64,000 nt of DNA from contig PBTY01000003.1 of NCBI GenBank assembly GCA_002729235.1, positions 1-64,000 of the forward strand, written 5' to 3'. Below are positions 1-64,000 of this stretch, one piece after another. The position numbers and the translations under genes were made by a program. The stretch's first letter is position 1, and every line of letters begins with the position of its first letter. Below the pieces are notes generated by a model. The model was not told the origin of the DNA. It worked only from the letters and a program-made list of their open reading frames with translations, and made no database searches. This DNA comes from Rickettsiales bacterium (GTDB lineage: Bacteria; Bacteroidota; Bacteroidia; Cytophagales; Cyclobacteriaceae).

Positions 1-1
1 T

Positions 2-199
2 GTAAGTTTTTTCATGACACTGTCAATGTTGCTAGACAGAGCAGGCACCATGGTCACACTAGTTTTTGGTGGTTTCATCATGTGGGCGGGATTAATGATT
101 TGCGCCTTCCTTATCAAAAATGGATGGGTGACCTGGGGCCTGTACTTTTTACTCACGCTCATTTTTTCAGCCATATTTTACTTGAATTACCCACATTAG
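2..199 (+). CDS. Small hydrophobic membrane protein, 5' end probably outside the window
   Basis: The reading frame is open from the left edge to the stop at 197-199; the first ATG inside the window is at 14. The visible residues are strongly hydrophobic, with two predicted membrane helices separated by a short polar turn (around Lys-Asn-Gly-Trp), and the protein ends in Tyr-Pro-His. It stops 4 nt before the ATG of the PepSY membrane protein and so is probably in the same operon. No family is recognised. Because the frame is open upstream, this may be the tail of a longer membrane protein or a complete 61-residue protein; the sequence cannot decide. A role accessory to iron-linked membrane reduction is only inferred from position. 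Confidence 0.45.
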   Translation, partial: VSFFMTLSMLLDRAGTMVTLVFGGFIMWAGLMICAFLIKNGWVTWGLYFLLTLIFSAIFYLNYPH

Positions 200-203
200 C
201 CAG

Positions 204-1820
204 ATGAGTAACAGAGTTTACAATATCCTTTTTCATACCCATACAGTCAGCGGTCTGGTGATTAGTGTAGCATTGTATGTCATCTTCTTTGCTGGATCCA
301 TTAGCTTTTTTAGAGATGACATCATCGCATGGGAAAGAGGTCAATCCATAGCTCCGGATACCCAGATGGAGGCTGACTATAATCAAGTATTGGATACGTT
401 GGCAGCGCGACATGGAGCGCTCTATGGTCGGAACATCAATATTCGTCAACCGCATCAGGAGCGAAATATTGTAGTGTCCATGGAGCCCTCAAAAGATTCG
501 TTAGCTTCCGATTTAGCTAAGCAAAGTGTCTTCACCTACATCGATACGAATACTTATGAAGAGGCCAACTATTTCTCCTCTTACACGCTGGGTGAATTCA
601 TTTATCGCTTGCACTTTTTTGCGCAGATTCCTTATCCTTATGGGTATTTACTATCTGGTTTTGTAGCTTTCTTTTTCTTATTTGCCATCGTTACGGGAGT
701 TGTTGTTCACTGGAAAAAGATCATTTCTAACTTCTACATTTTTCGACCAACAGCTAAGCTGAAGACTCTTTGGACGGATGCGCATACAGCTCTTGGTTTG
801 ATAGGACTTCCATTTCAGTTCGTGTTTGCGGTAACTGGTGCGGTCCTAATTATCGGTACCACTGTAATGCTAGGACCGGCCAGTTCACTCATTTACAAAA
901 ATGACCGGGAATACATGTTTCGCGAGTTAATGGACCAGCCTGAGCCAAAGACTTTCGAAAATGACTCAATTGGTTTTAATGCAGATATGAATGATTTGAT
1001 ACATCAGGCATCAACACATTGGAGCAATGCGAATTTGAGTCGATTAGTGATTCAGAATTATGGAGATCCTGCCATGCGGATCATCATTGAAGGCAGACCT
1101 CAAAATGCTGATGCCTTTCTTGGTTTGGGAAGGGTGATTTTTGATCATACAGGGGAAGTTATTTCAGCAACCGATGCACAGTCCATCAACTATGTAGTAG
1201 GCGCCGACCAAACCATGAGGAGTCTTCATTTTGGAAACTTTGGAGGTTATAGTTTACGAATCATCTATTTCGTTTTTGGGATCATTTCTTGTTTTGTGAT
1301 TCTGTCTGGAGTACTGATTTGGGTACGCGCAAGAGACAAAAAAAGTACCGAGCCATGGAAGCGAAAAGCGAATGAATGGGTAGGGAGCATCTTCATGGCC
1401 ATTTCTTTGACCATGTATCCTGCAACGGCATTAATCTTCAGTGTAGTTAAATTATTCAAGGATCCAGCTGACCCTATACCTCATGTGATGATTTACAAAG
1501 TGTTTTTCATCAGCTGGTTGATTCTTTCAGTTGGCTTTGCGCTCAGAAAGAGCAATTTCATTACCACTAAATATTCGTTATTGCTTGGCTCATTACTTGG
1601 ATTCGGCATTCCTGTGGTCAATGGACTAGTTACAAGCGATTGGTTTTGGAAAACTATCCAGAATAATCAAACACAAATCTTTGTGGTAGATGCATTTTGG
1701 TTGATCATCTCTATCAGTACTTTATTGATCTTTATCAAGCTTAAAAAGCCAATTGAGTCAGCTCAACCAGTTAAATCGAAAGCGATTCCGAAATCGCAAA
1801 AACAACCTGTTCTTTCCTGA
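204..1820 (+). CDS. PepSY-associated transmembrane protein (PiuB-like, iron-regulated)
   Basis: This 538-residue inner-membrane protein has the layout of the PepSY_TM family. The N-terminus carries the family-typical His-Thr-His-Thr-Val-Ser-Gly motif leading into the first helix (about residues 10-35). Further helices lie near 148-172, 190-225 and 350-372, with four more in the C-terminal third. The soluble segment near 240-330 matches the periplasmic PepSY region. Family members are often iron-repressed and sit beside siderophore receptors, where a ferric reductase role is proposed. Here the gene directly precedes the DUF4856/imelysin/HTTM/receptor run, which supports an iron context. The polar tail (Lys/Gln/Pro/Ser) is probably cytoplasmic. 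The start at 204 is 4 nt after the previous stop. Confidence 0.85.
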   Translation: MSNRVYNILFHTHTVSGLVISVALYVIFFAGSISFFRDDIIAWERGQSIAPDTQMEADYNQVLDTLAARHGALYGRNINIRQPHQERNIVVSMEPSKDSLASDLAKQSVFTYIDTNTYEEANYFSSYTLGEFIYRLHFFAQIPYPYGYLLSGFVAFFFLFAIVTGVVVHWKKIISNFYIFRPTAKLKTLWTDAHTALGLIGLPFQFVFAVTGAVLIIGTTVMLGPASSLIYKNDREYMFRELMDQPEPKTFENDSIGFNADMNDLIHQASTHWSNANLSRLVIQNYGDPAMRIIIEGRPQNADAFLGLGRVIFDHTGEVISATDAQSINYVVGADQTMRSLHFGNFGGYSLRIIYFVFGIISCFVILSGVLIWVRARDKKSTEPWKRKANEWVGSIFMAISLTMYPATALIFSVVKLFKDPADPIPHVMIYKVFFISWLILSVGFALRKSNFITTKYSLLLGSLLGFGIPVVNGLVTSDWFWKTIQNNQTQIFVVDAFWLIISISTLLIFIKLKKPIESAQPVKSKAIPKSQKQPVLS

Positions 1821-1823
1821 TCA

Positions 1824-1841
1824 CTCACTAGAAGTAGTGAG
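1824..1841 (+). other. Small hairpin after the PepSY gene
   Basis: A perfect 7-bp inverted repeat (CTCACTA / TAGTGAG, 4-nt loop) begins 3 nt after the PepSY stop codon. No T-run follows, so it is not a standard intrinsic terminator. It could stabilise the 3' end or weakly separate the upstream pair from the downstream iron operon. Confidence 0.35.
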
Positions 1842-1885
1842 CTATGGCTACTACTAGTGAATCATTATTTGCCTATCGGTAGTGA

Positions 1886-1916
1886 TTGACTCGTGAATCG
1901 ATTTACTACAACTTTG
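1886..1916 (+). promoter_or_regulatory. Probable promoter of the DUF4856-imelysin operon
   Basis: TTG at 1886-1888 and CAACTTTG at 1909-1916 are about 20 nt apart. This is a one-mismatch fit to the Bacteroidota -33 TTTG/-7 TAnnTTTG promoter. The ATG of the DUF4856 gene follows at 1953, leaving a leader of about 30 nt. Confidence 0.45.
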
Positions 1917-1952
1917 CCCTTATTTAGAATAAATCCAAATAACTAAACAAAG

Positions 1953-3074
1953 ATGATCGGAAAACTGGGCAGGTTGAGCGCATGGGTAATAGCAGCCGGT
2001 GTAGCATTGAGTTCTTGTAACGATAATGAAGATCCTGAAATCTCTCTTGAAGTTCCATCCACTTACGAGTTTACACGGGATGGGGAATCTACAGTTAGTT
2101 TTTCTGGCCAAACCGCGCGATTGGACATGTTGGCTGAACTGAAAGCATATATTGGGACAGCAAATGATGGAGCTGAGCTTTCAGAGGCAACTCTACTTGA
2201 TATGTATGCTAACGAAAACAATCCTTTTTCCACTACTGATCTAAATGAAAGTGGCAAACAACTCGAGGACAAAACATTTCTTGCTGATGTTGATTTCTTT
2301 AAAGAAATCTTGACTTCTGCAGCAAGTGCAAGTTTTACAACTGATCCTGCCTCTCAAGGACATGCAGGGTTAATTGCCAGAGGTGCAGATCGATTTATTT
2401 TGGTCGATGAAAAAGGTTGGGAATACACACAGTTAATTGAAAAGGGTTTGATGGGTGCTACCTTTCTTAATCAGATTTACAACTCATACCTGACAGATGC
2501 TAAAATTGGTGATGAGGTTGAAAATACGGAATTGTCCGAGGGAAAGAATTATACTGCCATGGAACACCACTGGGACGAAGCATTTGGCTATTGGGGTGTA
2601 AACGTGGATTTTGATACTGAAGGAGAAAATCGATTCTGGGGAAATTATACTTACGGACGCGAAGCATATTTAGGAAGTGCAACCTTGCTCAAAGACGCTT
2701 TTCTGAAAGGAAGAACGGCCATAGTCAACAAAGCGTATGATATCAAAGATGAGCAACGCGATGTTATTTATCAGGAGTTTGAACGTGTAGCCGCTGCCAC
2801 AGCAATCCATTACATCAATGAGGGTCTTACAGATATCAGCAATGGGGATGTTGGTAATTTATTTCACCATGCATCTGAAGGTTACGGTTTCGCAATGGCT
2901 TTAAAGTACAGTCCATACAAACAAATTACTTCTGAGCAATTGGATCAAGTCTTAAATGTTGGGTTTGGTACCGATGGTGATTTTTGGACGATTTCAGCAG
3001 AGAGTTTAAACACTGCGAAAGCAACAATAGTCAGTGCATATCCTTCACTAGAGGCTTTTGCCGATGACCTGTAA
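1953..3074 (+). CDS. DUF4856 domain lipoprotein, imelysin partner
   Basis: This 373-residue lipoprotein has a signal peptide ending in the lipobox Leu-Ser-Ser-Cys (Cys at about residue 22). The mature part fits DUF4856, a Bacteroidota family usually encoded next to imelysin-type iron-regulated proteins. A conspicuous His-His-Trp-Asp-Glu-Ala-Phe-Gly-Tyr-Trp motif lies near residue 205; its His and acidic residues are candidate metal ligands (inference). The gene opens a tight plus-strand operon: the imelysin gene starts 2 nt after this stop. The protein is probably anchored in the outer membrane or periplasm and takes part in iron or haem handling; the exact biochemistry is unknown. Confidence 0.8.
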   Translation: MIGKLGRLSAWVIAAGVALSSCNDNEDPEISLEVPSTYEFTRDGESTVSFSGQTARLDMLAELKAYIGTANDGAELSEATLLDMYANENNPFSTTDLNESGKQLEDKTFLADVDFFKEILTSAASASFTTDPASQGHAGLIARGADRFILVDEKGWEYTQLIEKGLMGATFLNQIYNSYLTDAKIGDEVENTELSEGKNYTAMEHHWDEAFGYWGVNVDFDTEGENRFWGNYTYGREAYLGSATLLKDAFLKGRTAIVNKAYDIKDEQRDVIYQEFERVAAATAIHYINEGLTDISNGDVGNLFHHASEGYGFAMALKYSPYKQITSEQLDQVLNVGFGTDGDFWTISAESLNTAKATIVSAYPSLEAFADDL

Positions 3075-3076
3075 GT

Positions 3077-4165
3077 ATGAGGAAATCTCTTATTATAAGT
3101 GCTCTTAGCATTCTGATTATATCGTGTAATTCTGGTGGTGATCTACTAGAAAAGCTAAACGATTTTGATCAGGGACCAATGTTGGAAAATATTGGTGATA
3201 ACATCATTTTACCATCGTACCAAAATCTTTCGGCATCTACCTTACAGCTTTCCGAAAACGTAAACAGCCTTACAGAAAACCGATCTGTTGATGCATTGAA
3301 AGAAGTTCGAGCCTCACTCAAATCAGCTCGATTAAACTGGCAATATTGTAGTCCGTTTCAGTTTGGACCAGCAGAAACCTACGCCATCTCTGCAGTGCTA
3401 AACATCTACCCTGTAGATGTCAATCAAATCGAACGAAATCTTACAGCAGGTACTTATGATCTATTTACATTAAGCAACTCAGACGCTAGAGGTTTTCAAA
3501 CTCTAGGATATTTTCTGTACTCTAGTGAATTGAGTGATGAGGAACTTCTAGCTTCATATACAGATGAAGAGTTGACGTATATGAGAACTGTGGCTGAGGA
3601 AATTGCTACTGTTTCCAGTGAAGTATACACCGCATGGTCAGTAGATGGAGGGAATTACATTGCCACTTTTACGAGCGAGGAAGCATATGGTGTGAATGTG
3701 GGGAGTTCTGTTGGCAAAATGATCAATGCCATGAATCTTGATTTCGAACGAAACACACGTGATGGAAAAATTGGTATACCGGCTGGGGTTCGGTCACTTG
3801 GAGAACCCATTTTGAATGCTACGGAAGCCTACTATGCGGGGTATTCTGTTGAATTGTTTGAAGCAAGTATTGATGCATACTACACTCTATACACTGGTGG
3901 GAATGGTGTTGGTTTAGATGATTATTTGAAAGCAATAGAAGCTACAACTACTGCCAACGAGGATTTGAGTGTTAAAATAGATAGCCAGTTTAAAACCATT
4001 CAGAACATACAACTAACCGATCCTCTACCCGACCAAATTACGACCAATATTGATCCGGTTTTAGAAGTTTTCGCGGAGATGCAGCAATTGATTGTCATGT
4101 TCAAAACAGACATGGCGTCCAGTATGGGGGTTGTTATCACTTATCAAGACAATGACGGTGACTAA
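3077..4165 (+). CDS. Imelysin family (iron-regulated, IrpA-like) lipoprotein
   Basis: The 362-residue protein has a signal peptide with lipobox Ile-Ile-Ser-Cys at about residue 17. The stretch Ser-Ala-Arg-Leu-Asn-Trp followed by Phe-Gly-Pro (about residues 88-105) is characteristic of imelysin/peptidase M75 proteins, which are iron-regulated all-helical lipoproteins of bacterial iron acquisition. Most members are not demonstrated peptidases. The gene lies 2 nt after the DUF4856 gene and overlaps the HTTM gene by 14 nt, so the products are probably made together. Likely location is the periplasmic face of a membrane, near the TonB receptor encoded two genes on. Confidence 0.85.
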   Translation: MRKSLIISALSILIISCNSGGDLLEKLNDFDQGPMLENIGDNIILPSYQNLSASTLQLSENVNSLTENRSVDALKEVRASLKSARLNWQYCSPFQFGPAETYAISAVLNIYPVDVNQIERNLTAGTYDLFTLSNSDARGFQTLGYFLYSSELSDEELLASYTDEELTYMRTVAEEIATVSSEVYTAWSVDGGNYIATFTSEEAYGVNVGSSVGKMINAMNLDFERNTRDGKIGIPAGVRSLGEPILNATEAYYAGYSVELFEASIDAYYTLYTGGNGVGLDDYLKAIEATTTANEDLSVKIDSQFKTIQNIQLTDPLPDQITTNIDPVLEVFAEMQQLIVMFKTDMASSMGVVITYQDNDGD

Positions 4166-5492
4166 AAGTTACCATAACATATTAGATCTTTTGATCTACA
4201 GAAAGGTTACCATTGCTCCATTGGTAACCTTTCGGATTTTATTCGGATTGTTGATGTTGGTGTCCACTATTCGTTTCTGGGCCAATGGATGGATAGATGA
4301 ATTGTACATAGCTCCTCAATTTTATTTTTCCTTTATTGAAGGAGTTAAGCCACTTACAGGTTTAGGCATGTATTGGGTTTTTGCCTCAATGATTGTCGCT
4401 GCCATATTTATTACTATCGGCTTTGCCTATCGCATATCAGCTATCTCATTTTTTATCCTATTCACTTATGTAGAATTGTTGGATAAGTCCAATTATCTCA
4501 ATCACTACTATTTTGTGAGTTTAATTTCTTTTCTGATGTGTTGGCTGCCTGCCAATGGAGATTTTTCACTGGATGTCAAATTTGGTTTTCGTAAAGCCAT
4601 TGATCAGATACCTGTAGCATTTATTAATATTCTGCGTTTCCAAATGGGAGCGCTTTACTTTTTTGCGGGGTTAGCTAAAATGAATCCTTCATGGCTATTC
4701 GAGGGTCAGCCATTAAAAATGTGGTTATCTGCTAATGCATACAAACCGCTAATTGGTTGGATTTTTCAGTACAAGATCACCGCTTATATATTTAGCTGGT
4801 TTGGGATGATCTATGATACAACGATTCCTTTTTTGTTGTCCTGGAGTAGCACCCGACTCCTGGCTTATATCTTGGTTATAGGTTTTCATCTGATGACCTG
4901 GTGGCTTTTTCCAATCGGGATGTTCCCTTTCATCATGATCGTCATCACAACAATATTTTTTAGCCCAGAATCACATCTAAGAGTCCTGGAACCATTGAAA
5001 CAGATGGTCGGTTGGTACTCCACTCAAGAGGAAACTACCACAATTTATCAGGGTCAAAAATGGGTATTTGTGGCGTTTATCATTTTACAAATCGCTTTGC
5101 CTTTTAGATACCTGGCATATCCTGGTGATTTGTTTTGGACAGAACAGGGCTATCGGTTTTCCTGGAGAGTCATGTTGATAGAGAAGGCCGGCTATGCAAC
5201 GTTTTATGTTTCAGAGAGTGGGGAAAAAAAACGGTCCTTGATAGCCAACTATGAATATCTCACGCCACAACAAGAGAAAATGATGGCCACACAACCAGAT
5301 ATGCTGGTACAATTTGCTCATTACCTGGAAGCAGATTTTAAAGAGAAAGGGATGGTTGATCCGGTTGTTACCGCAGATGTATTTGTAACACTCAATGGGC
5401 AACCAAATAAAAGATACATAGATCCGAAAGTAGATTTAACGGAGGTGCAGAATGATTGGGGACATAAGTCATGGATATTATCTTATGAGTAA
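4152..5492 (+). CDS. HTTM (vitamin K-dependent gamma-carboxylase-like) membrane protein
   Basis: The protein has about 446 residues from the ATG at 4152. An in-frame ATG at 4092 is possible, but it would extend the protein by an untypical 20-residue leader inside the imelysin gene. Multiple membrane helices fill the first 300 residues. Two HTTM landmarks are visible: Lys-Ser-Asn-Tyr-Leu-Asn-His-Tyr-Tyr-Phe near residue 112, and Phe-Ala-Gly-Leu-Ala-Lys-Met-Asn-Pro-Ser-Trp near 180. The second resembles the segment that carries the active-site lysine in vertebrate gamma-glutamyl carboxylase. The C-terminal third is soluble. The substrate is unknown; position argues for modifying a partner in the iron system. 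It overlaps the receptor gene by 8 nt. Confidence 0.85.
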   Translation: MTVTKSYHNILDLLIYRKVTIAPLVTFRILFGLLMLVSTIRFWANGWIDELYIAPQFYFSFIEGVKPLTGLGMYWVFASMIVAAIFITIGFAYRISAISFFILFTYVELLDKSNYLNHYYFVSLISFLMCWLPANGDFSLDVKFGFRKAIDQIPVAFINILRFQMGALYFFAGLAKMNPSWLFEGQPLKMWLSANAYKPLIGWIFQYKITAYIFSWFGMIYDTTIPFLLSWSSTRLLAYILVIGFHLMTWWLFPIGMFPFIMIVITTIFFSPESHLRVLEPLKQMVGWYSTQEETTTIYQGQKWVFVAFIILQIALPFRYLAYPGDLFWTEQGYRFSWRVMLIEKAGYATFYVSESGEKKRSLIANYEYLTPQQEKMMATQPDMLVQFAHYLEADFKEKGMVDPVVTADVFVTLNGQPNKRYIDPKVDLTEVQNDWGHKSWILSYE

Positions 5493-7920
5493 GCCATTAT
5501 TTGTCATAATACTGTTAACGCTAAATTTTAGTTTGTGGTCACAGACTATCAGTGGACACTTGCAGGGTTTACGTGATGAGCCTGTAATTGGGATGGTCTT
5601 TATCGATGGTACAGGAATAAAGGCAGAAACGGACAGTAAGGGATATTATAAGACCGGAGCAATTAAACCCGGTACTTATAAAGTGGTTGCATTTGTTCCT
5701 GGTTATGAGACTACCTACCAGACGGTTTCGATGAATTCTGAAAACTTAGTTGTGGACTTTGCCTTAAAAGAATTGGAAACCGAATTGGAAGAAATCACTA
5801 TTCAGGATAGTCGTTCGGAAGAGATGGGCATAGGTTGGCTTCAGTCGGTTACAGGATCCGCTATCTATGAAGCCAAGAAGACAGAGCTCATTGAAGTAGA
5901 CAAGATCATTGGCAATAAGGCAGCAAATGTTGGAAGACAAGTATACTCCAGAGTGCCTGGCCTTAATATTTGGGAAAATGATGGGGCAGGAATCAATCTG
6001 GGAATTGGTGGCCGTGGATTGAACCCAAATAGAACATCAAATTTCAACGTGAGACAGAATGGTTATGACATTTCTGCGGATGCACTGGGCTATCCGGAGA
6101 GTTATTACACACCCCCGGTTTTGGCTTTACAGAGAATAGAACTAGTACGAGGAGCTGCTGGCTTGCAATATGGAACACAGTTTGGTGGTATGCTTAACTT
6201 TGATTTTAAAGAAGGTCCATCTGACAAAAAAATAGCCATTGACTTCAACCAAACGCTAGGATCATTTGGCTTGTACAATGCGTTCCAAAGTGTTGGTGGT
6301 ACAGTAGGTAAGTTCAATTACTACTCTTTTTATCAATATAAACGAAGTAAAGGCTGGAGACCAAACTCCCAGCAAGTTCAGCACAATGCATTTGCATCAA
6401 TTAAATACAGGTTTACATCATTTCTGGATGTCAAGTTTGAGCATACCTATATGACCTACCAGGCGCAGCAACCAGGAGGACTTACAGATTTGGAGTTTTA
6501 TCAGAATCCACAGCAATCAAAACGCGAACGAAATTGGTTTGATGTAGGCTGGAATCTATCAGCTATGGAGTGGAACTATCGAGTGTCCTCGAGATTAAAA
6601 TTCAATAATCGAACGTTCCATTTAGCTGCTAACAGATATGCTGTAGGTAACCTGGGAAGGATAGACCGACCAGATTCTGAAGACCTGAACCGTGATTTAT
6701 TGAAGGATGAGTACAATAATTGGGGGAATGAATTCCGAATGATTTATCACTACTCACTTCTTGGTCAGCGGTCAGTATTACTGGTTGGGAACAGATTATA
6801 CACAGGTCGGACACTTCGTGAGCAAGGTGATGGGACCAATGGAAGTGGTCCGGATTTTACGTTTAATAATCCCGAGGAACCGGGTGACTCTGATTTCAAA
6901 TTTCCAAGTAGTAACGTAGCCTTTTTCGCAGAAAATATCTTCAATATTACCGAGCGCTTCAGCGTGACTCCAGGTATTCGTTATGAGTACATTAATACTG
7001 AAGCTAATGGATATTACTATGATCGGAGAACTGACTTGGCTGGTAATGTATTGTACGAAGAGAAAATAATTGAAGATAAGGGCAAAACAAGAAGCTTTGC
7101 CTTGATAGGTCTTGGGCTTAGCTACAAGAGCAATGAGTTATTGGAGGTATACTCGAATTTTTCTCAGAATTTTAGAGCGATCAATTTCAATGATATTCGT
7201 GTTGACAACCCTTCTCTGGAAGTGGATGAAAATATCGATGATGAAAGTGGTTTTAATTTGGATCTTGGTATCCGGGGAGCAAAGCAAGGTAAGTTTCGAT
7301 ATGATATTTCCACCTTTGTATTATCGTATAAAGATCGCATCGGTAGTGTCTTGAGAACCGAACCAGACCCTCGTTTCAACAACCTGATCAATCGGACATT
7401 TCGGTTCAGAACCAATATTGCAGATGCACTAATCGTGGGACTCGAAAATTACGTGGAAGCAGATATTTTGAAATGGATAAACCCTAAGAACAAACATTCA
7501 CTTACTGCATTTTTAAATCTTGCGGTAATTCATTCCCAATACATCAGCAACGAAGAGCAGGGCATACAAGGCAACCAAGTGGAGTTGGTGCCACCTACCA
7601 ATATCAAATCAGGAATAACTTATCGAATAGAAGGTTTTGGAGCCTCAGTGCTATACACTTATGTAGCCCAACACTTTTCTGATGCCTCCAATACGGATAG
7701 TACTCCACCTGTTCCTACGGCAGTTGAAGGGCTGATTCCTTCTTATCAAGTAATGGACATCTCGTTTGACTATCAATACAGACTTTTGACTTTTGAAGCA
7801 GGGATCAACAACCTGTTGGATGAGTCGTATTTTACTCGCCGCGCAGCAGGTTATCCAGGGCCAGGGATCATTCCAGCTAATCCTAGAAATTACTATTTGG
7901 GAATCGGGATAAAATTCTAA
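5485..7920 (+). CDS. TonB-dependent receptor of the imelysin/HTTM iron locus
   Basis: About 811 residues from the ATG at 5485, which immediately precedes a good signal peptide ending Leu-Trp-Ser-Gln. The upstream in-frame ATG at 5452 would put 11 residues before it. Order of domains: signal peptide, carboxypeptidase-regulatory-like domain (about 20-105), plug (about 125-240, with Pro-Gly-Leu-Asn-Ile and Ile-Arg-Gly/Val-Arg-Gly-type motifs), then a 22-strand-type barrel ending in an aromatic Lys-Phe terminus. It resembles FecA/citrate-type iron receptors rather than SusC, and no SusD gene follows. Translational coupling to the HTTM gene (8-nt overlap) and the imelysin neighbours support ferric chelate or haem import across the outer membrane. 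Confidence 0.88.
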   Translation: MSKPLFVIILLTLNFSLWSQTISGHLQGLRDEPVIGMVFIDGTGIKAETDSKGYYKTGAIKPGTYKVVAFVPGYETTYQTVSMNSENLVVDFALKELETELEEITIQDSRSEEMGIGWLQSVTGSAIYEAKKTELIEVDKIIGNKAANVGRQVYSRVPGLNIWENDGAGINLGIGGRGLNPNRTSNFNVRQNGYDISADALGYPESYYTPPVLALQRIELVRGAAGLQYGTQFGGMLNFDFKEGPSDKKIAIDFNQTLGSFGLYNAFQSVGGTVGKFNYYSFYQYKRSKGWRPNSQQVQHNAFASIKYRFTSFLDVKFEHTYMTYQAQQPGGLTDLEFYQNPQQSKRERNWFDVGWNLSAMEWNYRVSSRLKFNNRTFHLAANRYAVGNLGRIDRPDSEDLNRDLLKDEYNNWGNEFRMIYHYSLLGQRSVLLVGNRLYTGRTLREQGDGTNGSGPDFTFNNPEEPGDSDFKFPSSNVAFFAENIFNITERFSVTPGIRYEYINTEANGYYYDRRTDLAGNVLYEEKIIEDKGKTRSFALIGLGLSYKSNELLEVYSNFSQNFRAINFNDIRVDNPSLEVDENIDDESGFNLDLGIRGAKQGKFRYDISTFVLSYKDRIGSVLRTEPDPRFNNLINRTFRFRTNIADALIVGLENYVEADILKWINPKNKHSLTAFLNLAVIHSQYISNEEQGIQGNQVELVPPTNIKSGITYRIEGFGASVLYTYVAQHFSDASNTDSTPPVPTAVEGLIPSYQVMDISFDYQYRLLTFEAGINNLLDESYFTRRAAGYPGPGIIPANPRNYYLGIGIKF

Positions 7921-8069
7921 TCAAGTCTATTGATATACTCTAATAGAATCATCAAGTCATCTTCTTTATTAAGGTCGATGTGCTGATCCTTTATTATTGA
8001 CTCTTCCAACTTCTTCCAGGTTATTTCTAGTAATGATGTGCATAGTATTAGTACAAGTAGCGAGTCCAA
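7917..8069 (-). CDS. Possible 50-residue protein with TTG start
   Basis: On the minus strand a 51-codon frame runs from TTG (complement of 8067-8069) to TAG (7917-7919). It starts 12 nt after the stop of the methyltransferase gene and overlaps the end of the receptor gene by 4 nt. The translation begins Met-Asp-Ser-Leu-Leu-Val-Leu-Ile-Leu-Cys and continues with an amphipathic, Lys/Glu/Asp-rich segment containing Ile-Thr-Trp-Lys-Lys-Leu-Glu-Glu and ending Glu-Tyr-Ile-Asn-Arg-Leu-Asp. This composition is what a real small protein would have. There is no ATG at a sensible place and no strong ribosome site. No family is recognised. Confidence 0.35.
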   Translation of the reverse strand: MDSLLVLILCTSLLEITWKKLEESIIKDQHIDLNKEDDLMILLEYINRLD

Positions 8070-8081
8070 TACCCTAATTTA

Positions 8082-8621
8082 CTATGAATCAAAAAACTCC
8101 GTTTTGGACACAAAATCCCATATCGTAATACCCAGGCTGACAGATATATTCAAGGAGTGTTTGGTTCCAAACTGAGGTATTTCAAGCACTATATCCGATT
8201 CTTTAACAACATCATCTTTAACACCAAATACCTCATTACCGAAAACGAAGGCATACTTGTCTGATGAAGTCGGTTGAAACTCGTTAAGCATGGTACTTTG
8301 GTCCGCTTGTTCCAAAGAGACGATCTTGTATCCTTGATCTTTTAATTGTGAAATGAGTGACTGGATATCCTTTACATGCTCCCACTCTACTGTATCTGTA
8401 GCTCCGAGAGCTGTTTTGTTAATGTCTCGGTGAGGAGGGGTCGCTGTGATGCCACATAAGTAGATTTTTTCTACACGAAAGGCATCAGAGGTCCTAAAGG
8501 CACTACCAATGTTATTCATGCTTCGGATGTCATCTAGAATGATACATGCATTGAGTTTCTCTGCCTCTGCAAATTCTTCTGGTTCTAATCGTCCAAGCTC
8601 TTCGTTTTTCAGTTTTCGCAT
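8082..8621 (-). CDS. SpoU/TrmH-family RNA 2'-O-methyltransferase
   Basis: This 179-residue protein carries the three SPOUT motifs. Motif 1 is Asp-Asp-Ile-Arg-Ser-Met-Asn-Asn-Ile-Gly-Ser-Ala-Phe-Arg (about residues 30-44). Motif 2 is Phe-Gly-Asn-Glu-Val-Phe-Gly-Val (about 129-136). Motif 3 is Glu-Ile-Pro-Gln-Phe-Gly-Thr-Lys-His-Ser-Leu-Asn-Ile-Ser-Val (about 147-161). Such enzymes use S-adenosylmethionine bound in a trefoil knot to methylate tRNA or rRNA ribose. The short length and Lys/Glu-rich N-terminus fit the small cytoplasmic TrmH-like enzymes of Bacteroidota; the target nucleotide cannot be read from sequence. It is transcribed from a -7 box at 8645-8652. Confidence 0.88.
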   Translation of the reverse strand: MRKLKNEELGRLEPEEFAEAEKLNACIILDDIRSMNNIGSAFRTSDAFRVEKIYLCGITATPPHRDINKTALGATDTVEWEHVKDIQSLISQLKDQGYKIVSLEQADQSTMLNEFQPTSSDKYAFVFGNEVFGVKDDVVKESDIVLEIPQFGTKHSLNISVSLGITIWDFVSKTEFFDS

Positions 8622-8644
8622 GCTCTATCCGTTCAAGTGGATTT

Positions 8645-8652
8645 CAAAATTA
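8645..8652 (-). promoter_or_regulatory. -7 promoter box of the SpoU methyltransferase gene
   Basis: On the minus strand TAATTTTG matches the Bacteroidota TAnnTTTG consensus exactly, 23 nt upstream of the methyltransferase ATG. A clear -33 element is not obvious. Confidence 0.5.
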
Positions 8653-8890
8653 CAATGATGAACGAAAAGGAAGGTAAGGAAATGTTGAAATGAATTCACG
8701 ATTCATTGATTAATGATCAGGCTTTGTTGAATTTATTTTTGGAAGGGTAACACTGATGATAATTTGGAGTTTGAATTAACACCTATGTGCTTGATATTCA
8801 AAATGATTAGACCCAAGTGTCGTATGGTTCAATGAAAAATTAGGAAGACAGGGTAAAATCAATATGATAAAACTAACAACTACATAAGAG

Positions 8891-9619
8891 ATGAAAAGAA
8901 AAGAGTTTTTAAAGCGATTGGGGATGGGGGCAGCCATGATCCCATTGGTAGCTTGCAGCACTGGTGGAGATGATGAAGATATTCTGGAAAGTGTAGATGA
9001 TAACAATTCATCTTCGTCTGGTTGTTCGGTGACCAATTCGGAAACGGAAGGCCCTTTCCCTATCAAAAATCCATCTTCTCTTGTAAGAAGCGATATCATT
9101 GGCGATAGAACTGGTGTCGCTTTAAGCATAGCCATCATCATTTTAGATTCAAGTAGTGAATGTGATCCACTCGAAGGAGCTTTGGTAGACATCTGGCATT
9201 GTGACAAGGACGGCTACTACTCTGAATATGGAGGAACCAACATGCAATCCGTGGATTTCAGCGATGTGCATTTTTTGAGAGGTAGACAAGTGACTGATAG
9301 TGATGGTAAAGTGGAGTTTACTTCCATTTTCCCGGGGTGGTATCAAAGTAGATCTACGCACATTCATGTGCACGTGTACAATTCATCTGGTAAATCCCTT
9401 TTAGTAACTCAAATTGCATTTCCAGAGAGTTCCAGTGATTCACCAGTTGTGTTGGTCAATGCCGCTACTGATTTTGGCTACACCAAAGGCATGTCTGGCT
9501 ACACCTATCACTCTTCTGACAATGTTTTCTCTGACGGAGTGGATAATGAATTGGCGACAGTTGAGGGTTCGGTGAATGAAGGGTATGTGCTTACCCACTC
9601 GATTGTGGTAAGTGCTTAG
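8891..9619 (+). CDS. Secreted intradiol ring-cleavage dioxygenase-like lipoprotein
   Basis: The 242-residue protein begins with a Lys-Arg-Lys-Glu-Phe-Leu-Lys stretch resembling a Tat motif, then a hydrophobic core and the lipobox Leu-Val-Ala-Cys (Cys22). It is thus an exported, probably Tat-dependent lipoprotein. The body matches the extracellular branch of the intradiol (protocatechuate 3,4-/catechol 1,2-) dioxygenases. The four Fe(III) ligands can be proposed as a Tyr at 109-110 (Gly-Tyr-Tyr-Ser), Tyr151 (Phe-Pro-Gly-Trp-Tyr), and His157 and His159 (His-Ile-His). A Ser/Asp-rich linker follows the lipid anchor. No aromatic-degradation genes are nearby, so the substrate is unknown. Two small genes follow, the next after 3 nt. 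Confidence 0.85.
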   Translation: MKRKEFLKRLGMGAAMIPLVACSTGGDDEDILESVDDNNSSSSGCSVTNSETEGPFPIKNPSSLVRSDIIGDRTGVALSIAIIILDSSSECDPLEGALVDIWHCDKDGYYSEYGGTNMQSVDFSDVHFLRGRQVTDSDGKVEFTSIFPGWYQSRSTHIHVHVYNSSGKSLLVTQIAFPESSSDSPVVLVNAATDFGYTKGMSGYTYHSSDNVFSDGVDNELATVEGSVNEGYVLTHSIVVSA

Positions 9620-9622
9620 GAC

Positions 9623-10135
9623 ATGAAGGGACAAATTAAATTCTGTTATCGAAAGGAGATTGAGGCCGGCGCTGAAACTCATTGGGAGCGGGGAGTTTTT
9701 GATAACACCTTTAAGGAGTTCCTTATTCAAGCTCAGCAATTTGATCCATCGGGGGAGTATAATACGTTTTCACAAATGAAAGAATTCGTACCCAGAGTTG
9801 ACGAGTTGACCTATCTGGTCAGTACAGCGGCAATGGGTTACCTAAAGGCAATGGAGGGACTAATTCCGGATATTGTAGACGCTGTTGGAAAGCTTTGTAT
9901 TCCATTTAAGAACTTCCAATTTGAGATTATCAAATCTGATTTGAGGGATAAGACATCCCACAAGGTGGCCATTAATTTTTACAGTGAATGGCTGACCTGG
10001 ATTGATACAATAGATGAAAAGGTCTTGCTCACAGCGGGGGATAAACAGATCGATATTTTAAAAGGTGAAGAAGTAGAAACTCACATGGTGTCATTGAGAG
10101 ATCAGTTTCAAATTGCCATGTTTAAAAGCAAATAG
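9623..10135 (+). CDS. Conserved hypothetical cytoplasmic protein in the dioxygenase operon
   Basis: A 170-residue protein with no signal peptide or membrane segment, starting 3 nt after the dioxygenase stop and ending 2 nt before the cupin gene. The middle (Leu-Val-Ser-Thr-Ala-Ala-Met-Gly-Tyr-Leu-Lys-Ala-Met-Glu-Gly-Leu-Ile, about 70-90) suggests a helical segment. The N-terminal part (Gly-Gln-Ile-Lys-Phe-Cys-Tyr-Arg-Lys-Glu-Ile-Glu-Ala-Gly) is beta-like. No family is recognised. The tight spacing suggests co-expression with its neighbours; a function cannot be given. Confidence 0.7.
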   Translation: MKGQIKFCYRKEIEAGAETHWERGVFDNTFKEFLIQAQQFDPSGEYNTFSQMKEFVPRVDELTYLVSTAAMGYLKAMEGLIPDIVDAVGKLCIPFKNFQFEIIKSDLRDKTSHKVAINFYSEWLTWIDTIDEKVLLTAGDKQIDILKGEEVETHMVSLRDQFQIAMFKSK

Positions 10136-10137
10136 TT

Positions 10138-10827
10138 ATGAATACAACACGTCAGGAGTCGGCTGTTATCTATTTGTCGGACCAACGTAAGGAGGTTTTG
10201 AATAAAGATCATATCAAAAAAGAAATTTTGGGTAACAACCAGTTAGGCTTACCAGAGCGATATGCGTTCCTTAATTTGATCGCGTTGAATGAAGTTAATA
10301 TCAACGCATGCAAAGAAATGGAAACGGCTATAACTCAGAAAACTCTGGTTGTTTTATTGCCAATTCATGGGGAATTAGTCTACAAGGCGCTAACAGATGT
10401 CACTACTATTGACGTGGGTGAGCTTGTAGTATTCTCACTAGAGGAGGGACAGATATACAACGTATTCAATCCATATAAGGAGAATTCAATTCAATATTTA
10501 GAACTGCATTTTTATAACTCTAACGTTCAAGACAACCACGTCAGTTTTGACCTGCAAGCCAGCACCAACAATCTCATCGAGCTCATGAATACTGTTGATA
10601 TCAAACTTAGTCTGGGCATGTTTGAAGGAAGGTCCGAGGGAGCTATTTCTATTCGAAATGCTACTCGAGGGGTGTTTTCTTATGTTCTTCAAGGTGCATT
10701 TGAATTCCAAAATCGATTATTACAAGTCGGAGATAGTTTAGCACTTTGGGATTTACCAACTCAGGAATTGATTGAATTTGAAGCACTTTCAAATGGTGCA
10801 ATTATATTGACTATTGAATTTGTCTAA
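10138..10827 (+). CDS. Pirin/YhaK-like bicupin protein
   Basis: The 229-residue protein lacks a signal peptide. The C-terminal 80 residues resemble the quercetin 2,3-dioxygenase-type C-terminal cupin of YhaK/pirin-like proteins: Gly-Val-Phe-Ser-Tyr-Val-Leu-Gln-Gly-Ala-Phe-Glu, then Leu-Gln-Val-Gly-Asp-Ser-Leu-Ala-Leu-Trp. The N-terminal half shows a second cupin-like pattern, with Leu-Pro-Ile-His-Gly-Glu-Leu near residue 75 and Val-Gly-Glu-Leu-Val-Val-Phe. The clustered metal-binding histidines of true pirins are missing from what can be seen, so it may be a non-catalytic or sensory cupin. It is third in the tight three-gene run after the dioxygenase-like gene. Confidence 0.6.
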   Translation: MNTTRQESAVIYLSDQRKEVLNKDHIKKEILGNNQLGLPERYAFLNLIALNEVNINACKEMETAITQKTLVVLLPIHGELVYKALTDVTTIDVGELVVFSLEEGQIYNVFNPYKENSIQYLELHFYNSNVQDNHVSFDLQASTNNLIELMNTVDIKLSLGMFEGRSEGAISIRNATRGVFSYVLQGAFEFQNRLLQVGDSLALWDLPTQELIEFEALSNGAIILTIEFV

Positions 10828-10945
10828 CCTACTTTATGCTCCTGAATTTCATAGGGTAAAAAGCTAGTCATTTTCTTAAATGTCTCATGGAGTACTTGTA
10901 ATATTGTAGCTTACTTGCAGCGCGATATAACCACCATACTCCACA

Positions 10946-13558
10946 ATGGCCAAAGCAAAGAAGAGTTCAGAAACACCTTTGATGAAACAGTACAATGCGA
11001 TCAAGGCTCGCTATCCTGGTGCATTGCTGTTATTCCGTGTTGGGGACTTTTATGAGACCTTCGGAGAAGATGCGATCAAGGCTAGCAAGGTCCTGGATAT
11101 CGTATTGACCAAAAGGGCAAATGGTTCTGCCTCTCATATAGAGTTGGCTGGCTTTCCTCACCACTCTCTGGATGCTTACCTGCCTCGCTTAGTTCGTGCT
11201 GGAAATCGTGTAGCCATTTGTGATCAGCTGGAAGATCCGAAATCAGTAAAAGGCATTGTCAAGAGGGGTGTGACCGAGCTGGTTACACCAGGTCTTTCTA
11301 TGAATGACAATGTGTTGGAGCAAAGAAGAAACAACTTCTTAGCATCCATTCACTATGATGAGAAAGCATGCGGAGTTTCATTTCTGGATCTCAGCACTGG
11401 AGAGTTTTTGGTCTCCGAGGGCAGTGTGGATTACATAGAAAAATTGGTACAAGGTTTCCAGCCTTCAGAGATTATCTACTCCAAAGCAGAAAAGGCTCGT
11501 TTCGAAAAGTCTTTTGGCAATAACTACATCAATTTCCACCTGGAAGATTGGATTTTCAGTACCGAATATGGGTATGAAAAACTGACGCGGCATTTCAGTA
11601 CCAACAACCTAAAGGGCTATGGTGTTGAGGAAATGAAACTAGGGATCATTGCCGCAGGAGCAGTGTTATTTTACCTGGAAGAAACCGAGCACAAAGAGGT
11701 AAAGCATATTGGTCAGCTTTCCAGGATAGATGAGCAGCAGTATGTCTGGTTGGATAAATTCACTATTCGAAACCTGGAGTTAATCCACCCAAGCCAATCA
11801 GATGGCACGGCACTGATTGACATCATGGACAATACCCAAACCCCAATGGGAAGTCGATTGCTTCGCAAATGGATGGTATTGCCATTGAAAAACAAAGAAC
11901 AAATTGAGCGTAGACTCAATACGGTAGAGGCTTTTATTGAAGAGGATGATTTACTCAATGAGGTCAATGTTTACCTCAAGCAGATTGGTGATCTGGAGCG
12001 CCTGATTTCCAAAGTAGCCACAGGGAGAATAAATCCTCGAGAACTTGGTCAACTTAAGAAAAGTCTTAGCCAGATCAAACCGATCAAAGAGGAATTAAAG
12101 AAGTCATCTAATCCCATATTTGCCCAGCATTTGGATCAACTCAATGAGTGTGAGGCTCTCCTTACCAACATTGATGCAGGATTAAAAGATGATGCACCAA
12201 TCAACGCCACTCAAGGGAACATCATCAAAGATGGTGTTAATGAGGAGTTGGATGAATTAAGGAAGCTAGCCTTCTCAGGAAAGGATTATTTAAAAGGAAT
12301 TCAAGAAAGAGAAACTGAGCGAACTGGGATCTCTTCTTTAAAAATAGCTTACAACAAAGTTTTTGGATACTATCTGGAGGTGACCAATGCCCACAAGGAC
12401 AAAGTGCCAGAAGAATGGATTCGGAAACAGACACTTGTAAACGCTGAGCGCTACATCACTGAAGAGCTCAAAGTTTATGAGGAGAAAATCCTTAATGCAG
12501 AAGGCCAGATTTTTGTAATAGAGCAGAGGCTTTATCTAGAACTCGTTTCCTTCGCTACCGAATACATCGAAGTAATTCAGCAGAATGCAAGAACAATTGC
12601 CAGCCTGGATTGTCTGACCTCTTTTGCATATCTAGCAAAGAGAAATAGTTATGTGAAGCCAGTGATCACTGATGAGTATTTGCTTGACATCAAAGAAGGT
12701 AGACATCCGGTTATTGAGCAAAATATGCCACCTGAGGAGGACTACATACCAAATGATGTGTACCTGGACGATCAGAGTCAGCAGATCATGATTATCACCG
12801 GACCAAACATGGCTGGTAAGTCAGCCCTTTTGAGACAAACGGCACTCATTGTCCTAATGGCTCAGATGGGATGTTTTGTGCCAGCGGGTTATGCACGAGT
12901 AGGTTTGGTGGATAAAGTCTTCACACGAGTTGGGGCGTCAGATAACTTATCTAGAGGCGAGTCTACCTTCATGGTGGAGATGACCGAGACTGCAAGTATT
13001 CTGAATAACCTGAGCAATCGATCATTGGTACTTATGGATGAGATCGGTCGAGGTACCAGCACCTACGATGGAATCTCCATTGCCTGGTCTATTGTGGAAT
13101 ACCTTCACAATCACGAGAGCTACAAGGCGAAAACACTTTTTGCGACGCACTATCATGAACTCAACGAATTGACCAACGATTTGCCACGAGTCAAAAACTT
13201 TAATGTGGCGGTGAAAGAGCTGGAGAACAAAATCATCTTCATTCGTAAACTTCAGGCAGGAGGTAGTGAACATAGCTTTGGTATTCATGTGGCCCAATTA
13301 GCAGGTATGCCAAATCAGGTAGTGATAAGAGCCAATACCATTTTGAAACACCTGGAGGCGGACAAACTATCTGAAAACGAAAGAGAAAAACTGGCCGAAG
13401 TACCAAGTAGCCAGTTTCAGTTGAATCTATTTGAAAGTGATCCTCGATTTGAGCAGGTCATGAAGCTTCTAAGAGCGATTGATATCAATACCATCTCTCC
13501 TGTCGAAGCGCTCTTGAAAGTGAATGAAATGAAAGAGGTTCTGAAGGGTAAATCCTAA
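10946..13558 (+). CDS. mutS: DNA mismatch repair protein MutS
   Basis: An 870-residue MutS of normal length. The mismatch-reading Phe-x-Glu motif is present (Phe35-Tyr36-Glu37 in Gly-Asp-Phe-Tyr-Glu-Thr-Phe-Gly). The connector, core and clamp domains follow. The ATPase domain has Walker A Gly-Pro-Asn-Met-Ala-Gly-Lys-Ser at about 619-626, with Ala where proteobacterial MutS has Gly, as is common in Bacteroidota. It also has Walker B Leu-Val-Leu-Met-Asp-Glu-Ile-Gly-Arg-Gly-Thr and Ala-Thr-His-Tyr-His-Glu-Leu. The protein binds mismatches and recruits MutL. The gene stands alone, 118 nt after the cupin gene. Confidence 0.97.
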   Translation: MAKAKKSSETPLMKQYNAIKARYPGALLLFRVGDFYETFGEDAIKASKVLDIVLTKRANGSASHIELAGFPHHSLDAYLPRLVRAGNRVAICDQLEDPKSVKGIVKRGVTELVTPGLSMNDNVLEQRRNNFLASIHYDEKACGVSFLDLSTGEFLVSEGSVDYIEKLVQGFQPSEIIYSKAEKARFEKSFGNNYINFHLEDWIFSTEYGYEKLTRHFSTNNLKGYGVEEMKLGIIAAGAVLFYLEETEHKEVKHIGQLSRIDEQQYVWLDKFTIRNLELIHPSQSDGTALIDIMDNTQTPMGSRLLRKWMVLPLKNKEQIERRLNTVEAFIEEDDLLNEVNVYLKQIGDLERLISKVATGRINPRELGQLKKSLSQIKPIKEELKKSSNPIFAQHLDQLNECEALLTNIDAGLKDDAPINATQGNIIKDGVNEELDELRKLAFSGKDYLKGIQERETERTGISSLKIAYNKVFGYYLEVTNAHKDKVPEEWIRKQTLVNAERYITEELKVYEEKILNAEGQIFVIEQRLYLELVSFATEYIEVIQQNARTIASLDCLTSFAYLAKRNSYVKPVITDEYLLDIKEGRHPVIEQNMPPEEDYIPNDVYLDDQSQQIMIITGPNMAGKSALLRQTALIVLMAQMGCFVPAGYARVGLVDKVFTRVGASDNLSRGESTFMVEMTETASILNNLSNRSLVLMDEIGRGTSTYDGISIAWSIVEYLHNHESYKAKTLFATHYHELNELTNDLPRVKNFNVAVKELENKIIFIRKLQAGGSEHSFGIHVAQLAGMPNQVVIRANTILKHLEADKLSENEREKLAEVPSSQFQLNLFESDPRFEQVMKLLRAIDINTISPVEALLKVNEMKEVLKGKS

Positions 13559-13562
13559 TATT

Positions 13563-13790
13563 TTATTGATAAAGTGTGATGTTGGGATAGGATTGCAATT
13601 GGGCTGTCAATTCGTCAATCACCCGATTAATTGCAATAAATCTATCCAGATTGCTTGAGGAGCATTCTTGAGCCAGTGAGGCAATGGAATGCTGCTGGAC
13701 GAGGCACAGAAATATTCCTCCAATAAGCAGGAGTTTTCTGTACTGATTTTTTCCATGGAGAATGCTTGTTAAGCACCACATACGAACCAT
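13563..13790 (-). CDS. Weak small ORF, possible paralogue or frameshifted relative of its neighbour
   Basis: A 75-codon frame on the minus strand, just past the end of mutS. Its C-terminal part (Leu-Asp-Arg-Phe-Ile-Ala-Ile-Asn-Arg-Val-Ile-Asp-Glu-Leu-Thr-Ala-Gln-Leu) has the same hydrophobic spacing as the end of the neighbouring 75-residue protein at 13820-14047. The N-terminal part (Met-Val-Arg-Met-Trp-Cys, then Leu-Leu-Leu-Ile-Gly-Gly-Ile-Phe-Leu) looks unrelated. A different frame starting from an ATG at 13756 reads plausibly for about 25 residues, so the gene may be frameshifted. It could equally be spurious. Confidence 0.25.
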   Translation of the reverse strand: MVRMWCLTSILHGKNQYRKLLLIGGIFLCLVQQHSIASLAQECSSSNLDRFIAINRVIDELTAQLQSYPNITLYQ

Positions 13791-13819
13791 GGAGATATGT
13801 CGGATTTGTAAATTAAAAT

Positions 13820-14047
13820 TTAATTCAAACTGCGAGAATTGATCCCTAGTCTCAATGCTTTTTCATATTGTGAAATGATACCATTCACGATGGTCAAATT
13901 CGTTAAATAGTTTGGACGAGATTCTGAAAGTTTTTCAAGGTGTGTTTTCACCTTATACGCGCAGGCTTTGGCGATCTCGAGCTCACTTGGATGCAATTCA
14001 AGCATAAGCAGCTCATGGTCTGTGTTGATTTGGTTGTGATGGTACAT
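13820..14047 (-). CDS. Small helical hypothetical protein
   Basis: A 75-residue frame with a soluble, helix-favouring composition: Ser-Glu-Leu-Glu-Ile-Ala-Lys-Ala-Cys-Ala-Tyr-Lys-Val-Lys-Thr-His-Leu-Glu-Lys, then Val-Asn-Gly-Ile-Ile-Ser-Gln-Tyr-Glu-Lys-Ala-Leu. It begins 140 nt downstream (minus-strand sense) of the stop of the lipoprotein at 14188-15057. No signal peptide, membrane segment or known family is seen. The AT-rich sequence upstream (14048-14187) has room for its own promoter but no clear TAnnTTTG box. Coding is plausible from composition only. Confidence 0.4.
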   Translation of the reverse strand: MYHHNQINTDHELLMLELHPSELEIAKACAYKVKTHLEKLSESRPNYLTNLTIVNGIISQYEKALRLGINSRSLN

Positions 14048-14187
14048 GGTTGAGAGTTGGCTTGTTGGTATTTAAAAAATCGTAATGAATCTGTTTATAA
14101 TTTATGAATATTTAAAAAATGTTATTGAATATAAATGATTGATTGATGAAATCATAATATCTTTCTATAAAGAACTACTATTTGGGA

Positions 14188-15057
14188 TCAATCGCTGGAT
14201 ATTCGTCGATAAACATATAGTTGCTGATCACTATGCTTATTGAATTCACTTAACGTATAGAATGATTTGTCTGGAGCAAATGTGATTGCTTCTCCCTGAG
14301 GTTCTATTTCATATGGAATTCGACAATCTGGTCCGGAAATAAATCTTTCAACAACTGAGCTTTCCGAAGAAGACCAATAAAAAATAGCATCATAGTTTTT
14401 CAGAAGCATCTCTCCAGATTCATTGATGTCCCCTGCGGTAAACATTTTCAAATCAAGTTGACCTTGAGGTTCAATACTAGATGATTGTCCTGCGACAAAC
14501 GGAAATGAATAGATGAAGCATTTTTCATCTCGTTTAGAAACAATGACTAATTCATCAGTCTGATAGTCATACATCAGTGTTTCGGCATCACGAGCACCAT
14601 TTTCATAGGTAAGATCCATTTCCAACCAATTTTTAGTTGCGATAGAATCTCCTTCTGTCATTGATGGCTCCTCCAACATGAGTATTTTGATTCCGTCACG
14701 CTCTGCACGGTTGTCACCTATTTCGGCTATGTAGAGATGCTCTCCATCCGATGTGATGTCTTCCCAATCGTAGTTAGCTGCCCCATCAAGGTAGACGGTC
14801 ATTTTAACCTGACCCATGGTGTCGAGGAGGTAAAGGGATGGTTGACCTTGGCTATCGTTATGCGTCCAGAGGTGTCCTGGATTCTTAAGGCTGTATTCCA
14901 AACCAGACGCTTCTACGACTCGCTTGTCCTTAATTTTCGCAATGACCTCCCCTTTTTGATATATAGAGTCATCGAATTCGTAATTTGAATCTCTTGGGTC
15001 AGCAGATTTTTTACAGGAGAAAAAGATTGCCAGCAGGGCAATTGGCCAGAATTTCAT
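14188..15057 (-). CDS. Beta-propeller-like lipoprotein beside the phytase operon
   Basis: A 289-residue lipoprotein: hydrophobic signal, then Phe-Phe-Ser-Cys (Cys15) followed by Lys-Lys-Ser. Repeated short beta units such as Leu-Trp-Thr-His-Asn-Asp-Ser, Leu-Tyr-Ile-Ala-Glu-Ile-Gly-Asp-Asn-Arg and Glu-Leu-Val-Ile-Val-Ser-Lys-Arg-Asp suggest a propeller. It resembles SdiA-regulated or phytase-like propellers (esterase-like activity of phytase family) more than classical NHL proteins. The Asp/Glu-rich strands would suit calcium or phosphate binding (inference). It lies downstream of the phosphatase gene on the same strand, with a 101-nt gap. A role in phosphate scavenging is suggested by context alone. 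Confidence 0.65.
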   Translation of the reverse strand: MKFWPIALLAIFFSCKKSADPRDSNYEFDDSIYQKGEVIAKIKDKRVVEASGLEYSLKNPGHLWTHNDSQGQPSLYLLDTMGQVKMTVYLDGAANYDWEDITSDGEHLYIAEIGDNRAERDGIKILMLEEPSMTEGDSIATKNWLEMDLTYENGARDAETLMYDYQTDELVIVSKRDEKCFIYSFPFVAGQSSSIEPQGQLDLKMFTAGDINESGEMLLKNYDAIFYWSSSESSVVERFISGPDCRIPYEIEPQGEAITFAPDKSFYTLSEFNKHSDQQLYVYRRISSD

Positions 15058-15158
15058 TGGTATCTATTTGATCGGTTACTGGTAAACAAACGATCTTGAC
15101 AAATAGCTGATGGACTTGTAAAATAATGAAAGTTATTGAATAGGTTCAAAAAAGGTAT

Positions 15159-16121
15159 TTATTCCCCTCCTTTCAACCCATACTCATAAACTCTTTCCCC
15201 TTTATAATTCACAAACTCAAAGTAGATCGAGTCTTTAGTGATAGCCGAAGACAAGAATCCCTGGATGGATTCTGAGAATAAAGTTGACTCGAGGTTGCCC
15301 GTTGGACGAACCTCGGAACCAGCACCAGAGACAAAGTGATGTGTTTGTTTGTCGGATGGTTTGATGTGCTGCAAGTCATGTTCGTGACCGGCAAGGTAGA
15401 CATCCACATTGTGTTTTTCGAAGAGAGGTTCCAGATGACGTCTTACATAGTTTTTGTCTTCTATTCGCTTACCACCGGTGTATAATGGATGGTGACCAAC
15501 CACAATTTTCCAATCAAAGTCTGGAGTCAGCATACTGTCCAGCCAGATCATTTGGGCAGTGGTGTCTTGCCCGATAACCTTATCTCGGTACTTTTCTTCC
15601 TGATAGTATTCATCATTAAGAGGGTTGGTATCTGCAAACACAAAACGAACAGTTGCCCCGTCGCCAGTGGTAATGTCTTTGTGAAAATAACGAGCAGGCA
15701 TGTTCCATCGCCTGCTGATGTTCGTATAATCGATTTCTGCTTGCGGATTGCCGCGATAATCATGATTTCCAAGAACCACATACCAATCCAGATTTAGGGA
15801 ATGTGCAGAATAGACATTTTCGAACGAACTTATCCATAGTGGATCCTGTGTGCTGGCTACTCCGTTTGGATAGAAATTGTCGCCAGTGGAGATAATAAAT
15901 TCAGGTTCTACAACCATCGCTGCCTTGCCCATCATATCGGCCAACTCCTGCTGACCTAGCTCCCCATTTCGACCCCAGTCACCAATGGTATAGACGTAGT
16001 AGGCATCATCTATTTCGCGAAATTCCTTAGAAACCTGAAATTCTATATTCTCAGGAGATTGTCGTCTCGGTTGACAAGCAAAAAAGGTGAGAATGATTAA
16101 GAAGTAGAGTAGCTTTTTCAT
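15159..16121 (-). CDS. Purple-acid-phosphatase-like metallophosphoesterase lipoprotein
   Basis: A 320-residue lipoprotein (lipobox Phe-Phe-Ala-Cys, Cys16) with all five PAP/calcineurin motifs: Gly-Asp-Trp-Gly (Asp48), Gly-Asp-Asn-Phe-Tyr (Asp81, Tyr84), Gly-Asn-His-Asp (Asn119), Val-Val-Gly-His-His, and Ala-Gly-His-Glu-His. The Asp-x-x-Tyr motif puts it near mammalian type 5 tartrate-resistant acid phosphatase. Such enzymes hydrolyse phosphomonoesters at a di-metal centre on the cell surface or in the periplasm. It follows the phytase gene with a 65-nt gap holding a terminator-like hairpin. It is well placed to release phosphate from the lower inositol phosphates that phytase leaves. Confidence 0.88.
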   Translation of the reverse strand: MKKLLYFLIILTFFACQPRRQSPENIEFQVSKEFREIDDAYYVYTIGDWGRNGELGQQELADMMGKAAMVVEPEFIISTGDNFYPNGVASTQDPLWISSFENVYSAHSLNLDWYVVLGNHDYRGNPQAEIDYTNISRRWNMPARYFHKDITTGDGATVRFVFADTNPLNDEYYQEEKYRDKVIGQDTTAQMIWLDSMLTPDFDWKIVVGHHPLYTGGKRIEDKNYVRRHLEPLFEKHNVDVYLAGHEHDLQHIKPSDKQTHHFVSGAGSEVRPTGNLESTLFSESIQGFLSSAITKDSIYFEFVNYKGERVYEYGLKGGE

Positions 16122-16145
16122 AACGTGGTTCTTTGAGAAAAAATA

Positions 16146-16168
16146 AGGGCTTCCAAAATGGAAGCCCT
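16146..16168 (-). terminator. Intercistronic terminator/attenuator between phytase and phosphatase genes
   Basis: A perfect 10-bp stem (AGGGCTTCCA / TGGAAGCCCT) with a 3-nt loop. On the minus strand it is followed by TTATTTTTTC, the form of an intrinsic terminator. It lies between the phytase stop (16187) and the phosphatase start (16121), so it would end most transcripts after phytase and lower phosphatase expression. Confidence 0.7.
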
Positions 16169-16186
16169 CAAAAGGTATTGAGAAAA

Positions 16187-17236
16187 TTATCGGTTAATGA
16201 TGTGTTTTTCAAACTCTCGCCAGTCGTAGATTTCAAAAGTCTTGTTATCTGACATGGCCACAAACAGTCCTTTAGGATACTCAGGGCCAAGAGTGATAGA
16301 AGTACTTTCTGATCCGTCACTGGACATGGCAGTAACAGGTATAGTCGTGATCAAATCATGCTGATGTGGGTTCACAGAAGTACCTTCTCTTGGAAAAACC
16401 TGGAATTGATTAGCGCCCTGGTCAGAGACAATTAGGTAACCAGTTCCGGCTCCAGTCTTATAGATAGAGATTCCTTCCCGATCATCTGTAAAACCTTCAA
16501 GAGCAAATTGAGCCAGTTCTTCGTCACCTTTTTCCGGGTCTGCGTAGTATTTCCTCACACCGAAGTGCTCATCGGAATAATACACATAACCCAACTCGGC
16601 ATCCACTGCTACTGCTTCAATTTCTTTGGATCCGCTGAATTGTCCGAACTTCCGAACAAGGTTTCCTTTGAGACCTAGAGAATCACTTACCAATTCATAT
16701 TGATAGAGGTATTTATCAACATTAGCAGTACCTTCTTTTCGGCTAACAATCGCAAAGACCTTGTTATCTGATGGTCGCTTATATAGAGCCACACCCATCA
16801 CTTTATTGTTCAGACTGTCGTCTTCAAAGACTTTGATGCCACCATTGTCAATCGGTTGAAGATCCGGCAAGCTAAACACTCGGATTTGACCCTTTCCACG
16901 CTCAGTAGCTACGGCTATGTCCGTGGTGTCACCATTGACTATCACATCATAGGCAATGTCTACATTATTTGGACGATCCAGAGGATAGCCTTTTCGGTCT
17001 TTGAGCATATTGCCTTTGAGGTCAAAAGCATACAATCCACCATCCAGTTCTTGTTTGTCTGTTCCGAGAATAAGGCTGTTAGATGGATCTTTTCGATTGA
17101 TCCAAATGGCAGGATCGTCACTGTCATAGTTGACAGAATCCGTAACGTATGTTGGTTGTAAAACGGCATACTCAGGTTGTCTGGACATGCATGATGCCAT
17201 AAAACCAAGTGCCAGTATGCTATAAGTATATTTCAT
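16187..17236 (-). CDS. Beta-propeller phytase lipoprotein
   Basis: A 349-residue protein of the BPP (3-phytase) family, with signal peptide and lipobox Met-Ala-Ser-Cys (Cys16). The diagnostic Asp-Ser-Asp-Asp-Pro-Ala-Ile-Trp motif is at residues 38-45. It is followed by Gly-Gly-Leu-Tyr-Ala-Phe-Asp-Leu-Lys-Gly, Arg-Pro-Asn-Asn-Val-Asp, a Lys-Glu-Ile-Glu-Ala segment, and Asp-Asp-Arg-Glu-Gly-Ile-Ser-Ile-Tyr. These supply the calcium and phosphate sites of the six-bladed propeller. The enzyme hydrolyses calcium-phytate. It sits 55 nt after the TonB receptor gene and upstream of the acid phosphatase gene, which makes a dedicated phytate-phosphorus system likely. Confidence 0.9.
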   Translation of the reverse strand: MKYTYSILALGFMASCMSRQPEYAVLQPTYVTDSVNYDSDDPAIWINRKDPSNSLILGTDKQELDGGLYAFDLKGNMLKDRKGYPLDRPNNVDIAYDVIVNGDTTDIAVATERGKGQIRVFSLPDLQPIDNGGIKVFEDDSLNNKVMGVALYKRPSDNKVFAIVSRKEGTANVDKYLYQYELVSDSLGLKGNLVRKFGQFSGSKEIEAVAVDAELGYVYYSDEHFGVRKYYADPEKGDEELAQFALEGFTDDREGISIYKTGAGTGYLIVSDQGANQFQVFPREGTSVNPHQHDLITTIPVTAMSSDGSESTSITLGPEYPKGLFVAMSDNKTFEIYDWREFEKHIINR

Positions 17237-17258
17237 TCAATGTAACGTTATAAGAAGT

Positions 17259-17284
17259 GGCAATCGAGGCTAGCCTCGATTGCC
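17259..17284 (-). repeat. 26-nt perfect palindrome between receptor and phytase genes
   Basis: GGCAATCGAGGC-TA-GCCTCGATTGCC is fully self-complementary (12-bp arms around a TA centre). It fills most of the 55-nt gap between the receptor stop and the phytase start. No T-run follows on the minus strand, so an mRNA-stability or partial-termination role is more likely than full termination. Confidence 0.7.
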
Positions 17285-17291
17285 GACAACC

Positions 17292-20108
17292 TTATTTATT
17301 AAATAAATCAAACTTGATTCCTGCGTTGAATCGAGAGTTGTAGTATTCCATTTGCATGGTTCTATCTTTTTCTCCCTGGTAGTATCTCAAAGGTTGATTG
17401 GTTAAGTTATTTCCTTCAATAAAGAATCTCCAGTTGTTAGTGAAGGCATACGATGCATTCAAATCAAGGAACAATTGCTCATCGTAATATCTGTCAGAGA
17501 AAGCATCTCCACCAACTTCATCTACATAGTCACCAGAGTAGTTAAGAGAAGCTCTTACGATCAATTTCTTAGTCTCGAATGAAAGTGAAGCGTTGAACAA
17601 GTTCTTGGCAGTTCCAGGTAAACCAAGATCATCTCTTAGCTCTCCATCTTCATTAGCCAAACCTGTTGCGCTTGAGTTGGTGTAAGTGTAGTTCAAATAA
17701 ATACCCAAGCCTTTCAAAGCACCTGGTAGGAAATCCAATTGTCTCTGGAATGAAGTCTCAATACCATTGATGGTTCCCGTACCTCCATTTTGTGGTTGAT
17801 AAACTTCAAAACCATCCTCGTTTTCGGTTTGCTGTACGTAAATAAAACCATCAACATTTTTGTAGAAGTAACCGAATGAAACCAAACCGATTGTTTCGAA
17901 ATAGTTCTCTGCCATGAAGTCGATATTCATTGAGGTAGTAGCATCCAACTCTGGATTACCCATGAAAATCTCTTCATCGTCTGGTCTGTTATCCACATAT
18001 GGTACCAAATCATAGTAGTTTGGTCTTGCCAATGAATTGGTCCATGCAGCTCTTAGGATGAGGTTCTGTGTCGCATTGTATTTGAAATGAACACCAGGCA
18101 ATACATTCGTATAGCTATCTGTATTGGTGATTTCTCTAACGAAATCTTCTTCGTTTTCTACTTCATTTCCAGTGTATTCCAAAGAGGTGTTTTCAACTCT
18201 AACACCGAAAGTAGTGCTTAGAGCAGGGGTCAAATCATACTTAACCATCGCATACCCAGCTACAATCGTTTCTGTAGCTAGATAGTTTGATGCCAGGTAT
18301 TCGTCAGGCTTGTCCTCTTGCTCAAATCGAGTTGCGTTGTTTAAGTCAAGACTACCTAACCACTCACTTGAAGCAAAAGATCCAGCCTCATATTCACTGC
18401 CTGGTAAGAATCCATCGTCTGTTTTATTCGTTGTTGGAACTAAATCCAAAGTCTCGTATTCATCATTTAGGAAGCTGTATTCATAAAAAGATGAGTTGTT
18501 ACGCTCTTTTTCTTTCAATCTGAATCGTGTTCCTACTTTCACAAATCCTCTTTGAGCCAAAGGAAGTTTCAAGTCAATTCTTCCGTTCACATCTGTCTCC
18601 TGAGTGTACTGTTCTTCTTCTGTGATTTCATCCAATTCAAAAGCTGACAGGCTAGTTAAGCCAGCATCATTTCCAGCTAGCGAGAATCCGTCACTTGGAG
18701 CAGCTGTAAATAGTGGCTTTCTAGTGTCAGCCAGGTTTTGGTAGAAAAGCATACCCTGTGGCTCATCTTCACCATCTACTTCTACTTCAGGCTCAGCGTT
18801 GTACTGTACGTATCTTTCATTTGGTCTTTCTTCTGATGCTCGTGACCATGCTCCCATCCAGGTCAATTCTGCTTTGCCAAAAAGGTGCTCACCACCTAAA
18901 GTGAAAGTTCTTACTCTTTGATCCTCTAATCGATGATTGTTTACCCGGTCATTGCCAATACCACCTTTGGTTTGTCTTTCTAAGGTTTCTACAAAAGAAA
19001 CACCATTAGCGTCTGGCTCTCCAATGTCCTTGATTACCAAACGGTATCTATTCTCCCAGTCATCTCTCCAGTTGTACATGCTAGTCAGGAAGATTTTGTG
19101 ACTGTCGTTGAATTTGTAATCCAGATTCAACGAAGCACTTCTTCTGATTCTTTGTACTTCGTATGCTCTGATTTGGAATTCCTCCACATACGCATCGATA
19201 TCATCACCTTTAGTCCACTCTGCTTCGATGTTATCTGACCCGAAGTTATGGTTGTTGTAAGAGAATGAAGCAACTGCTCCTAGTTTGTCATTCAGGAATC
19301 TGTTACCATAAATCAAGCCACCAGTCCAGATTGCTTTTTGAGAAAGTGCGTTGTAACCACTTGCTAGTGTTCCTGAGATACGCTCACCAGATGGGTTGGA
19401 TCTAGTTACAAGGTTGACCGATCCACCAATTGCATCAGCATCCATATCAGGAGTGATGGCTTTGTTTACCTCGATGGTTTGGATCATGTCAGAAGGGATC
19501 AAGTCCATCTGAATGTTTCTGTTGTCTCCTTCTGCCGAAGGGATTCTGTTTCCGTTGATCATTACTGAGTTTAGTTGAGGTGCTAAACCACGGATGATAA
19601 TGTTTCTTGCCTCTCCCTGATCACTTTGCATGGTGATACCTGGGATTCTTTTCATCGCATCTCCAATGTTCGCATCAGGGAAACGACCAATTTGATCCGC
19701 AGCTACTACGTTGGTGATGTTGTCATTGGTTCGTTGTTGGTTCAGTGCTTTTGCCTGACCTTTCAGTCTATCGCCTAGTACCATTACACCTACTCCCATG
19801 ATCACCCCTGGCTCCAGGTCGGCATTCATTTCATTCACTCCATCAACAAGTGAAATGGTTTCTTCTTTAGTAGAATATCCAATGTAGGATACCTTGATAG
19901 TGTGTTCGCCAGTAGGTAGGTTTAGAATGGTATAGAAACCATCAATGTCTGTGACTCCACCTGTATTTTCAAGGTCAGTAACCTGAACAGTTGCACCTGG
20001 CATTCCCAGTCCGTTCTCGTCTAAAATACGCCCTTTTAACGTTACTTGAGCATTCACCACGAAGCTTGCCAGTAAGCAAAATGATGTAATGAGTAAAGAT
20101 TTTTTCAT
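17292..20108 (-). CDS. TonB-dependent receptor of the phytase locus
   Basis: A 938-residue outer-membrane receptor. It has a signal peptide to about residue 20, then a carboxypeptidase-regulatory domain (Gly-Arg-Ile-Leu-Asp-Glu-Asn-Gly-Leu-Gly-Met-Pro-Gly-Ala, about 25-105). The plug has Gly-Asp-Ala-Met-Lys-Arg-Ile-Pro-Gly-Ile and Ile-Ile-Arg-Gly-Leu (about 140-240), and Ile-Glu-Val-Asn-Lys-Ala closes the plug. A large barrel with a SusC/IroN-like Asn-Ser-Leu-Ala-Arg-Pro-Asn-Tyr motif (about 685) follows. No SusD lipoprotein gene accompanies it. Directly downstream lie the phytase and phosphatase genes, so inositol phosphate or a released product is a reasonable substrate guess. Its upstream region carries TGTATA direct repeats. 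Confidence 0.88.
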   Translation of the reverse strand: MKKSLLITSFCLLASFVVNAQVTLKGRILDENGLGMPGATVQVTDLENTGGVTDIDGFYTILNLPTGEHTIKVSYIGYSTKEETISLVDGVNEMNADLEPGVIMGVGVMVLGDRLKGQAKALNQQRTNDNITNVVAADQIGRFPDANIGDAMKRIPGITMQSDQGEARNIIIRGLAPQLNSVMINGNRIPSAEGDNRNIQMDLIPSDMIQTIEVNKAITPDMDADAIGGSVNLVTRSNPSGERISGTLASGYNALSQKAIWTGGLIYGNRFLNDKLGAVASFSYNNHNFGSDNIEAEWTKGDDIDAYVEEFQIRAYEVQRIRRSASLNLDYKFNDSHKIFLTSMYNWRDDWENRYRLVIKDIGEPDANGVSFVETLERQTKGGIGNDRVNNHRLEDQRVRTFTLGGEHLFGKAELTWMGAWSRASEERPNERYVQYNAEPEVEVDGEDEPQGMLFYQNLADTRKPLFTAAPSDGFSLAGNDAGLTSLSAFELDEITEEEQYTQETDVNGRIDLKLPLAQRGFVKVGTRFRLKEKERNNSSFYEYSFLNDEYETLDLVPTTNKTDDGFLPGSEYEAGSFASSEWLGSLDLNNATRFEQEDKPDEYLASNYLATETIVAGYAMVKYDLTPALSTTFGVRVENTSLEYTGNEVENEEDFVREITNTDSYTNVLPGVHFKYNATQNLILRAAWTNSLARPNYYDLVPYVDNRPDDEEIFMGNPELDATTSMNIDFMAENYFETIGLVSFGYFYKNVDGFIYVQQTENEDGFEVYQPQNGGTGTINGIETSFQRQLDFLPGALKGLGIYLNYTYTNSSATGLANEDGELRDDLGLPGTAKNLFNASLSFETKKLIVRASLNYSGDYVDEVGGDAFSDRYYDEQLFLDLNASYAFTNNWRFFIEGNNLTNQPLRYYQGEKDRTMQMEYYNSRFNAGIKFDLFNK

Positions 20109-20203
20109 CGGTTGTTTTGTCAGTGTTTTGTTTGATGAGCCAATGATAGATTCGGCATGTTAACTAGGTGTGAAAACCCCATCAACAAAACGGCAACAAG
20201 GGT

Positions 20204-20268
20204 ATACAGGAGCATATACAAAAAAGCAACAGCATTTTGTAACTAACAGGTATACAGGTAGGTATATA
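20204..20268 (-). promoter_or_regulatory. Two TGTATA direct-repeat sites upstream of the phytase-locus receptor
   Basis: On the minus strand, TGTATA-N6-TGTATA occupies 20221-20204. A second, looser copy, TATATA-N6-TGTATA, occupies 20268-20251. Each pair has half-sites 12 bp apart, about one helical turn. On the plus strand the same sites appear as two copies of GGTATACAGG, 47 bp apart. They resemble the 11-bp-spaced repeats at 23923 and 28492 and may bind a TPR-HTH regulator encoded alongside. Confidence 0.5.
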
Positions 20269-20283
20269 TTAAATCGGTGTTAA

Positions 20284-21954
20284 CTATCCTATATTCAGGA
20301 TATAGGTATATAAGTTGGATCCTTTGTCTAAACCGAGCTTTTTTCTTAGTCGGTATCTGGCGATGCGCAGACTGTCCTGTGAGATGCCCATGATTGCAGC
20401 CATGTCTTTCGAATGTAAATTGAGACGGATCATGGCACAAAGTCGAACTTCGGCTGGAGTCAGTTTAGGATAAAGGAGTTTGAGCTTTTCAAAAAACTCA
20501 GAATGTACCTGTTGGAAAACGGTCTCAAATTCTTGCCAGTCATCATCGAGAGTGAAGTTGAAATCAATGGATTTGATTAATTTTTTGATTCGCTTTTCCT
20601 GTAGTTCTGGCTCTCCTTTTCGAATGTCTTTCAATCGGGATTTGATGTCATTCAGAAACTCATTCTTCTGAATCATGTGAAGAGCACTCTTGGTTAACGA
20701 CTTACTTTTCAAATCCAACTCTTGTAGCAATTGTTGTTCTTTAAGCGATGTATTTTCCAGTTCGGTTTTGAGTTTTTGCTCGCTGAGTTGTGTGTTCTCC
20801 AGCTGCGTTTTGGCAAGACTTGCTTCTGCTTCCAGGAGCTTTCTTTTCTTAATATTTTTGGACTTTTGTTGATAAAAAATGAACCCGCCCAGGAAGAAAA
20901 ACAGCAAAACGGCACCTGAGGAGATGAGGGTGATCGATCGATTAAAGGAGCGTTCTTGCTCCAGAATGGTAATGCGCTGTTGCTTCTGTTCCAATTCATA
21001 GACTGCCTGTGTTTTAGCAATCTCTGATGCAATTTGTGCACTGAAAATGTCATCAGTTATTTCATAACTCCGGATCAAATAGGCCAAAGCTTGTTCTGGT
21101 TCATCTAAAGCTTCATAAATTTTAGATAAGTCCCGGCAGGCACTTTTAATTTGATAATTCAGGTTGGCTCCCTCTGCTAGTTCTAATGCCTGCAAACTAT
21201 AGGTGAGCGCCGTTTGTAAGTCGCCTCGTTTCCGATAGGTATCACCTATATTGTTGATGTTGACAATGGCGGCAGTATAGTTATTACTTTGTTGATTGAC
21301 TTTGAGCGCTTTTTCAAAATGAAACTGTGCCTTTTCGTACTGACTGAGATCCTCATAAATACTTCCAATGTTGTCATGAATGTCTGCAAGTCCCGTGGTT
21401 TGATCGCTTTTAGAAATGATGGACAATGCCTTTTTCTGATAATGTAAGGCACTGTCATATTGTTGTGACTTTTCGTAGAAGTGTCCGAGATTGCCATAGA
21501 CCTGTGCCATTCCATTCTGATTATCCAGGACCTGGAATAAATTCTGGGCTCTGTGTAAATAAAGAAATGCCTGATTTGGATGGCCAGAACGTTGGTAAAC
21601 CTTGGCAAGTAACAGATTGGTTTCGGCCTGTTGCATGGGATTATCTAGCTGCTCATAGATATTGAGTGCTTTATTCAGATGCTCAATTGCAGGACCTAAC
21701 CCACCCATTTGATAAAGCAGACTTCCCATTAGTTTGGAAGCAGTGCCAACACCTGGGAGATACTCTAGCTGGTGACTTTTCTCCAGAGCTTGACGTACAA
21801 TGACCAGTGCAGTGTCACTTTGAGTGTATTGGATATTCTCAGCAAGGGCTAGTAGACCATCAATTTCAGGATTGGAGACCTCTGAATCTTGGTTTCGGCA
21901 AGAATAGAGTGATGTTGTAACGATTAAAGCCAGCAGTAGTCGCTTGAGCAACAT
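20284..21954 (-). CDS. Membrane-spanning TPR regulator with C-terminal LuxR-type HTH (first of divergent pair)
   Basis: The 556-residue protein starts with a signal peptide ending in Leu-Tyr-Ser-Cys (a lipobox-like site), followed by about seven TPR units (residues 40-320). One membrane helix lies near 340-360 (Leu-Phe-Phe-Phe-Leu-Gly-Gly-Phe-Ile-Phe), then a Lys/Glu/Gln coiled coil. The LuxR-type HTH is near 490-550: Leu-Thr-Pro-Ala-Glu-Val-Arg-Leu-Cys-Ala-Met-Ile, Leu-Arg-Ile-Ala-Arg-Tyr-Arg-Leu-Arg-Lys-Lys-Leu. Expected topology is periplasmic TPRs and a cytoplasmic HTH. It lies just upstream of the phytase-locus receptor on the same strand, with 175 nt between, and is divergent from a related gene; local regulation is inferred. 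Confidence 0.82.
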   Translation of the reverse strand: MLLKRLLLALIVTTSLYSCRNQDSEVSNPEIDGLLALAENIQYTQSDTALVIVRQALEKSHQLEYLPGVGTASKLMGSLLYQMGGLGPAIEHLNKALNIYEQLDNPMQQAETNLLLAKVYQRSGHPNQAFLYLHRAQNLFQVLDNQNGMAQVYGNLGHFYEKSQQYDSALHYQKKALSIISKSDQTTGLADIHDNIGSIYEDLSQYEKAQFHFEKALKVNQQSNNYTAAIVNINNIGDTYRKRGDLQTALTYSLQALELAEGANLNYQIKSACRDLSKIYEALDEPEQALAYLIRSYEITDDIFSAQIASEIAKTQAVYELEQKQQRITILEQERSFNRSITLISSGAVLLFFFLGGFIFYQQKSKNIKKRKLLEAEASLAKTQLENTQLSEQKLKTELENTSLKEQQLLQELDLKSKSLTKSALHMIQKNEFLNDIKSRLKDIRKGEPELQEKRIKKLIKSIDFNFTLDDDWQEFETVFQQVHSEFFEKLKLLYPKLTPAEVRLCAMIRLNLHSKDMAAIMGISQDSLRIARYRLRKKLGLDKGSNLYTYILNIG

Positions 21955-22102
21955 GTCTTAGTTGATGGATTCTCAACGAAATTAATGGTGGCAATGAGAA
22001 AACGGTAGTTCTTCGAAAAACGATAACAGAGGCTTAATGTGGAGGAAATAGATTAAAGAGAGGTTATCTAAATCTTCCAGCCAATGGACACTTTGGAGTG
22101 AC

Positions 22103-22136
22103 TTGTAACGATTCATTTTCTCTGCCGTATAATTTG
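22103..22136 (+). promoter_or_regulatory. Probable promoter of the second TPR-HTH gene
   Basis: TTG at 22103-22105 and TATAATTTG at 22128-22136 resemble a Bacteroidota promoter whose -7 box is one nucleotide off the TAnnTTTG spacing. The start codon is at 22207. The 252-nt divergent region (21955-22206) holds no gene that I can support. Confidence 0.35.
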
Positions 22137-22206
22137 ATTTTTAACTATATATTTAGTTTTTCTCCTTTTAAGTTTGAAGTTGCACCGTCCAATAAGTTAA
22201 CCGTCA

Positions 22207-23913
22207 ATGATCAGTTTTAGAATTCATAGCCTACATCTAATTTCTTTTTCTGTCATTTTCTTTTTGAGTTTAAAATCCATTGCTCAGAAAACTTCCAGCG
22301 ATTTTGAAAACTCATTGATTGGTGAAAATGATACAACACGAGTACTGTTTCTTTTAAGACGAGCGCAGAAGTATCAATTCTCGGATCCTGATAGCGCACT
22401 CTATTATGTTGATCGGGCTAATAAAATCAACACTGAAAAATTTCTGAATGGTCGAATTAAAATGGCCAATACACTAGGAAATATCGCATGGGGAAGATCG
22501 GACTATCTTGAGGCACTCCATCAATACAATAACCTTCTTGATCTAACAATGAGATCTGAGGATAGTGTGATGATTTCTAAGTCTTACAATAATCTTGGGT
22601 CAGTTTTTTATCGCATGGGTATGATGGAAGAGGCTGCGGATCACTATTTCAAAGCACTAGAAATCAAAGAAAGAATTGGAGCAAGTCCCAAATCCATTGC
22701 CATGTCCTACAACAATATTGGCTCGACGTATGATAACATTGGAGATAAGCAATACGCTAAAGAATTATTGACTAAAGCTGTTGAAATAAGAAGGCAGATC
22801 GGTGATAGTTTGGGGCTCTCGGATACATATCATAACCTGGCAAGACTCTACAGAGATGAGGAAAACTTTGAATCTGCTGAGCAGTACTTCAAGGATGCAG
22901 TCCTCATTAAAACGGAGTTAAACAACCTCAGAGGATTGGCCAATACGCTCAATAGCTTAGGTAATCTCTACGAAATCCAAGGTAGAGTTGATTCCGCCGA
23001 ATTTTACTACAATAAATCCATTGAAGTTGCCAAAGAATCATCGAGTGGTTATGAATTGGTTCAGGCTTTTATAAGTCAGGCAAACCTCTTTTTTACTCAA
23101 GGTCGTCTAGACGAAGCACTCGTCATGGTGCGAGGTTGGGAAAAGATTTTGCCGAGTATAAGTACCTGGTTGCTTAAAGTCGATGCGAACATCCTCAAAT
23201 CTCAAATTTACGAGTCACTAAACAAACAAGATAGTGCGCTACACTACTACCGTATTTATGTCGCTGCCAGAGATAGTTTGGCTTCTCAAGAAAACAAGAA
23301 TTACATCAATAAGCTCAAATGGCAATATGAAACCGAGAAGAAAGAACTTCTAATTCAAGATCAAGAGCGAAAAATAACTTTCAGCTATATTATTGCTTTG
23401 GCCACAGTAGTCTTATTGGTGCTTATTATCAACCGACTATTTGCACAACGAAAAATTAATCGATTGAATAAGGAACGGTTTGATGCAGAGGTTGATTACA
23501 AAAATCGGTTGTTGGCTTCCAGAACGATGGACATCAACAATTTTGAGAATCTGCTCATTGATTTAAGAGAAAAGATCGACCAGTCATCAAAAGAGACTCC
23601 AGAGAAGTTGGCTACCAATCTTAAGAAAGCAATCAAACACAAATTGAAAGATGTGAATGACTGGGGAGAGGTCAAAATGCATTTTGAAGAAGTCCATCCT
23701 CGGTTCTTTGAAAAGGTCTCGAAGATACAGCCTTCTCTTACTCCCAATGAACAAAAACACTTCGCTTACATCAAAATGAAAATCAGCAATAAGGAGATTG
23801 CTCGAATGCTCAATGTCAATTTGGCTAGTATTCACGTAGTTCATCACCGGATCAAGAAGAAGCTAGGTCTGAGTGAAAATGAGAGTCTGGCTGAGTATGT
23901 TGATCAGCTATAA
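22207..23913 (+). CDS. Membrane-spanning TPR regulator with C-terminal HTH (second of divergent pair)
   Basis: A 568-residue protein built like its divergent neighbour: signal peptide (cleavage near Ser-Ile-Ala-Gln), about six TPR units (residues 60-330; for example Met-Glu-Glu-Ala-Ala-Asp-His-Tyr-Phe-Lys-Ala-Leu-Glu-Ile), one membrane helix near 395-415 (Ile-Ile-Ala-Leu-Ala-Thr-Val-Val-Leu-Leu-Val-Leu-Ile), and a coiled coil. The C-terminal HTH has Leu-Thr-Pro-Asn-Glu-Gln-Lys-His-Phe-Ala-Tyr-Ile, Asn-Lys-Glu-Ile-Ala-Arg-Met-Leu and Val-His-His-Arg-Ile-Lys-Lys-Lys-Leu-Gly-Leu. It is a one-component transmembrane regulator. A TGTATAGT direct repeat begins 10 nt after its stop codon. Confidence 0.82.
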   Translation: MISFRIHSLHLISFSVIFFLSLKSIAQKTSSDFENSLIGENDTTRVLFLLRRAQKYQFSDPDSALYYVDRANKINTEKFLNGRIKMANTLGNIAWGRSDYLEALHQYNNLLDLTMRSEDSVMISKSYNNLGSVFYRMGMMEEAADHYFKALEIKERIGASPKSIAMSYNNIGSTYDNIGDKQYAKELLTKAVEIRRQIGDSLGLSDTYHNLARLYRDEENFESAEQYFKDAVLIKTELNNLRGLANTLNSLGNLYEIQGRVDSAEFYYNKSIEVAKESSSGYELVQAFISQANLFFTQGRLDEALVMVRGWEKILPSISTWLLKVDANILKSQIYESLNKQDSALHYYRIYVAARDSLASQENKNYINKLKWQYETEKKELLIQDQERKITFSYIIALATVVLLVLIINRLFAQRKINRLNKERFDAEVDYKNRLLASRTMDINNFENLLIDLREKIDQSSKETPEKLATNLKKAIKHKLKDVNDWGEVKMHFEEVHPRFFEKVSKIQPSLTPNEQKHFAYIKMKISNKEIARMLNVNLASIHVVHHRIKKKLGLSENESLAEYVDQL

Positions 23914-23922
23914 ATGAGCCTC

Positions 23923-23980
23923 TGTATAGTGCTTGTATAGTCTAAAAACTTGGTTTAAATGGTTTAAATCGGGTCTTTTG
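23923..23980 (+). promoter_or_regulatory. Direct-repeat activator-type promoter (site 1)
   Basis: TGTATAGT occurs at 23923-23930 and again at 23934-23941, 11 bp apart. Eight nt later comes TTG (23950-23952), and 20 nt after that GTCTTTTG (23973-23980) as a weak -7 box. The arrangement matches site 2 at 28492-28548, where 18 of 19 repeat nucleotides are identical. The next ATG is at 24003, 80 nt from the start of the repeat. Confidence 0.6.
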
Positions 23981-24002
23981 CTAAAACCAAAAGGACTGAT
24001 TA

Positions 24003-24068
24003 ATGAAACATTTTCTGCTTGCTATGTTGCGAAATACTCTTTTCGCCATAGCTTCCAAGCCCCCATGA
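24003..24068 (+). CDS. Possible 21-residue peptide or truncated gene start
   Basis: ATG at 24003 opens a short frame with a signal-like start (Met-Lys-His-Phe-Leu-Leu-Ala-Met-Leu) that stops at 24068 after Lys-Pro-Pro. It lies about 23 nt after the -7 box of the repeat-bearing promoter, the position a leader peptide or a real gene start would have. It may be the remnant of a gene lost by frameshift or deletion, a leader peptide, or noise. The rest of 23914-24222 (309 nt) shows no convincing gene. Confidence 0.25.
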   Translation: MKHFLLAMLRNTLFAIASKPP

Positions 24069-24222
24069 CTTACTTACGAACTAACCTTCTATGATTATAT
24101 TAATGGTGAACAGACGTAACGATTCACATTAAGCGTCGTTTAATCTTCTTCTTATAACTACAGAATTAGTTGAGAAAATTGAGTTATCTCAGTTGGACCT
24201 CTCCTAATGAAAATAACTGGGA

Positions 24223-24765
24223 ATGTCGAGATTAAAGAGTGCTTTCGAAATCATGCAGGAGGTTGCAACCTTTAAGTGTTACAGCAAGAAGGAGAAAATT
24301 TTAGATTCTGATAAAATATCCAAATCAATTTGTGCCATCCAGGAAGGGGTCGTGAGGCACTACGTAATTGATAGAAATGGCAACGACAAAACCTTAAGAA
24401 TATCTAAGGAAGGAGACCTGTTTTTTTCTTCGATAGTTAGTTTTTTTAAGAATGAGCCCTCTTATATCATATGCGAAGCACTGACGGACACAAAACTCCT
24501 GACCTGGAGCAAAACACAGATCGATGAACTGGCAAGTAAAGAACCTCTTATTGAGGCATTTCGCTATCAGAAACTAATTGATTTCATTGTGGAAAAACAT
24601 AAAAAGGAAATGTCTCTGATGATTCATTCTGCTGAAGACCGGTATCGCGAATTTTGCGAGGTGAATCATGAGTTGTTTAACAGAATTCCTCATTATGTCA
24701 TTGCATCCTACCTGAACATGACCCCAGAAATGCTTTCAAGAATCAGAAAACAGAGCATTTCTTGA
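24223..24765 (+). CDS. Crp/Fnr-like regulator with degenerate HTH
   Basis: A 180-residue cytoplasmic protein with a cyclic-nucleotide-binding beta-barrel. Signs are Ile-Cys-Ala-Ile-Gln-Glu-Gly-Val-Val-Arg-His-Tyr near residue 37, Ile-Ser-Lys-Glu-Gly-Asp-Leu-Phe-Phe-Ser near 65, and a long dimerisation helix near 110-140. The C-terminus is short: Ile-Pro-His-Tyr-Val-Ile-Ala-Ser-Tyr-Leu-Asn-Met-Thr-Pro-Glu-Met-Leu-Ser-Arg-Ile-Arg. This is the single HTH typical of small Bacteroidota Crp-like proteins. The residues that bind cAMP in E. coli CRP are not recognisable, so the ligand is unknown. It precedes the run of secreted-protein genes. Confidence 0.85.
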   Translation: MSRLKSAFEIMQEVATFKCYSKKEKILDSDKISKSICAIQEGVVRHYVIDRNGNDKTLRISKEGDLFFSSIVSFFKNEPSYIICEALTDTKLLTWSKTQIDELASKEPLIEAFRYQKLIDFIVEKHKKEMSLMIHSAEDRYREFCEVNHELFNRIPHYVIASYLNMTPEMLSRIRKQSIS

Positions 24766-24826
24766 TCTAGTTCAATGAAATTGACCTCCTACTTGCTACA
24801 GATTTGCTCATCAATCAAAAACGCAA

Positions 24827-25399
24827 ATGTTAAAGCAAGTGCTATTAATCATTCTGACCTGCATATTTTTTGAGGTCGGCGCACAAGACATCAATAAGTT
24901 TTCTCTTTCTGGAATAAATGAAAGCATCGCTTTCCCATTTACTCGAAATGCACCTATCCATCCGGGTGCTGAGATAGGATATGTTCTAAAAGAGAAGGAT
25001 AAATCCAGATTGATCCGGTCACATAGTGTCTATGTAGGCTGGTACTATCACACCAAAGTGCAAAATGCTTCCTATCTCCGTGCCGAAACAGCGTGGTTAT
25101 TCAAGGTTAGAAAATTTGCCACATTGGACCTTTTTACTGGCTTGGGGTATATGCATACTTTGTATCCCGGGGATATTTATGAATTGAACTCCTCAGGGGA
25201 TTTTGAGAGGATCAATCAGATCGGTAAGCCACGAGCTTTGGGTACAATAGGCTTTGGCTTCACGCTGAAGAATAATTACTTGTTGGAGCCTTTTATTCGG
25301 CAGGAGATTGGCTTGGAGACACCTTTCGCTAATGGTTTACCGGTGATGATTCATTCATTTCTAAAGGTTGGCACCTACATCAAAATCAGCAAATCATGA
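24827..25399 (+). CDS. Putative outer-membrane beta-barrel protein
   Basis: The 190-residue protein has a signal peptide ending Val-Gly-Ala-Gln (cleavage near residue 20). It then shows alternating aromatic/hydrophobic strands (Ser-Val-Tyr-Val-Gly-Trp-Tyr-Tyr-His, Leu-Asp-Leu-Phe-Thr-Gly-Leu-Gly-Tyr, Gly-Thr-Ile-Gly-Phe-Gly-Phe-Thr-Leu) typical of an eight-stranded outer-membrane barrel. No specific family is recognised. Its stop overlaps the start of the serine hydrolase gene (ATGA), so the two are translationally coupled. Confidence 0.7.
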   Translation: MLKQVLLIILTCIFFEVGAQDINKFSLSGINESIAFPFTRNAPIHPGAEIGYVLKEKDKSRLIRSHSVYVGWYYHTKVQNASYLRAETAWLFKVRKFATLDLFTGLGYMHTLYPGDIYELNSSGDFERINQIGKPRALGTIGFGFTLKNNYLLEPFIRQEIGLETPFANGLPVMIHSFLKVGTYIKISKS

Positions 25400-26565
25400 A
25401 GAAACTTGTTTATGTTTTGCTGATGCTGGTTTTGTTGTCTTGTGGTCAGGATGCAGATCTTCCAGCAACCTATTATGAGTGTCAGTTTGCTTTTCCTGAT
25501 TCTAGTTTAAACCATCCGAAAGCAGCCATCTATCAGGATATCCTGGATCGAAACCGCAAAAAAGGAATTATTGGAGCTGCCATGATGGTGAAAGATGCTG
25601 AAGGTGTCTGGCTTGGATCTAGTGGTAAAGCAGATCTCAGTGCAAATATCGACGTGACTCCCTGCAACCGGTTTTTAATTGCCAGTATAACCAAGTCTTT
25701 TACTGCTTCCACGATTTTCAAATTGGTAGATCAGGGATTATTAACCATAGATGATCCTGTGAATCGATGGATTAGTCGTGAAATCACAGATAAGCTAGAA
25801 AACGCCAATGAATCGACGATTAAGCAACTGTTGAATCACACCAGCGGAATTCCCGATTACATAACGCTGCAATATGATTTGGATAGAATCAATGTAGAGG
25901 ATAATAAATGGCGTCAAGAGGACATTCTCAAGTATGCCTATGGAAAAAAGGCGACTCACAATGTTGGTGAGACTTACTACTATTCCAATACCAACTACCT
26001 GCTTTTAGGCATGATCATCGAGAAGGTGTCAGGCCTTACCCTTTCAGAGGCTTACAAATCGCTATTGTTTAGTCCTCTAGGACTTGAAAATGCTTATTAC
26101 AGTACAACTCATCCCATTCCGACAGGTACGGTCATGGGATATATTGATCTCTATGGAAATGGACAATATGCAGAAAGCCAATTTCTGTATGAAGATGAAC
26201 TCAACACCGGTGATGGAGGTATTGCTATCAATGCCTACGATCTGGGTGTCTTTTTCGAGAGCCTTCTCAACGGGAAGGTTGTGAGCAGCGAGTCACTGGA
26301 AGTGATGACCACATATGAGGATTTGCCATCTGATTGGGTAGATGAAGATTTTGGTCACTTTAAGAATGGCCATGGTCTAGAATATAATAAAACGCCTTAT
26401 GGCAACAGCGTAGGACATACAGGAGGAATAGATGGTTTTGCCTCCATTGCTCAATATTTTCCAGAGCAGAATGCCACCTTCATTCTACTGATTAACAATG
26501 TGTCTTATGATGATCAACCTAGATTAAACATTTATCGAGAGACACTTCAAGCCATGTTTGAATAA
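25396..26565 (+). CDS. Serine beta-lactamase-like hydrolase lipoprotein
   Basis: A 389-residue lipoprotein (Leu-Leu-Ser-Cys, Cys16) of the class C beta-lactamase/D-aminopeptidase family. The nucleophile motif is Ser97-Ile-Thr-Lys100. The second motif is Tyr196-Ser-Asn198 (in Tyr-Tyr-Tyr-Ser-Asn-Thr-Asn-Tyr). The third is His-Thr-Gly-Gly near residue 347, in place of Lys-Thr-Gly. Most such proteins are esterases or peptidases acting on peptidoglycan fragments or small esters, not resistance enzymes. It overlaps the upstream barrel gene by 4 nt and is followed by another outer-membrane-like gene, so a surface or periplasmic unit is likely. Confidence 0.88.
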   Translation: MKKLVYVLLMLVLLSCGQDADLPATYYECQFAFPDSSLNHPKAAIYQDILDRNRKKGIIGAAMMVKDAEGVWLGSSGKADLSANIDVTPCNRFLIASITKSFTASTIFKLVDQGLLTIDDPVNRWISREITDKLENANESTIKQLLNHTSGIPDYITLQYDLDRINVEDNKWRQEDILKYAYGKKATHNVGETYYYSNTNYLLLGMIIEKVSGLTLSEAYKSLLFSPLGLENAYYSTTHPIPTGTVMGYIDLYGNGQYAESQFLYEDELNTGDGGIAINAYDLGVFFESLLNGKVVSSESLEVMTTYEDLPSDWVDEDFGHFKNGHGLEYNKTPYGNSVGHTGGIDGFASIAQYFPEQNATFILLINNVSYDDQPRLNIYRETLQAMFE

Positions 26566-26617
26566 GATAGGATCAAATACATACAATCAAAAACACAAGT
26601 AAAAACCACAACGACTA

Positions 26618-27436
26618 ATGAAAAAAATAATGCTTTTAGTGTTCCTGATAACACTTTTCAGTCACGCAAAGGGTCAGGGATTGCAGAACACATCAAATCA
26701 TCAATGGACTATTGGACTAGGTTATCAGAATGCCAGAACTTTTGATCGAAATATTTCGCCACTGATTTATTCTTCGAATAATGGCGTTTTGTCATCTTCG
26801 TTTTTAAAGAACAAGCTTGATACTCAATGGACTTTGGGACTTACCCTATCTGCAGGTAGTAATCAGTCCAAACGACATGGTAAACGAACCGCTGTGATTC
26901 ATGATCCTGATCCACTGGTTGGAGAATCTGAGGAAACGATATATGAAATCAACCCGGCATTGTCATATGTTGACTTGGAGTTGTCATATGGTTTCCAGTG
27001 GAAATTGGACAATTCATTCGTTGGATTTGAGGCCTATGATAGATTACTGTATGGTGCTCTTGGTGCAGACACCTGGTTTTTTAATCAGCTGAGTGTTGCT
27101 CCATCATACAGAAGAACGGTTTACAGCAACAGCCCTGTTGAACTAACAATAGAAGGTAGTTTGCCTGTGTTTTCTTACTTGCTAAGACAGCCTTACACTT
27201 TGGACCCTAGTCTACCGGAAGAAAGTTATTTCAAGGCGTATTTATCCACTGGCTCATCGGTCGCTACTATCAATCAATTCCAGCAAGTCAATCTAGGTTC
27301 TACCCTGACGTACGAGTTAAAAAACGGGAAAAACCTGGGCGTGTCCTGGCAATTTATGTGGATGAACTACAACAATATTCCGGATCGTCAACTAAGATCT
27401 TACTCCAACTCCATCAACATTACTTACCAACTCTAA
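26618..27436 (+). CDS. Putative outer-membrane protein, unknown family
   Basis: The 272-residue protein has a signal peptide (cleavage near His-Ala-Lys-Gly-Gln) and a beta-rich body with repeated aromatic-ended strands (Trp-Thr-Ile-Gly-Leu-Gly-Tyr-Gln, Trp-Thr-Leu-Gly-Leu-Thr-Leu-Ser, Tyr-Gly-Phe-Gln-Trp-Lys-Leu). It ends in Asn-Ile-Thr-Tyr-Gln-Leu, consistent with an outer-membrane barrel. It sits 52 nt after the serine hydrolase gene and 12 nt before the S41 protease gene. The function is not recognised; a barrel of about 12 strands is a guess from length. Confidence 0.7.
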   Translation: MKKIMLLVFLITLFSHAKGQGLQNTSNHQWTIGLGYQNARTFDRNISPLIYSSNNGVLSSSFLKNKLDTQWTLGLTLSAGSNQSKRHGKRTAVIHDPDPLVGESEETIYEINPALSYVDLELSYGFQWKLDNSFVGFEAYDRLLYGALGADTWFFNQLSVAPSYRRTVYSNSPVELTIEGSLPVFSYLLRQPYTLDPSLPEESYFKAYLSTGSSVATINQFQQVNLGSTLTYELKNGKNLGVSWQFMWMNYNNIPDRQLRSYSNSINITYQL

Positions 27437-27448
27437 TTGAACAGGATC

Positions 27449-28474
27449 ATGAAAAAATTAACAGTACTTCTTCTATTGTCAACCTTAGGGTCTTGTGATG
27501 ACATCTTGTTGGGTGAAGAATCAGCCAATACACCTTTGGCCAATTTTGAAAGTGTTTGGAATGAATTTGATGCCAAATATGGGTTGTTTGAGTCCAAAGG
27601 AATTGATTGGGACTCTGTGTATACCGTTTACAGACCTCAGGCGGAACGACTCTCCTCTGATGCAGAGTTGTATTCATTGCTCACCGAGATGTTGGCCGGA
27701 TTGAATGATAGCCATGTGGCTCTACTTCCTACAGAGGAGTCAGGTTTTGAGTTTTTTCAATCTGGGGCGTTGGGCAAGCTGGATTCAATGACGGACTTCA
27801 GCCTGGAAATCATTAAGGAGAATTACCTGACCAATCATGAGTTCGCAGATCCCTTCTTTACCTACGGAATACTCGAGAGTAATATTGGATACATCCATAT
27901 TGAGGGGTTTAGTGACTTACCAAAATTTTTAGATGAGCCAATGAGTGACGTACTCAATGCGCTTGAAGGTACAGATGGAATCATTGTAGATGTTCGCGGT
28001 GGTTACGGAGGAGAAGACCTGGCGGGGCAGTTTTTAGGCGGCCGCTTTGCCAGCTCCTCCCAACCATACATGAAAAGTAGGGTGAGAAACGGTCCCAACC
28101 CTAATGATTTTACCTCATTCGAAACCTGGAATCTGATACCTACTGGTGATTTTCAATATACCAAGCCAATTGTCGTTTTGACTCACCGATTTACTATCAG
28201 TGCTCGGGAGACTTTTTGCCTGGCTATGAAAGTGCTGCCCCAGGTGACTTTTATTGGAGATACCACAGCAGGGGCTTTTTCCAACCAGATTAATCGCGAA
28301 ATGCCCAATGGTTGGGGATATTCTCTCAGTATAGGTCAGTGGGTTGATGCTAATAATCAATCATACGAAGGAGTTGGGTTGGTACCGGACATTTTGATCG
28401 AAAATGAGAAGGCCGATTTGCTCAACGGGGTTGATGAGGCACTTGAAAGAGCACTTGATCAGTTGGCCCTGTGA
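27449..28474 (+). CDS. S41 family peptidase lipoprotein
   Basis: About 341 residues from the ATG at 27449; an in-frame TTG at 27437 would add four residues before a complete lipoprotein signal (lipobox Leu-Gly-Ser-Cys). The C-terminal half is the tail-specific protease fold. Visible motifs are Ile-Gly-Tyr-Ile-His-Ile-Glu-Gly-Phe, Gly-Ile-Ile-Val-Asp-Val-Arg-Gly-Gly-Tyr-Gly-Gly, Thr-Ile-Ser-Ala-Arg-Glu-Thr-Phe (with the likely nucleophile Ser), and Gly-Asp-Thr-Thr-Ala-Gly-Ala-Phe-Ser. No PDZ domain is evident. It is a periplasmic or surface peptidase of unknown substrate, in a run with two outer-membrane proteins and a hydrolase. Confidence 0.85.
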   Translation: MKKLTVLLLLSTLGSCDDILLGEESANTPLANFESVWNEFDAKYGLFESKGIDWDSVYTVYRPQAERLSSDAELYSLLTEMLAGLNDSHVALLPTEESGFEFFQSGALGKLDSMTDFSLEIIKENYLTNHEFADPFFTYGILESNIGYIHIEGFSDLPKFLDEPMSDVLNALEGTDGIIVDVRGGYGGEDLAGQFLGGRFASSSQPYMKSRVRNGPNPNDFTSFETWNLIPTGDFQYTKPIVVLTHRFTISARETFCLAMKVLPQVTFIGDTTAGAFSNQINREMPNGWGYSLSIGQWVDANNQSYEGVGLVPDILIENEKADLLNGVDEALERALDQLAL

Positions 28475-28491
28475 TGCCAATTAAATCAAGT

Positions 28492-28548
28492 TGTATAGTC
28501 CTTGTATAGTTGCAAAAATTTGCACTAAGGATCGTAAACGTAAATTTT
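28492..28548 (+). promoter_or_regulatory. Direct-repeat activator-type promoter (site 2)
   Basis: TGTATAGT at 28492-28499 and 28503-28510 (11-bp spacing) is followed 8 nt later by TTTG (28519-28522). TAAATTTT (28541-28548) follows, a one-mismatch -7 box. The ATG of the Big2 lipoprotein gene is at 28574. Geometry and sequence nearly duplicate site 1 at 23923. Confidence 0.65.
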
Positions 28549-28573
28549 ATACTGAGATCAAATAGCCGTACTC

Positions 28574-29755
28574 ATGAAAAGAATTGCTTTCTTAATTTCC
28601 TACGTATTGGTCGTAATCACAACATCCTGTGGTGATGATTCGGTGGGTCCAGATACAGAAATCAATCTTAATAAGTCATCCGTCATAATGAAGGTCTCCG
28701 ATTATGACACATTGAAAGTGATGTCTGAGATCGATACCAATAGTATTGTCTGGGAGAGTAGTAATCCAGAAGTGGTGTCGGTGGACAACGGATTATTATT
28801 GGCTCTTAAAAGCGGAACATCAGAAGTAACTGCCTCATACAAGGGTGTTACTTCCTCGTGTGAGGTGACTGTTGACTTAACCATTTTCTTAGGAGGGTCC
28901 GCAAAGGAGTTTGAGGCCGCCTATTGGAAAAATGGTGTAATCAATTACTTAACCACTACAGGTAATGATGAGGGTTATTATTCGCAAGTCAATACCATCA
29001 AGGTTTTGAATGGGCAGGTTTTGGCAGGTGGACTGAAAATGGAAAGCAATTCTGTTATCTGGAGAGGTGAAGAGGAGATCATACTCGGAGAGGGATTTGA
29101 AGAGGTCCAGGAAATGGCCATCAAAGGAAATGACGTGTTTGCCATCATTGATAATGGGGGTCTTTATAAATGGAATGAAAATGATGGCCCTACCTTTTTA
29201 CGGGACGAAGGACATATAACAAATGCATTATTCGTTGAGGGCGGGGATGTATATGTCGGTGGAGTTGTCAAAACCGGTGAAGAATACAGACCGGCGATCT
29301 GGAAAAACGGAGATCAGCTTATTCTAGACTATGAGCAGTATGCCTATATCACTGATGTTTATGTAGAAAATGGCGATTTCTATTCGGTAGGATTAGAAGG
29401 AATAGGCTCGGGTGTTTATCAGATTAAATATTGGGTAAACACTACCAAATATAACCTCGCAGATTCTCCAGATGCCTGGGCAAGTTGTGTAATTGTGGAA
29501 GCTGGTGACCTCTATATTTCCGGGCATAACAACGATCGTCCGGCGGTGTGGATAAATGGAGAAATCAGCTACTATGCAGAACAAGGGGTAACAGGGGTGG
29601 TGAATGAAATGCTTTTATTTGACGGTGACTTTTATGCTGCTGGGGTATTGCGAATTGGATTCAATTCTGTGGGTGTGGTCTGGAAAAACGGTGAAGAGCT
29701 ATTCAGAACAGACATTTTCGAAGATGCCAACATTAAAAGCATTGAAATCAAATAA
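28574..29755 (+). CDS. Lipoprotein with Big2 domain and WKNG-type beta repeats
   Basis: A 393-residue lipoprotein (lipobox Thr-Thr-Ser-Cys near residue 19). Residues about 30-105 form a Big2 immunoglobulin-like domain (Val-Trp-Glu-Ser-Ser-Asn-Pro-Glu-Val-Val-Ser-Val-Asp, then Val-Thr-Ala-Ser-Tyr-Lys-Gly-Val-Thr). The remainder repeats a unit of about 45 residues built around Val-Tyr-Val-Gly-Gly and Pro-Ala-Ile-Trp-Lys-Asn-Gly (Tyr-Trp-Lys-Asn-Gly, Ile-Trp-Lys-Asn-Gly, Val-Trp-Ile-Asn-Gly, Val-Trp-Lys-Asn-Gly), which suggests a propeller. It is probably surface-exposed. It is the first gene after the direct-repeat promoter at 28492, and the next genes follow with short gaps. Confidence 0.75.
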   Translation: MKRIAFLISYVLVVITTSCGDDSVGPDTEINLNKSSVIMKVSDYDTLKVMSEIDTNSIVWESSNPEVVSVDNGLLLALKSGTSEVTASYKGVTSSCEVTVDLTIFLGGSAKEFEAAYWKNGVINYLTTTGNDEGYYSQVNTIKVLNGQVLAGGLKMESNSVIWRGEEEIILGEGFEEVQEMAIKGNDVFAIIDNGGLYKWNENDGPTFLRDEGHITNALFVEGGDVYVGGVVKTGEEYRPAIWKNGDQLILDYEQYAYITDVYVENGDFYSVGLEGIGSGVYQIKYWVNTTKYNLADSPDAWASCVIVEAGDLYISGHNNDRPAVWINGEISYYAEQGVTGVVNEMLLFDGDFYAAGVLRIGFNSVGVVWKNGEELFRTDIFEDANIKSIEIK

Positions 29756-29760
29756 TTGTA

Positions 29761-30294
29761 ATGGGGAGAATAAAATGCATTTGTTTGATAGCTAGTAGCT
29801 TGATTATCAGGTTAAGCACTTTGGCTCAAAGTAATCATTACTCTGAAGAAATAAATGATTCTATCAAATACTCGATCTCATTAGGGCATGAGGGATTACT
29901 TGTCTCTATTGATTTTAGGGAAAATGATAATCAGGAATATCGATGGGTGGAATTATATGTCAAATCCGTAGACAATAGATTGTATAGACTTCATGCTTCT
30001 GGTCAATTAGGTGAACAAGTTTTCAATGGACAGGAATGGACAGAAGAATGGGACTGGGGAAATAATCAATACTGGGAAGCTACCACTCATGGACTGAATA
30101 CGGAAAGGAACAGGTTCTACGAAATATTGCTTCAAGGTGATTTGGCGAAAGATTCCATGACCATGATGTTGGTGTTGTTCATAGCTGATAAGAGAAAGGA
30201 TTTCAGTACCAAACCAACAGAAATAACTTTCCCAGAATATGCCTCAAGAGATAATCCTGATACATGGAAAACAATAAACATAACTAAATACTGA
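29761..30294 (+). CDS. Secreted hypothetical protein
   Basis: The 177-residue protein has a signal peptide ending near Ser-Thr-Leu-Ala-Gln and a soluble body with many Trp and charged residues (Trp-Thr-Glu-Glu-Trp-Asp-Trp-Gly-Asn-Asn). No family is recognised. It starts 5 nt after the Big2 lipoprotein gene and ends 6 nt before the FISUMP gene, so it belongs to the same transcript. No catalytic motif is seen. Confidence 0.65.
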   Translation: MGRIKCICLIASSLIIRLSTLAQSNHYSEEINDSIKYSISLGHEGLLVSIDFRENDNQEYRWVELYVKSVDNRLYRLHASGQLGEQVFNGQEWTEEWDWGNNQYWEATTHGLNTERNRFYEILLQGDLAKDSMTMMLVLFIADKRKDFSTKPTEITFPEYASRDNPDTWKTINITKY

Positions 30295-30300
30295 TATGAT

Positions 30301-30873
30301 ATGAGAGTGCTTCTATTCCTGATTTTTGCGTTTGGACTTGCCACTCAAGGCTCCTTCATTGATTCTCGCGATCAACAACAATACACGCTACTAACCATTG
30401 GCAGTCAGCAATGGTTAAAGGAAAATCTTCGATTCGTTCCAAGTGGAAAGGGGATACGATCATCTGGTGGTTACTATAGTGCATCTGAGTTAAAGTCCGT
30501 CTGTCCGGAGGGATTTCGTATTCCTTCAGTAGAAGAATGGAAAGAGCTTATTCAACAGATGCCTGGAAAGCGCAACAGCAGAAAAGGAAGGCTGGTAGCA
30601 GTTGCATCCCTTCAAGAATTCGGATTGCAATTGGGTGGTCAAGAGCGTATGGATAGCGTCTATCTAAGTAATCAAATGGGTTTCTATTGGACATCTAGCG
30701 ATACGCTGAAAACCTATTACAAAGAACTTGACAATGGTGCGCAAAGACACCTGATTGGTATTCATCTGTGGAGTAGCGGAGAGCCAGACTCTACGAATGT
30801 GGAACCCACCTATATGTTGGCAAAAAATTATCAGTCCGGGGTTGGGCTGAGTTGTAAATGCATCAAAGAATAA
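30301..30873 (+). CDS. FISUMP-domain secreted protein
   Basis: A 190-residue secreted protein with an N-terminal hydrophobic signal. The body matches the Fibrobacter succinogenes major paralogous (FISUMP) domain: Asp-Gln-Gln-Gln-Tyr-Thr-Leu-Leu-Thr-Ile-Gly-Ser-Gln-Gln-Trp-Leu-Lys-Glu-Asn-Leu near 25-44, then Cys-Pro-Glu-Gly-Phe-Arg-Ile-Pro-Ser-Val-Glu-Glu-Trp near 65. A Phe-Tyr-Trp-Thr-Ser-Ser segment lies near 125, and Gly-Leu-Ser-Cys-Lys-Cys closes it. Such domains occur in surface proteins of Bacteroidota and Fibrobacteres with undefined function. It lies in the run of short-gap secreted genes after 28574. Confidence 0.75.
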   Translation: MRVLLFLIFAFGLATQGSFIDSRDQQQYTLLTIGSQQWLKENLRFVPSGKGIRSSGGYYSASELKSVCPEGFRIPSVEEWKELIQQMPGKRNSRKGRLVAVASLQEFGLQLGGQERMDSVYLSNQMGFYWTSSDTLKTYYKELDNGAQRHLIGIHLWSSGEPDSTNVEPTYMLAKNYQSGVGLSCKCIKE

Positions 30874-30878
30874 CACCA

Positions 30879-31799
30879 ATGATTAAGTATGTTTCTGTGA
30901 ATTCCGTAATGATAGTGCTACTCTTCGGAGTAGTACTCATTACAGCTTGCCGTGATTTAGGCGCACAAGTACAAAATACAAAACCGGAAGTTCTTTTACT
31001 CGGTGTTTACCATTTTAACAATCCGGGAATGGACACGCACAATATGTCGATCGATGACTACCTGAGTGATCATCGACAAAAGGAAATCGAAGAAGTGGTT
31101 TCAAGATTGGCGGACTTCAGGCCAACCAAAATACTGGTAGAGTTCACCAGTGAAAATCAACCAAAGCTGGATAGTCTCTATGGACTTTATCAGAATGGGC
31201 AGGTTAGACTAAATGAAATTCCACGAAGTAGAAATGAAGTTTATCAGCTTGGTTTCCGTTTGGCGAAGCAAATGAATATCGCGGCTCCAATCGCTATTGA
31301 TTATCCAGGTTTTTGGCTTGGAAATTACGCCGATTTTATTGCAGATACATTAGAGTATAGCAAATACCTGGAGCAGCATAAAATGCAAGCCATGCAAGTA
31401 GCTAAACAATCTGAGGTGTTCAAAAAAAATACAGTTAGAGAAAACCTGTTGACTATCAATAGTTGGGAGTGGATTAAGACCAATCATGATTATTACAACA
31501 ATGTTGCTATTGATGTTAGAGACGAAAAGGGAGTCATGTTTAACTATCAGGAAATGGAAACTGAAATCGATGATCAGCCTTATTTCATGCGGTCCTTTGA
31601 CTTCAATAACATCGGCATAGAGTTGGTTGCCGAGTGGTATAAACGCAACTTATTCATCTATCGCAATCTATTGGATCAAACAGAGCAAGGTGATCGAATC
31701 CTGGTGATTTACGGGGGCGGTCATATCAGATATTTACATCAATTATTGAGTGATAATCCTGATGTTGTATTGGTGAAACCTCAGAATTATTTGAAATAA
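30879..31799 (+). CDS. DUF5694 (TraB/GumN-like) secreted protein
   Basis: About 306 residues from the ATG at 30879. An upstream ATG at 30858 would overlap the FISUMP gene by 16 nt. A hydrophobic signal with an Ile-Thr-Ala-Cys lipobox leads into Leu-Leu-Gly-Val-Tyr-His-Phe-Asn-Asn-Pro-Gly, where Gly-Val-Tyr-His is the Gly-x-x-His signature shared with TIKI/TraB-type metal-dependent proteases. Pro-Thr-Lys-Ile-Leu-Val-Glu-Phe and a C-terminal Gly-Gly-Gly-His-Ile-Arg-Tyr-Leu supply further conserved Glu and His residues. This layout is that of DUF5694; hydrolase activity is inferred, not shown. It is followed by a small NTF2-like lipoprotein gene. Confidence 0.72.
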   Translation: MIKYVSVNSVMIVLLFGVVLITACRDLGAQVQNTKPEVLLLGVYHFNNPGMDTHNMSIDDYLSDHRQKEIEEVVSRLADFRPTKILVEFTSENQPKLDSLYGLYQNGQVRLNEIPRSRNEVYQLGFRLAKQMNIAAPIAIDYPGFWLGNYADFIADTLEYSKYLEQHKMQAMQVAKQSEVFKKNTVRENLLTINSWEWIKTNHDYYNNVAIDVRDEKGVMFNYQEMETEIDDQPYFMRSFDFNNIGIELVAEWYKRNLFIYRNLLDQTEQGDRILVIYGGGHIRYLHQLLSDNPDVVLVKPQNYLK

Positions 31800-31812
31800 A
31801 ATGCATTATCAT

Positions 31813-32259
31813 ATGAAAAATCTTGTCCCGATAATCATACTATATTGGATGGTATCAGCGTGCAGTCAACAGGCAGATATAATCACATCAAATGATCTTC
31901 AGCGACTTAGGTATCTCAAGGAGGTAGAATGGCCCAAAGCCTACAGAGAACAGGATGCAGTACTATTGGATCGAATTCTCAGAGAGGACTTTCAGCTCAT
32001 TGATCAAGCAGGTGGTCGGTATTCCAAAGCAGATGAAATCTCGTGGATCAAAGAGCATGCTATGGAGCATGATTCCTTCTATTATGAAATTAAAAGGTTG
32101 GATGTTTACCCCAATGGGACCGCAGTTGTGGCTGGTACAGGCCATATCTTCAATGACACAACGTATGCTATATATGAGTCAAGCAATGTACTTATAAAAG
32201 AAAACGATGAGTGGAAAGCAATCCTATCACAGGTCTCTGGTTATAAGGAAATCAATTAA
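31813..32259 (+). CDS. NTF2-like (DUF4440-type) lipoprotein
   Basis: About 148 residues from the ATG at 31813; the ATG at 31801 would add four residues before a lipoprotein signal with lipobox Val-Ser-Ala-Cys. The body fits the cystatin/NTF2-like fold: Trp-Pro-Lys-Ala-Tyr-Arg-Glu-Gln-Asp-Ala-Val-Leu-Leu-Asp-Arg-Ile-Leu, Phe-Gln-Leu-Ile-Asp-Gln-Ala-Gly-Gly, Val-Val-Ala-Gly-Thr-Gly-His-Ile, and Glu-Trp-Lys-Ala-Ile-Leu-Ser-Gln. Such proteins bind small molecules or act as weak enzymes. It overlaps no neighbour and is followed after 6 nt by the BNR-repeat gene. Confidence 0.75.
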   Translation: MKNLVPIIILYWMVSACSQQADIITSNDLQRLRYLKEVEWPKAYREQDAVLLDRILREDFQLIDQAGGRYSKADEISWIKEHAMEHDSFYYEIKRLDVYPNGTAVVAGTGHIFNDTTYAIYESSNVLIKENDEWKAILSQVSGYKEIN

Positions 32260-32265
32260 TCGATT

Positions 32266-33300
32266 ATGAAACGGACAATTCTAACTCTCACGGTTTTGGC
32301 CGGTTGTCTGTCACTGCTTGCCCAATCCCGATTAATCAAATTAATTGAAAATGAGGGAAAGGACTTGACCATTGATGGCCTGGACCAACCGATCCACAAG
32401 GTTGCTATTCTGAATGAAATGCTCTGGGTCACAGACTATGGCAATGGAAACGTATTTAAAAGCGCTGACAATGGTGAGACCTTTAAGAAAGTAGCTACAC
32501 TTGGGTCAGAATATTTTGAATCAATCCAGTTTTTAGATGAAGAGATTGGTTTTGTTTCAGGAGATTATGGCTTTGTGTATAAAACCCTGGATGGTGGAGA
32601 GACATGGGTTGATGTCAGTCCACCAGTTGAAAACAGATTATTGGAGCGTTTCCGAAATGATTCTACTAAAAATCAGACTCCAGACGGAAATTTTGCAGCT
32701 TACTATTCGATGCATTTTATCAATGCTTCGCAAGGATATGTTTCTGGTTTTGCTTACAATCCAAAATTGGGATTTAGAGACTCATTCAAACGCTTGTTTT
32801 TTTCCACTCAAGACGGTGGAGCCAATTGGAAATTAGAGGACGCTGAGGGTCAAAAGCAGATGATTCAATTAGCTATAGACAATCTGGGGAATCCTTTTAC
32901 TTCAATCGAGAATGAATATTTTCTTCCAAAACAAATTAGTTGGACTGTCAAGAAAAATCGAAAGGCGGATATTCTGATCAAACAGGATTATTTGAAGGGT
33001 ACTATTGATACAGTATATCTTGAAAGCATCTCGTTTGAAAAGAGAATGCTCCGAAATATCACCTTTATATCCGAGGACATTGGTTTTGTGTTTGGAGGTT
33101 CACTAGATCCTGATAATGAGTTAGCGATTATTTACAGCACTTCTGATGGAGGTAAGAGCTGGAAGTTTTATCCATCCAAACTACCACACATTCATGTGGC
33201 TGGAGCCAATAAGGACCACCTGTTCCTTTTTGGGAAGGAAAGTTTTATGAAACGGGTCCCAATTTCCAACTTGATAAAAATCCTTGTTGATGAAGAGTAG
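32266..33300 (+). CDS. BNR-repeat (YCF48/sialidase-like propeller) secreted protein
   Basis: The 344-residue protein has a signal peptide ending near Leu-Leu-Ala-Gln. At least four Asp-box (BNR) repeats are visible: Ser-Ala-Asp-Asn-Gly-Glu-Thr-Phe, Thr-Leu-Asp-Gly-Gly-Glu-Thr-Trp, Thr-Gln-Asp-Gly-Gly-Ala-Asn-Trp, and Thr-Ser-Asp-Gly-Gly-Lys-Ser-Trp. These are the signature of sialidase/YCF48-type propellers. The catalytic Arg triad and Tyr/Glu pair of true sialidases cannot be recognised, so a binding or structural role is more likely. It closes the gene run that starts at 28574. Confidence 0.78.
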   Translation: MKRTILTLTVLAGCLSLLAQSRLIKLIENEGKDLTIDGLDQPIHKVAILNEMLWVTDYGNGNVFKSADNGETFKKVATLGSEYFESIQFLDEEIGFVSGDYGFVYKTLDGGETWVDVSPPVENRLLERFRNDSTKNQTPDGNFAAYYSMHFINASQGYVSGFAYNPKLGFRDSFKRLFFSTQDGGANWKLEDAEGQKQMIQLAIDNLGNPFTSIENEYFLPKQISWTVKKNRKADILIKQDYLKGTIDTVYLESISFEKRMLRNITFISEDIGFVFGGSLDPDNELAIIYSTSDGGKSWKFYPSKLPHIHVAGANKDHLFLFGKESFMKRVPISNLIKILVDEE

Positions 33301-33355
33301 CATAAAAAAGTAGTAAACACCGTCTCAAAATCGATTGAACTTAAACAAATAAAAA

Positions 33356-33634
33356 ATGGAAACAATATTGACATTACATCCTGAGGGGAAACAGGGAGTC
33401 AACATATCCAGGAGCAAATACGAAACCATTAGAGAGTTTATTCTGAAGACATTGAAGGAGGCTGGCGAACTAAGTTTTGCAGACCTGGATGATTTGGCCG
33501 TGGACTCACTTTCTGAAACATTTGATGGTAAAGTGACCTGGTATATAGTTACTGTAAAACTGGACCTGGAGGCACGAGGTGAAATTGAGCGAGTAAAGGG
33601 TAAAAAAACTCAGCATTTGAGATTGAAAGTGTAA
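33356..33634 (+). CDS. Small conserved protein, winged-helix-like (resembles DUF6958)
   Basis: A 92-residue soluble protein beginning Met-Glu-Thr-Ile-Leu-Thr-Leu-His-Pro-Glu-Gly-Lys-Gln-Gly-Val-Asn-Ile. It continues with Lys-Tyr-Glu-Thr-Ile-Arg-Glu-Phe-Ile, then Val-Thr-Trp-Tyr-Ile-Val-Thr-Val-Lys-Leu-Asp-Leu-Glu-Ala-Arg-Gly and Ile-Glu-Arg-Val. The helix-helix-wing pattern suggests a small winged-helix protein. I associate it tentatively with DUF6958. No signal peptide. It precedes a tautomerase-like gene by 3 nt. Confidence 0.6.
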   Translation: METILTLHPEGKQGVNISRSKYETIREFILKTLKEAGELSFADLDDLAVDSLSETFDGKVTWYIVTVKLDLEARGEIERVKGKKTQHLRLKV

Positions 33635-33637
33635 TCA

Positions 33638-33973
33638 ATGCCTATCCTAAACTGTTACCTGACACATGGTAATATATCCAATGAATCGTGGGACCAGTTG
33701 ATTCGAATGTGGGCAGAAAGGATCCGTGTTGATTCTAGTGATATATGTATACATGTGTTCACAGATTTTAGAAACTTCGGAGCTCAATATCAGCTCAAAG
33801 TAGAACTCTTTTTGCCCTCTATTTGGTCGCAAGAGGCGACAGAAACTATCCAGAATACTTTTTTAACACTTGTGGAAGAAGTGTTGAAAATTCAGCAGGA
33901 TGACACTTTTTTGATGACTCAGCTCATCCATTCAGGACTTGTATTTGACAGAGGAAAACAGGAAGTGTGGTGA
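33638..33973 (+). CDS. Small protein with tautomerase-like N-terminus
   Basis: A 111-residue protein beginning Met-Pro-Ile-Leu-Asn-Cys-Tyr-Leu. The Met-Pro start, the helix Ser-Trp-Asp-Gln-Leu-Ile-Arg-Met-Trp-Ala-Glu-Arg-Ile, and the second strand Ile-Cys-Ile-His-Val-Phe follow the beta-alpha-beta order of 4-oxalocrotonate-tautomerase-fold proteins, in which Pro becomes the N-terminal base after Met removal. A second such unit seems to start near residue 50 (Tyr-Gln-Leu-Lys-Val-Glu-Leu-Phe-Leu-Pro). The family assignment is inference from pattern only. Confidence 0.45.
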   Translation: MPILNCYLTHGNISNESWDQLIRMWAERIRVDSSDICIHVFTDFRNFGAQYQLKVELFLPSIWSQEATETIQNTFLTLVEEVLKIQQDDTFLMTQLIHSGLVFDRGKQEVW

Positions 33974-34009
33974 GAGTTGGTAAATATCCCCTAAGAAACA
34001 GATGATCCC

Positions 34010-34558
34010 ATGAAATTCAACTCAGATAAAATTATCAGCTATTCAGCCTTCATTGTGAGCGTGGGAACGTTGATGGTCTTGATATATCAGTCGAAGCTGA
34101 TGAGAGAGCACGAGGAGAAGTCGATCTTTCCAAAAGTGGAGCTTTGGCACAACCCAGGTACCCAAGTGTATGATATCAGTGTGATCAACAAGGGTGTTGG
34201 TCCAGCGATTATCGAGAATGTGGTGATCAGGCAAGGGTCCAAAGTTTTTGAGGTTGAACCATTGCTATTCGTAAGGCAATACCTGGACTCCTTAACCAAA
34301 GAACAGTTGGTATTAGGTGGAGAAAGTCTCTATCCTGGAGTGATTTTGACACCCAATGAACAATCTTATCTCTTTAGACTCAAGCGAACAGAAGAAAGTA
34401 ACGCGTTGATTAACTCATTTGCAACTCGAGAAACCAGCATTGAGATTTATTACTCATCCATTTATGGAGATCAGTGGAGTATAGGCGGCATTGGGCAATT
34501 ACCCAAAGTGGAGGAATCGAAACCGTTTATCTATCGACAGTTGATGGATGAGAAGTGA
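34010..34558 (+). CDS. Membrane-anchored hypothetical protein
   Basis: The 182-residue protein has one N-terminal membrane helix (Tyr-Ser-Ala-Phe-Ile-Val-Ser-Val-Gly-Thr-Leu-Met-Val-Leu-Ile-Tyr, about 11-26), then a soluble beta-rich domain (Val-Tyr-Asp-Ile-Ser-Val-Ile-Asn-Lys-Gly-Val-Gly-Pro-Ala). The pattern of a short helix, Lys/Glu linker and a beta domain containing Asn-Lys-Gly-Val-Gly-Pro-Ala is common in small unannotated membrane proteins. No catalytic motif. It ends 351 nt before the next gene. Confidence 0.6.
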   Translation: MKFNSDKIISYSAFIVSVGTLMVLIYQSKLMREHEEKSIFPKVELWHNPGTQVYDISVINKGVGPAIIENVVIRQGSKVFEVEPLLFVRQYLDSLTKEQLVLGGESLYPGVILTPNEQSYLFRLKRTEESNALINSFATRETSIEIYYSSIYGDQWSIGGIGQLPKVEESKPFIYRQLMDEK

Positions 34559-34909
34559 GAATTCCTACATATGTTGGGTTAACTCAATTGTTGGATTTAT
34601 TCGCCCCATATCGTCAACTACTGCTCGAAGGATTTTCGATAGTTTAGCTCCCTGTCTTTTAGAACATCGCAAACAACCATTGATTACAAAAAGTTCTCAA
34701 AAAGTGTTGTTAAAATGTTTTATTTGAATTCAGTGTTTTAACTCTATGATAATGATTCATTCAATGTTAGAGTACAGTGTTTGGTTATATTTGTCTTTAC
34801 AGAAATAAACAAAAGTATGTTCAACCTTAAATCCGGTTGGTCCTAACCATTCTGTTGCGTTACAGGAGAAAAGGACACGAAATCATTTGTTCACCAAAAC
34901 TCTTGTAAC
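34559..34909 (+). other. 351-nt region without a supported gene; promoter for the coiled-coil gene
   Basis: A GTG-started 30-codon frame (34555-34647), overlapping the preceding stop, reads as plausible hydrophobic residues but is too short to support. A perfect -7 box TATATTTG lies at 34786-34793 and would give a leader of about 110 nt ahead of the ATG at 34910. That leader has a small GGTT...AACC repeat near 34833-34846. Nothing else stands out. Confidence 0.5.
34786..34793 (+). promoter_or_regulatory. -7 promoter box for the coiled-coil gene
   Basis: TATATTTG is an exact match to TAnnTTTG. A TTAG at 34766-34769 could serve as a weak -33 element. The coding start is at 34910. Confidence 0.5.
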
Positions 34910-35638
34910 ATGGAAAGTTTATCCACGATTTTGTCGGCTATTACCGGTCTTATTGGGAAGAAGCATTTTAAATCCTTTCTTCTACTTAGTACAATTGTCA
35001 TTTTATTGTTACTGTCCACTCCAAATTCGATCTCTGGGAATGTTACACCTTCACCACTTGAGAATTACGCTTTTGCATTAATCAAGGATGAAATAGTGTC
35101 TTTGAAGAAAGAAAAAGCAGATATGGAAGTTAAAGTAAAAAACATAGAATTTGACTTTGAACATGAGCAAAAGTCAAATTCCTTACTTATACAAGATATT
35201 TCTCGGTTGAAAACAGAGTTGGCCAGAACCAATTTAAAACTAGAAAAGGAACTGAGTAAAATGAATTATTTCTTAAAGTATGGAGCAGATCCTGAGATGA
35301 GATTAATTCTTGAAAATGAGATAAAAATACTTGAGCGAGATAATAGGAATCTTATGAATGAACTGGATAGTGCTTCTAGTGAAAATACAAAACTTAGAAA
35401 TGACATTTGCATCTTGAAGAAGGAAGTGGAAAATCTTCAATATGGAGCCAAGAACCTGGATATGGCATGGAAGTATTGGGAAGCTTATAACAATATGGGT
35501 ATTACAACTCGGAAAAAGGTGAAGCTTGAAGCACTTCGCAATGCAAAACAGTACGCAGAAGCAGCAAAGGTTTTAAATGCTCCCGGAGGCAGTAAAATTT
35601 ATTCTCGCATAAATTCCGAAATAGCACGTATTAATTAG
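34910..35638 (+). CDS. Membrane-anchored coiled-coil protein
   Basis: The 242-residue protein has one membrane helix (about residues 23-37, Phe-Leu-Leu-Leu-Ser-Thr-Ile-Val-Ile-Leu-Leu-Leu-Leu). A long coiled coil runs from about residue 60 to 165, made of Lys/Glu heptads with Leu/Ile at core positions (Leu-Lys-Thr-Glu-Leu-Ala-Arg-Thr-Asn-Leu-Lys-Leu-Glu-Lys-Glu-Leu). The C-terminal 60 residues form a further helical segment rich in Ala/Lys (Ala-Lys-Gln-Tyr-Ala-Glu-Ala-Ala-Lys-Val-Leu). The family is unknown. It could organise a membrane assembly, but nothing nearby says which. The leader is about 110 nt long. Confidence 0.65.
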   Translation: MESLSTILSAITGLIGKKHFKSFLLLSTIVILLLLSTPNSISGNVTPSPLENYAFALIKDEIVSLKKEKADMEVKVKNIEFDFEHEQKSNSLLIQDISRLKTELARTNLKLEKELSKMNYFLKYGADPEMRLILENEIKILERDNRNLMNELDSASSENTKLRNDICILKKEVENLQYGAKNLDMAWKYWEAYNNMGITTRKKVKLEALRNAKQYAEAAKVLNAPGGSKIYSRINSEIARIN

Positions 35639-35650
35639 TTTGAAAAACAA

Positions 35651-35680
35651 AAGCCTGATAACCAATGAGTTATCAGGCTT
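35651..35680 (-). terminator. Strong terminator at the end of the tRNA transcript
   Basis: A 12-bp stem (AAGCCTGATAAC / GTTATCAGGCTT) with a 6-nt loop. On the minus strand it is followed by TTGTTTTTC, so it ends minus-strand transcripts coming from the tRNA genes. It may also slow plus-strand read-through of the coiled-coil gene. Confidence 0.75.
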
Positions 35681-35683
35681 AAG

Positions 35684-35745
35684 TGTACCTCGGGCGTGAG
35701 GCTACGCGCCCCGCTATGAACCCGACGACCTTTTACGGTCGTGCT
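35684..35745 (-). pseudogene. Remnant of the 3' part of a tRNA-Leu, interrupted by a GC-rich insert
   Basis: On the minus strand, a hairpin CGACC...GGTCG like the tRNA-Leu variable arm, then CGGGTTCA, and the acceptor 3' half CGCCCGAGGTACA, match the nearby real tRNA-Leu. Between CGGGTTCA and CGCCCGAGGTACA the 5 nt AGTCC are replaced by 20 nt containing GCGGGGCGCG. The 5' half of a tRNA is missing, so it is not functional as a tRNA. Confidence 0.6.
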
Positions 35746-35764
35746 CAAATTTCTATATAACAAA

Positions 35765-35792
35765 AAAGGTGACTCATTTCTGAATCACCTTT
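35765..35792 (-). terminator. Terminator directly after tRNA-Leu
   Basis: On the minus strand, AAAGGTGA pairs with TCACCTTT across a 12-nt loop. The second arm runs into T residues (TTTTTT), the form of an intrinsic terminator. It starts 3 nt after the 3' end of tRNA-Leu. Confidence 0.65.
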
Positions 35793-35795
35793 CTG

Positions 35796-35881
35796 TACCT
35801 CGGGCGGGACTTGAACCCGCACGACCTTTAAGGGTCACAGGATTTTAAGTCCTGCGTGTCTACCAATTCCACCACCGAGGC
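35796..35881 (-). tRNA. tRNA-Leu (anticodon TAA)
   Basis: An 86-nt class II tRNA. The acceptor stem GCCTCGG/CCGAGGT has a G-U at the first pair, and the discriminator is A. The D stem is GTG/CAC. The anticodon arm is CAGGA-CTTAAAA-TCCTG with anticodon TAA. The variable arm is GACC...GGTC and the T arm is GCGGG-TTCAAGT-CCCGC. CCA is not encoded. It is transcribed with tRNA-Gly upstream. Confidence 0.95.
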
Positions 35882-35966
35882 TTCATCTAACGTGTAGATG
35901 TGACTATTTGGTAGTCATTTCTTTAGTGCTTTAGGCTACTTTCTAGCCTTGCATTCAAAAAATAAA

Positions 35967-35990
35967 AGCCGCTGTTGTGCGGCTCTTTTT
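35967..35990 (-). terminator. Bidirectional-type hairpin after tRNA-Gly
   Basis: AGCCGC (35967-35972) and GCGGCT (35979-35984) form a 6-bp stem with T-rich tracts on both sides. On the minus strand it lies 11 nt past the 3' end of tRNA-Gly and is followed by TTTTATTTTTT. Two more 6-bp hairpins (35901-35917 and 35933-35949) occupy the space to tRNA-Leu, so the two tRNAs may be processed apart or partly terminated. Confidence 0.6.
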
Positions 35991-35995
35991 TATCG

Positions 35996-36068
35996 AGCGG
36001 GAGACGGGATTCGAACCCGCGACCCCAACCTTGGCAAGGTTGTGCTCTACCAGCTGAGCTACTCTCGC
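35996..36068 (-). tRNA. tRNA-Gly (anticodon GCC), with an A4-C69 mismatch
   Basis: A 73-nt tRNA. The D arm is GCTC/GAGC with loop AGCTGGTA. The anticodon arm is CAACC-TTGCCAA-GGTTG, with anticodon GCC. The T arm is GCGGG-TTCGAAT-CCCGT, and the discriminator is T. The acceptor stem is GCGAGAG against CTCCCGC, which leaves A4 opposite C69. The usual GCGGGAG would pair perfectly. The 5' copy at 36083-36126 carries the same A. Confidence 0.93.
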
Positions 36069-36082
36069 TTGTGTTTTTTGAG

Positions 36083-36126
36083 TGTGCTCTACCTCCCGAT
36101 AGTTATCGGGAGAGCTACTCTCGCTT
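36083..36126 (-). repeat. Partial copy of tRNA-Gly 5' end with palindrome inserted in the D-loop
   Basis: On the minus strand, GCGAGAGTAGCTC and then GGTAGAGCACA match the first 27 or so nucleotides of the real tRNA-Gly. In place of the D-loop AGCT stands TCCCGATA-AC-TATCGGGA, a perfect 8-bp inverted repeat. The anticodon and T arms are absent. It lies 14 nt upstream of the real tRNA, inside the probable primary transcript leader. Confidence 0.7.
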
Positions 36127-36149
36127 ATCCCTCTCGTTCTAAGGGACTG

Positions 36150-36179
36150 CAAATTTAAATGAACACTTGAATTTTGCAA
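36150..36179 (-). promoter_or_regulatory. Promoter of the tRNA-Gly/tRNA-Leu unit
   Basis: On the minus strand, TTG (36179-36177) is followed after 19 nt by TAAATTTG (36157-36150), an exact Bacteroidota -33/-7 promoter. The start point would be near 36143, just upstream of the partial tRNA-Gly copy. Confidence 0.65.
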
Positions 36180-36238
36180 TGACTACCAAAGAAATTTTTA
36201 CTTTTTTATAAAGGAATTCAATCAAACTCGCATTCACA

Positions 36239-36868
36239 TCACTTGCCACGCATGAAAAGTGCCAATCGAACCAGGCGATTACGCTTCAAACTTGTCAATG
36301 CAAGCATGAGTAAAACAAGACCTATAATGTAGTATAGGTTGTTGGTCTCTCCGTCAACCTCTGCAACATTGGCTTGCAAAGAGGCCTTATTCCTGATTGT
36401 ACTAGTAAACTCATTTTCATCAGACAAAACCACATGGTCAACTGATTTGAATGCCGGAATTCTTAAAAGATTTTGTTGATGTTTGTTTTCAGCCAAACAA
36501 CTTATCGAAACTGTCAGCTCTTCTGGAAATTCAGAGGTTTTGGCTAGCACAAACTTCACATCTGTTTGATGACTTCCTAAGCGGACGCCTCCTTCACCAA
36601 GCGCCCAGTTGCTTCCATCAGCTCGGGTGATTTCAATATGGCTTTTGACATATTCGGCGATGGCTTGTTTATAGCTGTTACTATTTTCAGCTACGATGCC
36701 GGGATGCACTTTTTCTACTGCTGCATGTAAGCCAGATTGAGCGAAAGAGCCTTCGATAATCCAGACGTGCTCTAGTTGTCGGATGTTGAACGAAGCAATT
36801 GCAGGGTTATGTGCTTTAGTTTGAAAAGCCACAATTACCAGTACTATATAGATTGTTAGATGTTTCAA
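36239..36868 (-). CDS. Secreted protein with C-terminal membrane anchor, unknown function
   Basis: The 209-residue protein has an N-terminal signal peptide (cleavage near Thr-Lys-Ala-His). A soluble beta-rich domain (Ala-Ser-Phe-Asn-Ile-Arg-Gln-Leu-Glu-His-Val-Trp-Ile-Ile-Glu-Gly-Ser-Phe) and a C-terminal helix (Tyr-Ile-Ile-Gly-Leu-Val-Leu-Leu-Met-Leu-Ala-Leu) follow, then a basic tail. It faintly resembles the periplasmic N-terminal part of HupE/UreJ-like proteins, but I would not assign it. It is 55 nt downstream of the YHYH lipoprotein gene, so it is probably co-transcribed with it. Confidence 0.6.
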   Translation of the reverse strand: MKHLTIYIVLVIVAFQTKAHNPAIASFNIRQLEHVWIIEGSFAQSGLHAAVEKVHPGIVAENSNSYKQAIAEYVKSHIEITRADGSNWALGEGGVRLGSHQTDVKFVLAKTSEFPEELTVSISCLAENKHQQNLLRIPAFKSVDHVVLSDENEFTSTIRNKASLQANVAEVDGETNNLYYIIGLVLLMLALTSLKRNRLVRLALFMRGK

Positions 36869-36923
36869 AGCATTGAGAGTCTAATAGGTAGGTGTGGAAA
36901 CTCCACACCTACAAGGTTCTTAA

Positions 36924-38699
36924 TTATTGTATTTTGAATGGATCAGCTACTGCAGCTCCTTTGATACATGGAGGCATGTTAGGCGCTTCCGTTTTGCTAG
37001 CATGGTAATGGTATACTCCATTTGGATATTCATCCGTGCTGGCAAAGTGTCCGTTACAAGCATCAAGGTCGGATGGTTCACTTCCATCACTGTCAGCATA
37101 AGCGTAGATTGGATATCCATCTTTTGCATACCCAGATAGAGCACCAGCATCTTGTGAAATGTTCGTACAAGAAATTTCCGTGATTTGATAGGCATTCAAA
37201 ACCTCATTGACTGATTGCGGAATGAAGTGCCAGTGGTAATAACCAGATGGATCATGGTGTCCACCACATGGATCAAGAGATGGAATGTTCCCGTTACCCA
37301 TTTGTCCAGTAGTTACCGATGGTGGATCACCATTCATTGGGATTCCATCAAGCGATACTCCGATCAACTCTACACTCTCAATTTGATTAGGGGTACTTAA
37401 ATCCTCAGGGATTGCAGGTATGGTAAATTTCAGGATAAGGTTATCATCGATCGCTGGTTCCAGACAATAGTCAAAATTTTGATTGTCTTGCTGACTGAAG
37501 TCACTAATCCGGATATTTCCTTGATCGTCAATGATGTCGTATCCATCATTTTCCATGGCCTCAAAAAGTTCTCTTTTCATAACCTGAAATCCTGGATTGG
37601 TTTGTCCATCATAGATTCCCATTCCTCCCACATCATTAATTGTCTCTGGACAAAACGGACCATCATCATTCACCCCGTTGGCGATAAATATGAGTTCATA
37701 ACATTTAGTACTCGACCCATTCTCCAGGGTGCAGTCTATCAGTTTAGCTTCAACAGTGAAATTGTTAGAATTAAACCAAGTCGGATCAAGCGTATATTCA
37801 GTTCCGGTAGATGCAGAGGTTTCGAAACTAAAAGTCGCCTCAGTGCTACCTCCATTGCCATCTTCGGCTATCACTCTACCATTATAAGTAGTACTTGCTG
37901 TCAGCGCGTCAAGTGTGTAGGTTGTCTCGGAGATGTTTTCTGCAATTAAATCCCCAGCCATTCTGATTACATAGGTCACATTGTCACCGTCTGGATCTTC
38001 TGAAGTGGACCAGCTTAGAGTAGCCCCATTTTCAGAAATTGCATTAACCGTTACAGTGAAGGATCCTGGATCCTGGTTTTCTGCAGCCAGGGTGGTGAAA
38101 GTATAGTTTGAGGATGACATTCCACCATTTCCATCATTGGCCTCGATGGTGCCAGCGTAAGAAGTTTCTGACTCCAGATTCTCCAATAGAAAACTCAGTT
38201 CGGACAGGTTCGAGGCTATCTCTTGATTTGCCAGGTATACGGTGTAAGTGATACCATCTCCATCACTATCGGTGGCCTCAGTCCATTTTAGTAGTGCTGA
38301 GTTGGATGTAATCTCAGATGCTTCAGCGGTAAAGCTTGTTGGGTTTTGATTACCATTGGTGACAAAGCTAAAGGACGCTTCAGCGGTTCCTCCTTTTCCA
38401 TCGTTGGCGATGATTTTTCCAGAATAATTGGTGTCTTCGGTTAAGTTGGATAATTGATAAGAGGTACTGGTGAGGTCAGAATCAATGATGTCATCATTTA
38501 TTTGTAATTCGTAACTCACTTCATCTCCATCGGGATCTATCGCGCCAGTCCAGGTAATGGTAGCCTGCGTTTTGGTGATATCAATTACTGAAGCGGAAAA
38601 AGCACCAGGATTTTCATTGGCTTCCTCCTGCGTGGGGTCATCTGTGCAGGCATAAAACCAACTGATGGTCAGTAGTAAGATAAGTTTGTTGCATTTCAT
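36924..38699 (-). CDS. YHYH-domain lipoprotein with three fibronectin type III-like domains
   Basis: A 591-residue lipoprotein (Phe-Tyr-Ala-Cys near residue 18). Three repeats of about 95 residues, each with a Thr-Trp/Lys-Trp...Asp-(Pro/Ser)-Asp-Gly-Asp core, fill residues 30-300. They are FN3 or cadherin-like units with likely calcium-binding Asp-x-Asp-Gly-Asp loops. The C-terminal 290 residues contain the YHYH domain: Asp-Pro-Cys-Gly-Gly-His-His-Asp, Gly-Tyr-Tyr-His-Trp-His-Phe, Asp-Ala-Cys-Asn-Gly-His, and Val-Tyr-His-Tyr-His. These His/Cys clusters suggest metal, perhaps copper, binding (inference). The probable location is the cell surface. A sensor kinase gene follows it on the same strand. 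Confidence 0.8.
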   Translation of the reverse strand: MKCNKLILLLTISWFYACTDDPTQEEANENPGAFSASVIDITKTQATITWTGAIDPDGDEVSYELQINDDIIDSDLTSTSYQLSNLTEDTNYSGKIIANDGKGGTAEASFSFVTNGNQNPTSFTAEASEITSNSALLKWTEATDSDGDGITYTVYLANQEIASNLSELSFLLENLESETSYAGTIEANDGNGGMSSSNYTFTTLAAENQDPGSFTVTVNAISENGATLSWSTSEDPDGDNVTYVIRMAGDLIAENISETTYTLDALTASTTYNGRVIAEDGNGGSTEATFSFETSASTGTEYTLDPTWFNSNNFTVEAKLIDCTLENGSSTKCYELIFIANGVNDDGPFCPETINDVGGMGIYDGQTNPGFQVMKRELFEAMENDGYDIIDDQGNIRISDFSQQDNQNFDYCLEPAIDDNLILKFTIPAIPEDLSTPNQIESVELIGVSLDGIPMNGDPPSVTTGQMGNGNIPSLDPCGGHHDPSGYYHWHFIPQSVNEVLNAYQITEISCTNISQDAGALSGYAKDGYPIYAYADSDGSEPSDLDACNGHFASTDEYPNGVYHYHASKTEAPNMPPCIKGAAVADPFKIQ

Positions 38700-38701
38700 C
38701 T

Positions 38702-38733
38702 CGTTCTCTTGTTTTCGGTTCTTAGAGAGAACG
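38702..38733 (-). other. Hairpin in the leader of the YHYH gene
   Basis: CGTTCTCT (38702-38709) and AGAGAACG (38726-38733) form a perfect 8-bp stem with a 16-nt loop, 2 nt upstream (minus sense) of the YHYH ATG. It could affect translation of the lipoprotein mRNA; no ligand or regulator is known. Confidence 0.35.
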
Positions 38734-38768
38734 GCAAAGTGACTATTTACCCTACCTTATAAAAAAGG

Positions 38769-41700
38769 CTATTCTGAACCTTCCAATTCCGGATGATAGG
38801 TCTGGCTTACAGGAAGCGAGATTTTTACTTTCGAACCAACACCGGGTTTAGAAATAAAAGAAATGGTCCCATTGTGCTCCTGAACGATAGATTTTGCGAT
38901 GGTTAAGCCAAGACCAGGATTGGAGTCTTTCGTTGTGAAGAATGGCTCAAACACTTTTTCATGTAAATCACTAGCAATGCCCTCACCATCATCAGAGATT
39001 TCTATGGCAATATTTTGATCATCCTTCCGGTAGTACCTGATGGTTATTTCACCACTCTCAGTAATTGCCTGGATGGCATTCAATAGGATATTGACCATCA
39101 TTTGATTGATTTTGGCAGGATAGCATTCTATTGGTGGAATGTTTCCAAACATTCTATTGATGACAATCCGGAATCCGATCTCATTACCTAGTAAGGTCAA
39201 AGACGTCTCCACTTCCTTCTGCAGGTCGGTGAAAGAATAGAAGTTTTGTGAATCAGCTGTGAAAGAACCAAGACTTTTCACGATGCTTGTACTCTTGGTA
39301 GCACCATCAAAAATAGATTCAGCTAACATTCTGCTTTCGTCCATAATGGTTCGCACATCGTTTCCTCTTTCATTCAAGATTTCGGAAAGTTCATCCAAAT
39401 TTCGAATGATGCATTCAGCACCACCGCGTATATAATTAAGTGGGTTGTTTAATTCATGTGCGATACCAGAAGTCAGATGACCCATTGATGCCAGCTTTTC
39501 TGATTGTATCAATTGGCCTTGTGCCGCCTTGAGATCATCAATGGTTTTAATCAGTTCTTTATTTCTTTTTTCTAGTTCTCTGGTTTTTTCGAGTACACGT
39601 TCCTCGAGTTCTTCCTTTTGCTCTGTCAAGACGTTGCTACGATACCTGTAAAAAGCAACAAGCCCGGAGATGATCAGGATGACAAATAGTATTCTGAACC
39701 ATACAGCTTCATAAAAGGCAGCATGAATAGTAAGTTTATCACTCTTTGCAGAATTGCTCCAGGTACCATCATCAATTCTGGCTTGTACCTCAAATACATA
39801 TTCTCCAGGGTCAAGGTTAGGATAATAGGTGCTGTTTTGTTCAGCAAAATTGATATACTCCCACTCTTCGCTAAGGCCAATAAGTCGAAAGCGATAGTTT
39901 AAAGATTCAATATCATAGTATGAGGTCGACCTGAAATGAAATCGCAAATTGTTGGTTTGGTAGGATAGGTTGTAATCGTCAATTTCTTTTTGGTTGACTT
40001 CAATGGATGTTATTTCAATATTAGGGATTGGTATGCTTGTCTCATCACTGGTATCTATTATGGAAATACCTTCGTCTGTACCTACCAATAGCGAACCATT
40101 CTTTGAGAACTGGAAAGCATTTCGATTGACTTCATTTCCAATGAGTCCATTTCCTTTATAGTAATGATAAGAACCTTCATCTCTAAAGTGCCAGACTCCT
40201 GAGCCTGTGCCTACCCAGAGTTCATTGTTTTGGTCGGAAGTCAGTGCGTACACAGGTGCATGTATTTTATACTCTGTTGGAACGATCTTTTCATTTTGAA
40301 TGGTGTAAATACCAGAGGCGGTACCTAATAAAATTTGATTGTTATACTCCAGAGCTGTGTAAACATTGCTCATGTATATATCACTTCCAGTGTAAACTTT
40401 GTTTGTTGTCAGGTCTCGCACTCCATTTTCAGTAAGGAGCAAACGGTAATTTTCAGTAAAGAAGATCTTACGGATGGTGGAGTTATTAGGAGTGGTAGTA
40501 ATCAATTGCCAATCGCTATTTACCCATTTATATAGATTGCCATAGTCAGAGCAGTATAAGGTGTCCATGAAGCTGCATAGATCAGAGGCTCCTTCCATTT
40601 GGACTTGCGAATCCAATTCCAAAATTCCTTTATTAGTAAACTTCCGAACACCTCTGGTATATGTAGTGAAATATATTTCTCCCTGATGTTTAATGATATC
40701 CATCACTCGCATTCTTTCTAAACCGGATGACAAAGGATATTTCCTAATCTTGCCATTCGGGTGAATGACACTCAGGCCAATGTTGGCGCCAAGGTAAAGC
40801 GTGCCATCTGAGTCTTGAAGAATGGATGACACTTCATTTTCGACAAGGCTTTCATCATTGTAATTGTAGATGGAAGAGTTTTTAACCCGAAAAGCCCCTC
40901 TTAAAGTAGCAACCCAGATGCTGCCTTCGTTATCGACTATGGCATCCATACAGGTGTGGTCTAGATTATAATAATCAGAGGTGATAGCACGGCTTGTATT
41001 GGTCTGGGGATTATACTGAATCAGTGGCGAATTCATACTGTAATAAATCTTTTGACCTTTTAGCAGGAGGTTGCTTTGATGGATATGACCGTAAGTATTA
41101 CCAATATCGCCTTTAAGCAAGGAAACCATTTCACCTTTTTTGAGGTCGTAATAAGCTAGTTCACTCTCCAAAAGAAGATAACAGCGATCCTGTGTATCAT
41201 CAATTGTTATGTTGAGAATATTATTCTGTTTTAGTAAAGGTTTGAATTGATTGTTTTCAACTAACAGGAGCCTTTTATTCGTGGCAATTAGCGTTTTTAC
41301 TCCCCACGACACCAGATCCTTTATTTGTTCATTTTTATCAAAGTCTGAAAGCACAATTTCAATCCACTGCTCTTCGTGGTACCTGTAAATTTTATCCTGG
41401 CTGCCTAAGATTAAGTTGGTGGACCTAAAGTTTATTCCTTTTGCCAGAAGATAACTGAGCTTGTCATTTCCGGGTAATGGTAAAGAGCTCCACTGATCGT
41501 TTTTATATTTGAATAAGTGGGGTCCTTCAGAATTTGACCCAGTCATTATTAAGCTGGAATCGGATATAACTTCCATTTGGACACCACTTAGTCCCATAGG
41601 TACAATAGAACTATCCGCCTTAGTAGTCCAGTACAAGCCATCGAATTTACTTATACCATCTTGAGTTGCAATCCAGATTTCGCCATTAGGTATTTGTACT

Positions 41701-41846
41701 ATTTTGGTAACTCGGTTAGACGCCATTCCCTTTTTATCCTTGTAGATAGATGCCACGAAGGATTGACCGTGACCCAAGACAGCAATGAATAGAATTGCTG
41801 CGGATAATAGAAATCGGTAGATTTTTTCGTTGATATTTCGGGTCAT
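38769..41846 (-). CDS. Reg_prop/Y_Y_Y sensor histidine kinase without receiver domain
   Basis: About 1025 residues from the ATG at 41846; an in-frame GTG at 41861 is possible. A signal anchor precedes about 600 residues of two-component-regulator propeller repeats (Ile-Trp-Ile-Ala-Thr-Gln-Asp-Gly-Ile-Ser, Leu-Tyr-Leu-Gly-Ala-Asn-Ile-Gly-Leu). A Y_Y_Y domain (about 640-705), a membrane helix near 715-735 and a coiled coil follow. HisKA has Ala-Ser-Met-Gly-His-Leu-Thr-Ser-Gly-Ile-Ala-His-Glu-Leu-Asn-Asn-Pro (about 785-800), and the HATPase has Asn-Ile-Leu-Leu-Asn-Ala, Asp-Asp-Gly-Glu-Gly and Gly-Leu-Gly-Leu. It lacks the receiver and AraC-HTH modules of the hybrid sensors it resembles. No response regulator is adjacent. 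Confidence 0.88.
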   Translation of the reverse strand: MTRNINEKIYRFLLSAAILFIAVLGHGQSFVASIYKDKKGMASNRVTKIVQIPNGEIWIATQDGISKFDGLYWTTKADSSIVPMGLSGVQMEVISDSSLIMTGSNSEGPHLFKYKNDQWSSLPLPGNDKLSYLLAKGINFRSTNLILGSQDKIYRYHEEQWIEIVLSDFDKNEQIKDLVSWGVKTLIATNKRLLLVENNQFKPLLKQNNILNITIDDTQDRCYLLLESELAYYDLKKGEMVSLLKGDIGNTYGHIHQSNLLLKGQKIYYSMNSPLIQYNPQTNTSRAITSDYYNLDHTCMDAIVDNEGSIWVATLRGAFRVKNSSIYNYNDESLVENEVSSILQDSDGTLYLGANIGLSVIHPNGKIRKYPLSSGLERMRVMDIIKHQGEIYFTTYTRGVRKFTNKGILELDSQVQMEGASDLCSFMDTLYCSDYGNLYKWVNSDWQLITTTPNNSTIRKIFFTENYRLLLTENGVRDLTTNKVYTGSDIYMSNVYTALEYNNQILLGTASGIYTIQNEKIVPTEYKIHAPVYALTSDQNNELWVGTGSGVWHFRDEGSYHYYKGNGLIGNEVNRNAFQFSKNGSLLVGTDEGISIIDTSDETSIPIPNIEITSIEVNQKEIDDYNLSYQTNNLRFHFRSTSYYDIESLNYRFRLIGLSEEWEYINFAEQNSTYYPNLDPGEYVFEVQARIDDGTWSNSAKSDKLTIHAAFYEAVWFRILFVILIISGLVAFYRYRSNVLTEQKEELEERVLEKTRELEKRNKELIKTIDDLKAAQGQLIQSEKLASMGHLTSGIAHELNNPLNYIRGGAECIIRNLDELSEILNERGNDVRTIMDESRMLAESIFDGATKSTSIVKSLGSFTADSQNFYSFTDLQKEVETSLTLLGNEIGFRIVINRMFGNIPPIECYPAKINQMMVNILLNAIQAITESGEITIRYYRKDDQNIAIEISDDGEGIASDLHEKVFEPFFTTKDSNPGLGLTIAKSIVQEHNGTISFISKPGVGSKVKISLPVSQTYHPELEGSE

Positions 41847-41961
41847 TGAGTGATAATTCACAAGATAAACCTATGTGAAATCCGACATAATTGATGAAAA
41901 AACGAAAAATAATTTTTTAAAAAACGTCTTAAAAACGCCAAAACAGATGATTTTTATCACA

Positions 41962-41992
41962 TGGCAGGATTTTATATCTCTTTGGCAGGATT
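41962..41992 (+). repeat. Direct repeat TGGCAGGATT, 21 bp apart
   Basis: The 10-mer TGGCAGGATT stands at 41962-41971 and again at 41983-41992, start to start 21 bp, about two helical turns. It lies in the 180-nt region between the divergent sensor kinase and 68-residue genes, about 50 nt from the latter's ATG. An operator is a reasonable reading. Confidence 0.45.
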
Positions 41993-42041
41993 GATTAATA
42001 AATATATAGCATATTCGTAATGAAATTTTGACCGCCGCAAG

Positions 42042-42248
42042 ATGAAATACTTAATCTGGTACAGTTCTAAAAGTGGTTGTTATAACCACGGGTCTGAAAT
42101 GGACTATAAAGTCAATGCATCACTTACAGGAGAAGAACTTGAAGTGCTGTATGAATTGGATGAATCTGAGATAGGACTGGTTCAAAAAATTGTGGCGCAA
42201 TTAAATAATGCTCGGAATGAATCTCCGGGCAGGTTTGCAAGTGCATAA
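42042..42248 (+). CDS. Small conserved-looking protein (68 residues)
   Basis: A soluble protein with Met-Lys-Tyr-Leu-Ile-Trp-Tyr-Ser-Ser-Lys-Ser-Gly-Cys-Tyr-Asn-His at the start, and a C-terminal amphipathic helix (Leu-Val-Gln-Lys-Ile-Val-Ala-Gln-Leu-Asn-Asn-Ala). Its Cys13 and His16 might bind metal (inference). No family is recognised. A strong terminator ends the transcript 48 nt after the stop, and the direct repeat 50 nt upstream implies it has its own regulated promoter. Confidence 0.55.
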   Translation: MKYLIWYSSKSGCYNHGSEMDYKVNASLTGEELEVLYELDESEIGLVQKIVAQLNNARNESPGRFASA

Positions 42249-42295
42249 AATAAAGCCCGTTGCAGAGCAGCGGTCTTGTCTATAGCTGGTTGGGG

Positions 42296-42320
42296 CCCCG
42301 ACGTTTCGTCGGGGTTTTTT
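42296..42320 (+). terminator. Intrinsic terminator after the 68-residue gene
   Basis: A perfect 8-bp GC-rich stem (CCCCGACG / CGTCGGGG) with a TTT loop, followed by six Ts. Confidence 0.9.
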
Positions 42321-42505
42321 ATTTTCCTATCATTTACAAGTCTAGAACCATACAGATTCTTACAATACTTTAGTTTTACTCTATGGAACGAACAGATATC
42401 GCGTTGTTGAGACTAGATATACTGGGGTTTTTAACATTTTTTTGAAACTCAGTTAGTTAAAATGCCGTCGATGTAATCGAAATTTACGTTTTGTTTAAAG
42501 ACGGT

Positions 42506-42513
42506 TATTTTTG
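42506..42513 (+). promoter_or_regulatory. -7 promoter box of the MoxR gene
   Basis: TATTTTTG is an exact TAnnTTTG match, 28 nt ahead of the ATG at 42542. The position argues for that ATG over the in-frame TTG at 42491, which would lie upstream of the transcription start. Confidence 0.6.
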
Positions 42514-42541
42514 CAGCCGATTTAGAATTAATAATGAAACT

Positions 42542-43528
42542 ATGGAGCAATTAGATCAGGATATTAAAAAAGAACACCAGGTCAAGATCAAACAAGTAAT
42601 TGGAGAAGTTGGAAAAGTGGTTGTTGGTCAGGAGTATATGGTGAACAGATTATTAATTGGTCTATTTACTCAGGGACATATTTTATTGGAAGGAGTTCCT
42701 GGTCTTGCAAAGACGTTGACAGTAAATACACTTTCTGATGTATTGAAATTAGATTTCAAAAGGATACAGTTTACGCCGGATTTGCTACCTGCAGATTTAA
42801 TCGGTACCATGATATACAATCAGCAGAAAGCTGACTTTGAGGTCAAAAAAGGGCCAATTTTCTCTAATTTGATTTTGGCGGATGAGGTAAACCGTTCTCC
42901 AGCTAAAGTTCAGTCGGCTCTGTTGGAAGCCATGCAGGAGAAAACAGTAACTATTGGGGAGACTACTTTCAAGCTAGATCGCCCGTTCCTTGTACTTGCA
43001 ACTCAAAACCCGGTAGATCAGGAAGGTACTTATCCGCTTCCAGAAGCACAGGTTGACCGTTTCATGATGAAGGTTCATGTGGACTACCCATCCAAAGAAG
43101 ATGAATTGGAAGTGATGCGAAGAATGTCCAATATGTCATTCAAGCAAGAAATCAATACGGTTCTTTCCAAAGAGGACATTTTCTCCATTAGAGAAGAGAT
43201 TAATCAGGTGAGCCTTTCCGAGAGTCTGGAGAAATATATTATTGAATTGGTGTTTGCTACACGTAATCCAAAAGACTATGGTCTAACTGAGGAGGCACAA
43301 TACATTCAGTTTGGAGCTTCACCAAGAGCGTCAATCAATCTCAATCTTGCTGCTAAGGCTGTGGCATTCTTCAATGAAAGAGACTATGTCTTACCTGAAG
43401 ACATTAAAGAAATAGCGGACGATGTGATGAATCACAGAATACTTCTAAATTATGAGGCCGAAGCAGATGGCGTCACCACTCATGATATTATCAAAAGGAT
43501 TCTGGGTAAAGTTCAGATATCTAAGTAA
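42542..43528 (+). CDS. MoxR-family AAA+ ATPase
   Basis: About 328 residues. Walker A is Glu-Gly-Val-Pro-Gly-Leu-Ala-Lys-Thr (about 45-53), and Walker B is Leu-Ile-Leu-Ala-Asp-Glu-Val-Asn-Arg (about 110-118). Sensor and lid motifs are typical of MoxR: Leu-Leu-Glu-Ala-Met-Gln-Glu, Thr-Gln-Asn-Pro-Val-Asp-Gln-Glu-Gly-Thr-Tyr-Pro-Leu-Pro-Glu-Ala-Gln. MoxR ATPases act as chaperones, usually with VWA-domain partners encoded next door, but none is present here. The gene is followed by a terminator-like hairpin. Confidence 0.92.
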   Translation: MEQLDQDIKKEHQVKIKQVIGEVGKVVVGQEYMVNRLLIGLFTQGHILLEGVPGLAKTLTVNTLSDVLKLDFKRIQFTPDLLPADLIGTMIYNQQKADFEVKKGPIFSNLILADEVNRSPAKVQSALLEAMQEKTVTIGETTFKLDRPFLVLATQNPVDQEGTYPLPEAQVDRFMMKVHVDYPSKEDELEVMRRMSNMSFKQEINTVLSKEDIFSIREEINQVSLSESLEKYIIELVFATRNPKDYGLTEEAQYIQFGASPRASINLNLAAKAVAFFNERDYVLPEDIKEIADDVMNHRILLNYEAEADGVTTHDIIKRILGKVQISK

Positions 43529-43553
43529 GACTCATTAAACTAAGATTAAGTTG

Positions 43554-43575
43554 GCAGCTTCCGGGCTGCTTTTTT
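43554..43575 (+). terminator. Probable terminator after the MoxR gene
   Basis: GCAGC (43554-43558) and GCTGC (43565-43569) flank a 6-nt loop, followed by six Ts. A short stem but with a clear T-run. Confidence 0.6.
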
Positions 43576-43743
43576 ATTGTTTACCATTTCTTAACAAACG
43601 TAACGGACAGTTAAAAAATGCAATATTAGTTTAATGATATGGTAACAGGTCTCGCTACACCAGTTAACATACTACACTCACCTTTGCATTCGTAATTGAT
43701 TGAATCTATCAACAACTAGAAACGAATAAAAAGGTATTAAATC

Positions 43744-44961
43744 ATGAGAAAATTTTTAGCAATGTCTTTGTTCCTATCAGGAGCACTTGTGTTCACATCA
43801 TGTAGTGATGATGACGATGAACTAACTGATGCAGAAGTACAGCAAGCTGCTTTGGATGCGGTGAGTGCTTCAGTGGCTGCTACTGTATCAACTGACGCTA
43901 GCGCAACAGGTGCTGATGACACAGTATTCGGGTGGACGCTTACTAAAGGTGGTACTTACAACTCTTCGGCTACTGAAAGAGTAGAAGTAGAAGGTAACAT
44001 TTCTGTGAGCGCAACCTGGACAAAAGACAAAATCTACCAATTGAATAAAAGAGTAACAGTACTTGACGGTGTTACTTTAACTATCGAAGCTGGTACAAGA
44101 ATCGAAGGCAACTCTGAATTCTCTGGAGCTGATGCTTCAGTATTGATGATCGCTAGAGGTGGTAAACTAATAGCTGAAGGAACTGCAGATGAGCCAATCA
44201 TTATGACTGCCACTGAAGATGATGGTACTTTGGTTGCTACCGATAAAGGTAAATGGGGTGGCCTTGTGGTATTAGGTAAAGCTTCTATTTCAGCTGAACA
44301 AGACGAAGTACAAATCGAAGGTGTAGATGCTAGTGATGTAAACGGTCTTTACGGTGGATCTTCAGACAATGACAATTCTGGAATCATCAAATACGTATCA
44401 ATCAGACATGGTGGTGCAGTTATCGACGCTGCTGCTGGTGATGAGATCAATGGTCTTACATTAGGTGGTGTTGGTTCTGGAACTACTATCCAAAACGTTG
44501 AAATCTACGCTAACAGTGATGATGGAGTAGAGTTCTTTGGTGGTGCTGTGAATGTGACAAACATATTAGTTGCTCAAGTTGGTGATGACGCAATCGATAT
44601 CGACCAGTCTTACAAAGGAAAAGTAACTAACTTCTATGTTACTGTAGATGAGGATTCTGATGAGGGTCTTGAAATCGACGGTAGAGAAGGTGATGCATTG
44701 GGTAGCTTCACTTTAGTAAACGGTACTATCGTAGCAGTAGCAGGTTCTGTTACTTGTGACTTCAAGTCTAAAGCACAAGGTTCTGTTACAAACCTTAATG
44801 CAAACGGTGGTAAAATCAAATTAGATGCTTCATTCGATGAGACTACATTTGAGTCAAAAGAAAACGCTGCTTCAAACGTGATTGATGGCAAGCTTACTTT
44901 CACTACAGTAAACGCTACATTCGAAGTTTACACTGACGATCTTCCAGCGTTAGAAGAGTAA
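43744..44961 (+). CDS. Beta-helix lipoprotein paired with a TonB receptor
   Basis: A 405-residue lipoprotein (lipobox Phe-Thr-Ser-Cys near residue 20; then Ser-Asp-Asp-Asp-Asp). The body is rich in Gly, Asp, Val and Thr in short strand-turn repeats (Val-Thr-Val-Leu-Asp-Gly-Val-Thr-Leu-Thr-Ile-Glu-Ala-Gly-Thr, Gly-Lys-Leu-Ile-Ala-Glu-Gly-Thr, Tyr-Val-Ser-Ile-Arg-His-Gly-Gly). This is the pattern of a right-handed parallel beta-helix. Such lipoproteins are commonly encoded next to SusC-like receptors in marine Bacteroidota, as here. It is probably surface-exposed, with a ligand that cannot be inferred. Its smooth codon use suggests strong expression (impression only). Confidence 0.75.
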   Translation: MRKFLAMSLFLSGALVFTSCSDDDDELTDAEVQQAALDAVSASVAATVSTDASATGADDTVFGWTLTKGGTYNSSATERVEVEGNISVSATWTKDKIYQLNKRVTVLDGVTLTIEAGTRIEGNSEFSGADASVLMIARGGKLIAEGTADEPIIMTATEDDGTLVATDKGKWGGLVVLGKASISAEQDEVQIEGVDASDVNGLYGGSSDNDNSGIIKYVSIRHGGAVIDAAAGDEINGLTLGGVGSGTTIQNVEIYANSDDGVEFFGGAVNVTNILVAQVGDDAIDIDQSYKGKVTNFYVTVDEDSDEGLEIDGREGDALGSFTLVNGTIVAVAGSVTCDFKSKAQGSVTNLNANGGKIKLDASFDETTFESKENAASNVIDGKLTFTTVNATFEVYTDDLPALEE

Positions 44962-44993
44962 AAATATTTTCTAAGTAGAATTTTTCATATTGA

Positions 44994-45023
44994 AGCACCT
45001 GCTCTTGAGTAGGTGCTTTTTTA
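44994..45023 (+). terminator. Intrinsic terminator after the beta-helix lipoprotein gene
   Basis: AGCACCT (44994-45000) pairs with AGGTGCT (45011-45017), and the inner bases CTC/GAG can extend the stem. Six Ts follow. It separates this gene from the receptor gene downstream. Confidence 0.85.
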
Positions 45024-45141
45024 TTTACTGTAAACTCAATGTGACATTTATTAACCGTATGTTAATAGATCGGGCCTCCCAAAGATAATTTCATAATTAA
45101 AGGATAAAGATTTCTTTCGTGATTGTGAATTCTGCTAAATC

Positions 45142-45149
45142 TAATTTTG
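45142..45149 (+). promoter_or_regulatory. -7 promoter box of the second TonB receptor gene
   Basis: TAATTTTG is an exact TAnnTTTG match, with a TTG at 45123-45125 upstream. The ATG at 45169 lies 20 nt past the box, giving a short leader. Confidence 0.6.
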
Positions 45150-45168
45150 CACAAATTTTTATTTGAAG

Positions 45169-47949
45169 ATGAGAAAAACGGTATTAACATTAATCGTGGC
45201 GATAGCTGCTGTCCATGCCTTTGCGCAGGAGGGCTTTATCCGAGGGAAGGTAATTGAGGATGCCACGGGAGAACCATTATTTGGTGCGACCATCGTAAAA
45301 CAAGGTACTATCACTGGTACCTCTACTGATTTTGACGGAAACTATTCTTTGAAGCTTCCGGTAGGTACACACAACATTGTATTCCAGTCTGTTTCATTCC
45401 AGTCCATAGTACTAGAAGGAGTTGAGGTAAAGGCCGATGAGCCAACTATTCTGGATGTGGTAATGAAAGAAGATGTGCAACAGCTTGGAGAAGTTGTGGT
45501 TACAGCTACAGTTACTAAGGACAATGATATTGGGGTAATGCTAGTGCAAAAGAAATCTGTCAACACCCTTGATGGGATTTCTTCATCTACCTTTAGAAAA
45601 GTGGGTGATAGCAATCTATCATCTGCAATGAAGCGAGTTACTGGTGTTTCTGTTCAGGGAGATAAATATGTTTATGTAAGAGGTTTGGGTGATAGATACA
45701 CAAAGACATCTGTAAACGGTATGGTAATACCAGGTCTTGACCCTGATAGAAATGACGTTCAAATTGATATTTTCCCTACAGGAATTCTTGAGAACGTATT
45801 GGTGTATAAGACTTTCACTCCTGATCTGCCAGGATCTTTTACTGGAGGCTTAATCGATATTCAAACTAAGGCATTCCCTGAAAAGAAAAGCACTTCTATT
45901 TCTATGAGCATGGGTTATAACCCTGCTATGCATTTCAATTCTAACAGTCTTTCTTACAAAGGATCTTCGACAGACTGGTTGGGTTTCGATAATGGCTCTA
46001 GAGACTTGCCTGTTGCGGCTAATACCAGATTGAATGAAGACAATGCGACAACTACATTGTTTGATCCAACACTTGGAGCAGAAAGAGGTAGTAACTTCAT
46101 GAATAGTAGCTTGTCTTTCTCTCACAGAAACCAAGTAATCGGAAAGAAACTTACCTGGGGATACAATGCACTATTTACCTACAGAAATAGAAACAGTTAC
46201 TTCCAGGATTTTGAAAGAAGACAATACGAGCGAAATGCCATTGGTAGTGATCTAGGACTTGTGAGAGATTATACTGCTAAAGGAGACCTTGCTAACAATG
46301 AAGTGTTGTGGAGTGGTCTTGCATCCATTGCAGCTAAATCTGCCAATACTACCATCGGAACTACTTTCCTAAATATTCAGAATGGAGTTTCTACATCTGT
46401 TAAAAGAACAAGAAGAAATACATCTTTGAACAACCCAACTTTCTTGTATAATGATATTCTGACTTATACTGAAAGAAACATGTTCAACAACATTACTTAT
46501 GGTAAACATCAGATTGGTGATGTTCGATTGAACTGGACAAACTCATTCATCTTGTCAAGTCAATATGAGCCAGATTATCGTGAGACTGCAATCAATGAAG
46601 ATGATGATCAATTAGGTTTCAGAAATGGAGGTTTGATCAATAGATTCTGGAGAGAATTGTCTGAAGTGAACGAGAACCTTAAAGTTGACCTGGAGTACGA
46701 GGCTAATGAAAGTAACAAATTGAAATTTGGAGGTTTTGCTTCTTTCAGAAATAGAGAGTTTAATGTTTATAACTACTCTTACAGCAACCTTTCGGCCAGC
46801 AACGTAAACTCATCGGATCCAAATGATTTGGAGCAATTCATCATTAGTGATAGCAACCCAACTGGTCTTTATATTCAAAACGCTACAGATGAGAGTAATG
46901 CTTACGAAGGTGGCCAGACATTATTTGCTGCATATGCAATGAATGAAATGAGAATCGGAGAAAGATTGAAGTCTGTCTACGGCATGAGAATGGAGAGCGT
47001 GAAAATGACCTATTCAGGAATAGTTGAAAATGAAAACGGTATTGAAGTACCAGTGACTGATCAGGAGACATTGAATGAAACTAACTTCCTGCCTTCATTG
47101 AGTTTAATCTATTCATTGTCTGAGACAATGAACTTGAGAGGATCTTTCACCAAGACATTGGCTCGTCCATCTTTCCGCGAAAAATCTGAAGCATTCATTG
47201 TGGATCCAATCACAGGAATTTGGTTTATCGGCAACATCGATACCAAACAAGCTGAAATTCTAAACTATGATTTGAGATGGGAAAACTTCTTCAAACCAGG
47301 TGAAAAAATTGCAGCGTCTCTATTCTTCAAGGATTTCACCAATCACATTGCTATTGTAGCATTTGAAGTTGCTCCTAATCAGGTGACTCCAAGAAACGTG
47401 GGAAGTGCATTTGCCTATGGTGCCGAGTTGGAAGGTATTAAAAACATTTTCAATACTCCATTCGGTATTTTGTCTGTTGGAGGAAACTTCACATACACTA
47501 TATCTAGAGTAGACAGATCAACTGTTACGGTTAGTGAAACAGGCCAAAATGAATATCAGAGTGAAGTGAACTTTAAAGGCACTGAGGATGGAGTAGAGAA
47601 ATATAGAAACATGAGTATGCAAGCTCCTTTCTCTATCAATGGTAACTTAAGTTTTGAAACTACAGAGCAAGACTGGTCTGCTAACTTGTCTTACAATGTT
47701 CAGGGAGAAACACTTACCTACGTGAGCGCCTCTATTGTTCCGGAAGTATATACAAAGCCTTTCCACAGTTTGAACTTTAAGGCGTCACGTAATTTTGGAC
47801 TTGATCAAAATCAGTCTTTAAGTCTAAGAATTCAAAATATTTTGAATGACAATAATGAGCTCATCTATCGTACAGAATCAGATTCAGAATTGTTCTCATT
47901 GAGAAAACCAGGCACAACTTTTACAGTGTCTTACAGCTATTCATTTTAA
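45169..47949 (+). CDS. TonB-dependent receptor with carboxypeptidase-regulatory domain
   Basis: About 926 residues from the ATG at 45169; an in-frame TTG at 45163 would add two residues. Signal peptide (Val-His-Ala-Phe-Ala-Gln), then the regulatory beta-sandwich (Gly-Lys-Val-Ile-Glu-Asp-Ala-Thr-Gly-Glu-Pro-Leu-Phe-Gly-Ala). The plug has Ser-Ser-Ala-Met-Lys-Arg-Val-Thr-Gly-Val and Val-Arg-Gly-Leu-Gly-Asp-Arg (about 160-175). The barrel has Phe-Thr-Lys-Thr-Leu-Ala-Arg-Pro-Ser-Phe (about 670) and ends Ser-Tyr-Ser-Phe. It resembles the SusC-like TonB receptors paired with beta-helix lipoproteins, one of which is the gene upstream. The substrate is unknown, and no SusD is present. Confidence 0.88.
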   Translation: MRKTVLTLIVAIAAVHAFAQEGFIRGKVIEDATGEPLFGATIVKQGTITGTSTDFDGNYSLKLPVGTHNIVFQSVSFQSIVLEGVEVKADEPTILDVVMKEDVQQLGEVVVTATVTKDNDIGVMLVQKKSVNTLDGISSSTFRKVGDSNLSSAMKRVTGVSVQGDKYVYVRGLGDRYTKTSVNGMVIPGLDPDRNDVQIDIFPTGILENVLVYKTFTPDLPGSFTGGLIDIQTKAFPEKKSTSISMSMGYNPAMHFNSNSLSYKGSSTDWLGFDNGSRDLPVAANTRLNEDNATTTLFDPTLGAERGSNFMNSSLSFSHRNQVIGKKLTWGYNALFTYRNRNSYFQDFERRQYERNAIGSDLGLVRDYTAKGDLANNEVLWSGLASIAAKSANTTIGTTFLNIQNGVSTSVKRTRRNTSLNNPTFLYNDILTYTERNMFNNITYGKHQIGDVRLNWTNSFILSSQYEPDYRETAINEDDDQLGFRNGGLINRFWRELSEVNENLKVDLEYEANESNKLKFGGFASFRNREFNVYNYSYSNLSASNVNSSDPNDLEQFIISDSNPTGLYIQNATDESNAYEGGQTLFAAYAMNEMRIGERLKSVYGMRMESVKMTYSGIVENENGIEVPVTDQETLNETNFLPSLSLIYSLSETMNLRGSFTKTLARPSFREKSEAFIVDPITGIWFIGNIDTKQAEILNYDLRWENFFKPGEKIAASLFFKDFTNHIAIVAFEVAPNQVTPRNVGSAFAYGAELEGIKNIFNTPFGILSVGGNFTYTISRVDRSTVTVSETGQNEYQSEVNFKGTEDGVEKYRNMSMQAPFSINGNLSFETTEQDWSANLSYNVQGETLTYVSASIVPEVYTKPFHSLNFKASRNFGLDQNQSLSLRIQNILNDNNELIYRTESDSELFSLRKPGTTFTVSYSYSF

Positions 47950-47980
47950 ATTCTCATCTTCATTACATTTAAAATGAATT

Positions 47981-48010
47981 AAGGCCCGATTTATCGGGCC
48001 TTTCTTTTTT
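47981..48010 (+). terminator. Strong terminator between convergent genes
   Basis: AAGGCCCGAT (47981-47990) and ATCGGGCCTT (47993-48002) form a perfect 10-bp stem with a TT loop, followed on the plus strand by TCTTTTTT. It lies between the receptor gene and the convergent gene at 48009, and can serve both. Confidence 0.85.
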
Positions 48011-48593
48011 AGTACGCGTTGTTAATCTCTGCTATGCTGTCCTTGATTGCTTCTATCTCGGATTCCAGCTTTTGCAGTTCGGTGAGGTGCTTTTGTTTGG
48101 AACTACCGCTCGACTTGGCAACACGCTTACTTATGACAGCCGCCCGCTTTTCCAGGCTTTGTAGTTGCTCTTCTAACTCACCTACAAAATAGTTTACTTT
48201 AAACGTTTGTAGGATCACCTTCACCTGACTTAAATAGGCATTTGTTTTTTCTTTGGGAATGCCTTTTTCATCAAGGGTTAAAAAGAAACTGCTTCCTTTT
48301 TTATTGGCCAAGGACTTACTTAGTAGGACAAGATCCACATTACCACTATTGAGATGACTAGGGATGGTTACTTGATAGTAACCTTTCATGTTTAGTGGTC
48401 TCCCAAAATCCCGACTATAGTACCACCAGGCTTTCTCTAATTTTTTTGCGGAGATATCGAATCTTGTTATATAACCTTCTCTAGCCAGACCATCTATTGT
48501 CAATTTAGTTTGGTCAATACGAGAATCGAAATCTTGTGCATAAGCATTGATTGCAAAAAATGTTACATAAAAAAAGAGGATTCGTCTACTCAT
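48009..48593 (-). CDS. Secreted hypothetical protein with C-terminal coiled coil
   Basis: The 194-residue protein has a signal peptide (cleavage near Asn-Ala-Tyr-Ala-Gln), a globular middle (Trp-Trp-Tyr-Tyr-Ser-Arg-Asp-Phe-Gly-Arg-Pro-Leu) and a Lys/Glu/Ser coiled coil from about residue 135. The family is not recognised. Its start is only 16 nt from the divergent epimerase gene, so the promoters of the two genes overlap each other's coding ends. Confidence 0.65.
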   Translation of the reverse strand: MSRRILFFYVTFFAINAYAQDFDSRIDQTKLTIDGLAREGYITRFDISAKKLEKAWWYYSRDFGRPLNMKGYYQVTIPSHLNSGNVDLVLLSKSLANKKGSSFFLTLDEKGIPKEKTNAYLSQVKVILQTFKVNYFVGELEEQLQSLEKRAAVISKRVAKSSGSSKQKHLTELQKLESEIEAIKDSIAEINNAY

Positions 48594-48609
48594 AAGTTAT
48601 CTCTAATGT

Positions 48610-49509
48610 ATGGCAAAAATAATAATCACTGGAGGAACAGGACTTGTTGGAAGTTATCTCAGCAAAATGCTCTCCAATAATAGTCACGAAGTAATTCATT
48701 TAAGCAGAACGCCGGATTCATCAGCAGAGTATCCCACCTTCGAGTGGAATATTAAATCCGGATATATTGACCCTAAAGCGTTTGATGGCGTGGATCATGT
48801 GATCCATCTTGCTGGTGCTGGGGTTGCAGATAAGAAATGGACTTCCTCCAGAAAAAAAGAAATCATCGATAGTCGGGTAGAGTCAATAAAACTTCTGAAG
48901 TCTCATATAGAGAAACATCAGGTCAAATTGAAGTCATTCATTAGTGCTAGTGCCATCGGTTATTATGGAATGGATACAGGAGAAACTAGATTGACAGAAG
49001 ACTCGGAGCCTGGAGAGGACTTCCTGGCACACGTGGTGAAGCTGTGGGAAGCTGAAGCAGATTCTTTAACAGAGCTAACAAAAGTGGCTAAGGTTCGGAT
49101 TGGTGTTGTTTTGGCAAAAGAGGGCGGCGCATTGAAAGAAATCGCCAAGCCTGTAAAGCTATTTGTTGGTGCACCACTAGGTTCTGGAGATCAGTACATG
49201 AGCTGGATTCATATGTATGATCTCTGTGCTATTTTCAGACACATACTGGAAAATAAATTGGAAGGAACATACAACGCAACTGCTCCAAATCCCGTAACAA
49301 ATGAGGCATTAACCAGATCGCTGGCCAAAGCATTGAAAAAACCGTTGATTTTACCAAACGTCCCATCCTTTGTTATGAGATCCTTATTGGGTGAAATGGC
49401 TCTAATGGTTTTAGGAGGCAACTACGTGCTCTCAGATAAAATTCAGTCCACAGGCTTTAAGTTTAAGTTTACCCAGGTTGATGCTGCGGTTAAGGATATC
49501 CATGGGTGA
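48610..49509 (+). CDS. TIGR01777-family NAD-dependent epimerase
   Basis: A 299-residue short-chain-dehydrogenase-like protein. The Rossmann motif is Thr-Gly-Gly-Thr-Gly-Leu-Val-Gly (residues 7-14). Ser-Ala-Ser-Ala-Ile-Gly-Tyr-Tyr-Gly (about 115-123) is the signature of the YfcH/SDR39U1 family. Ile-Gly-Val-Val-Leu-Ala-Lys-Glu-Gly-Gly-Ala-Leu, Ser-Trp-Ile-His-Met-Tyr-Asp and a C-terminal DUF1731-type end follow. Members are NAD(P)-binding proteins of uncertain substrate. Divergent from the coiled-coil secreted protein gene. Confidence 0.9.
   Translation: MAKIIITGGTGLVGSYLSKMLSNNSHEVIHLSRTPDSSAEYPTFEWNIKSGYIDPKAFDGVDHVIHLAGAGVADKKWTSSRKKEIIDSRVESIKLLKSHIEKHQVKLKSFISASAIGYYGMDTGETRLTEDSEPGEDFLAHVVKLWEAEADSLTELTKVAKVRIGVVLAKEGGALKEIAKPVKLFVGAPLGSGDQYMSWIHMYDLCAIFRHILENKLEGTYNATAPNPVTNEALTRSLAKALKKPLILPNVPSFVMRSLLGEMALMVLGGNYVLSDKIQSTGFKFKFTQVDAAVKDIHG
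48614..48621 (-). promoter_or_regulatory. -7 promoter box of the secreted coiled-coil protein, inside the epimerase start
   Basis: On the minus strand, TATTTTTG is an exact TAnnTTTG box, 21 nt upstream of the ATG at 48593. It lies over codons 2-4 of the divergent epimerase gene, showing how closely the two genes are packed. Confidence 0.45.
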
Positions 49510-49569
49510 TTATCTAATCAGATAAAGGGATTATCTTGATACCAACATTATTAACCTTAATACATTTTT

Positions 49570-50295
49570 ATGTCAGAAAAACATGTGAACAATCAGGAGG
49601 AGGAGAAAATCATTGAAGCTTTTAAAGACAAAGATTGGAACGAAATCAAGAGCTCTGACTCATGGGCTATTTTCAAGATCATGTCGGAATTTGTCGATGG
49701 GTTCGAAAAACTAGCCAAAATTGGACCTTGCGTATCTATTTTTGGTTCTGCCAGAACTAAGGAAGATCATAAATATTTCAAAATGGCTGAAGACATAGCA
49801 GCTAGATTGGTACGTTCAGGATATGGTGTGATTACTGGTGGTGGTCCCGGTATTATGGAAGCTGGTAACCGCGGTGCGCATAAGCAGGGTGGGAAATCAG
49901 TGGGATTAAACATCGATTTACCATTCGAACAACACAATAACATTTATATAGATCGAGACAAACTCATTAATTTTGACTACTTCTTTGTGAGAAAGGTAAT
50001 GTTCGTCAAGTATTCCCAGGGATTCATTGTGATGCCGGGAGGATTTGGAACATTGGATGAGCTTTTTGAAGCAATCACTTTAATCCAAACCAAGAAAATC
50101 GGCCAATTCCCGATTGTATTGGTTGGTAAGGAATATTGGGGAGGATTGTTTGACTGGGTGAAGAATGTCTTACTTACTGAGAAGAACATAAATGAAGTGG
50201 ACCTTGAACTTTTCAAGTTAGTAGATACCGCTGAGGAAGCCGTGCATGAAATTGATGACTTCTACAGCAAATATCTATTGAGTCCAAACTTCTAA
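49570..50295 (+). CDS. LOG-family (TIGR00730) nucleotide-processing protein
   Basis: A 241-residue Rossmann-fold protein. It carries [14 protein letters not shown] (about 95-108) and the signature [13 protein letters not shown] (about 156-168), with conserved Arg and Glu for nucleotide monophosphate binding. The family includes plant LONELY GUY phosphoribohydrolases, which release nucleobases from their 5'-monophosphates. A bacterial role in cytokinin-like compounds or nucleotide turnover is known for some members; here it is unassigned. It precedes uvrA by 19 nt. Confidence 0.92.
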
Positions 50296-50314
50296 CAGGA
50301 CGATAAAGCAAAGA

Positions 50315-53170
50315 ATGACAGTGGCAAATGCGGAGGTGAGTCGCAAAAGCGAATCAGTAGAAAAACAGCAATCCATAGAAATATTTGGTGCCAGAGAGCA
50401 TAACCTCAAAGAGGTTAACCTAACTATTCCACGAAACCAGCTGGTAGTAATTACTGGTATTAGTGGTAGTGGTAAATCTTCACTGGCTTTCGATACCATC
50501 TACGCCGAGGGGCAGCGAAGGTATATGGAGAGCTTTTCCGCTTATGCCCGTGCATTCATAGGAGATATGGAGCGACCGGATGTAGACAAGATCAATGGTC
50601 TTAGTCCGGTTATTTCTATTGAGCAAAAGACTACTTCTAGAAACCCACGCTCTACAGTAGGTACCGTCACTGAAATTTATGACTTTTTAAGATTACTGTA
50701 TGCCAGAGCTGGAGAAGCTTATTCTTACATCTCTGGTAACAAAATGGTCAAGCAGTCCGAAGACCAAATCCTTGAACACATTCTGAAGACCTATGACGGT
50801 CAAAAATTGATTGTTCTTGCTCCTGTGGTGAAAGGTAGAAAAGGGCATTATAGAGAATTATTTGTTCAAATCAGAAAGCTTGGGTTCACCAAAGTACGAG
50901 TGAATGGTGAAATCCAGGAGCTAGTGCCTAAAATGCAGGTTGACCGATACAAGACGCACGACATTGAGATTGTGGTTGATCGAATCATTGTCAAAGAATC
51001 CGACGAAAAGCGAATCAGACAATCCATTCAAGCGGCATTCAAGCATGCCAATGGTATTTTGATGGTACAGGATCAGGAAGGTGAGATTGCACATTTCTCT
51101 AAATACTTAATGGACCCAGAGTCTGGATTGTCATATGATGAGCCTGCTCCAAACACCTTCTCTTTCAATAGTCCATATGGAGCGTGTCAGACCTGTAATG
51201 GTCTTGGTGTTATTGAAGAGATATCGAGAGATTCGGTAATTCCAGACCCAAATCTTTCCATCAGTAGAGGAGGTATTGCCCCACTTGGCGAATATCGAGA
51301 TATATGGATATTCAAGAAAGTTGAAGCCATTCTCAAAAGAAATAAGGTTAATCTGACCACTCCTATCAAAGACATTCCGGATAAAATCATGGATGTTTTA
51401 TTGTACGGAGATGAAGTGCCTGTTGCCGTAAGTTCTGTGAAATATCCGGGAACCGATTGGAACACCAAGTTTGAAGGGATCATTAAGTTTCTGGAGAAAC
51501 AAAAAGATGCTGGAAGCGATAAGATCCGTCAATGGGTGGAAGAGTTTACCGATGTGGCGACATGTCCTGAGTGTAATGGATATAGACTAAAAAAGGAGTC
51601 TTTGCACTTCAAAATAGCTGAAACTCATATCGGAGAATTAGCAGAATTGAACATCAACAAATTGGCTGAATGGTTTGATGGTGTGGAGGATCGAATGAAT
51701 GAGCGTCAAAATGTGATAGCCGCTGAGGTGCTTAAAGAAATTCGCAAGCGAATCGGCTTCTTGTTAGATGTAGGATTGAACTATCTGAGTCTAAACAGAC
51801 CATTAAGAACACTATCGGGTGGTGAAGCACAACGTATTCGTTTGGCTACTCAGATTGGTACCCAGTTAGTCAACGTCCTTTACATTCTCGATGAGCCAAG
51901 TATCGGATTGCATCAGCGTGACAATGTGAAGTTGATTCAGGCACTAAAAGACTTACGTGATCTTGGGAATACGGTCATTGTAGTAGAGCATGATAAAGAT
52001 ATGATGCTGGAGTCTGATTTCATCGTGGACATTGGACCAGGTGCTGGACGTCATGGTGGTCATATCATGGCAGCCGAAAAACCTAATGATTTTATTAAGA
52101 ACAAGTCACTAACTTCCGACTACCTCACAGGAAAACTTCAAATTGAAGTACCAAAGGAACGCCGGAAAGGAAATGGTGACTATTTGGAATTAAAAGGCGC
52201 AACTGGTCACAACCTAAAAGGGGTTGATTTGAAATTACCTCTTGGTGCTTTGACCTGCGTTACTGGTGTTTCGGGTAGTGGTAAGTCTTCTTTAATACAT
52301 GAAACCCTATATCCAATCTTGCGAAAGCATTTTTACAAGTCTAGAGCAGAGGCTCTTCCTTATAAGAAGCTAACGGGTCTAGACCTGATTGATAAGGTTA
52401 TTGAGGTAGATCAGTCTCCGATCGGCCGTACACCTCGATCCAATCCAGCAACTTACACTGGGGTTTTCACCGATATTAGAGCACTATTTTCTGAGCTGCC
52501 GGAAGCTAAAATCAGAGGCTATAAACCTGGCAGGTTCTCATTCAACGTAAAAGGCGGGCGTTGCGAAACATGTCAAGGGGGCGGTATGCGTGTGATCGAG
52601 ATGGACTTTCTTCCCGATGTGCATGTGCCTTGTGAAACCTGTAAAGGCAAGCGATACAACCGAGAAACCCTGGAAGTAAGATTTAAAGGGAAGTCTATCT
52701 CTGATGTGCTGGACATGACTGTGGAGCAAGCAGTAGAATTTTTCGAACACCAACCTAAAATTCTAAAGAAGATTGAGACACTCAATGAGGTAGGACTAGG
52801 GTATATCTCATTGGGACAACATGCTACAACACTATCTGGAGGTGAAGCGCAGAGAGTAAAGTTGGCGACAGAGTTGTCTAAACGTGATACAGGACAGACA
52901 TTCTACATTCTGGATGAACCAACTACTGGTCTGCATTTTCAGGATATCCAACACTTGTTGGAAGTAGTGCAGAAGCTGGTAAGTAAAGGGAATACGGTGC
53001 TGATTATAGAACATAACCTGGATGTGATTAAGGTAGCAGATCATATTGTGGATCTGGGTCCTGAAGGTGGAGAAGGTGGTGGACAAATCATTGCCACAGG
53101 TACACCGGAAGAGGTTGCCAAAGTGAAAGCCAGTCACACCGCGAAATTCCTCGTTGAGGAGCTGAAATAG
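50315..53170 (+). CDS. uvrA: Excinuclease ABC subunit A
   Basis: A 951-residue UvrA of normal length. It has two ABC ATPase modules. Walker A motifs are Gly-Ile-Ser-Gly-Ser-Gly-Lys-Ser-Ser (about 48-56) and Gly-Val-Ser-Gly-Ser-Gly-Lys-Ser-Ser (about 650-658). Signatures are Leu-Ser-Gly-Gly-Glu-Ala-Gln-Arg-Ile and Leu-Ser-Gly-Gly-Glu-Ala-Gln-Arg-Val. Zinc sites include Cys-Gln-Thr-Cys (about 290) and Cys-Glu-Thr-Cys...Cys-Glu-Thr-Cys (about 750-775). It recognises bulky DNA lesions in nucleotide excision repair. It starts 19 nt after the LOG gene. Confidence 0.97.
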
Positions 53171-53243
53171 CCTTTTAACGAATATTTTGATTCATCTTTA
53201 CGGGCATTCAGAATAATTTAGTTTTTTTGGAGGTAAGGACTGA

Positions 53244-54278
53244 ATGAATAAAAGGCTAATATATTGGGTGTGTCAAATTGGTGGTTGGTCACTTTATGGT
53301 GTTCTACAACTCGCCTTATATGCTAGCGCACGGCAGACTCCAGGGCTTGATACTGTCCATATTCTTGGGGAGTTTACCCAAATGGGATTTTATTTACTCT
53401 CCACTCATTTCCTTCGATACATTTTAGTTCGCTTTGGTTGGTTAAACTACAGCATTGCTCGCCTTACACCACGGATTCTTTCCTTCATCCTGTTGTTGAG
53501 TTCGCTGAACTTCTCGGTGCTGTTGCTATATGCATACTTTGCTGGAGAGTTAACAGTCAATGATTTTCTGATAAAGACTGTAGTTTTCAACATTTTAGGG
53601 ACTGCAGTAGTTTACATTTTGTGGAGCATGATCTACTTGACATTCCACTATTTTGAGCGTTACAATAAATCGTTGAAGTATGAGGCTGCGGCAAAAGAGA
53701 TTGAACTTAGAAACTTAAGATCACAACTCAATCCCCATTTTATTTTCAACGCTCTCAATAGTATCCGAGCTCTGGTAGATGAAGATCCGATTAAGTCGAA
53801 AAGCGCCATTACGCAACTATCTAATATTTTGAGAAACTCGTTAACCATAGATCGGCAGCGATTGGTAACATTCTCGGAAGAAATGGAAATGGTTAAGGAT
53901 TATCTGGCACTTGAAACTATTCGCTATGAAGAGCGTTTGAAGACAAAGTTCGATATCGATAATGTTTCACTAGACTATTTAATACCACCTTTGATGATAC
54001 AGACGCTAGTGGAGAATGGTATCAAACATGGTATTTCTACTTTGCGTAATGGCGGAGTAATAGAAATTCATTCAAAGGTGGAGAGTGATAGGTTGCTAAT
54101 ACAGATTCGAAATGCCGGTCAGTATCTAAATGGAAAAGTTTCCACGGGCACGGGTTTCGGGTTGAGTAATACACGGAAAAGACTGGAATTGATTTATGGA
54201 GATCAGGCCACCTTCCGAATTGTGAATGAGAATAAAAAAACAGTACTAACAGAAGTAGTTTTACCGAAGACTTTATGA
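53244..54278 (+). CDS. LytS-like sensor histidine kinase (HisKA_7TM/His_kinase type)
   Basis: A 344-residue membrane kinase with four N-terminal helices (about residues 1-145). The kinase core has Gln-Leu-Asn-Pro-His-Phe-Ile-Phe-Asn-Ala-Leu-Asn-Ser-Ile (about 167-180), with the phospho-accepting His. The HATPase has Pro-Pro-Leu-Met-Ile-Gln-Thr-Leu-Val-Glu-Asn-Gly-Ile-Lys-His-Gly and Gly-Phe-Gly-Leu-Ser-Asn-Thr-Arg. This is the typical LytS-like architecture found with LytTR regulators in Bacteroidota. The stop overlaps the regulator's ATG by 4 nt, so the two form one operon. Confidence 0.93.
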   Translation: MNKRLIYWVCQIGGWSLYGVLQLALYASARQTPGLDTVHILGEFTQMGFYLLSTHFLRYILVRFGWLNYSIARLTPRILSFILLLSSLNFSVLLLYAYFAGELTVNDFLIKTVVFNILGTAVVYILWSMIYLTFHYFERYNKSLKYEAAAKEIELRNLRSQLNPHFIFNALNSIRALVDEDPIKSKSAITQLSNILRNSLTIDRQRLVTFSEEMEMVKDYLALETIRYEERLKTKFDIDNVSLDYLIPPLMIQTLVENGIKHGISTLRNGGVIEIHSKVESDRLLIQIRNAGQYLNGKVSTGTGFGLSNTRKRLELIYGDQATFRIVNENKKTVLTEVVLPKTL

Positions 54279-54991
54279 AGACATTAATTGTTGACGATGA
54301 ACGCCTTGCTCGAAAAGAGCTCATGTCATTACTAGAACCACACAAAAAAATTGAGGTAATCGGAGAAGCTACAGATGTGGATGACGCAATTGAGAAAATC
54401 AATGAGCTCAATCCCGATCTTATTTTCCTTGACATCCAAATGCCTGGCAAAACTGGTTTCGATTTGTTGGAGGAGCTAGACAATGTCCCAAAGGTGATTT
54501 TTACAACCGCCTACGATGAATTTGCGTTGAAAGCTTTTGAAGTCAATGCCCTGGACTACTTGTTGAAACCAATTCAACCCGAACGACTAGAAGAAGCAAT
54601 AGCCAAATTGAAAGTAGAAGAGCAAAAAATATCTAAAGCATCAGATCGCAAATCTCTTGGTAAAGAGGATCAGGTCTTTGTTAAAGATGGAGACAAATGT
54701 TGGTTTGTGAAACTAGCAGATGTTCGCTTGTTCGAATCAGATGGTAATTACATCAAAGTCTATTTTGGCACCAACAAACCAATGATTCATAAGTCACTCA
54801 ATGCATTGGACGAGCGTTTGGATGATCGTACCTTCTTCAGAGCAAGCAGAAAGCACATTATCAATTTAGGATGGGTAGAAAATATTGATACCTGGTTTAA
54901 TGGAGGATTGTTGGTACAACTAAAAGGTGGCGAGAAAATTGAAGTGAGTCGTAGACAAGCAGCCCGCTTCAAAGAAAAAATGTCCCTCTAA
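54275..54991 (+). CDS. LytTR-family response regulator
   Basis: The 238-residue partner of the upstream kinase. The receiver (about 1-115) has acidic Asp-Asp-Glu near residue 6, the phospho-acceptor Asp in Phe-Leu-Asp-Ile-Gln-Met-Pro-Gly (about 51), and Lys in Leu-Leu-Lys-Pro-Ile-Gln-Pro. The LytTR DNA-binding domain follows (about 135-235) with Phe-Glu-Ser-Asp-Gly-Asn-Tyr, Phe-Phe-Arg-Ala-Ser-Arg-Lys-His-Ile-Ile-Asn and Val-Ser-Arg-Arg-Gln-Ala. The stop codon at 54989-54991 overlaps the convergent gene's stop (complement of 54988-54990). Confidence 0.95.
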   Translation: MKTLIVDDERLARKELMSLLEPHKKIEVIGEATDVDDAIEKINELNPDLIFLDIQMPGKTGFDLLEELDNVPKVIFTTAYDEFALKAFEVNALDYLLKPIQPERLEEAIAKLKVEEQKISKASDRKSLGKEDQVFVKDGDKCWFVKLADVRLFESDGNYIKVYFGTNKPMIHKSLNALDERLDDRTFFRASRKHIINLGWVENIDTWFNGGLLVQLKGGEKIEVSRRQAARFKEKMSL

Positions 54992-55353
54992 TTCTGTATA
55001 ACTTCTAAAAACTCTTTTTCTACTTGCCAGTCTTTAGATAAGTTGATCATGGCAGTGGTTTCCATTTCGGTGACGTACCCCTTCTGATGGTTTTCTTCCC
55101 AGGCATCTTTTAGGTGCTTGAGCTTCTCATCATTGGAAAACTTAATAATGGTTTTAGCAAAAAAATCTCTTGATCGCTCAAAAGCAGATAAATAATCTTC
55201 AGAGATGAAATGATTGGCCCAATCCAACTCATCCTGACTTTGTAGTTTGTCTGCTGCGTTTTCTAATATCTCTCGTTCATCATCATCCAATCCATGGTAA
55301 TGAAGGATGAGTGATTTGAGTAGCATAACCGCCTTTTTTTGTTCTTTATCCAT
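54988..55353 (-). CDS. Hypothetical cytoplasmic helical protein
   Basis: About 121 residues from the ATG at 55353; an in-frame GTG at 55371 would add six residues. No signal peptide. The sequence is helical and charged: Met-Leu-Leu-Lys-Ser-Leu-Ile-Leu-His-Tyr-His-Gly-Leu-Asp-Asp-Asp-Glu-Arg-Glu, Ala-Phe-Glu-Arg-Ser-Arg-Asp-Phe-Phe-Ala. It resembles no family I can name. It is downstream of hemW on the same strand (35 nt) and convergent with the LytTR gene, with the stop codons overlapping. Confidence 0.7.
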   Translation of the reverse strand: MDKEQKKAVMLLKSLILHYHGLDDDEREILENAADKLQSQDELDWANHFISEDYLSAFERSRDFFAKTIIKFSNDEKLKHLKDAWEENHQKGYVTEMETTAMINLSKDWQVEKEFLEVIQN

Positions 55354-55388
55354 TAATCCTCGGTGGTTCACTGTTAAAAGTAAGAATT

Positions 55389-56519
55389 CTAATCGTGATA
55401 AAACAACCTCCAGGTTATTTCATCTGCAATCATGAAGCCTTTTGAGGTAAGTTTCAAAACATTTTCGTCTAACTCAATGAGTTCCTCGGCGAGCCATGGA
55501 TCAAACAGGTATTTATAATCCTGCTTCAGATTCACTCCATGTCTTTCCTTTAATTCTCCGAAGTTAATTCCTTTACTTGTCCGTAAATGAGTGAATATAT
55601 AGTCATTCAGTCGATCATTCGGCTCTAGTGTCTCTGTGGTAAGAGCTAGTTCATCATTTTTAATTGATTCAAGATATCTTGCATTGTTGCTAATATTAAA
55701 ACTTCTGTTGGTGCCGTCATATGAATGGGCCCCTGGACCAACACCAAGATATTTTTGATCTTCCCAATACCCGGTGTTGTGTCTTGAGTAATAGCCGGAC
55801 TTTGCAAAGTTGGATACCTCATAGTGCTCGTACCTTGCGGCTTTGAGTTCTGTGATCGCCAGTTTGTATTGCCTTGCCGAGGTTTCTTCAGGGACTTCCT
55901 GAAGCTTCCCTTTTTTCCTCCAGTTTCCGAATGCGGTTTTCTCCTCTATTGTCAAACCATATAGTGAAATATGTTCCAGATCAAAGGATAATAGCTTTCG
56001 TAGATCCGATTGCCAATAACCCATGCTCTCAGGAGGAATGGCATAAATCAAGTCAGCTGAAATGTTATCAAACCCAGCTTCACGAGCATTTACAAGACAT
56101 GATTCAGCCTCATCACTAGTATGTGCCCGATTGATATACTTCAGGCGAGTATTGTCAAAGGTTTGAATACCGATACTTAATCGATTAATTCCCGCAGATT
56201 TTATTTCCAGTAGTTTCGAATGGCTCAGATCATCGGGATTTCCTTCTAATGTGATTTCTGGGTTAAAAGCCACCTCAAATTCTGTTTTAATCGTCCTAAG
56301 GATTTCTGATAACTCAGACCCAGAAAGTAAAGAGGGGGTCCCTCCGCCGAAGTAGATGGTTTGAATAGGTTCATTGTCCAGCTCATTTCTTCGAATGATT
56401 AGCTCTTGAATTATGGCTTTTACCATATCTCCCTTTCGGGAGGTATTGGTAGAAAAGTGAAAATCACAATAATGACATGCCTGTTTGCAGAATGGAATAT
56501 GTAAATAAATGCCAGCCAT
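55389..56519 (-). CDS. hemW: Radical SAM protein HemW (coproporphyrinogen III oxidase-like)
   Basis: About 376 residues from the ATG at 56519. An ATG at 56549 lies upstream of the predicted transcription start and would add 10 residues. The radical SAM cluster motif is Cys-Lys-Gln-Ala-Cys-His-Tyr-Cys (Cys-x3-Cys-x2-Cys, about 10-17), followed by Phe-Gly-Gly-Gly-Thr-Pro-Ser-Leu-Leu. The C-terminal HemN domain follows. It was once annotated as oxygen-independent coproporphyrinogen oxidase; HemW proteins are now viewed as haem chaperones. The promoter box is at 56539-56546. Confidence 0.93.
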   Translation of the reverse strand: MAGIYLHIPFCKQACHYCDFHFSTNTSRKGDMVKAIIQELIIRRNELDNEPIQTIYFGGGTPSLLSGSELSEILRTIKTEFEVAFNPEITLEGNPDDLSHSKLLEIKSAGINRLSIGIQTFDNTRLKYINRAHTSDEAESCLVNAREAGFDNISADLIYAIPPESMGYWQSDLRKLLSFDLEHISLYGLTIEEKTAFGNWRKKGKLQEVPEETSARQYKLAITELKAARYEHYEVSNFAKSGYYSRHNTGYWEDQKYLGVGPGAHSYDGTNRSFNISNNARYLESIKNDELALTTETLEPNDRLNDYIFTHLRTSKGINFGELKERHGVNLKQDYKYLFDPWLAEELIELDENVLKLTSKGFMIADEITWRLFYHD

Positions 56520-56538
56520 TGTGTTTCGGTTTATCTTG

Positions 56539-56546
56539 CAAAGGTA
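56539..56546 (-). promoter_or_regulatory. -7 promoter box of hemW
   Basis: On the minus strand, TACCTTTG is an exact TAnnTTTG match, 20 nt before the hemW ATG. It sits in the 41-nt gap between the divergent hemW and Omp85-like genes. Confidence 0.6.
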
Positions 56547-56560
56547 CATTCCATTATTCC

Positions 56561-58216
56561 ATGGTTAGGAGAATATTGATGATAAGTGTGTGCTATGTGC
56601 TGACCTCAGCTCCAGTCCTCAGTCAATCGACCGAGAATCAGCTAGTAGTTGATGGGGAATTGGTTGCTCTAACCTTCCAGGATTCGACTGATTGGATCAA
56701 GGGAGTGGACGAGTTGCTTCTTACCTGGTGGAAGCAAGGTTATGTCTTTTCTGGGGTTGATAGTGTAATGGATAAAACCACCTACTTACATAAAGGGGAA
56801 AAAGTAGGTATCTATAACGTTCAGTTGAGCACTTACAATTCTGATCTAGATTCTTTTGTAGTTAATGAACAGGTAGACGGGGATAACATTTGGAAGCTGA
56901 TAGACTCACAAATTAAGTACTATCGCAACTCTGGTTATCCATTTGCTCAGGCTAAAATACATACCATTGAGCATGGACATGAATGGTCCTCCCAGGTTAA
57001 AATTAATCCAGGCCCCTTCATCAAATTTGATAGTCTGATTTTAATCAATGAGGTAAATATTGGTAGACAATACCTGAACAACATTCTGAAAACCAATTCT
57101 GACCAGCCATATTCGGAGGATGTTTTTGAAGCGATCCCCGATAAGCTCAAGAGATTACCATTTTTAGAGCTTAACGAGATGCCGGATGTGACTTTTGTGG
57201 ATGGTAAGGCACAGGTCTATTTGAATTTAAAAGAGTCCAAACAAAGTTCATTCGAAGGAGTGGTTGGCTTCTTGCCTCAATCCAATACCAATGATTTAAT
57301 TATCACAGGATATCTCGATCTTACACTGGCCAATTTGCTAAAGTCTGGAAAGTCGCTACAGTTTTCATGGAATCGATTTGCAGACCAATCTCAATCAACC
57401 GCTATTTCTTACTCCCATCCATACTTTCTGTCTTCACCTCTATTTGTGAACGTAGGTTTCCATTTGTTAAAACAGGATACCAGTTTTCTTAATCAAATCT
57501 GGCAATTGGAAACAGGTACCTATTTAGGAAACTCCTCGGAGCTTTTTTTTGGATTTAACTCTGAAAATGGCACTCTCATCTCACCGGACGAACTTGACCT
57601 GGAGACAGGTGTGGCAGACTTTGAGAGCAAAGTATATCAACTGGGGCTTCGCAGTTCTTATGCCAATTTGCCCTTTGACCTTGGCAAACATTTCAAATAT
57701 CTACTCAATGTTGGCATTGGTGATAAAAGATTAAATAGAAATCCTGGTATTGATCAGATGGCATACGATTCATTGGACTTATTGACCCAAAAGATAAGTG
57801 TAAAAGGCTTCACAAGAACTCAATGGCCCGTTACTCCAACTCTTTTTGTCTATCATGAGATAAGAGGTCAGTTACTTTATAATGATCAATTGCTGGTAAA
57901 CGAATTAGCAAGAATTGGGGGTCTGAAAAGTTTGCGCGGGTTCAATGAAAATTTTTATTTCGCGAAGGATTATCTTTTATCTCGATTGGAATTAAGGCAA
58001 TATTTTGAGCAGCGATCGTATTTTATGCTGTTTTATGATGCTATGTATCTGCATTCTTTAACTGACACCAGCTATCCTCAAGGTTTTGGCTTAGGATTAA
58101 ATCTCAATACTTCCAATGGCTTATTTACTTTTGCGACAGCAATTGGAAAAGAGAGTAACCTCCCAATGGATTTTGCTAACATTAAAGTTCACATTGGATA
58201 TTCATCTAGATTTTGA
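56561..58216 (+). CDS. Omp85/BamA-TamA-like outer-membrane protein
   Basis: About 551 residues from the ATG at 56561, which gives a clean signal peptide (Ala-Pro-Val-Leu-Ser-Gln). An in-frame ATG at 56477 lies inside hemW and would add 28 residues of no signal character. The N-terminal half contains POTRA-like segments (Gly-Tyr-Pro-Phe-Ala-Gln-Ala-Lys-Ile, Tyr-Ser-Glu-Asp-Val-Phe). The barrel carries Gly-Gly-Leu-Lys-Ser-Leu-Arg-Gly-Phe, the family's conserved Arg-Gly-(Phe/Tyr) lid motif, and the chain ends in Tyr-Ser-Ser-Arg-Phe. The short length is closer to TamA-like or two-partner transporters than BamA. Its stop overlaps the DUF4271 start by 3 nt. Confidence 0.75.
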   Translation: MVRRILMISVCYVLTSAPVLSQSTENQLVVDGELVALTFQDSTDWIKGVDELLLTWWKQGYVFSGVDSVMDKTTYLHKGEKVGIYNVQLSTYNSDLDSFVVNEQVDGDNIWKLIDSQIKYYRNSGYPFAQAKIHTIEHGHEWSSQVKINPGPFIKFDSLILINEVNIGRQYLNNILKTNSDQPYSEDVFEAIPDKLKRLPFLELNEMPDVTFVDGKAQVYLNLKESKQSSFEGVVGFLPQSNTNDLIITGYLDLTLANLLKSGKSLQFSWNRFADQSQSTAISYSHPYFLSSPLFVNVGFHLLKQDTSFLNQIWQLETGTYLGNSSELFFGFNSENGTLISPDELDLETGVADFESKVYQLGLRSSYANLPFDLGKHFKYLLNVGIGDKRLNRNPGIDQMAYDSLDLLTQKISVKGFTRTQWPVTPTLFVYHEIRGQLLYNDQLLVNELARIGGLKSLRGFNENFYFAKDYLLSRLELRQYFEQRSYFMLFYDAMYLHSLTDTSYPQGFGLGLNLNTSNGLFTFATAIGKESNLPMDFANIKVHIGYSSRF

Positions 58217-59304
58217 TTAGAACACTTACTGTTTTCATTCTAATACTACTTGCCAGCAATTATTTATTTGCTCAGAAGGATACCGTATTTATACGTGATC
58301 TGGAAGCATCCTGGCAAACCATAGATCAGCCAGGGGTTTCAGTGCCTTATATTCAAAAGAGAGAGGACATTGTATTCTTTGAAATTCCTAGACTAGAAAC
58401 AGGCACTATCCTAAAATTGGAATCGAGTGCTTACTTCGATATTTGGGTCAATGACCAAATTTTCTTTAGTAAGTTCAAAGGGGTCCAATTTATTGATCTG
58501 GATTCCTTAAGTAATAATTATGTTGAAAGTCCGACCATCACATGCTACAGTCCTGACTGGAGAGATGGAGACTTACGCACCACACTTTACCAGGTGGTAG
58601 ATTCGGGATATGACACCATGTATGGTAAATTGAACCAACCAGGCAATTTGGATAGAAATACCTACCTAATCGTAGCAGGCTTGATTTTTTTAATGTTAGG
58701 TATGTATCGAAGGTTCTTCCCAGGGACTTTTTCAAAGTCTTTCAATAGTCCATTGAGTTTTAAATTAAGAGGTTTAACCTCCGACGAAAACTATCAAGCA
58801 TTTCTTAGTTTTGACAACCTATATGCACTTCTTACGCTGGGCTTCATGGCGTCATTTCTGAGCTATTATCTCGGATATCAAATGATTTCTCTTGGAATAT
58901 CCCCTAACTGGAGTCGATCTGTTCTCACGATCATGTTGGTTGCATTAATAGGCTCTGGAATGCTGCTGGCTAAATATCTATGGAGCCTTTTAATTAGTGG
59001 AATTTTTCAATTTAGAGAGTTACCCAACATTCAAAATCAGGATTTGACACATTTCCTAATGTTGTTAACCTCTGGCTGTTTAATTATTTCACTTATCGAT
59101 TTTACTTTTTATAATTTCTATTCCGAAGCGCTAAGAAGTGTAATCGTTATGTTATATGTTATCATGCTGGTTTTCTTCCAGTTCTGGATGGTGCTTAAGC
59201 TTGATAAAATATATTCCCATAGAAAACTGATGATTATTTCATACCTTTGCACGACCGAATTCTTACCAGGTTTTATAATTATTCTCTGGTTATTGAAATC
59301 GTAA
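58213..59304 (+). CDS. DUF4271 membrane protein
   Basis: A 363-residue protein starting with TTG at 58213, which overlaps the upstream TGA stop. No ATG is nearby, and the TTG precedes a good signal peptide (Asn-Tyr-Leu-Phe-Ala-Gln). The first 150 residues are periplasmic. The rest holds about six helices including the DUF4271 core (Asn-Tyr-Gln-Ala-Phe-Leu-Ser-Phe-Asp-Asn-Leu-Tyr-Ala-Leu-Leu). DUF4271 genes commonly precede hemD in Bacteroidota, as here. The function is unknown. Confidence 0.85.
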   Translation: MIRTLTVFILILLASNYLFAQKDTVFIRDLEASWQTIDQPGVSVPYIQKREDIVFFEIPRLETGTILKLESSAYFDIWVNDQIFFSKFKGVQFIDLDSLSNNYVESPTITCYSPDWRDGDLRTTLYQVVDSGYDTMYGKLNQPGNLDRNTYLIVAGLIFLMLGMYRRFFPGTFSKSFNSPLSFKLRGLTSDENYQAFLSFDNLYALLTLGFMASFLSYYLGYQMISLGISPNWSRSVLTIMLVALIGSGMLLAKYLWSLLISGIFQFRELPNIQNQDLTHFLMLLTSGCLIISLIDFTFYNFYSEALRSVIVMLYVIMLVFFQFWMVLKLDKIYSHRKLMIISYLCTTEFLPGFIIILWLLKS

Positions 59305-59339
59305 GATCAACAGCCATACTTTAATAGTATTAGAAAGGA

Positions 59340-60125
59340 ATGAGTGAAGAATTGTTAGTTACAGACAAAGAGAGGCTTAATAAAGTATCATCTATACTTG
59401 TATCACAACCTGAGCCTTCAGACAAAAATTCCCCTTACCACAAACTCGCTGATAAGTATAATCTTAAGATTGATTTTCGTCAATTTATTGAGATTGACCC
59501 AGTAGACTATAAAGAGTTTAGAAAGCAGAAAGTAAATATTCTGGATCACACCGCCGTAATTTTTACCAGTCGAAATGCGGTAGATCATTTCTTTAGGTTA
59601 GCGGCTGAGACCAAAGTGGAAATACCAACCGATATGAAGTATTTCTGTATCTCAGAGCAGACTGCTAACTACCTGCAGAAGTACATCGTCATTCGAAAGA
59701 GAAAGATTTTTACAGGTGAAAGAACAGCGCAGGATTTGCTGGAGGTGATGAAAAAGCACAAAAAGGAAAAGTTCATTTTCCCATGCTCTGACATCAGAAA
59801 AGACGACATTCCTGAATTTCTTGATAAGAATGGATACACCTGGTCAGAACTGATAATCTACAGAACTGTTGCTTCTGATCTATCAGATTTGGAAAATGTA
59901 TATTACGACATTCTGGCATTCTTTAGTCCTTCGGGGATAAGCTCTCTATTTGACAACTTCCCGGATTTCAAACAAAACAAGACTAGAATAGCTGCATTCG
60001 GCCCAACAACGGCTAAAGCAGTGAAGGATGCAGGACTCATATTGGATATTCAAGCACCTCTTCCAAATGCCCCGTCTATGACCGGAGCATTAGAGATGTA
60101 TATTAAAAAAGCCAATAACTTATAA
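59340..60125 (+). CDS. hemD: Uroporphyrinogen-III synthase-like protein
   Basis: A 261-residue cytoplasmic protein with the two-lobed HemD fold. Phe-Thr-Ser-Arg-Asn-Ala-Val-Asp-His-Phe-Phe (about 75-85) and Phe-Phe-Ser-Pro-Ser-Gly-Ile-Ser-Ser-Leu-Phe (about 195-205) are the conserved motifs, along with Ala-Ala-Phe-Gly-Pro-Thr-Thr-Ala-Lys-Ala-Val (about 220-230). The enzyme cyclises hydroxymethylbilane with ring D inversion for haem synthesis. A DUF4271 gene upstream and a PorP-like gene downstream match the Bacteroidota arrangement. Some Bacteroidota HemD-like proteins are divergent, so activity is not certain. Confidence 0.85.
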   Translation: MSEELLVTDKERLNKVSSILVSQPEPSDKNSPYHKLADKYNLKIDFRQFIEIDPVDYKEFRKQKVNILDHTAVIFTSRNAVDHFFRLAAETKVEIPTDMKYFCISEQTANYLQKYIVIRKRKIFTGERTAQDLLEVMKKHKKEKFIFPCSDIRKDDIPEFLDKNGYTWSELIIYRTVASDLSDLENVYYDILAFFSPSGISSLFDNFPDFKQNKTRIAAFGPTTAKAVKDAGLILDIQAPLPNAPSMTGALEMYIKKANNL

Positions 60126-60145
60126 CAATCTCTAAGTAATAAGGG

Positions 60146-60153
60146 TATTTTTG
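60146..60153 (+). promoter_or_regulatory. -7 promoter box of the PorP-like gene
   Basis: TATTTTTG is an exact TAnnTTTG match, 32 nt ahead of the ATG at 60186. It supports that ATG over the in-frame GTG at 60177. Confidence 0.6.
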
Positions 60154-60185
60154 TTAGAAGCGTTTTTACTTACAAAGTGCTCTTT

Positions 60186-61139
60186 ATGAAAAAAATTGCG
60201 ATTAGCATACTGATATTAATAGGTGTATTCAGTGTTCAGGCACAGAATACACCTTTTTTTGGTCACTATATGTTCAATCCAACCTATTTCAATCCTTCGT
60301 GGGGAGTTAATGAATCTAAAGCATTTGTAGCCGCTCAGCATAGAAGTCAATGGCTTGGCTACAGCACTACATATGATGGTTCTGGCGGAGCTCCCAATAC
60401 TCAGATGTTAACAGGAGTTGTTCCAATTAGAAACTTCTTCCTTTCCTCAGTAGGTATCAACATCATTAATGATAACCTTGGCCCCATTACCAATATGCAG
60501 GTCGGTATTCCATTAACATATACTCTATCATTGAAGCGAGGCGTCATTGGCATTGGAGTTGCACCAGCCGTGTTCTCACAAACCACTACTGGAGATTACA
60601 GGCCAAATCAACCAGGCGATCCAAGTATTCCAACGGCAGGGCAATCACAAATTGGCTTCAATTTGAATTCCGGAATTTTTTATAGCAATAACAGAGGATT
60701 GTTTCTAGGTGCTGCGGTTCAAAACATACCAGAGCCCGGATTCGATTTCGGAAATTCTGAATTAGAAAATAGAGTGGCCAGGTCATATGCCCTTCACGGA
60801 GGATATCGATGGTCAGTAAATGAAGGACTTAGTATTTCTCCTGCTGTTTTAGTAAGATCTGATTTAAGCACAATTACATTCGACGTAGGTGCAATAGCTA
60901 CCATTGGAGAAAGAATATGGACCGGCATATCTTACAGAAGACAAGAGTCCTCCATTCTTTATCTTGGATATTCTCTATTAGAGGACAAACAATTGAAGGT
61001 TGGATATTCCTTTGACTATGTCTTTGTCAATCAAGAAGGCAAGGCCGCAACTACTCATGAGTTGTTTTTGAGATATGATTTGCCTGACCTGGTTTTTGGT
61101 GGTAGAAAAAAAGTTAAGACCCCAAGGTTCAGTTTTTAG
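60186..61139 (+). CDS. PorP/SprF-family type IX secretion membrane protein
   Basis: About 317 residues from the ATG at 60186. The signal peptide ends at Ser-Val-Gln-Ala-Gln. The family-typical opening Phe-Phe-Gly-His-Tyr-Met-Phe-Asn-Pro-Thr-Tyr-Phe-Asn-Pro (about 23-36) is followed by Arg-Ser-Gln-Trp-Leu-Gly-Tyr. The C-terminus shows Glu-Leu-Phe-Leu-Arg-Tyr-Asp-Leu. PorP/SprF proteins are outer-membrane barrels of the type IX secretion system, tied to surface attachment of cargo and gliding. It lies just upstream of gldK, gldL and gldM; the 155-nt gap to gldK likely holds that operon's promoter. Confidence 0.92.
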   Translation: MKKIAISILILIGVFSVQAQNTPFFGHYMFNPTYFNPSWGVNESKAFVAAQHRSQWLGYSTTYDGSGGAPNTQMLTGVVPIRNFFLSSVGINIINDNLGPITNMQVGIPLTYTLSLKRGVIGIGVAPAVFSQTTTGDYRPNQPGDPSIPTAGQSQIGFNLNSGIFYSNNRGLFLGAAVQNIPEPGFDFGNSELENRVARSYALHGGYRWSVNEGLSISPAVLVRSDLSTITFDVGAIATIGERIWTGISYRRQESSILYLGYSLLEDKQLKVGYSFDYVFVNQEGKAATTHELFLRYDLPDLVFGGRKKVKTPRFSF

Positions 61140-61294
61140 AACAAATTCTTAGGTATTCATCCATAAAATGGGGTATTTTGAAGATAAAATTTGTGGGGAT
61201 TTCAGATAAGGTTATATATTTAGGCTTACGAAGTGACAATATTTTTTGATAAAGTTTGTTTATTTTACATACTTGCAAGTTCAAATAAGGTGTT

Positions 61295-62329
61295 ATGAAT
61301 AATATGCGTGTTTTAAAGTTTTCCACTTTAAGCATCCTTGCTCTGGGATTTTTGTCCCAAAGTTGTGGGCTTTTCGGTGGAGGATCCTCCGATAATGGTG
61401 AACTGATAGGAGTTCCAGATCGGCAAGGATGGGAGATGACCCGACCATACGGAATGGTGGCTGTACCAGCTGGTACGTTTCACATGGGTCAGGCAGACGA
61501 AGATGTGGCTGCCACTCAAATTAACCTGAACAAACAGGTTACAATCGGTGCGTTCTTCATGGACGAAACAGAAATTACCAATAACGAGTACAGACAATTT
61601 ACTCAAGCTATTACAGAAGGATCTGAAGTTGATCTTCCTGCAGGCTATGCAATTGCAGATCTTATGCCTGACACAATGGTTTGGATGGAAGACTTCACAC
61701 ATCACATGGGTGATCCTATGGTGGTGTACTATTGGTCTCACCCAGCATTCGATGATTATCCAGTGGTGGGTGTCGATTGGAATGCTGCTCAATATTTCTG
61801 TACATGGAGAACTCAACACTTAAACGAGTATCGTGAAAGTGTTGGAATGCCAATTATGCCAAACTTTAGATTACCATCAGAGGCAGAGTGGGAATACGCT
61901 GCAAGAGGTGGTCGAGATATGGCAAAGTATCCATGGGGTAATCCATATGTAAGAAACCAAAGAGGGTGTTTATTAGCAAACTTCAAACCTGGCAGAGGTA
62001 ACTACTTTGATGATGGTTTTGCATACACGTCTCCAGTAGCTACTTACTTCTCCAATGATTACGGACTATTTGATATGTCTGGAAATGTGGCAGAGTGGTG
62101 TGAGGATGCTTACAATCCTTCAGCTATGCCATTGGTTTGGGATTTGAACCCGACATACTTTGATGATAGAATTGATTACAAAATTGTTCGTGGCGGATCT
62201 TGGAAAGATATCGCTTACTATCTGGAAACAGGTACTAGAACATATGATCATAGAGACTCAGCTAGATCCTCAGTAGGATTTAGATGTGCAATGACTTATC
62301 TTGGTAGATCATCAGGATACGAATTTTAA
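61295..62329 (+). CDS. gldK: Gliding motility lipoprotein GldK
   Basis: A 344-residue lipoprotein (lipobox Ser-Gln-Ser-Cys near residue 24, before Gly-Leu-Phe-Gly-Gly). Starts at 61295 or 61304 are both possible. The body is a formylglycine-generating-enzyme-like (SUMF1) fold: Val-Pro-Ala-Gly-Thr-Phe-His-Met-Gly, Phe-Arg-Leu-Pro-Ser-Glu-Ala-Glu-Trp-Glu-Tyr-Ala-Ala-Arg-Gly-Gly, Ser-Gly-Asn-Val-Ala-Glu-Trp-Cys, and Arg-Gly-Gly-Ser-Trp. GldK forms the ring of the type IX secretion/gliding machine with GldN. First gene of gldKLM. Confidence 0.95.
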   Translation: MNNMRVLKFSTLSILALGFLSQSCGLFGGGSSDNGELIGVPDRQGWEMTRPYGMVAVPAGTFHMGQADEDVAATQINLNKQVTIGAFFMDETEITNNEYRQFTQAITEGSEVDLPAGYAIADLMPDTMVWMEDFTHHMGDPMVVYYWSHPAFDDYPVVGVDWNAAQYFCTWRTQHLNEYRESVGMPIMPNFRLPSEAEWEYAARGGRDMAKYPWGNPYVRNQRGCLLANFKPGRGNYFDDGFAYTSPVATYFSNDYGLFDMSGNVAEWCEDAYNPSAMPLVWDLNPTYFDDRIDYKIVRGGSWKDIAYYLETGTRTYDHRDSARSSVGFRCAMTYLGRSSGYEF

Positions 62330-62357
62330 GATAAACTAACCTAAATTTTATAAAAAA

Positions 62358-63170
62358 ATGAGCAAAAAAGGCGGATTTCAGGAGCTTCTCTTTTCTACGA
62401 TAATGCCAAAAATCTATGGTATTGGTGCTGCGATCGTAATTGTAGGAGCGATGTTCAAAATATCTCACTGGCCAGGAGCAACTGCAATGCTTGTAATCGG
62501 TCTTACAACTGAGGCAGTTATCTTCTTCCTCAGTTCATTTGAACCAAAACATAAAGAAATTGACTGGGCTAAAGTTTATCCGGAGTTAGCGGATGATTAT
62601 GATGGGCCAGTTGCTGCACCAAGAAAAGTAACTTCTGGAAACAACAGTACTGGCGTTGCTGCAGGAATGGAAAAAATGCTAGCAGATGCTAAGGTTGGTC
62701 CAGAGTTAATAAAGAGTTTAGGTGATGGAATGAGAAATCTTTCAGATTCAGCTAAGAAGATGTCTGAGCTAGGTGATGCCGCATTAGCAACCAACGAGTA
62801 TGCTAAGAACGTTAAAACTGCATCTGGTACTCTAGTAGAAATGAACAAATCATATGCTTCTTCTATGGAAGGTATGAAATCTATGACAGAGGCAGCTAAA
62901 GACACAAAAGAATACCATACTCAAGTTCAGAATGTAACGAAGAGTTTAGGTGCTCTAAATGCTGTTTATGAAATGGAATTGAAAGATGCTCAAGGGCACG
63001 TTAAGTCAATGAATAAATTCTATTCTAACTTGACTCAAGCTCTAGAAAGCATGGGTGATGCTGGTAAGGAAACAACAGCTTTCCAGGCAGAACTAAATCA
63101 GCTAACAACAAATATTGCCTCTTTGAACAAAGTATATGGCAATATGTTGAGCGCTATGAAACAAGGTTAA
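62358..63170 (+). CDS. gldL: Gliding motility protein GldL
   Basis: A 270-residue inner-membrane protein. Two N-terminal helices (about 18-36 and 40-62), with the Ile-Ser-His-Trp-Pro-Gly-Ala segment between them, are typical of GldL; this region conducts protons to power gliding and secretion with GldM. The C-terminal 190 residues form a Ser/Ala/Met-rich helical cytoplasmic domain with repeated Met-Lys-Ser-Met-like units. It starts 28 nt after gldK and 33 nt before gldM. Confidence 0.96.
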   Translation: MSKKGGFQELLFSTIMPKIYGIGAAIVIVGAMFKISHWPGATAMLVIGLTTEAVIFFLSSFEPKHKEIDWAKVYPELADDYDGPVAAPRKVTSGNNSTGVAAGMEKMLADAKVGPELIKSLGDGMRNLSDSAKKMSELGDAALATNEYAKNVKTASGTLVEMNKSYASSMEGMKSMTEAAKDTKEYHTQVQNVTKSLGALNAVYEMELKDAQGHVKSMNKFYSNLTQALESMGDAGKETTAFQAELNQLTTNIASLNKVYGNMLSAMKQG

Positions 63171-63203
63171 TTTTCTAATCTAACACCCTAAAAAGAAACT
63201 AAT

Positions 63204-64000
63204 ATGGCTGGAGGAAAGGAAACACCACGGCAGAAATTGATCGGTATGATGTACTTGGTACTAACAGCCTTGTTAGCACTGAACGTTTCAACTACCGTGA
63301 TCGATAAGTTCGTGTTCTTAGATGACTCATTAGTAAGAGCCAATGGTGAAACAGAAAAACGTAATTCTCAGGTTCTTGAGAATATAGTTAAGACTGTAGA
63401 CGATACAGGTAATCGTGCACCAGATATGAAAGTTGTTGAGGCTGCTCAAGAAATCCGCGCCGAGGCTTCTAAAGTATTAAAGGAACTAACGACACTGAAA
63501 GGTACTCTTGTTGATCTTACAGGAGGATATGAGGAAGGACATGATCCTGAATATACCGGAGATGCCAAGCATCTAAAAGGTAAGACAGACTATGACAAAG
63601 TAGGTCACTACATGATGCCTGAGGAAGAAGGTGGTGAAGGAAATGGAGTCGTTTTGAAAGAAAGCCTTAACGGTTATGCTGAATTAGTAAAGGAGAAACT
63701 GAAAGAACTAGGTGCTGAAGAAAGCGAACTTGATTTCTTTAAGCCTATTGCTGTTGACGCTGACGAAGATCCAATCTATAGTCAAGATCCTAACCAACAA
63801 GGCAAGACCTTCTCAACATTGGCATTTGACAGTTCACCTACACCTGCCGGTCTAGCAACTATCAGTGATTTTCAATCTAAGGTATTAAGGTATGAAACTG
63901 CTGCCCTTGATTTCTTGTCAGGAAAAGTAGGTGCTGGAGACTTGAAATTCGATGTGATTGTTCCGATGGTGAAGCCTGAATCAAAATATGTAGCTGCAGG
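63204..64000 (+). CDS. gldM: Gliding motility protein GldM, truncated by the window end
   Basis: The frame is open to the right edge (about 265 residues seen of roughly 500 expected). It begins Met-Ala-Gly-Gly-Lys-Glu-Thr-Pro-Arg-Gln-Lys-Leu-Ile-Gly-Met-Met-Tyr-Leu-Val-Leu-Thr-Ala-Leu-Leu-Ala-Leu, the GldM start with its single membrane helix (about 11-30). The periplasmic helical region follows with Asn-Gly-Glu-Thr-Glu-Lys-Arg. GldM couples the GldL motor to the GldK/N ring across the periplasm. It starts 33 nt after gldL. Confidence 0.96.
   Translation, partial: MAGGKETPRQKLIGMMYLVLTALLALNVSTTVIDKFVFLDDSLVRANGETEKRNSQVLENIVKTVDDTGNRAPDMKVVEAAQEIRAEASKVLKELTTLKGTLVDLTGGYEEGHDPEYTGDAKHLKGKTDYDKVGHYMMPEEEGGEGNGVVLKESLNGYAELVKEKLKELGAEESELDFFKPIAVDADEDPIYSQDPNQQGKTFSTLAFDSSPTPAGLATISDFQSKVLRYETAALDFLSGKVGAGDLKFDVIVPMVKPESKYVAA

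Follow-up and report, generated by a model that had tools for sequence, protein, structure and literature searches.

Two nearly identical direct repeats stand ahead of two adjacent groups of plus-strand genes in the 64,000-nucleotide stretch of DNA analysed here (the window), beside a divergent pair of TPR-HTH regulator genes, which raises the question of whether the repeats are operators and which protein would read them. The repeats have the form TGTATAGT-N3-TGTATAGT and differ in 1 of 19 nt, as the original prediction had stated. Putative operator 1 (TGTATAGTGCTTGTATAGT, positions 23923–23941, plus strand) has its half-sites TGTATAGT at 23923–23930 and 23934–23941, and putative operator 2 (TGTATAGTCCTTGTATAGT, 28492–28510, plus strand) has them at 28492–28499 and 28503–28510, both with a period of 11 bp. 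The likeness between the two copies stops after 29 nt. The predicted -33 element was found 8 nt past each repeat, as TTG (23950–23952) in promoter 1 (23950–23980, plus strand) and as TTTG (28519–28522) in promoter 2 (28519–28548, plus strand). The predicted -7-like boxes held up in part: promoter 2 has a good one (TAAATTTT, 28541–28548) with TTTT in place of TTTG, starting at offset 35, and promoter 1 has a weak one in which only the TTTG part is kept (23977–23980), 36 nt after the second TGTATAG. The next ATG codons indeed lie at +80 (24003) and +82 (28574) from the repeat starts; the one at 24003 opens only 21 codons, and the first listed gene of the first target unit begins at 24223.

The proposed target unit 1 (24223–28474, plus strand) would comprise the genes for a cNMP-binding (Crp-like) regulator (start 24223), a 190 aa protein (24827), a serine hydrolase of PF00144 (25396), a 272 aa protein (26618) and an S41 peptidase (27437). 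The proposed target unit 2 (28574–33973, plus strand) would begin with the gene for a protein with weak Big-like matches (start 28574), followed on the same strand by genes for a 177 aa protein, Fib_succ_major, DUF5694, DUF4440, YCF48-like and DUF6958 proteins and a 111 aa protein; the extent of both operons is putative. P0004 was rejected as a conserved target, having no full-length match in 79 genomes besides its own.

Frequency of the repeat in the window genome

In the window, TGTATA-N5-TGTATA with at most one mismatch occurs twice against 0.29 expected, a count reached in 3 of 100 shuffles. A stricter combination, two well-separated tandem pairs of one 8-mer with equal period, was found once in the window and in none of 200 order-3 Markov sequences. 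Genome-wide, the loose pattern (at most one mismatch) gave 45 matches against 36 in the control, so that this part of the original prediction, for which random frequency was to count against the idea, fails literally for that pattern. With the pattern of 18 specified bases and at most three mismatches, the whole genome (6.55 Mb) yielded 8 matches and the reversed control also 8; the window sites have 0 and 1 mismatches, the remaining six have 3 each, and no further place in the 6.55 Mb has fewer than 3. The signal is therefore local. A global regulon was rejected, since genome-wide matches are close to the control except for both window sites, and we read the near-control counts for the loose pattern as a local regulon of two sites. 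An RNA family search of the window gave only two tRNAs at gathering scores, and a literature search for the TGTATAGT pattern with 'Bacteroid' returned nothing relevant by title among the matches listed.

Sites of the same layout in other genomes

Exact matches of TGTATAGTNNTTGTATAG numbered six in 390 genomes of the family: two in the window genome, three in G039 and one in G158, the last falling inside an ORF. G039 belongs to another genus, and a TPR histidine kinase gene adjoins its three copies, which all fall within 5.3 kb. In G343, of a third genus, a single site lies directly downstream of a TPR-LuxR gene, 127 nt past its stop codon and ahead of the next downstream gene. The regulator of G343 pairs with P0001 in a tree of 28 chosen LuxR C-termini (SH-aLRT 90.9, UFBoot 87); over their C-terminal 190 aa the two proteins agree at only about 33%. 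Besides itself it has one match among 62 genomes of its genus, at 30% identity, and therefore no footprint could be derived there. TTTG stands at offset 36 after the second half-site in window site 1, G039 sites A and B and the G343 site, and the sharing of one offset by four of five sites was reached in 0 of 20000 resamples; G039 site C and window site 2 have TTTT in its place. The nearest TPR-LuxR genes found in G039 are about 15 and 40 kb off, with recognition helices unlike that of P0001 by eye, and the 40-kb one falls next to the P0001/G343 pair in one tree (0.58 support) and not in the other. With a TPR histidine kinase as neighbour instead of a TPR-LuxR gene, G039 does not fit simply with P0001 as the type of reader.

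A class scan for the operator plus the -7 spacing, which demanded TTGTATA and TTTG so that neither window site could match and the window genome scored 0, gave two matches in 395 genomes. One of them (L257) follows a TPR-HTH gene at a distance of about 190 nt and stands ahead of a co-directional gene, with TACATTTG. Among ten further repeat strings, the -7 spacing was present independently in L222 and by construction in L257 and was absent from seven; L188 ends too early to be judged. Of 40 listed single-mismatch places in the family, 37 were examined (window site 2 and G039 sites A and B left out) and 21 are in ORFs; TTTG at 35–37 occurs in 4 of the 37, namely in the intergenic window site 1, G343 and G388 and once in an ORF. 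No LuxR-like ORF was seen within the 3 kb of G388. When an A-tract was added to the pattern, a scan of 390 genomes of the order, a sample without G039, matched only the window genome, with two control matches. The original prediction had also set loss of the repeat from relatives that keep the flanking genes as evidence against it: G004 is without the repeat behind its S41 gene, yet it is also without an ortholog of P0001. Some relatives of P0001 appear to have docking sites arranged in the same way.

The divergent regulators P0001 and P0002

The original prediction proposed both divergent TPR-HTH neighbours as readers, of which P0001 is the better candidate. P0001 (22207–23913, plus strand) is a TPR-LuxR protein with an N-terminal hydrophobic segment, TPR repeats (Pfam TPR_12, 6.2e-33), a putative transmembrane helix at about 388–406 and a C-terminal LuxR/NarL-like HTH; by hydropathy, its hydrophobic segments, a candidate export signal and the candidate membrane span, are 2–26 and 388–406. 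TPR repeats are also matched in the G343 (1.7e-17) and G763 (1.9e-7) proteins. The modelled C-terminus (pLDDT 72.6) gave LuxR/NarL-type folds in 49 of the 50 matches listed and a sigma factor in one, with probabilities up to 1.00, TMt up to 0.82 and a best E of 0.039, none being below 0.001; from this model, we count the domain as a LuxR/NarL-type HTH. No Pfam HTH model matched P0001 at 1e-3, the NCBIfam model MctR matched residues 506–565 at 6.1e-5, under its cut-off, and the best PDB sequence match was NarL (0.054). As a query, P0001 found 6 to 15 matches of its TPR or LuxR parts per genome in 7 genomes, and proteins of its kind look numerous in these bacteria. Ahead of its own gene, no such operator was seen.

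P0002 (20284–21954, minus strand), the divergent TPR-LuxR paralog, has its own operator class. Behind its orthologs a different 11-bp direct repeat, TGTTGCC-N4-TGTTAAC, is present in 17 of the 21 examined loci, window included. In the window, boxes of this type (20181–20231, minus strand) are TGTTGCTTTTTTGTATAT at 20231–20214 and TGTTGCCGTTTTGTTGAT at 20198–20181, 33 bp apart, upstream of a TonB receptor gene (17292–20108). Boxes of at least 11/14 at 17 of 21 loci compare with a shuffled mean of 0.285 and a maximum of 2, the consensus being derived from the same, related loci on which it was tested. TTTG at 35–37 occurs at 9 of the 21 loci against about 1 expected, as computed and not curated, the last box having been picked wrongly by the automatic procedure in some rows (such as L197 and L214). 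The next gene encodes a TonB receptor at 12 loci and a phytase at 4 (16/21). Period 11 is enriched near other LuxR genes (9 against a mean of 2.7 over 23 other periods) and in the P0002 group (15 against 5.1), and not in the controls (own genome, 5 against about 9.6; other loci, 5 against 5.0); these counts of 9 and 15 replace a count in which loci fetched by pattern were mixed in (37 for period 11, 12–19 for periods 9, 10, 12, 13 and 14).

The comparative data thus favour, as originally predicted, a TPR-HTH neighbour as the reader of a regulator site placed immediately ahead of -33, because the spacing from operator to -7 is shared, TPR-HTH genes adjoin the site in two other genomes, and the same architecture recurs behind orthologs of P0002. 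Since P0002 has a separate operator class, P0001 is the most likely reader of operators 1 and 2. We consider it probable that these are 11-bp direct-repeat operators for the transmembrane P0001, controlling two adjacent operons, and infer the binding from adjacency, geometry and the footprint of the paralog. P0001 would be a membrane-bound regulator of the one-component type, whose TPR sensor for a presumed signal is predicted to lie outside the cytoplasm, followed by a single transmembrane helix and an HTH on the cytoplasmic side. The 8-bp half-sites, with the same orientation and an 11-bp spacing just upstream of -33, would place both DNA-binding domains on the same helix face, where P0001 may dimerise head to tail and recruit RNA polymerase to the transcription units 24223–28474 and 28574–33973, the direction of control presumably being activation and not repression.

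Alternative readers and known systems

An alternative reader is a different kind of regulator, namely a response regulator of the OmpR/PhoB or LytTR type, which might act below TPR histidine kinases such as that of G039. PhoB-type boxes likewise consist of direct repeats with an 11-bp period, which the window sites share, and stand immediately ahead of the promoter; the G039 sites adjoin a TPR histidine kinase, with a LytTR response regulator about 19 kb off. Against this, TPR-HTH genes are the neighbours of the sites in G000, G343 and G763, the P0002 footprint independently yields a repeat of 11 bp at a comparable distance from the -7 box, and LytTR sites are spaced longer. PhoB/OmpR proteins are winged-helix response regulators whose half-sites have other letters; no such regulator was found among the genes scanned at 14188–41861. 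We regard this class as an unlikely source of the sites. The Crp-like protein encoded at 24223, between both sites, is a most improbable reader, as Crp sites are palindromes and the window sites direct repeats, and the G343 site lies directly between a TPR-LuxR gene and the downstream gene.

It is also quite improbable that the pair derives from a small dispersed repeat, or is what remains of a duplicated promoter, with no present regulatory function. Myroides phaeus (5 stretches) and a Prolixibacteraceae MAG (4 stretches) carry several copies of similar TGTATAGT elements, and sites B and C of G039, with about 110 bp in common by eye, look duplicated; however, the window genome has only two copies, at nearly equal distance from promoter elements, where a dispersed intergenic repeat would have many, and their likeness is short. 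An origin as a repeat element was rejected on the species-representative collection, from which records of the window's own genome were possibly left out: of 19 exact stretches, 9 are in multi-copy elements and the other 10 are scattered.

P0001 as reader has partial counterparts in known systems. SusR-like regulators of Bacteroides sense in the periplasm and act mostly near their own genes; their predicted sites are repeated directly on one face of the helix, with a spacing of 67 or 77 bp for SusR, and the DNA-binding domain of SusR is reported to lack significant similarity to that of any other known factor (PMC3878776). The proposed system would share periplasmic sensing, local action and the direct repeats on one helix face, but its spacing is 11 bp and the DNA-binding domain of P0001 is LuxR/NarL-like. 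The same source describes hybrid two-component systems with AraC-like regulators and predicted direct repeats on one helix face at about 21-bp spacing (PMC3878776), which differ from the window in spacing and in regulator type. The NCBIfam models for the BT3442 family and FimS both match P0001 and P0002, with scores far below the cut-offs (70 and 77 against 940 for BT3442; 123 and 70 against 600 for FimS), and the BT3442 match of P0002 reaches residue 553. NarL is a soluble response regulator that binds inverted heptamers, whereas the window has head-to-tail repeats and a predicted membrane protein. The HTH of the P0001 C-terminus resembles the DNA-binding domains of NarL/LuxR proteins (PDB 1je8, 8u3b).

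No described operator for TPR-LuxR proteins was found in the literature searched. We tentatively suggest, as a possibility somewhat short of even, that Bacteroidota contain a large and so far undescribed group of TPR-LuxR regulators that span the membrane and use 11-bp direct repeats at one fixed distance from the sigma-A -7 element, mostly beside their own genes, with half-site letters (TGTATAG, TGTTGCC/TGTTAAC, TGTATAC) that vary by subfamily and would amount to a protein-DNA code from which many local switches could be read. If this is true, the fixed promoter geometry of such a direct-repeat operator would make targets predictable from sequence, and in the P0002 group one regulator would be tied to TonB-receptor or phytase genes.

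Two direct repeats and the genes beside them

Site 1 (23923-23941) and site 2 (28492-28510) are near-identical direct repeats, as the original prediction had described them, each carrying the 8-mer TGTATAGT in tandem with an 11-bp period, and they align at 83% over 29 nt, via an A-tract up to the -33 TTG. In none of 200 order-3 Markov sequences did a tandem 8-mer recur, with its period unchanged, at a second distant position. Across the own genome, only these two sites have fewer than three mismatches to the motif, and a looser pattern gave 45 matches versus 36 in the control, which is near control. Thus, the repeat signal is real but local. By comparison, PMC3878776 gives a spacing of 67 or 77 bp for the direct repeats predicted as sites of SusR-like regulators, and of 21 bp for those of HTCS. 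Literature searches read at the level of titles and abstract starts, mostly outside subscription journals, listed no work on the TPR-LuxR regulators of Bacteroidetes or Flavobacterium, nor on operators for them.

The gene for the TPR-LuxR protein P0001 (22207-23913, plus strand) stops 9 nt before site 1, which is followed by a unit for a cNMP-binding regulator, a serine hydrolase and an S41 peptidase; the S41 gene stops 17 nt before site 2, and the first gene of the unit beyond encodes a putative lipoprotein. The ATG at 24003 opens an ORF of only 21 codons. Both P0001 and its divergent paralog P0002 (20284-21954, minus strand) have TPR repeats and one internal hydrophobic segment; P0001 has an extra N-terminal one, and the start of P0002 looks lipoprotein-like by eye. 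Among the 50 structural matches listed for the model of the P0001 C-terminal part (mean pLDDT 72.6, pTM 0.41), 49 are LuxR/NarL-type and one is a sigma factor; the E-values are weak, 0.039 at best. In addition, the P0001 gene and site 1 lie between the arms of a 37-nt imperfect inverted repeat (73%), at 22005-22041 and 24125-24161.

The motif in relatives and its distance to the -7 box

The original prediction named as its counter-case a relative keeping the flanking genes without the repeat. G004, of the same genus, fits this: the serine hydrolase, a 272-aa gene, S41 and then Fib_succ are all kept, with no repeat after S41 and no genes corresponding to 28574-30294 (the upstream side of the cluster ends at the contig end). 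But the P0001 ortholog is absent from all five genus members searched, where matches over most of its length reach at most 25% identity, and the 16-base motif is not found in any of the five within one mismatch. Exact copies in 390 family genomes number six: two in the window genome, one inside an ORF of G158, and three within 5.3 kb in G039, of another genus. The three G039 sites have the A-tract CTAAAAA in common, and, by eye, site A and site 1 are alike for about 35 nt if a 1-nt gap is allowed. They adjoin a TPR histidine kinase gene, not one for a DNA-binding protein; a TPR-LuxR gene lies about 15 kb away and a LytTR response regulator about 19 kb. This region (contig C7, 838000-881000; L118, L183, L184, with C4 of genome G000 alongside) has two similar TPR histidine kinase genes, the TPR-LuxR and LytTR genes, and several large surface-protein-like genes. 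Behind site A (L118, about 10500-11030) is an apparent remnant of an exported surface-protein gene, by eye, with a signal-like start and then a sorting-domain-like end.

In G343, of a further genus, a locus retrieved via the DNA pattern and independently of the protein search carries TGTATAGGTTTTGTATAG 127 nt past the stop of a TPR-LuxR gene, and TAGTTTTG as -7 box. The gene that follows runs in the same direction, and its start is signal-like. The TPR repeats of the G343 regulator were confirmed by domain search. In trees built from 28 LuxR C-termini, hand-picked from those collected, it forms a pair with P0001 (0.914 in FastTree, 90.9/87 in IQ-TREE), the two having about 33% identity in the C-terminal region.

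With offsets measured from where the second TGTATAG ends, TTTG starts at 36 at site 1, G039A, G039B and G343, and a four-T run from offset 35 occupies the same place at site 2 and G039C. With G039C omitted as a near copy of G039B, one offset is common to four of five sites, which none of 20000 first-order resamples reached. The -7 box of Flavobacterium psychrophilum sigma-A promoters is TAnnTTTG, according to PMC9723704.

Similar repeats were also seen elsewhere. TGTATAC-N4-TGTATACC occurs twice, 32 bp apart, within a stretch that two G000 contigs have in common (C44, C51; L058-L061), ahead of an integrase-like reading frame (by eye). Multi-copy elements on TGTATAGT with an 11-bp period are present in Myroides phaeus (L037, L041, L042, L044, L051) and Prolixibacteraceae UBA5740 (L043, L045-L047), apparently unrelated to the operators of the window. 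And two Firmicutes contigs (L040, L053) have a common conserved promoter-like region with TGTATAGTGCTTGTATAGT 5' of -35/-10-like boxes.

Repeats near other LuxR genes

Matches to P0002 at E 1e-50 or better occur in 34 of 146 genomes and 27 of 126 genera. Thirty loci were collected, including that of the window, and in 21 a co-directional gene follows at 60-450 nt (TonB receptor 12, phytase 4, phosphoesterase 1, other 4). A motif-free count over these 21 stretches peaks at periods 11 (52 versus 9.7 shuffled), 32 (61 versus 9.6) and 33 (65 versus 9.8). The box TGTTGCC-N4-TGTTAAC is found at 11/14 or better in 17 of the 21 (shuffled mean 0.285, maximum 2), at least two boxes (10/14) in 13, where 12 of the 15 pairs of adjacent boxes have a spacing of 32 or 33 bp, and TTTG at 35-37 past the last chosen box in nine versus about one expected; these figures overstate independence, since the loci share a common descent, with five from one genus, and the consensus was derived from them. 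Such boxes lie downstream of P0002-group regulators at 20181-20231 (minus strand) and in L198-L218, often as doublets spaced by 32-33 bp, mostly ahead of TonB-receptor or phytase genes. The stretch separating P0002 from the TonB receptor gene also has, at 20201-20273, two copies of CCTGTATACC with partners at a 12-bp period, which G004 and G001 do not keep.

When neither the window nor any locus fetched by pattern is counted, tandem 8-mers with up to one mismatch number 15 at period 11 near 28 P0002-group genes (mean 5.1 over 23 other periods, highest 10) and nine near 21 other LuxR genes (mean 2.7, highest 5). The period-11 controls gave 5 versus about 9.6 in random intergenic DNA of this genome and 5 versus 5.0 in other loci. 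The -7 spacing generalises less well: among ten further strings, only L222 shows it independently. A forward scan of 395 class genomes looked for TTGTATA-N5-TGTATA followed by TTTG 35-38 nt on. It yielded two matches versus at least three for the reversed control, a number not above control, so it is the position of the match in L257 (another family) that counts. This match lies about 190 nt past the stop of a gene with TPR repeats (TPR_12, 1.9e-7) and a LuxR-like HTH (E 2.3e-17, our own four-sequence model), and ahead of a gene in the same orientation whose start is signal-like; its -7 box is TACATTTG, whose TA was not required by the pattern. The other match overlaps a histidine-kinase-like ORF and was taken as chance.

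Because the forward scan gave no more matches than its control, and few other LuxR loci show the -7 spacing, our confidence in both the mechanism and its wider reading is slightly tempered. The element of the original prediction is real and most likely regulatory. The best-supported mechanism, judged from sequence, is that P0001, encoded beside site 1, probably binds the 11-bp direct repeats. More tentatively, and with rather less than even confidence, we put forward the hypothesis that this could be one case of a general Bacteroidota TPR-LuxR class, which would act on 11-bp direct repeats at a fixed distance from the sigma-A -7 box, with half-site letters varying by subfamily.
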